IMG/VR virus record: IMGVR_UViG_3300031227_000529
Span: 1-20,919 of that record
From: a virus
DNA length: 20,919 nt
Reading direction: 5' to 3' (one strand)
Part shown: one piece after another, positions 1 to 20,919 of the stretch
Layout of the letters: every line of letters starts with the position of its first letter
Numbering within the stretch: the stretch's first letter is position 1
Notes under the pieces: model-generated
What the model was told of the DNA's origin: nothing
Databases searched by the model: none
Seen by the model: the letters and a program-made list of their open reading frames with translations, nothing else
Made by a program: the position numbers and the translations under genes

Positions 1-3
1 GCT

Positions 4-249
4 ATGGCTGAGGAGATTGAAGACTACCTTAGACAGTCCGATGATAGGCTGGGGTGTGATGTGGTGGATATCGACGGAGCGTGGTGCAGGCTTGGTGAGT
101 GTAAGCTTCCAGCGGCCAGGCGACTGGTTGGGATACTCAGAAGTGTCACACCGAGGGGGGTCAGAATATTCGGTGAAGCTGGGCCAGCACTGTCAGCAGA
201 GCTGCAAAACTACTGTGATGTGGTTGATGGGTATGCGGAGGTTTCTTAG
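4..249 (+). CDS. Hypothetical 81-residue protein, paralogue of the next gene
   Basis: I do not recognise a family, and the function is unknown. The sequence is an acidic small protein with no membrane segment or signal peptide. Its second half (residues about 40-76: LVGILRSVT, FGEAG, AEL, YCD) closely resembles residues about 22-56 of the next protein, so the two share a module. The start is the first ATG in the window, and any ribosome site lies outside or at the very edge, so the true start could be further upstream. It opens the rightward replication block that leads to the primase-helicase. Its role may be replication-related by position only. Confidence 0.6.
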   Translation: MAEEIEDYLRQSDDRLGCDVVDIDGAWCRLGECKLPAARRLVGILRSVTPRGVRIFGEAGPALSAELQNYCDVVDGYAEVS

Positions 250-276
250 ACTATCAGTGTAAACCGGAGAGCGCAG

Positions 277-816
277 ATGGATGATCCAGAGGTTGTCCCA
301 TGGGAGCACCTGAAGGGATATGAAACAACATCCATAATGAAGTTGGCCAGGATGCTTGGTAGCGTAACAAGTCAGGGTAAGCCAGCATTCGGGCTAGCCG
401 GCACAGGGATCCAACAGGAGCTTACAAGCTACTGTGATTGGGCCGATAGCCAGAAGAGTCCAAAGAGGAAGAAGAAGAAGGATTCAGTTGACTCAAAGGG
501 TAAGGAGGCTGATCCAAGGTACCGGGATGCCGTAGCAATCATCACAGCGTTCACGTCAGCATGCGAGGACGCTGTTGGGTGCAAGCCTCCAAACATGAAC
601 TGGGGGCTTGCGATCAAGGATTGCTATAAGCTTATGGCCGACGGGTGGGAGCCGAGCGCAGTTATAACCCTTGCTCCAGTGTTCTTTGAGAGCCGGCATG
701 AGCAGAAGTTCATCTTCAAGGATGGTAAGTTCAGACAATTCCTGGATGGACTACTTCGACTGTCGGATATACAGGGAGGTGGGGCGCCAGCAAAAGACCA
801 CTACCCATCAACGTAA
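277..816 (+). CDS. Hypothetical replication-block protein (179 aa)
   Basis: The function is not established. The protein has three parts: an N-terminal module (about 22-56) shared with the preceding gene, a very basic linker around residues 62-70 (KRKKKK), and a C-terminal region (about 85-165) with the pattern NMNW, IKDCYKLMADGW, FFES and FRQFLDGL. That last pattern (W, helix, aromatic FF, then F-x2-F-L) is reminiscent of C-terminal regions of phage replication accessory proteins. This is resemblance only. A good ribosome site (GGAGA at 266-270) fixes the ATG. The gene sits 22 bases before the primase-helicase, which supports a helper role in replication, but a helicase loader function is a guess. 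Confidence 0.75.
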   Translation: MDDPEVVPWEHLKGYETTSIMKLARMLGSVTSQGKPAFGLAGTGIQQELTSYCDWADSQKSPKRKKKKDSVDSKGKEADPRYRDAVAIITAFTSACEDAVGCKPPNMNWGLAIKDCYKLMADGWEPSAVITLAPVFFESRHEQKFIFKDGKFRQFLDGLLRLSDIQGGGAPAKDHYPST

Positions 817-838
817 AACACAAGGAGGCCCCACCAGA

Positions 839-2677
839 ATGGGCAACAATGATACTGGAGAGTTTCCAGGGGGGACTCATCCAGAGCTTGAGCGGTATAT
901 GCAGGGAAAGGGCTGGGAGTTTGAGGTATACAAAACAGCAAAGAGGACTGAGCTGAAGGTAAACCCATGCCCGCTCTGTGGGAATACCAGCAAGAACTTC
1001 GAGATCAATGCCGCGACTGGGCTATATCGATGCTGGGCCTGCAATGCGCAGGGCACATTCGAAACACTGCAGCGGAATCTTGGCGATTCCAATGACGGCA
1101 TTGCCCGCATTGAAAGGGCCGGCAAGCCTGGTGCTGGTGGTAAGCCAAAGAAGAACTACAAGACTATACCATTGGAGAAGTTCAGTAGTGCCGAGAAGAA
1201 GCTGATGGCTGGAGACCTGGGAGTCATGGAGTACTTGCACGACCGCGGTATAACCGATGACACTATTGCCCACTTCCACCTAGGAGCATGCAGGACTAGA
1301 TCGATGGAGCCAGCCCTCCTAATACCGCATTTACGTGGGGAGGATACAGTAGTGTTGGCCATGTACCGCACTATCCCTCCGGCCGAAAAACAGTATCTTA
1401 GGGAGTCTGACATGGAGAGTGTGCTATTCAACGAGAATGCACTCCATGAGGCTAGTGGGGAGATAGTGGTGTGCGAGGGGCAGCTGGATGCGATGAGTGT
1501 CTGGCAGGCTGGGTGTGCACCAGTAGTCAGCGTGTCTACCGGTGCCGCTACAGACTGGCCCAATGAATGGATCGAACTCATCTCAGCGTTTAACAAAATC
1601 ACCATGGTATACGACGGCGACGAGGCTGGTAGGTCTGGGGCTAGAATCGTACGGCAGCGAGTCGGTGAGGATAAGGTCTGGATCGCAGACTTGCCGGATG
1701 GTAAGGATATGAACCAGATCCTGATAGACGATGGAGAGGAGGGCGTCTTACGCGCAATCAGCCTGGCAAGGCCAGCCCCAGTGTCCGGTATCAGCACTGT
1801 AGAGGATGGGATCATAGAGCTGCAAGAACAGATTGTTGACGGAGATGGTGAGGGTGAGGGATTCCCGTGGTTCAGCGCTCAGATCAATACAGCGATCGGG
1901 AACGCAGAGTTTGGGGATCTTGTTGAGATTATGGGGGCGGCTGGGACTGGCAAGACTACCCTCATGTTGCAGCAGGCTAGGTTCCTGGCGACCGAGCTAC
2001 ACATACCAGTCCTAGTGACGTGCATGGAGATGCGCATGAGAAGGCTGGTAAGAAAGACAATCCAGAGTCTCTACCAGATTACTAAAGAGGAGGTAGACCT
2101 CAACGTGCTTGGTGACGCAATCATGGCATTCGATGGTATACCACTATACTTCGCAACTCCACCAAGAGACGCGAACGTGGGATACCTAGTAGACCAGGCA
2201 ACGAGTGCATTCAAGCGCCTTGGAGTTCGTGCATGGATTGTTGACAACTTGATAATTTTGACAGAGAGCGCGGCCGACCCACTACGAGAACAGGCTGTGG
2301 TAACCAGAGACCTGAAAGGGTGGGCTATGGATTTCAACAATGTCATTTACCTCCTGGCCCACCCTCGCAAGGTCGACAATGGTGTAGTCGCTGGATCAAG
2401 CGACATGCGCGGCAATGGGGCTATAGTAGCCAATGCTGACATCTTGATGAACCTGCACCGCAAGTCACTGGCACCAACAAAAGAGGAGAGAATAACATCG
2501 TGGGATCGGAATAGCGATGGGCATCTACTTGAGCCAGTGACGTCGGTTCACCCACTCAAGGTCAGGGATAATGAGGCAAGGATAGGATGGGTATACTTTC
2601 ATGGAGCCCAAAGCTTTTTCCGAGACGCGGAAGGCGATGACTTCGAGGCGGCCAAACAACGCGCAGCAGCCGTATAG
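839..2677 (+). CDS. Primase-helicase (zinc finger + TOPRIM + RecA-fold helicase), T7 gp4-like architecture
   Basis: This is a bifunctional replication enzyme expected to synthesise RNA primers and unwind DNA at the phage fork. The protein is 612 residues long. A zinc-binding motif (C44, C47, C65, C68) precedes a TOPRIM domain with the catalytic CEG glutamate at E213 and the D259-G-D261 acidic pair. A RecA/DnaB-type motor follows, with Walker A GAAGTGKTT (366-374, K372) and a Walker B aspartate near D469 (WIVDN). The domain order matches the T7 gp4 family, although that protein is usually slightly shorter. An open frame runs further upstream, but ATG 839 is chosen because AAGGAGG at 822-828 lies 10 bases before it. 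The earlier frame overlaps the previous gene by 146 bases without a ribosome site. Confidence 0.95.
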   Translation: MGNNDTGEFPGGTHPELERYMQGKGWEFEVYKTAKRTELKVNPCPLCGNTSKNFEINAATGLYRCWACNAQGTFETLQRNLGDSNDGIARIERAGKPGAGGKPKKNYKTIPLEKFSSAEKKLMAGDLGVMEYLHDRGITDDTIAHFHLGACRTRSMEPALLIPHLRGEDTVVLAMYRTIPPAEKQYLRESDMESVLFNENALHEASGEIVVCEGQLDAMSVWQAGCAPVVSVSTGAATDWPNEWIELISAFNKITMVYDGDEAGRSGARIVRQRVGEDKVWIADLPDGKDMNQILIDDGEEGVLRAISLARPAPVSGISTVEDGIIELQEQIVDGDGEGEGFPWFSAQINTAIGNAEFGDLVEIMGAAGTGKTTLMLQQARFLATELHIPVLVTCMEMRMRRLVRKTIQSLYQITKEEVDLNVLGDAIMAFDGIPLYFATPPRDANVGYLVDQATSAFKRLGVRAWIVDNLIILTESAADPLREQAVVTRDLKGWAMDFNNVIYLLAHPRKVDNGVVAGSSDMRGNGAIVANADILMNLHRKSLAPTKEERITSWDRNSDGHLLEPVTSVHPLKVRDNEARIGWVYFHGAQSFFRDAEGDDFEAAKQRAAAV

Positions 2678-2688
2678 AGAGGGAGAAC

Positions 2689-3072
2689 ATGGACGCAGTG
2701 GCAGAAATGGACATCATGGACAGAGCTGGAGAGATATTCTCACGTGCGGTTGACTTGTGGGGAGTGGACGCGCAGCTCAACCAGACAGTGGAAGAGCTTG
2801 CCGAGCTGATCGTGGCTATCAATCACTTCCGGCGGCGTAGGGCGAGTCCATGGCGCCTGGCAGAAGAGGTGGCAGATACCATGATCATGGTCGGACAGCT
2901 GGTGCACATCATGGATGAGGAGATTGGGAATGGCGAGATGTCGCGGTTGGTAGCGATGCACGAACAGGCGAAGATGAAGTCTGTTCTGGAGCGAATCGAG
3001 CGCGGAGAGGTGAGCCGCCTGGCAGAGCTGGAGTCAGAGATACAGGACATCATGGCCGGGGAGGAGGAGTGA
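2689..3072 (+). CDS. MazG-like nucleotide pyrophosphohydrolase
   Basis: This is a probable all-alpha NTP pyrophosphohydrolase. Such enzymes hydrolyse (d)NTPs to the monophosphate plus pyrophosphate and are common in phage nucleotide-metabolism blocks. The metal-binding signature is visible as EELAE (E35, E36, E39) and EEVAD (E60, D63), about 21 residues apart as in the family. At 127 residues it is a typical single-domain member. The last ~45 residues are charged and probably a helical extension. The ribosome site GAGGGAGA lies just before ATG 2689; another in-frame ATG at 2707 is possible. The stop overlaps the next ATG (TGATG). Substrate preference cannot be read from sequence. It may work with the downstream dUTPase in shaping the nucleotide pool. 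Confidence 0.8.
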   Translation: MDAVAEMDIMDRAGEIFSRAVDLWGVDAQLNQTVEELAELIVAINHFRRRRASPWRLAEEVADTMIMVGQLVHIMDEEIGNGEMSRLVAMHEQAKMKSVLERIERGEVSRLAELESEIQDIMAGEEE

Positions 3073-3170
3073 TGGATACGGATCGATGTCGAACCTGCAC
3101 CTTGCGTGGCAGCATAGAGGGGTGCCTGGCGGAGCAGTGCCCTGAGCACAGTAGCTGGTGGGCTGAGTAG
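3072..3170 (+). CDS. 32-residue Cys-rich micro-protein
   Basis: A very short frame begins at an ATG that overlaps the stop of the MazG-like gene (TGATG), with GAGGAGG (3061-3067) just upstream. It encodes 32 residues with four cysteines (C6, C9, C18, C23) spaced like a minimal zinc knuckle, CxxC-x8-C-x4-C, and ends in WWAE. The strong ribosome site and the translational overlap are the main support. The function is unknown. It stops with TAG immediately before the TTG of the next gene, in the same frame, so a single longer product by readthrough cannot be excluded. Confidence 0.55.
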   Translation: MDTDRCRTCTLRGSIEGCLAEQCPEHSSWWAE

Positions 3171-3398
3171 TTGAAGGCCAAGGTCGCCGAACTGGAGACG
3201 AAGCTCGAGAAGCGTACCAACCAGCGTAACAAAGCCATCCTGGATGCCAATAATGCTGCTGATTCGGTGATGCATGGGAGTAGATTGATGGTGGACATAG
3301 TAACAGAATGGGCTGAATTCAACAGCCACCTCTGGGCGATCGGAGACCCGACGATTGACAAACTGCTAGCTGGCAGAGATGGGATACCTGTGGAATGA
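3171..3398 (+). CDS. Hypothetical small coiled-coil protein (75 aa), TTG start
   Basis: The function is unknown. The first ~30 residues (AKVAELETKLEKRTNQRN) are strongly helical and suggest a coiled coil. The second half contains W-A-E, a glycine-aspartate-proline turn and a leucine pair, a pattern seen again in the 240-residue protein two genes downstream. No ATG fits the start. TTG 3171 abuts the TAG of the preceding micro-gene, with only a GGTGGG-type weak ribosome site about 8 bases upstream, so expression probably depends on coupling. The end overlaps the next gene by four bases (ATGA). Confidence 0.6.
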   Translation: MKAKVAELETKLEKRTNQRNKAILDANNAADSVMHGSRLMVDIVTEWAEFNSHLWAIGDPTIDKLLAGRDGIPVE

Positions 3399-3670
3399 AC
3401 GAGTATTGGTACGCAGTCGAGGATGATGATGACTATCGCCGAGGGCCCATGCTGTCTGTGTTTGGTGTAGACAGTCTGTGGATGATTGTAGATGACTGCG
3501 CGATGGACTACTACGATGATACTGGGTCTTGTGGTGATGGGTGGCCCATCAGGATCGCCATCTACAATGCAGAGGAGGGCGGCGAGAGGCTTGCTCAGTT
3601 CAATGTATCGCTAGACTGGGAACCATCATTCTACTCAATGGAAGTCAAGAAAGAGGAGACAGGGGTTTGA
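3395..3670 (+). CDS. Hypothetical acidic protein (91 aa)
   Basis: I do not recognise a family. The protein is strongly acidic, with EDDDDY near residue 9 and a DDCAMDYYDD stretch near residue 33, and is rich in aromatic residues. It has no signal peptide or membrane segment. Small acidic early phage proteins sometimes act as DNA mimics or host-enzyme inhibitors, but nothing here proves that. It overlaps the preceding gene at ATGA and the following gene at TTGA, so it is embedded in a translationally coupled chain. No strong ribosome site stands before its ATG. Confidence 0.6.
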   Translation: MNEYWYAVEDDDDYRRGPMLSVFGVDSLWMIVDDCAMDYYDDTGSCGDGWPIRIAIYNAEEGGERLAQFNVSLDWEPSFYSMEVKKEETGV

Positions 3671-4389
3671 GCGACGCCGACGCAAGTAGCATGGAAAAGA
3701 CAATAGCAATGCTGAAATCAGAGAACTGGAGACTATCTGAGCGCGCTCTCCTGGCAGAGAAGAGGGCAGATGATTGCTCCACTGACGTTATCCTCACTTC
3801 GTCTACGTCGTGCGACCTGGGCGATGCGTGGATTGAGCTGAAGAGGAAACTGAAAGGCTTGGGTGACCCAAAGGTCAACGCCATACTCAGCGTACCGGTG
3901 ATAGAGCAAATAAAGGCCGTAGGAGAAGCGAGAAGTGTGATCTACGAGAATATGGTCTACGACCTGAAGCAGATGCACAAGCTTGGTACAGAGATTGGTA
4001 ACCAAGACTGCCGAGCCACACCACACCCGATATATGTTGTGCAGGAGTGCGTCCGCAGCTATGGCATTGACCCAGAGTTCTCGGACAAGTCCGAATGGGT
4101 AGACTGGGAGGGCGCTGAGGGTGTGGCAGACGAGGAGAAGGCCAAGGAGTTGGATGGCCTCGACAGTCGGGGGCTAAGCACGGGAGACTGGGTGGAGTCG
4201 TGGTATATTGACAAGTGGGAATATGTGGCCCCATTCTTCACGAAGGTTGGTGCCGACTGCTACATCGAGAGGAATAAGTATGAACACAGGGGCCCACTCC
4301 GGGTGTATGTCGCCTCGGGCTACCGCAACCCTGAGTGGCGGATGATTCGGAACTCACTGCTGAAGATGGCCGGAAAGGAGACTGAGTAG
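3667..4389 (+). CDS. Hypothetical protein (240 aa), TTG start
   Basis: The function is unknown. A helical N-terminus (about 9-35) is followed by a segment with W-I-E-L, L-G-D-P and a leucine pair that resembles the 75-residue protein upstream. The C-terminal half is rich in tryptophan and acidic residues (about 145-200). The open frame extends back to 3541, but TTG 3667 is preferred. It overlaps the upstream stop (TTGA) and has AAGAGGAG about 9 bases upstream, whereas the in-frame ATG at 3691 has no ribosome site. The TAG stop is followed directly by the next gene's ATG, in the same frame. Confidence 0.65.
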   Translation: MSDADASSMEKTIAMLKSENWRLSERALLAEKRADDCSTDVILTSSTSCDLGDAWIELKRKLKGLGDPKVNAILSVPVIEQIKAVGEARSVIYENMVYDLKQMHKLGTEIGNQDCRATPHPIYVVQECVRSYGIDPEFSDKSEWVDWEGAEGVADEEKAKELDGLDSRGLSTGDWVESWYIDKWEYVAPFFTKVGADCYIERNKYEHRGPLRVYVASGYRNPEWRMIRNSLLKMAGKETE

Positions 4390-4998
4390 ATGAAGGATCT
4401 TGACGGTAAGGAAGTGATCCTCCCCACATCAGACGAGGCTGCCACCTATCGGACAGACATCGCCGGCTGGGTAAGCCGTGGTGGCAGATTCTATGGTGAT
4501 GGCCCCAACGCAGAATATTCAGCTAGATGGGCCGGTGCCACCCACATCCTGTGCAAGAGGTGTGGCACCTACCTCAAGTCTGGCGGTCTAACCCTCTGCC
4601 CGAACTGCCGGAGCAAGAAGGAGGTGGCGAAACACGAGGCCCGGGAGACGGCGAAGTGGGATGGAGCTGGAATGGTCTACAGCGAGCTGCTGGGCGAGTA
4701 CTACGACCAGGAAGCTCTCTGTGACTGTATGGCAGACGACTACCATAATTCCGCCTCCGAACTACAACTGGTGATCTGCAGGCCAGTCCATCTGCGTGAG
4801 GTGGATTACGACCACTGGTTCGATGAGCTGTCCACTGACGATGGCGGCGTCGACCTGCCATTGGATGTAGAGGATGCGATCTATGTCCTGAACGCAGTGA
4901 TCCGCGCCCAGGGGGCCGTGTCATACGAGGCGGGCGAGATTGCCGTGCAGCTGGACAAGTTTGGCCAGGTGGACTACGGGGAGGCGGCGCATGTCTGA
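4390..4998 (+). CDS. Zinc-ribbon phage protein of unknown function (202 aa)
   Basis: This is a cytosolic protein with an evident zinc ribbon: CKRCG (C55, C58) and CPNCR (C70, C73). Just before it, residues 27-52 contain WVSRGGRFYGDG and ARWAGATH, a module I associate with a recurrent family of uncharacterised phage proteins. That recognition is from memory and no role is known to me. The C-terminal part is acidic and helical. AAGGAGA at 4375-4381 sits 8 bases before the ATG. It overlaps the next gene by 8 bases. It could bind nucleic acid, since zinc ribbons often do, but this is inference. Confidence 0.75.
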   Translation: MKDLDGKEVILPTSDEAATYRTDIAGWVSRGGRFYGDGPNAEYSARWAGATHILCKRCGTYLKSGGLTLCPNCRSKKEVAKHEARETAKWDGAGMVYSELLGEYYDQEALCDCMADDYHNSASELQLVICRPVHLREVDYDHWFDELSTDDGGVDLPLDVEDAIYVLNAVIRAQGAVSYEAGEIAVQLDKFGQVDYGEAAHV

Positions 4999-5134
4999 GT
5001 GCGAAGCGCTCCATTTCACAATCAGCGGGGAAGCTCTCACTGAGTGTTGCCGCAGTCTGGTCTTGGAGGGCGACTGGATAATAGGCTACCGGGCACTGGT
5101 GGACTCGATGGTTGGGCTCGGGCACGATGACTGA
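4991..5134 (+). CDS. Hypothetical 47-residue protein
   Basis: A small frame starts inside the end of the zinc-ribbon gene. GGGGAGG about 7 bases upstream makes ATG 4991 convincing. The protein reads as a short strand followed by helices (LHFTISGEALTEC, RSLVLEGDW, RALVDSMVGLG). It has three cysteines (C4, C19 and C20), no membrane segment and no recognised family. It overlaps the following gene by 8 bases, consistent with translational coupling in the same operon. The function is unknown. Confidence 0.6.
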   Translation: MSECEALHFTISGEALTECCRSLVLEGDWIIGYRALVDSMVGLGHDD

Positions 5135-5606
5135 GCTTACTGAGGAGGTGCGCGAGTGTGCGCATAAATACTACAGGCGAGGGCTGCAAACAGCCGACCG
5201 GCTATCGGCTGCAGTTGAGGATGGAACGGCGTCAGCACAAGACAAGCTTTCATACGAAAAAGCCATCGCAGGGATCAATAAGGTCTGGGAGCAATGCGGT
5301 GGAGCCAGGGCCACCGTTGAGGGGGAGGCTCCAAGCCAGAAGGAGCAGATAGATGCATTCAAATCGTTCAAGCGCACCGGGGCGGTGAAGCGGATAATGT
5401 CCAAGAAGCTTGGCAAGATGATTATCCTGTGCCCAACCAGTGCTGACCGCGATGATATCGAGAGACTTGACACAGTGGAAGAGGCGGTGTATACTTGTGA
5501 TGAGATCATCGTGTTGATCAAGGCTGGGCTAGGTGTGGAAGCGCTACTTCAAGTCAACAATGTGATGGAAGGATTCGACGGCGAGATCGCCATGGAGTTC
5601 GACTAA
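5127..5606 (+). CDS. Hypothetical protein (159 aa)
   Basis: I do not recognise a family. The sequence is a mixed alpha/beta-looking soluble protein, with a helical first half (about 1-50), a basic central stretch near KSFKRTGAVKRIMSKKLGK (about 85-105) and a C-terminal half with a hydrophobic strand (CDEIIVLI). ATG 5127 is preferred over an earlier TTG at 5112; both lack a strong ribosome site, and the 8-base overlap with the preceding gene suggests coupling. It lies just before the dUTPase, so a replication or nucleotide role is possible by position only. Confidence 0.65.
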   Translation: MTELTEEVRECAHKYYRRGLQTADRLSAAVEDGTASAQDKLSYEKAIAGINKVWEQCGGARATVEGEAPSQKEQIDAFKSFKRTGAVKRIMSKKLGKMIILCPTSADRDDIERLDTVEEAVYTCDEIIVLIKAGLGVEALLQVNNVMEGFDGEIAMEFD

Positions 5607-5622
5607 CAATAGGGGCGTATGA

Positions 5623-6084
5623 ATGGAGCAGAAAAAGGTAGTGACGGTGCACAGACTACATAGTGAGGTGACACTGCCACGCTATGCGACCGACGGAGCG
5701 GCTGGGATGGACGTGAGGGCTGACATTCAAAACTCAATATGGCTTGAGCCTGGGATGAGGGTCTTGGTTCCTACTGGGCTACAGGTCATCATCCCCCCTG
5801 GGTATGAGATCCAGGTGCGTCCGCGTGGTGGCAATGCCCTGAAGCGCGGACTGACTGTTCTGAACACACCAAGGACTGTCGACTCGGATTACCGCGGTGA
5901 GATCGGGGTGATCATGGTGAACCATGGCCAGGCACCTGAGACGATTGAGCCTGGCGATCGAGTGGCCCAGCTGGTGTTATGCCCAGTAGCCAAGGCTATT
6001 TGGTATGAGATAAACGAAGACGTTGGTAAGGTGAGTGCCACCGGGCGTGGTGATGGAGCATACAGTTCGACTGGAACCACCTGA
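5623..6084 (+). CDS. dut: dUTPase (trimeric family) with altered motif II
   Basis: This enzyme hydrolyses dUTP to dUMP and pyrophosphate, keeping uracil out of phage DNA and feeding dTMP synthesis. The 153-residue length is normal for the homotrimeric family and all five motifs can be located: I at 24-33 (AGMDVRA), II at 66-76, III at 83-94 with the catalytic aspartate D87 in VDSDYRGEI, IV at 111-119 (GDRVAQLVL) and V at 142-151 (RGDGAYSSTG). Motif II reads RPRGGNALKRG, so G69 replaces the usual serine of PRSG. In motif V a tyrosine (Y147) stands where phenylalanine normally stacks on uracil. AGGGG at 5611-5615 supports ATG 5623. It is the last gene before a strong terminator. Confidence 0.93.
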   Translation: MEQKKVVTVHRLHSEVTLPRYATDGAAGMDVRADIQNSIWLEPGMRVLVPTGLQVIIPPGYEIQVRPRGGNALKRGLTVLNTPRTVDSDYRGEIGVIMVNHGQAPETIEPGDRVAQLVLCPVAKAIWYEINEDVGKVSATGRGDGAYSSTGTT

Positions 6085-6111
6085 GTATCGCAGACGACAT
6101 GGAACACACAT

Positions 6112-6147
6112 GGGGGCTGGGCTTTTTGCCTGGCCCCCCTTTTTTTT
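6112..6147 (+). terminator. Strong intrinsic terminator after dUTPase
   Basis: An 11-base-pair stem (6112-6122 with 6128-6138, two G-U pairs) closes a TTTTT loop and is followed by eight T residues at 6140-6147. It ends the replication block and lies 17 bases before the first copy of the 20-base conserved motif, so it marks a clean boundary between transcription units. Confidence 0.93.
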
Positions 6148-6163
6148 GTGGGTTTTAGGGTAA

Positions 6164-6183
6164 AATAACCTTAATACCTAGTA
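6164..6183 (+). promoter_or_regulatory. Conserved motif copy A: candidate phage-specific promoter
   Basis: The block AATAACCTTA-N5-TAGTA is found here, at 18643-18662 on this strand and at 18574-18555 on the opposite strand. Copies A and C match at 18 of 20 positions. It lies between a strong terminator and the HNH gene, 36 bases before its ATG, and is followed by GGAGC and then a GAGGGGAG ribosome site. It lacks a sigma70 -35/-10 pair. I infer a promoter for the packaging block, read by the phage sigma factor at 15677 or by another phage RNA polymerase. An operator is the main alternative. Confidence 0.7.
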
Positions 6184-6219
6184 TAGGAGCGTTCGGGCGG
6201 AAACACGAGGGGAGAGCAG

Positions 6220-7170
6220 ATGAGCGATGGGATGGTGTCAGCTGAGGATGTGACGGTACTGCCCCCGCGGCACGAGGTCGAGTGGGATGAGTACCGCGGG
6301 TATGTCAGGAAGATTCGCTGTGTTGTGTGCCAGCTTACAGACGGCAAGAACCTTTCCGGAGATATGGTCGAGAAGCTGGACTACGAGCCAGAGCTGGTAG
6401 ACATCAGCGACCCACACCATGTTACGACCAGGGGCGCCGGGGGGGTGGATGCTGAGAATCTAGTCCCACTGTGTCGGAGCCATCATGACGAATTCGGGAG
6501 CGATGGTATATCCACGTTCGAGCTGCGATATGATATCAGCCTGAAGCTGGTAGCCAAGCATATCTTCGACCTTTACATGGATAGCCTGGTTGGAACTGAT
6601 CGATCTCAGATCGCATTCGCGTCACACCAGCAGATCGTGTCCAGAATCGAAGCCCTGCGCATCTCCGGCATGGAGCTTGGCCAGCTGCTTGTTCGTTTCC
6701 GTGAGGCGGTAATCGATGGCAAGCACATGTATGAGATCTTGGGGTTCGAGTCGTTCAAGGACTACCTGGGGTCTCCATTTGAGTCTGGCGGGCTAGACAT
6801 GAGCCAAAGGACTGCCTACCGGTGTATTGGGTATGCGGAGGCTAAAAATGAGACAGACGGCGACGAACGGATAGAGAAGATCGGCTCAACCAAGGCCCAG
6901 ATCATCCTGCCACTCCTCAAGCAGGCAAAGGATGATGCTGAGCGTGATGAGATCCTAGATACGGCACAAGCCCTGACCAGCACAGACCTGCATGACTGGA
7001 AAAACGACAGGCTTGGCCTGCCAGACCGTAGAGAAGAAATGGTCGGGCTTATGCAAGACGAAGTCACTGCGTTCCTTACTGACTGCGGGCTCCAGATGAC
7101 GGAAAACATTCTAGGAGGCCTAACTCAACGTGTCCTGAAGGTGGCCCGAGAGTATAGGAGGCTACTATGA
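6220..7170 (+). CDS. HNH-type nuclease domain fused to a helical C-terminal domain (316 aa)
   Basis: The N-terminal ~95 residues form an HNH/zinc-finger nuclease-like domain: C34 and C37, then DPHH (H66, H67) followed by a glycine-rich GAGG turn, N80, then PLC and HH (C85, H88, H89). This is the DPHH...GxGG...PLCxxHH arrangement of phage HNH proteins. Residues ~125-316 are helical, with a stretch around 180-200 (FKDYLGSPF, MSQRTAYRCIGY) that looks like a helix-turn-helix or a phage DNA-binding accessory domain. HNH proteins near terminases often assist DNA packaging, which fits the position at the head of the packaging block. GAGGGGAG lies just before the ATG. It overlaps the next gene by 4 bases. 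The fused domain is unidentified. Confidence 0.8.
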   Translation: MSDGMVSAEDVTVLPPRHEVEWDEYRGYVRKIRCVVCQLTDGKNLSGDMVEKLDYEPELVDISDPHHVTTRGAGGVDAENLVPLCRSHHDEFGSDGISTFELRYDISLKLVAKHIFDLYMDSLVGTDRSQIAFASHQQIVSRIEALRISGMELGQLLVRFREAVIDGKHMYEILGFESFKDYLGSPFESGGLDMSQRTAYRCIGYAEAKNETDGDERIEKIGSTKAQIILPLLKQAKDDAERDEILDTAQALTSTDLHDWKNDRLGLPDRREEMVGLMQDEVTAFLTDCGLQMTENILGGLTQRVLKVAREYRRLL

Positions 7171-7679
7171 CTGAATCAACCATGGTAACCGTGCTAGGCC
7201 CAGACGGAACCACTGAGGATGGATGCAACTGGGCCCTATCGTTCACCGTGCCAGGGCACCAGCCCAGGAAGAGCAATGATAGGGGGATCGTTCCCGGCAA
7301 AAAAGGGAAGAGCATCAGTATCAAATCAGCACCAGCCCAGGCGTACGTAAAGGCTGCTATGATGTGGATCCTACAGCATCCCCGGCTAAGGCTTGACCTG
7401 CATGAGGCACTTGAGTTGGATGCCGTAATCTACTATGCGAACAAGATGTCAGACCTATCCGATGAACTACTATGTGACATCTTGGAGGACATGGAGATTA
7501 TCAGAAACGACAATTTCATTAGGCGGAAGCATCTGGACTGGCAGTACGATCCAGACAATCCGCGGTGCGAGGTAACGCTTAGACCACTCCCAAACCACCC
7601 GGTTGAGTGGCTTGTGAAACACAAATCAAAGGGGGAGTTGGCCATTGCCAGACTCAAGCGAAAATCCAATGGTAGATGA
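7167..7679 (+). CDS. RusA-like Holliday junction resolvase (divergent)
   Basis: This is probably an endonuclease that cuts four-way DNA junctions, resolving replication or recombination intermediates before packaging. The sequence follows the RusA layout: an N-terminal strand ending in PG-x-PRKSN (29-37), a KS-x(5)-Y helix (53-60), then SDLSDELLCDILEDMEII (95-112) followed by NDN (114-116). This corresponds to the family's D-x-D...K...D core, with D96, D99 and D115 as likely metal ligands. The D-L-x-D spacing differs by one residue from the classic DLDN, so the match is divergent. The length (170) is a little above the usual ~120-140. The start overlaps the HNH stop at ATGA. Confidence 0.65.
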   Translation: MTESTMVTVLGPDGTTEDGCNWALSFTVPGHQPRKSNDRGIVPGKKGKSISIKSAPAQAYVKAAMMWILQHPRLRLDLHEALELDAVIYYANKMSDLSDELLCDILEDMEIIRNDNFIRRKHLDWQYDPDNPRCEVTLRPLPNHPVEWLVKHKSKGELAIARLKRKSNGR

Positions 7680-7965
7680 ATTCGACGCAGCGGCCTTGGT
7701 GGCTAGCCTGCGAAGTATGTGTGAGCACCCGCGCTTCAGGCGGTACCGGATGGGAGTGCGGTGCCTAGGAGACCGCACCGAGGTGTTCGAGGGGGTCAAG
7801 TCGAACATCAAGGCCGTGTTCATGGCCCCGCTTGGTGAACGCCATGGGCAGCTGTTTGTCCACGACTCAATCATTCGGACTATGATCCGTGTTGCCGGGG
7901 ATGTGCACTCGAAGAGCTTTCTCTCCAAATACGGCCGAGTACCACGGCAATATGCCGACGCATAA
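7645..7965 (+). CDS. Hypothetical protein (106 aa), probable TTG start
   Basis: The function is unknown. The protein is small, basic and soluble, with a MCEHPRFRRYRMG stretch near residue 25. The start is uncertain. TTG 7645 has GGGGGAG at 7631-7637, 7 bases upstream, whereas the ATG at 7669 has no ribosome site. TTG implies a 35-base overlap with the RusA-like gene. The TAA stop (7963-7965) is followed at once by TTG 7966 in the same frame, so this gene and the next form one continuous frame interrupted by a single stop codon. Confidence 0.6.
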   Translation: MPDSSENPMVDEFDAAALVASLRSMCEHPRFRRYRMGVRCLGDRTEVFEGVKSNIKAVFMAPLGERHGQLFVHDSIIRTMIRVAGDVHSKSFLSKYGRVPRQYADA

Positions 7966-8868
7966 TTGCTCATCGAACTCAAGGGTCTCCGGAAGGAGTT
8001 CCCACGCGGGGGCAGGCTCCACAGGAGGTGTAGCTTGGAGGTGCTTGAACGCACACTCCGAAGAGAGCCACCGAACTTGGAGCGCGTTGATGAGCTCGAA
8101 AGCTACGTCGTAGATGGGGATGGCAATAGGATCCGTAGGGTGTGCGGGAATCGCCTACTCCGTGGGCTCCCATCTACCGTCCCCCAGGGGGTTGCGAACC
8201 CACATGGAGTCACCGACCCGTATGAGCAGTACCGATGTACTTCCGTGGCCGGCTATGGGGTTCCACACCTCGAGGGATTTGGGCCATGCCGAAGACATCT
8301 TCCGCCCTTCTTGCAGAGTAGAGAGGGCATGCAAGAGTATGTCATGGAGAAACTCGCGAAGAGGGGATACTCAGAAGGGAAGGACGCAGTGACGGGAGTA
8401 GGATCGCTCCAGAAACACATCACAGACGTTGAGATGAGGATGAAGGTCAGCGAGCTTCTCGACAGTACGAGGTTGCTGTTTGAGATGGAGGCCCTTCGTG
8501 CCATGGCTAAAGAAGCCATGGATACTGATGGTTACGATCAGGAGAGGGCAGATCACATCGCCTCGCTGATGGTAAAGCAGACCGATATGCACCTCAAGAT
8601 GGCCAAGACTGATAACGAGCTGATCAAGAACCAGGCCTTGGCAGCCATTTTGCGGGTCGTACTGAACGGAGTGGTGGCTATCGTAGAGGAGCAGCTAGGG
8701 CCAGAGGAGGCCGCTAATGTGCTTGTCCAATTCCGGGAGAGGCTTGTGATTCCAATCACGGAGCAAGGGTTCACTGAGGTGCTAATCAGGCAGCAGGCAT
8801 CTGGGGTTGGAGATGCCATCACAGTGGCCGCCAACGACTTTTCCGTGGGTGATGTCACAGGTGAATAG
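7966..8868 (+). CDS. Candidate small terminase subunit position: zinc-binding N-terminus plus helical domain (300 aa)
   Basis: The gene lies directly upstream of the terminase ATPase gene, where the DNA-recognition (small) terminase subunit is usual, but I cannot match it to a known small-subunit family. Residues ~57-113 contain C60, C91, C108 and H111, ending in GPCRRH, a pattern like the short zinc fingers seen in some phage terminase-region proteins. Residues ~120-260 are long amphipathic helices suited to oligomerisation. No ATG fits. TTG 7966 directly follows the TAA of the previous gene, with no ribosome site. The gene may therefore be coupled by reinitiation, expressed by readthrough, or a broken part of a longer gene. 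Confidence 0.55.
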   Translation: MLIELKGLRKEFPRGGRLHRRCSLEVLERTLRREPPNLERVDELESYVVDGDGNRIRRVCGNRLLRGLPSTVPQGVANPHGVTDPYEQYRCTSVAGYGVPHLEGFGPCRRHLPPFLQSREGMQEYVMEKLAKRGYSEGKDAVTGVGSLQKHITDVEMRMKVSELLDSTRLLFEMEALRAMAKEAMDTDGYDQERADHIASLMVKQTDMHLKMAKTDNELIKNQALAAILRVVLNGVVAIVEEQLGPEEAANVLVQFRERLVIPITEQGFTEVLIRQQASGVGDAITVAANDFSVGDVTGE

Positions 8869-10057
8869 GAAGAAGGCTGGAGACCCTTTCGAGGGGTTCC
8901 TAGGAGACCTCGACTCGAGCATAGAGAGGAACGAGGCTGCTGTTACTGGTGCCACTCAATTTGCACGGGCGCGGCAAGAGTGGAATGACGCCATAGCCCA
9001 AGAGCAAATGTGTATTCCAATCGAACGGCTGCTATCAGAAAAGTACTTCTGGGGGACGGAGAACATCTGGCCAGCAGTTCGTGAGGAGATTGAAGAGATA
9101 TGGCATGCGCGGTGCGACTTTGATGTGTGCTTGCTGCGTGGAGAAGAGATCCTCAAAAGAGAAACTATATACGCACTATCATATGACCACGCCGACCAGA
9201 TTGCCAGAGAACGGTGGCCTAGGCTCGCCGAGGATTCCGACAAGATCTTCATCCGCAGAGACCGAGACCTACACAGTGTCATCATTGAGACCCCAAAGGG
9301 GACTGGTAAGGATTACGAGGCAGCTATGATCGTAGCACTCATCGTGCGAGAATACCTAATCCAGCCGAGGGAAGATCTTCGGCGCCTATACAACGTCGAC
9401 CCAACTACGACTATCAGCATCAATCTGATGAACCGGTCAGAAGACCAGGCCAAGAAGGTAACGTTCACAGAGGTATTGAAGCGGGTAAATAACGACTTCT
9501 TCCAGGACTACTTCCCGGCCCAGGTATCCCTTGCTGACATAGAGTCATCTGGACGTATGCCACAGGATCTTAAGTTCCCGAAAAACGTTGTCGTGTTCCC
9601 GGGTACTGGGTCAGCCAGCACTGGCCTTGGATACTCTCTGGGGGCAGAGATAATCGATGAGTGTAATTTTATGCAGATATCCGACACATCCTCGAAATCA
9701 ATCTTCTCTGGCCAGGACTACGACGCAGCGGAAGAAGCATATGACGACGCGATTGTCCGCCACCGGAGCAGGTTTGGGACATTCCGCAATGGAGTCCCAG
9801 TATGTGCTGGCCTGATCGTGGCAATTAGCTCCACCAGGCTGACAACAGACTTCACTCAAAGAATGAGGGTAAGAGCACAGAACGACACAGGGATCTTCTA
9901 TTCGTCTTCAGCTTTCTGGCATCGCAAGCCAGTTCCACTCTCAGGTCAGACGTTCCAGTTTGATCTTGGTAACCTGCAGATCATAGATCTGGAGGGGGCT
10001 AAGCTGAAGCATGCCTCGGTGAAGAAGTTGCCGACGGCAGACCTCGAAGCAGCATAG
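8852..10057 (+). CDS. terL: Large terminase, ATPase (motor) half, encoded separately
   Basis: This is the ATP-driven DNA-translocating motor half of the large terminase. The protein has 401 residues. Walker A is PKGTGKD (148-154, K153); Walker B is AEIIDE with D269 and E270; the coupling motif is AISST (S326-T328). The C-terminus ends after an FYSSSAFWHRKP...GQTF segment that normally leads into the linker, and the nuclease domain is missing. That domain is found as a separate gene at 12197. ATG 8852 overlaps the upstream gene by 17 bases; GTG 8861 is an alternative. No frameshift or remnant sequence is visible at the 3' end, where a clean TAG is followed by a new ribosome site, so this looks like a stable split rather than decay. 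Confidence 0.87.
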   Translation: MSQVNRKKAGDPFEGFLGDLDSSIERNEAAVTGATQFARARQEWNDAIAQEQMCIPIERLLSEKYFWGTENIWPAVREEIEEIWHARCDFDVCLLRGEEILKRETIYALSYDHADQIARERWPRLAEDSDKIFIRRDRDLHSVIIETPKGTGKDYEAAMIVALIVREYLIQPREDLRRLYNVDPTTTISINLMNRSEDQAKKVTFTEVLKRVNNDFFQDYFPAQVSLADIESSGRMPQDLKFPKNVVVFPGTGSASTGLGYSLGAEIIDECNFMQISDTSSKSIFSGQDYDAAEEAYDDAIVRHRSRFGTFRNGVPVCAGLIVAISSTRLTTDFTQRMRVRAQNDTGIFYSSSAFWHRKPVPLSGQTFQFDLGNLQIIDLEGAKLKHASVKKLPTADLEAA

Positions 10058-10065
10058 GGAGAATA

Positions 10066-11523
10066 ATGGCCATTCAGTGTGAATGCGGTGGATCAGCTCA
10101 TGTAAACCGGCACAACAAGAACGGCTCAGTCTACTACCTGTGCCGACAGTGCAAGACCTCCTACACGCGCTCGGCAGAGGATCTAGGTGGAGAGGACAAC
10201 GCCATGCTTACGGGGAAGCCTGAGGTGTTGGATCTCGTCGTGCAGGATGAAGCGGAGGACGTCCACCTGTTCACAGTCAATGGTAAACCGCACGAGGGGC
10301 CGGTCGATGGATCTCTGAAGGCGAACAAGGCTGAGGTTAAAGCCCAGTTCAGCCAGAGCGATCTGGGCGGTGTTCCAACTCTCAAGCGAATCATGAAGTG
10401 GCTCCAGATCGATGAGAGCGTGTGGTTTGTATCCCACTGGAAGCCGAAGCTGTGGCAGATGGGGTACAAGGATTCAGATGGCGTGGCGCACCGGCTGCCG
10501 CTGCTAAGCGTTATTCTCAACATTGAGCGGATCGAGCGCATCGAGATTGATATACCGCCGCCCCCGGTTATCAGACTTGCCAACCCACCACAGGCACCTA
10601 GGGTGATTCATGGCCCATACGACGGCATAGGCAAGGCAATCTTCGCCTCCGACTTCCATATCGGGTACAGGCGCGACATGAGATCAGGGCAGATACACCC
10701 ATACCACGATCGTCCGGCTATCATGGCAATGCTGGAGCTAGCCAGTAGACGGAATATTGACACGCTGATCTTGGGTGGGGATCTGCTTGACGTGCCCGAG
10801 TTCACGTCACGGTTCCCACGTAAACCAGAAGACTACTTCACTCTGCGCCCGGCTGTGATTGAGGCAAAGTGGCTCCTGACGCAAATGCGTATCATGCTAC
10901 CAGACACCCGGATCGTGTGGATGGAGGGGAATCACGAGGTACGCCTCAGGACTTTCACCCGTGACCAGATGATCGCTGCGTACGACTTGACCGACTACAG
11001 AGATGACGATCCACTGCTGTCGGCGCCAAACCTGGTAGGACTCAGCGAAATAGACGTTGAGTGGCTACCAGGCTATCCCGACAATGAGATTTGGCTGAAC
11101 CGCGGCCTCCGGGCTATCCATGGCGGTGTGGCCCGGGCGAAGGCTGGCCAGACTGCATCCTTCTACGCCAAGGAACTGCGTATCAATACAGTCTTTGGGC
11201 ACATCCATCGGCGTGAGCAGATTTCTGACGCAGTATATGATCGGCCGGGGATGAGGCGTGTGACGGAGGGGATGAGCCCTGGCATGATGGGGATCCCAGA
11301 GATGGTGCCAGCAGCCAAGGAGCGTCACGACTGGCAGGTGGGCTTTGCTGGAATCGACTACGTCGTGAATGGTCTTGGCTACAACTATAGCCCAGTGTCA
11401 GTCGAAGGTGGGAGCCTGCTAGACAGTGGCGAGTTGATCATCGGGGCAGACTACACCGAAAAACTACGGCATGACACCGGCTGGTCGATCTACGGCACAG
11501 CCCAACCAACCGTAGCAGTGTAG
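10066..11523 (+). CDS. Calcineurin-like metallophosphoesterase with N-terminal zinc ribbon, inside the split terminase
   Basis: This is a metal-dependent phosphoesterase or nuclease of the calcineurin/Mre11 superfamily. All core motifs are present and ordered: D196-F-H198, GGD (D239), GNHE (N289, H290, E291), HGG (H352) and GHIH (H379, H381), so the di-metal site should be complete. An N-terminal zinc ribbon (C5, C7, C26, C29) and a ~150-residue middle region precede it and suggest nucleic-acid binding. GGAGAATA stands directly before the ATG. It sits between the terminase ATPase and nuclease genes, nine bases after the former. The substrate is unknown; DNA-end processing during packaging is an inference from position. 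Confidence 0.88.
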   Translation: MAIQCECGGSAHVNRHNKNGSVYYLCRQCKTSYTRSAEDLGGEDNAMLTGKPEVLDLVVQDEAEDVHLFTVNGKPHEGPVDGSLKANKAEVKAQFSQSDLGGVPTLKRIMKWLQIDESVWFVSHWKPKLWQMGYKDSDGVAHRLPLLSVILNIERIERIEIDIPPPPVIRLANPPQAPRVIHGPYDGIGKAIFASDFHIGYRRDMRSGQIHPYHDRPAIMAMLELASRRNIDTLILGGDLLDVPEFTSRFPRKPEDYFTLRPAVIEAKWLLTQMRIMLPDTRIVWMEGNHEVRLRTFTRDQMIAAYDLTDYRDDDPLLSAPNLVGLSEIDVEWLPGYPDNEIWLNRGLRAIHGGVARAKAGQTASFYAKELRINTVFGHIHRREQISDAVYDRPGMRRVTEGMSPGMMGIPEMVPAAKERHDWQVGFAGIDYVVNGLGYNYSPVSVEGGSLLDSGELIIGADYTEKLRHDTGWSIYGTAQPTVAV

Positions 11524-11537
11524 GGGGGATAGACAGA

Positions 11538-11711
11538 ATGTCAACGCAACTCGCAGAGCGCGTGAAGAAGATGAGCATGACCCACCTCCGGCATCGGTGT
11601 GGAGAGCTGAGCCACCTGAGCAATCCACACCCAGAGCTGGTTCTGGAGTACCAGATGATCACGACCAGACTGAAGGAAAATGGAGAGATATACGGAAGGG
11701 TGAGGGGGTAA
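11538..11711 (+). CDS. Hypothetical 57-residue protein
   Basis: A short frame with a GGGGGGAT ribosome-like site about 9 bases before the ATG. The product is a helical, basic, histidine-rich peptide (MTHLRHRCGELSH). It has a single cysteine, no membrane segment and no recognised family. It occupies the gap between the metallophosphoesterase and the next gene exactly, with three bases before the following ATG, which supports it being real. It is one of three genes lying between the two terminase halves. Confidence 0.6.
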   Translation: MSTQLAERVKKMSMTHLRHRCGELSHLSNPHPELVLEYQMITTRLKENGEIYGRVRG

Positions 11712-11714
11712 CCC

Positions 11715-12197
11715 ATGGCTAACATCATTGTCCCCGAGTGGGATCGGAGAAAGCTGAATCCTGGATTCGTGTGGCAGGAATACCTGGTGTGTGCTACCCA
11801 GAAGATCACTACACCGGTCTACCGGCAACGGTTTAGCACATCCATGATAAGCGCCGACTACGCTAGGAATCGATGGGAAGACCAAGTCATGGCCTACATG
11901 AAGAGTCGGTGTGAGGAGTTGGGCATGCATTGCACTAAGGTGGAAGCCAACTGTCAGAGTGAGCCAGACCCAGAGAAGCCGTTGGAGTCAGTAATCTGGG
12001 ACAGTCTCAACCTCGCATTCGTATGGTCTATCTGGGCATATGTAGACGCCCCCATCGCAGAGGGAAGCGCCAAGCCGGGGTGCCAGCTACCACTCGAGGG
12101 CTTCTGGCCCGGTAGTGTTGGACTCCTGCCAGGCGGCATTGCTGAGATCCTTGATGCCGAGACAATGCTGAGGGTGGAGAGGGGGATTGAGGTATAG
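11715..12197 (+). CDS. Hypothetical protein (160 aa) between terminase halves
   Basis: I do not recognise a family. The first ~75 residues look like a small alpha/beta domain (IIVPEWDRRKLNPGFVWQEY, then a YRQRFSTSMISADYARNRW stretch). Residues ~93-112 (WDSLNLAFVWSIWAYVDA) are aromatic and moderately hydrophobic, but interrupted by charge, so a membrane segment is doubtful. GAGGGGG lies 7 bases before the ATG. The stop TAG shares a base with the GTG start of the nuclease half (TAGTG), so it is coupled to that gene. It might be a terminase partner, but only position suggests it. Confidence 0.65.
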   Translation: MANIIVPEWDRRKLNPGFVWQEYLVCATQKITTPVYRQRFSTSMISADYARNRWEDQVMAYMKSRCEELGMHCTKVEANCQSEPDPEKPLESVIWDSLNLAFVWSIWAYVDAPIAEGSAKPGCQLPLEGFWPGSVGLLPGGIAEILDAETMLRVERGIEV

Positions 12198-13330
12198 TGA
12201 CCCAACAGGAGGGATTCATAGAGAATCCAAGGGAAAAGTTCCCCATTCTTGGCCACCTAGCAGTCATTCCGATCGAGTGGCTTCCATTTTTCGAGGAAGA
12301 CCCAGTCAAGGCTGCAATGGAATATCTATCCTATCCGAGTGGGTCTGTAAACCCATTCTTCAGGGATAGCGGGAAGGTTCGCTTTGCCATCAAGGAAGAC
12401 CGGCCCAATCCATTGAACTGGGAGACGTACACATTGGATCCACTTTTCCAGGCCGGTACGTCTGACAGGAGACCAAGATACATGCACGTTGACCTAGCCA
12501 TCAACAATGATGGCGCTGGGATCGCAATGTCGCATTGCGCTGGGTTTAAGGCCATTGTACAACGCAAGGATGATGGTGAGTTCGGTGAGGTTTTACTTCC
12601 AATTGTGGACATAGACTTCGCTGGAATCCTTAGGCCTCGCCTTGACCGCGGTGAGCGGGAGATAGACTACGACGCGATTCTTGAGCTCATATTTGACGCG
12701 GAAGACCGGGGCTTCAATCTGCGTAGTGGGGTGATCACTCTTGATAGATTCCAGTCACACCAATTCAAGAAGACCCTATTCAAGCAGGGGTTTAATGTCG
12801 GGGCACTTTCAGTCGACCACACCACGAGTCAGCTTATAGTGGACTATGACAAGCCAGAGAGAGTCCGGAAAGAGTCAGTGTCAAGGCAGCCAGCTGCGGT
12901 ACAGCTTGCACTGCGAGATGCATTATACCAGGATAGGTGTAATTGCTGCCAGATAGCCATGCACCCAGTAAGGAAGATGTCGTGGCTAGAGAAAGAGGCT
13001 GGGGAGACCCAGGCAGACTACTCTGGCGCCCAGCGACTACTCAAAGCAGTGAAGGTGGAGGGTGGCTCAGATGACCTAATCCAGGCCATTGCTGGGGCTG
13101 TGTACAACTGCTCAAACAATGCCCAAATGTCAATACCAGAACCAGAACAAGACCAAGCGGCTGTGCACCTTGAGCAGAGTTTCTATGCGCAATTTGGTCG
13201 CGACTCTGGTGGGGTCATTCCGCAAGATGTGATCGACAATGCGGGGTATGAAAACCCGCGGATGCAGCGGCAGAGTGGGGGCGACCCATTCTACAACCGC
13301 ATGAATCAAGACGCCGTACTGGGGCTATAA
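12197..13330 (+). CDS. terL: Large terminase, nuclease (RNase H-fold) half, encoded separately
   Basis: This is the headful or site-specific DNA-cutting half of the large terminase. The 377-residue protein begins with the linker normally found after the ATPase domain: VIPIEWLPFFEEDP, then a proline-glycine region and NPFF. The RNase H-like core follows with acidic residues in order: D99 (HVDLAIN), D183 (TLDRFQS) and D292-D293 (GGSDDL). No Walker motifs are present. The GTG start overlaps the previous TAG, with a TGAGG ribosome site. Together with the gene at 8852 it would make a normal full terminase of about 778 residues. The two proteins probably assemble into one motor-nuclease, though that is inferred. 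Confidence 0.87.
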   Translation: MTQQEGFIENPREKFPILGHLAVIPIEWLPFFEEDPVKAAMEYLSYPSGSVNPFFRDSGKVRFAIKEDRPNPLNWETYTLDPLFQAGTSDRRPRYMHVDLAINNDGAGIAMSHCAGFKAIVQRKDDGEFGEVLLPIVDIDFAGILRPRLDRGEREIDYDAILELIFDAEDRGFNLRSGVITLDRFQSHQFKKTLFKQGFNVGALSVDHTTSQLIVDYDKPERVRKESVSRQPAAVQLALRDALYQDRCNCCQIAMHPVRKMSWLEKEAGETQADYSGAQRLLKAVKVEGGSDDLIQAIAGAVYNCSNNAQMSIPEPEQDQAAVHLEQSFYAQFGRDSGGVIPQDVIDNAGYENPRMQRQSGGDPFYNRMNQDAVLGL

Positions 13331-13344
13331 GGGAGGTGGGTGGG

Positions 13345-15129
13345 GTGACTGAGACTACGATCGATAGGGACGTTCCAGTAGCAGACGTTGAGGCGACGCT
13401 GGCGTCTCTCACACTGCAGGTCGATAGAGCGAACATGAAGAAAAACGCTGAATACACTGACAAGAAGGTGGACGAGGCCCTTATACGATACCATGGTCGT
13501 CAGGCGGCCGGTGGTGGCACTGAGATGGGTGGGCGCATACAGCTAAGCGACCACACTGCAGCTGGAGCGGCACGCATGATGCTCGGCGAGTCATTCATGC
13601 CAGTTTCAGTGTCTCTTGGATCTGGGGAGGACGTCAACGATGGCACTGTGAGCAGGGCGATAGAACGGCTCTTAGATGGGGTTCCAGTGGTGGAATCCAA
13701 TGGGAACGCATTCAATGCCTCAGCATCACAGGAGCGCCTGTTCAGGGCTATGCAATCAGCGGATCAGAAGGCTACGATGGATCCCCATGGAACAGCTATA
13801 TCCGGCATGCTCACCAACTACATCGTCGGCAAGGGTGTCAGGATCGGGTGCAACCACAGCTCGAAGATAGATGTCATTCTAAAGAACTTCTGGAAACGTA
13901 ACACCATGGATCGCCGGATAAAGAACGCTGTCAAGCGTAGGGTTATCACTGGCGAGCACTACTTCTTCAATTTTGTGGATCCAGTCACCGCCGACATTAC
14001 GGTGCGAGACTCGGTGAAGCCATGGGCTATCAGGCAGATTGAATGCCACACAGACGACGCCGAGACGCGCCTGTCGTATGGGCGCATGAAAGACATGGAG
14101 ATGCAGACCGGTGAATGTGACCGCTTCTACGCTGACGTCAACTACTACGAGCAGAGGAAAGGTCACTGGGGAGAGAAGAGCAAGCATCACAGTGAACTCG
14201 AACCTAATGTCTTACTGCAGATGACCCGGTATGGTGGCCTGTCTGACGTTCGCGGGGTGACGCCCCTCTACCCCGTACTGCGCTACCTCAAGTACTACGA
14301 AGACTTTCTCACCGACAGGATCATCCTGAACCACGAGCGCTCCAAGGTCGTGTGGGTGAAGGTTGTCAAGGGCTCGGCCGCCGGCGAAAGCAGTAGGACT
14401 GACATCGGGCCCCAGGGCGGACAAACGCTGACGGAGACCCCATGGTTAGAGTGGAAGACGGTCTCCGCGAACATCAACGCAAGCGATGCCCAGGAGGACG
14501 GGCGCATCATCCGGTTGGCAATCTCTGCCGGGGTGGGGATGCCTGAGCACATCCTCTTCCAGGACGCGAGCCAGGCTGTATACAGCTCCATCAGGAACCA
14601 TGACACGCCGTTTGCCCAGACGATCCGCGCACACCAGGACGAGTGGAAATGGGATCTACAGGTACAGGCTAGGATGATTTTGCGCGAAAAGATGCTCCTC
14701 GGGAAGCTGCCAAGCGAGAGCAAGCAGTTAGTGGTCACCCTCGAGGCCTGGAACCACATGCGCACCGAGCTCTCCAGTATGATCGAGGGTGGGGCCAAGG
14801 CTAGCGCAATCCGCAACTCCCTCAAAGCCCACATGGAGGAGGCTGCACCGCACACGAGGCTAGTGGATACGCCCGATATAGACGTAGACATAACATTCCC
14901 AGATCCAGTGCAAGAGGATCCACTCAAGCAAGCCCAGAGAGCGGAAGTGTTGCACCGAATTCATGTAGCGTCATCGCCTGAGATAGCTGGGTGGGTTGGG
15001 TTGGACTGGTGGGAGCAGGACGTACTACAGAAGAAGGCTGGTGGGTGGCCCGTAGTGGCAGCCCCAGCTGGCAAGGCCACCGATAGCAAGCCCGGGGACG
15101 TGACCACCACAGACCCAGACGAGGGGTAG
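13345..15129 (+). CDS. Portal protein
   Basis: This forms the ring at the special capsid vertex through which DNA is pumped. The 594-residue length, the position just after the terminase, and family-like segments support it: a DPHGTAISGMLTNYIVG region near residue 150, then VTPLYPVLRYLKYYEDFLTDRIILNHERSKVVW near 310-345, a typical portal stem-clip pattern, then GVGMPEHILFQDAS near 405. The C-terminus is acidic, low-complexity and proline/threonine-rich. The start is GTG 13345, which has GGGAGG at 13331-13336 8 bases upstream; an in-frame GTG at 13336 overlaps that ribosome site. It is followed by an 81-base gap with a host-type promoter. Confidence 0.88.
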   Translation: MTETTIDRDVPVADVEATLASLTLQVDRANMKKNAEYTDKKVDEALIRYHGRQAAGGGTEMGGRIQLSDHTAAGAARMMLGESFMPVSVSLGSGEDVNDGTVSRAIERLLDGVPVVESNGNAFNASASQERLFRAMQSADQKATMDPHGTAISGMLTNYIVGKGVRIGCNHSSKIDVILKNFWKRNTMDRRIKNAVKRRVITGEHYFFNFVDPVTADITVRDSVKPWAIRQIECHTDDAETRLSYGRMKDMEMQTGECDRFYADVNYYEQRKGHWGEKSKHHSELEPNVLLQMTRYGGLSDVRGVTPLYPVLRYLKYYEDFLTDRIILNHERSKVVWVKVVKGSAAGESSRTDIGPQGGQTLTETPWLEWKTVSANINASDAQEDGRIIRLAISAGVGMPEHILFQDASQAVYSSIRNHDTPFAQTIRAHQDEWKWDLQVQARMILREKMLLGKLPSESKQLVVTLEAWNHMRTELSSMIEGGAKASAIRNSLKAHMEEAAPHTRLVDTPDIDVDITFPDPVQEDPLKQAQRAEVLHRIHVASSPEIAGWVGLDWWEQDVLQKKAGGWPVVAAPAGKATDSKPGDVTTTDPDEG

Positions 15130-15152
15130 CAAAGATAAAGCTAAGTCACTGC

Positions 15153-15181
15153 TTGACATAGACTTACGGTATCTGTATACT
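15153..15181 (+). promoter_or_regulatory. Consensus sigma70 promoter upstream of the phage sigma operon
   Basis: TTGACA (15153-15158) is a perfect -35 box. The spacer is exactly 17 bases and the -10 is TATACT (15176-15181). Transcription should begin near 15188, about 23 bases before the ATG at 15211. It is the only strong host-type promoter I found in the window, and its first-rate match suggests early or constitutive reading by host RNA polymerase. Confidence 0.88.
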
Positions 15182-15192
15182 ATGTATGGAGA

Positions 15193-15201
15193 GGGGGGGG
15201 G
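15193..15201 (+). repeat. Run of nine G residues in the leader of the sigma operon
   Basis: Nine consecutive G residues follow GGAGA in the predicted 23-base leader and end 9 bases before the ATG at 15211. The tract may serve as an extended ribosome site. Homopolymer runs can vary in length by replication slippage, which here would change ribosome-site spacing. Confidence 0.6.
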
Positions 15202-15210
15202 TGATAGAAA

Positions 15211-15435
15211 ATGGATCCGATGGTGTGCCAGGATGAGGTGGAAGACCGCACCGAGCAGGTCGGCATAGTCCTCGTGTGGGGTGATGACGGGATTCCAGAT
15301 GCGTACCCTATAGAGGGGTTGCGGCCTCCCACAGCACAGCAGCTGTTGGCCGGGATGTGGGGGATGATTGGGGAGACTCTATTCGAGGGGGTGGTCGGGG
15401 ATGGTGAACTGGAGCCTGCAGCGGATACGAAATGA
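15211..15435 (+). CDS. Hypothetical acidic protein (74 aa), first gene of the sigma operon
   Basis: The function is unknown. It is a small, very acidic, soluble protein (many E and D, near MVCQDEVEDRTEQVG) with a central VLVWGDDGIPDAYPI strand-turn pattern and a helical LLAGMWGMIGETLFEGV segment. It lies about 23 bases after the predicted transcription start and has the G-rich ribosome site upstream. Its end overlaps the next gene by 35 bases. Being co-transcribed with a sigma factor it could be a regulator or anti-host protein, but nothing in the sequence proves it. Confidence 0.65.
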   Translation: MDPMVCQDEVEDRTEQVGIVLVWGDDGIPDAYPIEGLRPPTAQQLLAGMWGMIGETLFEGVVGDGELEPAADTK

Positions 15436-15673
15436 GCTACATGAGTACCTAGACAAGATACAGGTGGTCGACTCTACGGCGCCATACGACCACGCTGGTG
15501 GGCGCATACCAATTCTACTGGCGCTACTGGGGGCGGCGGAGTCATTCGCTAATGGGTCGTTCTATGGGTCTATCGAGATCCAGGTGAAGGGGAACTCTGC
15601 AATGAATCCGCGGGTAGTTGCCAAGACGTCCCACATGGGGTCTACGCATACCCACCTCCTTGAGCAGGGCTAA
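15401..15673 (+). CDS. Hypothetical protein (90 aa), sigma operon
   Basis: I recognise no family. ATG 15401 is preceded by GGGG at once and overlaps the preceding gene by 35 bases; GTG 15404 is a near-equal alternative, and an ATG at 15368 would extend the frame. Residues ~5-20 form a helix. A hydrophobic ILLALLGAA stretch (about 48-56) is too short for a sure membrane span. The C-terminus is histidine- and threonine-rich. It ends three bases before the sigma-factor ATG, so the two are likely translated from one message. Confidence 0.55.
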   Translation: MVNWSLQRIRNELHEYLDKIQVVDSTAPYDHAGGRIPILLALLGAAESFANGSFYGSIEIQVKGNSAMNPRVVAKTSHMGSTHTHLLEQG

Positions 15674-15676
15674 CCA

Positions 15677-16519
15677 ATGAGTGATAGCGTAATTGAGTCG
15701 CACATCGAATCCTTCGTGCGGCACGATAGACTGTCTAAAGAGAAGGAGATGGAACTTCTGACGGCAGTCCACAGTGATAGCCTGTGCCACGACGAGCGCG
15801 ACCGAGCAAGGAATCTACTGATTTCCCACCACATACCATTCGCCGCACACATGGCTGGGCTCCATTCTGCCACATGCCGTGCCACCGCTAAGGAGCTACT
15901 TGGCGAGGCATTGATTGGAGTGGACACTGGGATCACTAAGTTTAGAATGGAGCTACTTGGCACTGTGCGGCTTATTTCGTGTCTTGGATACCATATCCAC
16001 TGCACTCTGATGAAGTCAACCCACGGGGACTCAAACCTTCCGTATCCAGATGATTTCTGGAAGTACCGCAGGAAGGTTAATCGCGAGATCCTCAAGCTTG
16101 AGGAGGCCGGCGAGCACGTTGACGTCAACTCTATAATGGACGATCTGGGAGTACCGCACATCCAGAGAAGAAGGTTCATAGCCTATGGGCGCCAATCGGT
16201 GCCCATGCATGGGCCAGTTGGGTTCGATGAGACAGGTGACGAGCTTACGCTTGAGGATGTCCTGCCGTCAGACTCGCTCGACCAGATGGAGGGGGCAGTT
16301 CAGTCCAACGATATCTGCAATCGCATCAGTAGAATCATGCCAAAAGTGCAGTCAGACATCTGCAAGCAAACAGCAGGTCTTGGAGGACTCCCGAAGCTTT
16401 CAAACAGGGAGGTGTCTGAAACAATCAATCGCTCTGAGGAGTGGGTGCGGAGGCGCAAGAACAAGGGTATGAAGGCTATTTTAGCAGACAAAATACTGCG
16501 AGATGCATCTGGGGTGTAG
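15677..16519 (+). CDS. Phage-encoded RNA polymerase sigma factor (sigma70 family, divergent)
   Basis: This is predicted to redirect host RNA polymerase to phage promoters. Residues 41-60 (RARNLLISHHIPFAAHMAG) fit region 2.1. Residues 70-90 (AKELLGEALIGVDTGITKF) fit the core-binding region 2.2 pattern DLxQEGxIGLxxAxxKF. Residues 93-113 fit regions 2.3-2.4 but lack the usual WWIRQ. Residues 120-160 (LPYP...KYRRKVNREILKL...VNSIMDDLGV) fit region 3. Residues 205-268 fit region 4, with a helix-turn-helix at 241-263 (LSNREVSETINRSEEWVRRRKN). The length (280) matches compact sigma factors without region 1.1. It ends before a probable terminator. The altered region 2.4 and 4 residues suggest non-host promoter specificity, possibly the AATAACCTTA-N5-TAGTA motif. 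That link is inference. Confidence 0.78.
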   Translation: MSDSVIESHIESFVRHDRLSKEKEMELLTAVHSDSLCHDERDRARNLLISHHIPFAAHMAGLHSATCRATAKELLGEALIGVDTGITKFRMELLGTVRLISCLGYHIHCTLMKSTHGDSNLPYPDDFWKYRRKVNREILKLEEAGEHVDVNSIMDDLGVPHIQRRRFIAYGRQSVPMHGPVGFDETGDELTLEDVLPSDSLDQMEGAVQSNDICNRISRIMPKVQSDICKQTAGLGGLPKLSNREVSETINRSEEWVRRRKNKGMKAILADKILRDASGV

Positions 16520-16537
16520 TCTGTTGTATTGATGTGC

Positions 16538-16585
16538 GGGCTCTGGTCGTGGGAATCGCTCCCCTCGGCTGGGGCCCATTTTTTT
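16538..16585 (+). terminator. Probable intrinsic terminator after the sigma factor
   Basis: GGGCTCT (16538-16544) can pair with GGGGCCC (16571-16577), with an inner GGG/CCC hairpin and an alternative CCCC/GGGG hairpin (16561-16574). Seven T residues follow at 16579-16585. It lies 18 bases after the sigma stop and stops rightward transcription before the opposing lysis operon. The exact fold is ambiguous. Confidence 0.55.
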
Positions 16586-16593
16586 GTGCTACA

Positions 16594-16629
16594 GTTGGGG
16601 GGGCCACCACAACGGCAGCCCCCCCCAAC
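16594..16629. other. GC-rich inverted repeat between convergent operons
   Basis: GTTGGGGGGGC (16594-16604) pairs with GCCCCCCCCAAC (16618-16629) around a 13-base loop, with one bulged C. It lies 7 bases beyond the stop of the leftward lysin gene. It has no U-tract in either direction, so it may be a leftward transcript end stabiliser or a rho-independent terminator of unusual type. Confidence 0.6.
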
Positions 16630-16636
16630 CATCTCT

Positions 16637-17407
16637 CTACGCAAGCTCGTCCCTGAGCATTGCCACCGCGTCATTGAACCACTTCACATACCGGCTGATG
16701 TGCTCTCCAGTGTTGATTGGATAGCAGCGCAGACCCCATGGATTGTGCGCGTTCCTGTTGGGGTACAGTCCACCGGCATTATAGCCAGCAGCCACCAGCG
16801 GTGGGTCATAGTTGGTGAGCTCGCTCTGGCGGGCAATATAGGCTACTCCTGCCTGGATGCTGTTGCCGGGATCCTCAAGCCACGCAGCATCTATCTCCGA
16901 CATGTGCAAGGTCTCTTGGGCGGTAGACAATAGGGTCTGCATGAGACCAACGGAAACCCTATGCGGGGTTTCAAGATCACTGACATACCCAGGCTCCTCT
17001 CGGCGGGCGCCTGCGCCTCCAGATGACTCGGTGGCAATGGTGGCTATGACCAGCTCCTCTGGTACCTGGTAGAATGCGCACCACTTCTTGATGTCCTCGC
17101 CATACCGATTCCATATCACCCCCACTGTGACGGGATCACCAGCAGTCCGTGGCACCTGGATCGGACAACTACCGCCATGGAAGGCCCATCGGGTAGCGAC
17201 CCCACTGTCTATCAGTTTCCATGCGTGGGTGAATGGGTTGTCCGGGAATCGCCGATGGAATGACTTCACGCTATCCGGGTAGGCATCCCGTACGTCGTAT
17301 GGCCGGCGCTTCTGTGGCGCCACGCTAAGCCCTTCATAAGTCTGGGATTGAGCAGCAATTACCGCTCTGGCGATCGCCTTGACGAATCGTAACAGCAGCC
17401 CCCGCAT
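16637..17407 (-). CDS. Lytic transglycosylase-type endolysin (256 aa)
   Basis: This enzyme cleaves the glycan strands of host peptidoglycan, either for lysis or for DNA entry. Residues ~100-250 form an SLT/goose-lysozyme-like domain: catalytic E127 in IATESSGG, VGLMQT (153-158), LVAAGYNAGG (204-213) and a final HISRYVKWFNDAV helix. The first 20 residues (MRGLLLRFVKAIARAVIAAQ) are a cationic amphipathic or signal-like helix that might direct it to the membrane. Residues ~25-95 are a non-catalytic linker or unknown domain. The start lies two bases after the upstream stop, with a GGGGGG/TAGGT ribosome region. It is last in the leftward operon. No obvious holin follows; the preceding gene is a weak candidate. 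Confidence 0.85.
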   Translation of the reverse strand: MRGLLLRFVKAIARAVIAAQSQTYEGLSVAPQKRRPYDVRDAYPDSVKSFHRRFPDNPFTHAWKLIDSGVATRWAFHGGSCPIQVPRTAGDPVTVGVIWNRYGEDIKKWCAFYQVPEELVIATIATESSGGAGARREEPGYVSDLETPHRVSVGLMQTLLSTAQETLHMSEIDAAWLEDPGNSIQAGVAYIARQSELTNYDPPLVAAGYNAGGLYPNRNAHNPWGLRCYPINTGEHISRYVKWFNDAVAMLRDELA

Positions 17408-17409
17408 AC

Positions 17410-17733
17410 CTACTTACCCCCCTTCGGCTTGGGCCCGGGCTTCTTCTTGGGGACAATGGTGCACCGCACACCGGAGACCAATGCCACCGGAACGGACACT
17501 GCGAACGCCCAAGCATCGAAATATGGGAGTATCCCAATCACCCTGACATCGTGCTCCTTGGTGGCAAGTTTCGCCTTGATGGCGTACTTGACGAACTCGC
17601 GCCCGATCGCTGCCTGCTGTTCCTCTACCTCGCTGAGAGCTAGGGCGTCCTCGGACGTATCCGCAACAATGCGCGAAATGAATCCAGTCTGCCGCTCCAG
17701 GTACACATTGTTGTCACTACCCCGCGTCGCCAT
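17410..17733 (-). CDS. Hypothetical protein (107 aa) with one hydrophobic segment and a lysine-rich tail
   Basis: The function is unknown. ATG at 17733 is preferred over an earlier in-frame ATG (17814) because GGGAGG stands about 9 bases before it. The first 60 residues are soluble and helical. Residues ~64-88 are mostly hydrophobic (RVIGILPYF, AFAVSVPVALVSGV), broken by D73. The tail KKKPGPKPKGGK is basic. One hydrophobic region plus a basic tail just before an endolysin recalls some holins, but a single broken segment is weak evidence. It overlaps the upstream gene by 17 bases and stops two bases before the lysin start. Confidence 0.6.
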   Translation of the reverse strand: MATRGSDNNVYLERQTGFISRIVADTSEDALALSEVEEQQAAIGREFVKYAIKAKLATKEHDVRVIGILPYFDAWAFAVSVPVALVSGVRCTIVPKKKPGPKPKGGK

Positions 17734-17941
17734 CCTCGACCTCCCGGCTAAGTTTCTCGTGCATAGCATCTCGCATGAAAGCGCTGAAGCTTTGGTACTG
17801 GCGATTGTCAGCATCCAGTATCAGGCCAGATTTGATCCGCCTCATCAGCTCGTCGACGATAGCTTCATCTCCGTGCTGGAAATACATCGTCTGAGCGAAC
17901 CCTCTCTTTGAGTTCCGCTTGCCCACCCCCTGTCCCATCAT
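17717..17941 (-). CDS. Ribbon-helix-helix-like DNA-binding protein (74 aa), putative regulator
   Basis: This may be a dimeric DNA-binding repressor of the Arc/CopG type. A basic N-terminus (GKRNSKRG) leads to a short strand (FAQTMYF), a helix (EAIVDELMRRIKS), then SFSAFMRDAMHEKLSREVE. The last resembles the second RHH helix pattern S-x-S-x-F-x-R-x-A. A 10-residue insert (GLILDADNRQ) separates the helices, so the assignment is tentative. GGAGGTGAAGC precedes ATG 17941 with ideal spacing. It overlaps the RecA-like stop at ATGA and the next gene by 17 bases. It could autoregulate the operon by binding the conserved motif at 18555-18574. Confidence 0.6.
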   Translation of the reverse strand: MMGQGVGKRNSKRGFAQTMYFQHGDEAIVDELMRRIKSGLILDADNRQYQSFSAFMRDAMHEKLSREVEDGDAG

Positions 17942-18555
17942 GCTTCACCTCCATGAAATGGAATGAATAACTGGCACCGGCCGCGAGCCGGGGCTATGGT
18001 AGTTTTTGTGCACATGCATGCCACATCCATACCTACTATTGTACCACTTTTCTTCACTTCCCGCAAGAACCTTACCTCGAACCTCTGGGCAGCATATCGA
18101 GAAAGGGCTGAATGCCCAGTAGATCGATACATCAGGTCGCAATGATTGATCACCAACACCACCGCATTCAACCTCTTAGCCGCCCTCACCATTACTGATG
18201 TTAAGTCAATGGTGCCCCTCCCGCCAAGTACTGCAACTGGGTCGAATACAACAATGCCAACTGAGCCGGGGGAGAACTCGTCTAGAGCCTTGGCGTACTC
18301 ACCTGGCTCTCTCCTGCCCGGGAACACGTAGGTCTGGTTGGCTATTCCACGCTCCTCTGCTATATACTCCGGGAATGTGCGGTCGATGTCGAAGTACACA
18401 GCCGGTAGCTGTGTCTGTGCTATCATGCTCAGGGCTAGCGACGTCTTCCCGCCACCCTCATCCCCATATAGCTCTGCAACGCGGCCGCGGATAATCCCGC
18501 CTCCGGCTATTTGGTCAATGTCTGGATTGCCAGATGACAGTAGATCGTATCTCAT
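17938..18555 (-). CDS. Compact RecA-like recombinase/ATPase (205 aa)
   Basis: This is a RecA-fold ATPase expected to act in homologous recombination or annealing of phage DNA. The order is LLSSGNPDIDQIAGGGIIRGRVAELYG (5-31), Walker A GDEGGGKT (31-38), Walker B IVVFD (101-105), then VVLVINH (132-138). A late segment TKTTIAP...CQLFIPFHGG resembles the KNKVAPPF...fdI-x-y-G end of the RecA core. The DNA-binding N- and C-terminal domains of full RecA are absent, so it is a minimal core, like short phage recombinases. The only possible start is ATG 18555: an in-frame TAA lies 9 bases upstream and no further start precedes Walker A. No ribosome site is visible. The conserved motif B touches the start codon. 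Confidence 0.8.
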   Translation of the reverse strand: MRYDLLSSGNPDIDQIAGGGIIRGRVAELYGDEGGGKTSLALSMIAQTQLPAVYFDIDRTFPEYIAEERGIANQTYVFPGRREPGEYAKALDEFSPGSVGIVVFDPVAVLGGRGTIDLTSVMVRAAKRLNAVVLVINHCDLMYRSTGHSALSRYAAQRFEVRFLREVKKSGTIVGMDVACMCTKTTIAPARGRCQLFIPFHGGEA

Positions 18556-18574
18556 ACTACTTTATAAGGTTATT
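18555..18574 (-). promoter_or_regulatory. Conserved motif copy B, leftward, abutting the RecA-like start codon
   Basis: On the minus strand this reads AATAACCTTA-TAAAG-TAGTA, 16 of 20 identical to copy A and 17 of 20 to copy C. It points into the leftward lysis/recombination operon. Its last base is the A of the ATG. If transcription starts just after the block, as in a promoter, the message is leaderless, which agrees with the missing ribosome site. An operator is also possible. Confidence 0.65.
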
Positions 18575-18642
18575 CGGGGTGATTTCCCCACAAAAAGTTT
18601 GAGTCCAATAAAACATTACCAATTCCGAGGGTTTCATGCCAA

Positions 18643-18662
18643 AATAACCTTATTACTTAGTA
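18643..18662 (+). promoter_or_regulatory. Conserved motif copy C: candidate promoter of the head operon
   Basis: This reads AATAACCTTA-TTACT-TAGTA, 18 of 20 identical to copy A, and points to the protease/scaffold and decoration genes. It is 134 bases before the ATG at 18797, with a structured leader between. It is 68 bases from the divergent copy B. TTACTTAGTAA at its end is an almost perfect palindrome, so a dimeric repressor could also recognise it. Confidence 0.68.
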
Positions 18663-18691
18663 AGAGCACAGCTATACCATATTCCCAATGA

Positions 18692-18777
18692 GCTGACTAG
18701 CGAATTAGCGGAAGAACCGCTATGACCGCCCGGACGCGCACTCAATGCGCTTGTCTGTGGCGGTTTTTTAGTTCAGC
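18692..18777 (+). ncRNA. Structured leader with terminator-like hairpin before the head operon
   Basis: Between motif C and the protease gene the RNA can form an outer stem GCTGA/TCAGC (18692-18696 with 18773-18777). Hairpin 1 is AGCGG-AAGAA-CCGCT (18707-18721). A longer hairpin pairs ACCGCC (18725-18730) with GGCGGT (18759-18764), contains an inner GCGCA/TGCGC (18736-18750), and leads straight into six T (18764-18769). The last looks like an intrinsic terminator. It could release a ~105-base RNA, attenuate the head operon, or simply protect the message. I recognise no riboswitch family. Confidence 0.55.
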
Positions 18778-18796
18778 GCCAACCCGCGGAGACACA

Positions 18797-20245
18797 ATGC
18801 CGAAGCCCATCATCGTGCAGCGCCAGGAAGGCGACATCAAAACCGTAGCTGCAATCAGCGCCACCGACGACAAGTTCGGGGTTGCTGAGATATGCTTCAA
18901 CGGTGCCAGGCCTGCAGTGATGCTCGAAGCGAGTCATCGGTATGGGTGCATCGACGACCTTAACTACGCCCTGCAAGAGATGTACATGGGCATCGATGAC
19001 GAACGGCTGCCGGCCGACATCCAGGCCCTGCCCATCGGCCGGCGCGAAGACTATGTCAGGATGTTCAATGAGGAAATCTACTGGTATTGGAAGAAGGGCG
19101 ACCCCGATTACGATGAGAATCTCCCCCTCCATCAAAATGCAGTCCGCTATGCGTCTGGGAAAGCCCTGGCCTACATCACACCAGATGCGGAGGCATCCAA
19201 GTCTGAATCCGTTGAGCAGAAGACTGAGCAGGTGGATGCACCAACCCCACTGAAAGAAGATGGTGTTGGGTTTGTCCAGGCGGGACAAATCACAGAGAAC
19301 AGCTCTGGCGGATACGACGTACCACTCCAGATCATCGAAGCCGGCTGGTCTCTCAACGGCAACTACTACACCCAGGAAGCCGTAGCTGACATTGCCCGCC
19401 TCGTCTGCAATAAAACTCCAGGATACTTCAACCACGGCGACCACAACCGGAACCCGCGAGACTGGAATCTAGTCATCGAGTCCGGTGTTGTGGATGGGAA
19501 TACAGTACAGGGCACTGCCCACATCTTCCAGTACCCAGACGGAGAGGCTCTTAAGGAGCGCATCGACTACGTCGTTGAGAACAACGCCCTACACCTATTC
19601 GGAGTCAGCATCGACGCGTGGGCAAAGGTAGAAGAGGGTGAAAGAGACGGCCGGGAAGGATGCATCGTCACTGCAGTTGTGGCCATGAGTTCTGTCGACG
19701 TCGTAATGACCCCTGCGGCGAATGGTCGCTGGGCAAACACCACAGAGAGTGCCACGAGCGAAGCCGCCACCACCACCAGACAGGAGCAGACCACAATGGA
19801 TCGCAAGACGCTGAAAGCAGAGCACCCAGACTTGACCGAGTCCCTGATCGACGAAGGCCGCAAGGAAGTCCGCAGCACTGAGCTGGCTGAGGCTACTGCA
19901 GCCGTCAAGACATTGACCGACGAGAAGGCTGCACTGGAGACGGTGAACGCCGAGCTGCAGGTCAAGGTCGACGCGCAGGAGAAACAGGAAGCCGCGGATG
20001 CGTTCCGGGCCAAGGTTGTGAATCTGACTGACACCGAGCTACCCGAGGCCCTGCGCACCGAGGCCTTCGTTGGCAGCCTGGTCGATCTTGGCGAGGACAA
20101 GTGGGTCGTCATCGAAGGTCTCGTGGCTGACCGCAAGACGCTGAACATCGCCGGGCCCAAGGATATGGGGAAGGATGAGGAAAAGACCAAGACCAAGGAA
20201 TCTCTGACTGAGCAGGAGCGCAAGGATAAGTTCCTTCAGGGATAG
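18797..20245 (+). CDS. Prohead protease fused to scaffold (482 aa)
   Basis: This is a self-cleaving maturation protease joined to a scaffolding tail, acting inside the growing procapsid. Residues 1-150 are an N-terminal domain I do not recognise. Residues ~175-312 form the protease domain: EAGWSLNGNYYTQEA, a histidine H213 in GYFNHGDHNRNPRDW, LFGVSIDAW with candidate nucleophile S271, then SVDVVMTPAA. Residues ~335-482 are long charged helices (DEKAALETVNAELQVKVDAQEKQ), the usual scaffold composition. ATG 18797 has GGAG 5 bases upstream. An in-frame ATG at 18722 falls inside the leader hairpin and is not preferred. An internal ribosome site for the scaffold alone is annotated separately. Confidence 0.82.
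   Translation: MPKPIIVQRQEGDIKTVAAISATDDKFGVAEICFNGARPAVMLEASHRYGCIDDLNYALQEMYMGIDDERLPADIQALPIGRREDYVRMFNEEIYWYWKKGDPDYDENLPLHQNAVRYASGKALAYITPDAEASKSESVEQKTEQVDAPTPLKEDGVGFVQAGQITENSSGGYDVPLQIIEAGWSLNGNYYTQEAVADIARLVCNKTPGYFNHGDHNRNPRDWNLVIESGVVDGNTVQGTAHIFQYPDGEALKERIDYVVENNALHLFGVSIDAWAKVEEGERDGREGCIVTAVVAMSSVDVVMTPAANGRWANTTESATSEAATTTRQEQTTMDRKTLKAEHPDLTESLIDEGRKEVRSTELAEATAAVKTLTDEKAALETVNAELQVKVDAQEKQEAADAFRAKVVNLTDTELPEALRTEAFVGSLVDLGEDKWVVIEGLVADRKTLNIAGPKDMGKDEEKTKTKESLTEQERKDKFLQG
19796..20245 (+). CDS. Internal in-frame start: scaffold protein alone (149 aa)
   Basis: Inside the protease gene, AGGAG at 19782-19786 lies 9 bases before an in-frame ATG (19796), exactly where the protease domain gives way to a TTT/AT-rich linker and the helical scaffold. 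Translation here would make a separate 149-residue scaffold in excess of the protease fusion. This is the arrangement known for phage lambda C and Nu3. The position and spacing are visible; use of this start is inferred. Confidence 0.6.
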   Translation: MDRKTLKAEHPDLTESLIDEGRKEVRSTELAEATAAVKTLTDEKAALETVNAELQVKVDAQEKQEAADAFRAKVVNLTDTELPEALRTEAFVGSLVDLGEDKWVVIEGLVADRKTLNIAGPKDMGKDEEKTKTKESLTEQERKDKFLQG

Positions 20246-20301
20246 ATCGAGGGCAAGTAGGCAGAGGTAACATGCACCCCACAACTGAGGAGAACTGAAC
20301 C

Positions 20302-20727
20302 ATGGTACAGCCAAGAATCCTGTTCGACACCAAGGCTATTTCCCCGGCCAACATCCTGACCATCCCCGGTTCCACCGTGGATCTGAAGCGAGGCGATCTG
20401 CTGAGTTTCGAGTCCGCTGCCGCAGTCCTGATGGATGGCGCTGCAGAGGATGTCACGTTCTGCGGTGCCGCTCTCAATCAGTACACGAGCGGAAATCGTC
20501 AGCCACAGCAAGTGATGGCGGCCATGGTCTGCATGATTGAGATCGACGCCACATCGGCAGCGTATGCCCTGTTCGACGGGTTGACATACACGTCGAAGAA
20601 CACCCTGGTCGATGACGGTGGCGCGAACACCATGGCATGGTGCGGTCGTAAGACTGGAACAGCCACCCGCATCCAAGCATACATCAACGTCCCGGCGTTG
20701 GGTAAGCTGTTCGCAGTTAGCGCATAG
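20302..20727 (+). CDS. Capsid decoration-type structural protein, copy 1 (141 aa)
   Basis: This is probably a capsid-surface or head-stabilising protein, from its place right after the protease/scaffold and its sequence: strand-rich and small, with a RGDLLSF (30-36) followed by EDVTFCGAALNQYTSG. That resembles the GDLV...F-x-GVA pattern of phage decoration proteins (DUF2190-like). Two cysteines at C54 and C76 could be structural. A GAGGAGAACTGAACC leader precedes the ATG. It is too short to be the major capsid protein, which would be expected further downstream. The next gene is a close paralogue, so the capsid may carry two related proteins. Confidence 0.55.
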   Translation: MVQPRILFDTKAISPANILTIPGSTVDLKRGDLLSFESAAAVLMDGAAEDVTFCGAALNQYTSGNRQPQQVMAAMVCMIEIDATSAAYALFDGLTYTSKNTLVDDGGANTMAWCGRKTGTATRIQAYINVPALGKLFAVSA

Positions 20728-20745
20728 GCTAAGGAGAACCGAACT

Positions 20746-20919
20746 ATGGCACAGCCAAGAATCCTGTTCGACACAAAGGCAATCTCCCCAGCCCATATCC
20801 TGACCATCCCCGGCTCCACTGTGGATTTGGAGAGGGGTGACCTGCTGAGCTTTGAGTCTGCCGCTGCAGTCAAGATGGATCTGGTCACCGAGGATGCCAC
20901 ATTCTGCGGAGCCGCTCTC
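20746..20919 (+). CDS. Capsid decoration-type structural protein, copy 2 (5' part, cut by window end)
   Basis: The first 58 residues are visible and match copy 1 at 50 of 58 positions, with eight replacements (positions 2, 17, 29, 43, 46-48 and 51). Seventeen further codons differ only silently. It starts after AAGGAGAACCGAACT, which matches the leader of copy 1 and shows that the ribosome site was duplicated too. It should play the same capsid role, possibly as a second variant. The stop lies outside the window. Confidence 0.7.
   Translation, partial: MAQPRILFDTKAISPAHILTIPGSTVDLERGDLLSFESAAAVKMDLVTEDATFCGAAL

Follow-up and report, generated by a model that had tools for sequence, protein, structure and literature searches.

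Gene blocks of the window and its parent contig

The window considered here, namely the whole stretch of DNA analyzed, is a complete IMG/VR record of 20,919 bases. It is contained at 99.95% identity in a longer record of the same phage, IMGVR_UViG_3300035698_019600 (52,252 bases, here called G001), so that window positions 1-20919 correspond to G001 24041-44960. G001 itself is probably incomplete, because the contig stops in structural genes; a search for its extension found no contig overlapping the right end. The phage lineage has no match among 50,697 phage records, either by DNA or by portal protein, and neither a scan of genome contigs with the portal protein nor a search of Rfam returned any match. 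Proteins shared with one of the relatives (G003) are approximately 30-47% identical to those of this phage.

Three operons of the window each lie behind one copy of a repeated block. The first (6220-15129, plus strand) contains HNH-like and RusA-like genes, a terminase that we infer to be split, a metallophosphoesterase and the portal; the second (16637-18555, minus strand) contains a RecA-like gene, two small open reading frames (ORFs) and an SLT transglycosylase; the third (18797-20919, plus strand) begins with a head maturation protease, whose likely start is the ATG at 18797 with GGAG before it, and includes duplicated small capsid-like genes before continuing to a head protein beyond the window. 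Between the portal and the second operon lies a mini-operon with the gene of a sigma-70-family factor (15677-16519, plus strand, 280 aa), closed by an intrinsic terminator at 16540-16590 (plus strand). Another intrinsic terminator, which ends the operon upstream of the first block copy, lies only a few bases before that copy (6112-6147, plus strand; 11-bp stem, -24.4 kcal/mol, 8 T).

Some of these genes have features of their own. The large subunit of terminase is apparently divided into an ATPase ORF (8807-10057) and a nuclease ORF (12197-13330), assigned by inspection, neither having an HMM or PDB match; the metallophosphoesterase and two other genes lie between them, and both parts are also separate in the homologues of three relatives (G002, G003 and G004). 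The tandem copies of the duplicated small gene (20302-20727 and 20746 onward) share about 81% DNA identity and are placed like a head decoration protein. Upstream of the window, the helicase (G001 20813-23871) contains about 410 inserted aa, among which there is a Hint-like match (PF01079); the insertion is missing from the G003 homologue and is probably an intein. Elsewhere in G001, positions 19175-19196 and 35566-35587 share 20 of 22 bases around two gene starts (AGACAGAATGTCAACGC).

A repeated two-part element before the gene blocks

The first-pass annotation had described a 20-base block, AATAACCTTA-N5-TAGTA, at 6164-6183 (plus), 18555-18574 (minus) and 18643-18662 (plus), and our scan found it at exactly these places and strands. 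Only 0.10 copies would be expected in the window when up to three mismatches are allowed, and no shuffled sequence reached three. The statement that the window holds no further copy was also verified at this threshold, at which these three are the only copies in G001 as well. The limits of the block needed revision: its 20-base core stands, whereas the N5 positions are not free, their bases conforming to WWAMN, and the conserved element extends further upstream. Ungapped alignment of the three copies shows a GGG at a constant distance of 14 bp upstream of the block, followed by WWW; among random trios from the genome, 0.7% show at least three consecutive identical columns in an alignment of 25. 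The full element is therefore of 34 bp and two-part, GGGWWW-N8-AATAACCTTAWWAMNTAGTA, of which the block is the downstream part. Its length was set in part post hoc, after the motif had been seen; when the non-coding stretches of G001 were all compared independently of the motif, the pair of copies 1 and 3 also came out among the best matches.

Copy 1 (6150-6183, plus) is non-coding in all 34 of its bases, has GGGTTT at 6150-6155 and precedes the packaging and portal operon. Copy 2 (18555-18588, minus; GGGAAA at 18583-18588) precedes the RecA-like and lysis operon, and copy 3 (18629-18662, plus; GGGTTT at 18629-18634) the head operon, these two lying back-to-back in one intergenic region with their GGG elements about 40 bp apart. 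Comparison of positions and strands thus bears out the earlier claim that the copies precede, and point toward, the packaging, lysis/recombination and head blocks.

A position weight matrix (PWM) of the 34-bp element, built from the three window copies alone, identified a fourth and degenerate copy that had been absent from its training: GGGTTTTGCGGTTAAATAACCCTATAACTGAGGG, at G001 20738-20771 (plus), upstream of the window. Its score was 23.1 bits; the next site not overlapping known copies scored 9.0, and the null maxima were 15.6 bits in 60 Markov sequences and 18.4 with 200 column-permuted matrices. A further null set, composed of IMG/VR loci, was left out as biased, since most of these loci had been chosen because they contain the block. 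This copy retains GGGTTT, AATAACC and TAWWAC and is without TAGTA. It is separated by 41 bases from the likely helicase start (ATG at G001 20813, with CAGGAG before it) and heads the helicase-primase replication block, which runs into the window. All four sites lie in non-coding DNA, which constitutes 7.6% of that region, and each has the orientation of the gene that follows it. Conserved promoter-like elements are few, stand at the starts of the later blocks and face them, an arrangement expected of a phage sigma-factor cascade.

Beyond this single extra site in G001, the search of relatives that the first-pass annotation had proposed was negative. A strict pattern derived from the copies occurs four times in G001 (zero with the reversed control), nowhere in IMG/VR outside this phage and in none of seven related records, so that the motif shows no cross-species conservation; scanning the relatives with the block gave only scattered matches, with three mismatches. 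When G003 was searched de novo for a comparable block, just repeats resembling iterons and ribosome sites were retrieved. Exact matches of the block in IMG/VR were set aside: they fall in 94 stretches, about the number expected by chance on a rough estimate, and no other contig has more than one copy.

The 34-bp element looks like a sigma promoter, readable as a -35 element GGGTTT, a 16-nt spacer and a -10 element TAWWAM. In our scan none of the copies falls on a sigma70-type pair, as had been noted before, and recognition by sigma70 alone is unlikely because none has the TTGACA/TATAAT-like combination. The sites might nevertheless be read by host sigma70, or by a host alternative sigma, together with a phage activator bound to AATAACC, in the manner of T4 MotA/AsiA. 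The resemblance of the TAWWAM hexamers to TATAAT would fit this, as would the identity of AATAACC in all four copies, given that sigma70 promoters usually tolerate variation there. We consider this unlikely: the final T of the -10 is missing in every copy, no TTGACA-like -35 lies at the usual spacing, and the phage has a sigma factor of its own, while no candidate activator was identified.

The block also contains a partial dyad, TAA-CC-TTA, and two of its copies are divergently oriented within a single intergenic region, as could be expected if it were an operator serving a repressor or the small protein encoded at 17717-17941. The dyad misses the conserved TAGTA and GGG, and an operator would leave unexplained both the constant orientation to the downstream gene and the -35/-10 spacing. 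Moreover, the 17717 ORF has no DNA-binding match, its earlier description as RHH-like finding no support in Pfam or NCBIfam, and an operator function appears highly improbable.

Promoters of T7 type are contiguous blocks of about 20 bp, and TAGTATAGGAG in copy 1 is superficially like T7 class promoters. The block could accordingly be a promoter for a single-subunit (T7/N4-type) RNA polymerase encoded beyond the sequenced part, an alternative that had been raised on first reading. Its contiguous 20 bases would suit such an enzyme, and the genome is probably incomplete, the 52-kb contig ending in structural genes. Within these 52 kb, PF00940 finds no gene, although the same model matches the T7 control (9.9e-110), and T7 RNA polymerase as query has no match below E 0.3. 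Nor does a -17 to +6 layout accommodate the GGG conserved 14 bp ahead of the block or the missing TAGTA of copy 4, the arrangement being that of -35 and -10 elements rather than a contiguous block of about 20 bp. This possibility is, in our opinion, very unlikely.

The sigma factor and the proposed cascade

The preferred reading, recognition of the element by a phage sigma factor, draws on the protein encoded at 15677-16519. Its earlier identification as a divergent sigma factor is substantiated by matches to PHROG 351 (E=4.2e-7, residues 17-267), the NCBIfam SigK subfamily (2.9e-11) and the sigma70-ECF superfamily model (6.2e-5). The last match covers residues 44-268, so that the protein seems to have all of regions 2 to 4, with region 4 among them. 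In Pfam alone the signal is weak (Sigma70_r4, E=0.019); a PDB sequence search found no match, and the AlphaFold model was uninformative (pLDDT 44). G003 has a clear sigma factor (PHROG 351, 2.8e-36, with Pfam regions 2, 3 and 4), encoded after the portal and one small gene in an arrangement similar to the present one; it shares only 17% identity with the sigma of the window.

By sequence match, a sigma70-type promoter that could start sigma production, TTGACA-17-TATACT, lies at 15153-15181 (plus; 11 of 12 matches) in the 81-bp gap between the portal and the sigma mini-operon. It had been called the only strong sigma70 promoter, which is inexact, since TTGACA-17-TATACT occurs twice in the window. 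The other instance, at 5467-5495, has identical hexamers and lies within an ORF. A third promoter of this type, TTGACA-18-TATAGT, is found just beyond the window.

We regard it as likely that the phage runs a sigma cascade of the phiEco32/7-11 kind, in which the block would be the spacer, -10 and start of promoters read by host core polymerase with the phage sigma factor. The cascade had been proposed from the window alone and is now supported, with the addition of the -35-like element, the fourth site and the sigma70-type promoter before the sigma mini-operon. In its favor are the three near-perfect copies, the fourth found by PWM, the constant spacing of GGG, the terminator adjacent to copy 1 and the sigma homology; against it count the lack of TAGTA in the fourth copy, the absence of the motif from seven relatives and its partly post hoc length.

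Recognition of the motif by the 15677 sigma, as well as start site, timing and feedback, are what we infer for this cascade. Host sigma70 holoenzyme would make the early RNAs, including that of the sigma mini-operon from the 15153 promoter; the phage sigma would then bind GGGTTT (around -33) and AATAACC-TAWWAM (around -19 to -6), with transcription beginning near the last A of the block. Four blocks would be opened in this way: helicase/primase outside the window, packaging-portal, RecA-lysis on the minus strand, and head. Behind copy 1, the sigma gene comes last and no strong terminator precedes it; therefore, the factor would amplify its own production.

Two of the putative promoters have unusual leaders. 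Copy 2 overlaps the start of the RecA-like gene, the last A of the block being the A of its ATG (18555). No other ATG is plausible for this gene, an in-frame TAA starting nine bases before it, and a ribosome site is absent; if the block does act as a promoter, the RecA-like mRNA would thus lack a leader. The segment from copy 3 to the likely head-operon start contains a strong terminator-like hairpin with T6 (18724-18770, plus; z -4.9), and its position before the head protease suggests attenuation or antitermination, making it a possible attenuator. Because AATAACC is invariant before the -10, and in view of this hairpin and of the putatively leaderless RecA-like mRNA, the phage sigma or a partner protein might even recognize the individual bases of the spacer, in combination with an antitermination-like gate on the head genes, though this elaboration is rather doubtful.

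Relation to known phage systems

Promoter sequences are known for few phage sigma factors. The phage presented here, from a lineage unmatched among the 50,697 phage records, offers a specific and testable candidate sigma-promoter pair with a new consensus, which bears on the prediction that more such pairs are to come (PMC8948821). Two relatives encode very different sigmas in equivalent places of the gene order, and the promoter element belonging to one was not found in its counterpart.

In SPO1 and T4, phage sigma factors (gp28 and gp55, respectively) give the host core polymerase new targets as part of a temporal cascade; their consensus sequences differ from the present one. T4 late transcription also requires the clamp and gp33, neither of which is indicated in the present phage. 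In comparison with T7-type promoters, our phage has no polymerase gene in 52 kb and conserves an upstream -35-like element. PhiEco32 gp36 is similar in being a phage sigma with six middle/late promoters before gene blocks (cited in PMC8948821), but it lacks region 4 and reads the single element tAATGTAtA, whereas a -35-like element is present here.

A close likeness in function is seen with Salmonella phage 7-11 (SaPh711_gp47, PMC8948821), which combines a diverged sigma retaining region 4 with few well-conserved bipartite promoters, also with a 16-nt spacer, before late gene blocks. Its sigma gene is located well inside the late cluster, positive feedback has been proposed, and sigma70 performs early transcription (PMC8948821). 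The eight late promoters of 7-11 have the measured consensus GTAAtg-16-aCTA (PMC8948821), which differs from TGTGATGTTATA, previously predicted from sequence (PMC4331800); prediction of this kind for a phage sigma has thus gone wrong before, and caution applies to ours. The two phages have no detectable relation, and the present one differs in its consensus, GGGTTT-16-TAWWAM with invariant AATAACC, and in having an intergenic sigma70-type promoter immediately ahead of the sigma mini-operon. Overall, the evidence suggests that this phage retargets host RNA polymerase to its later genes, as phiEco32 and 7-11 do.
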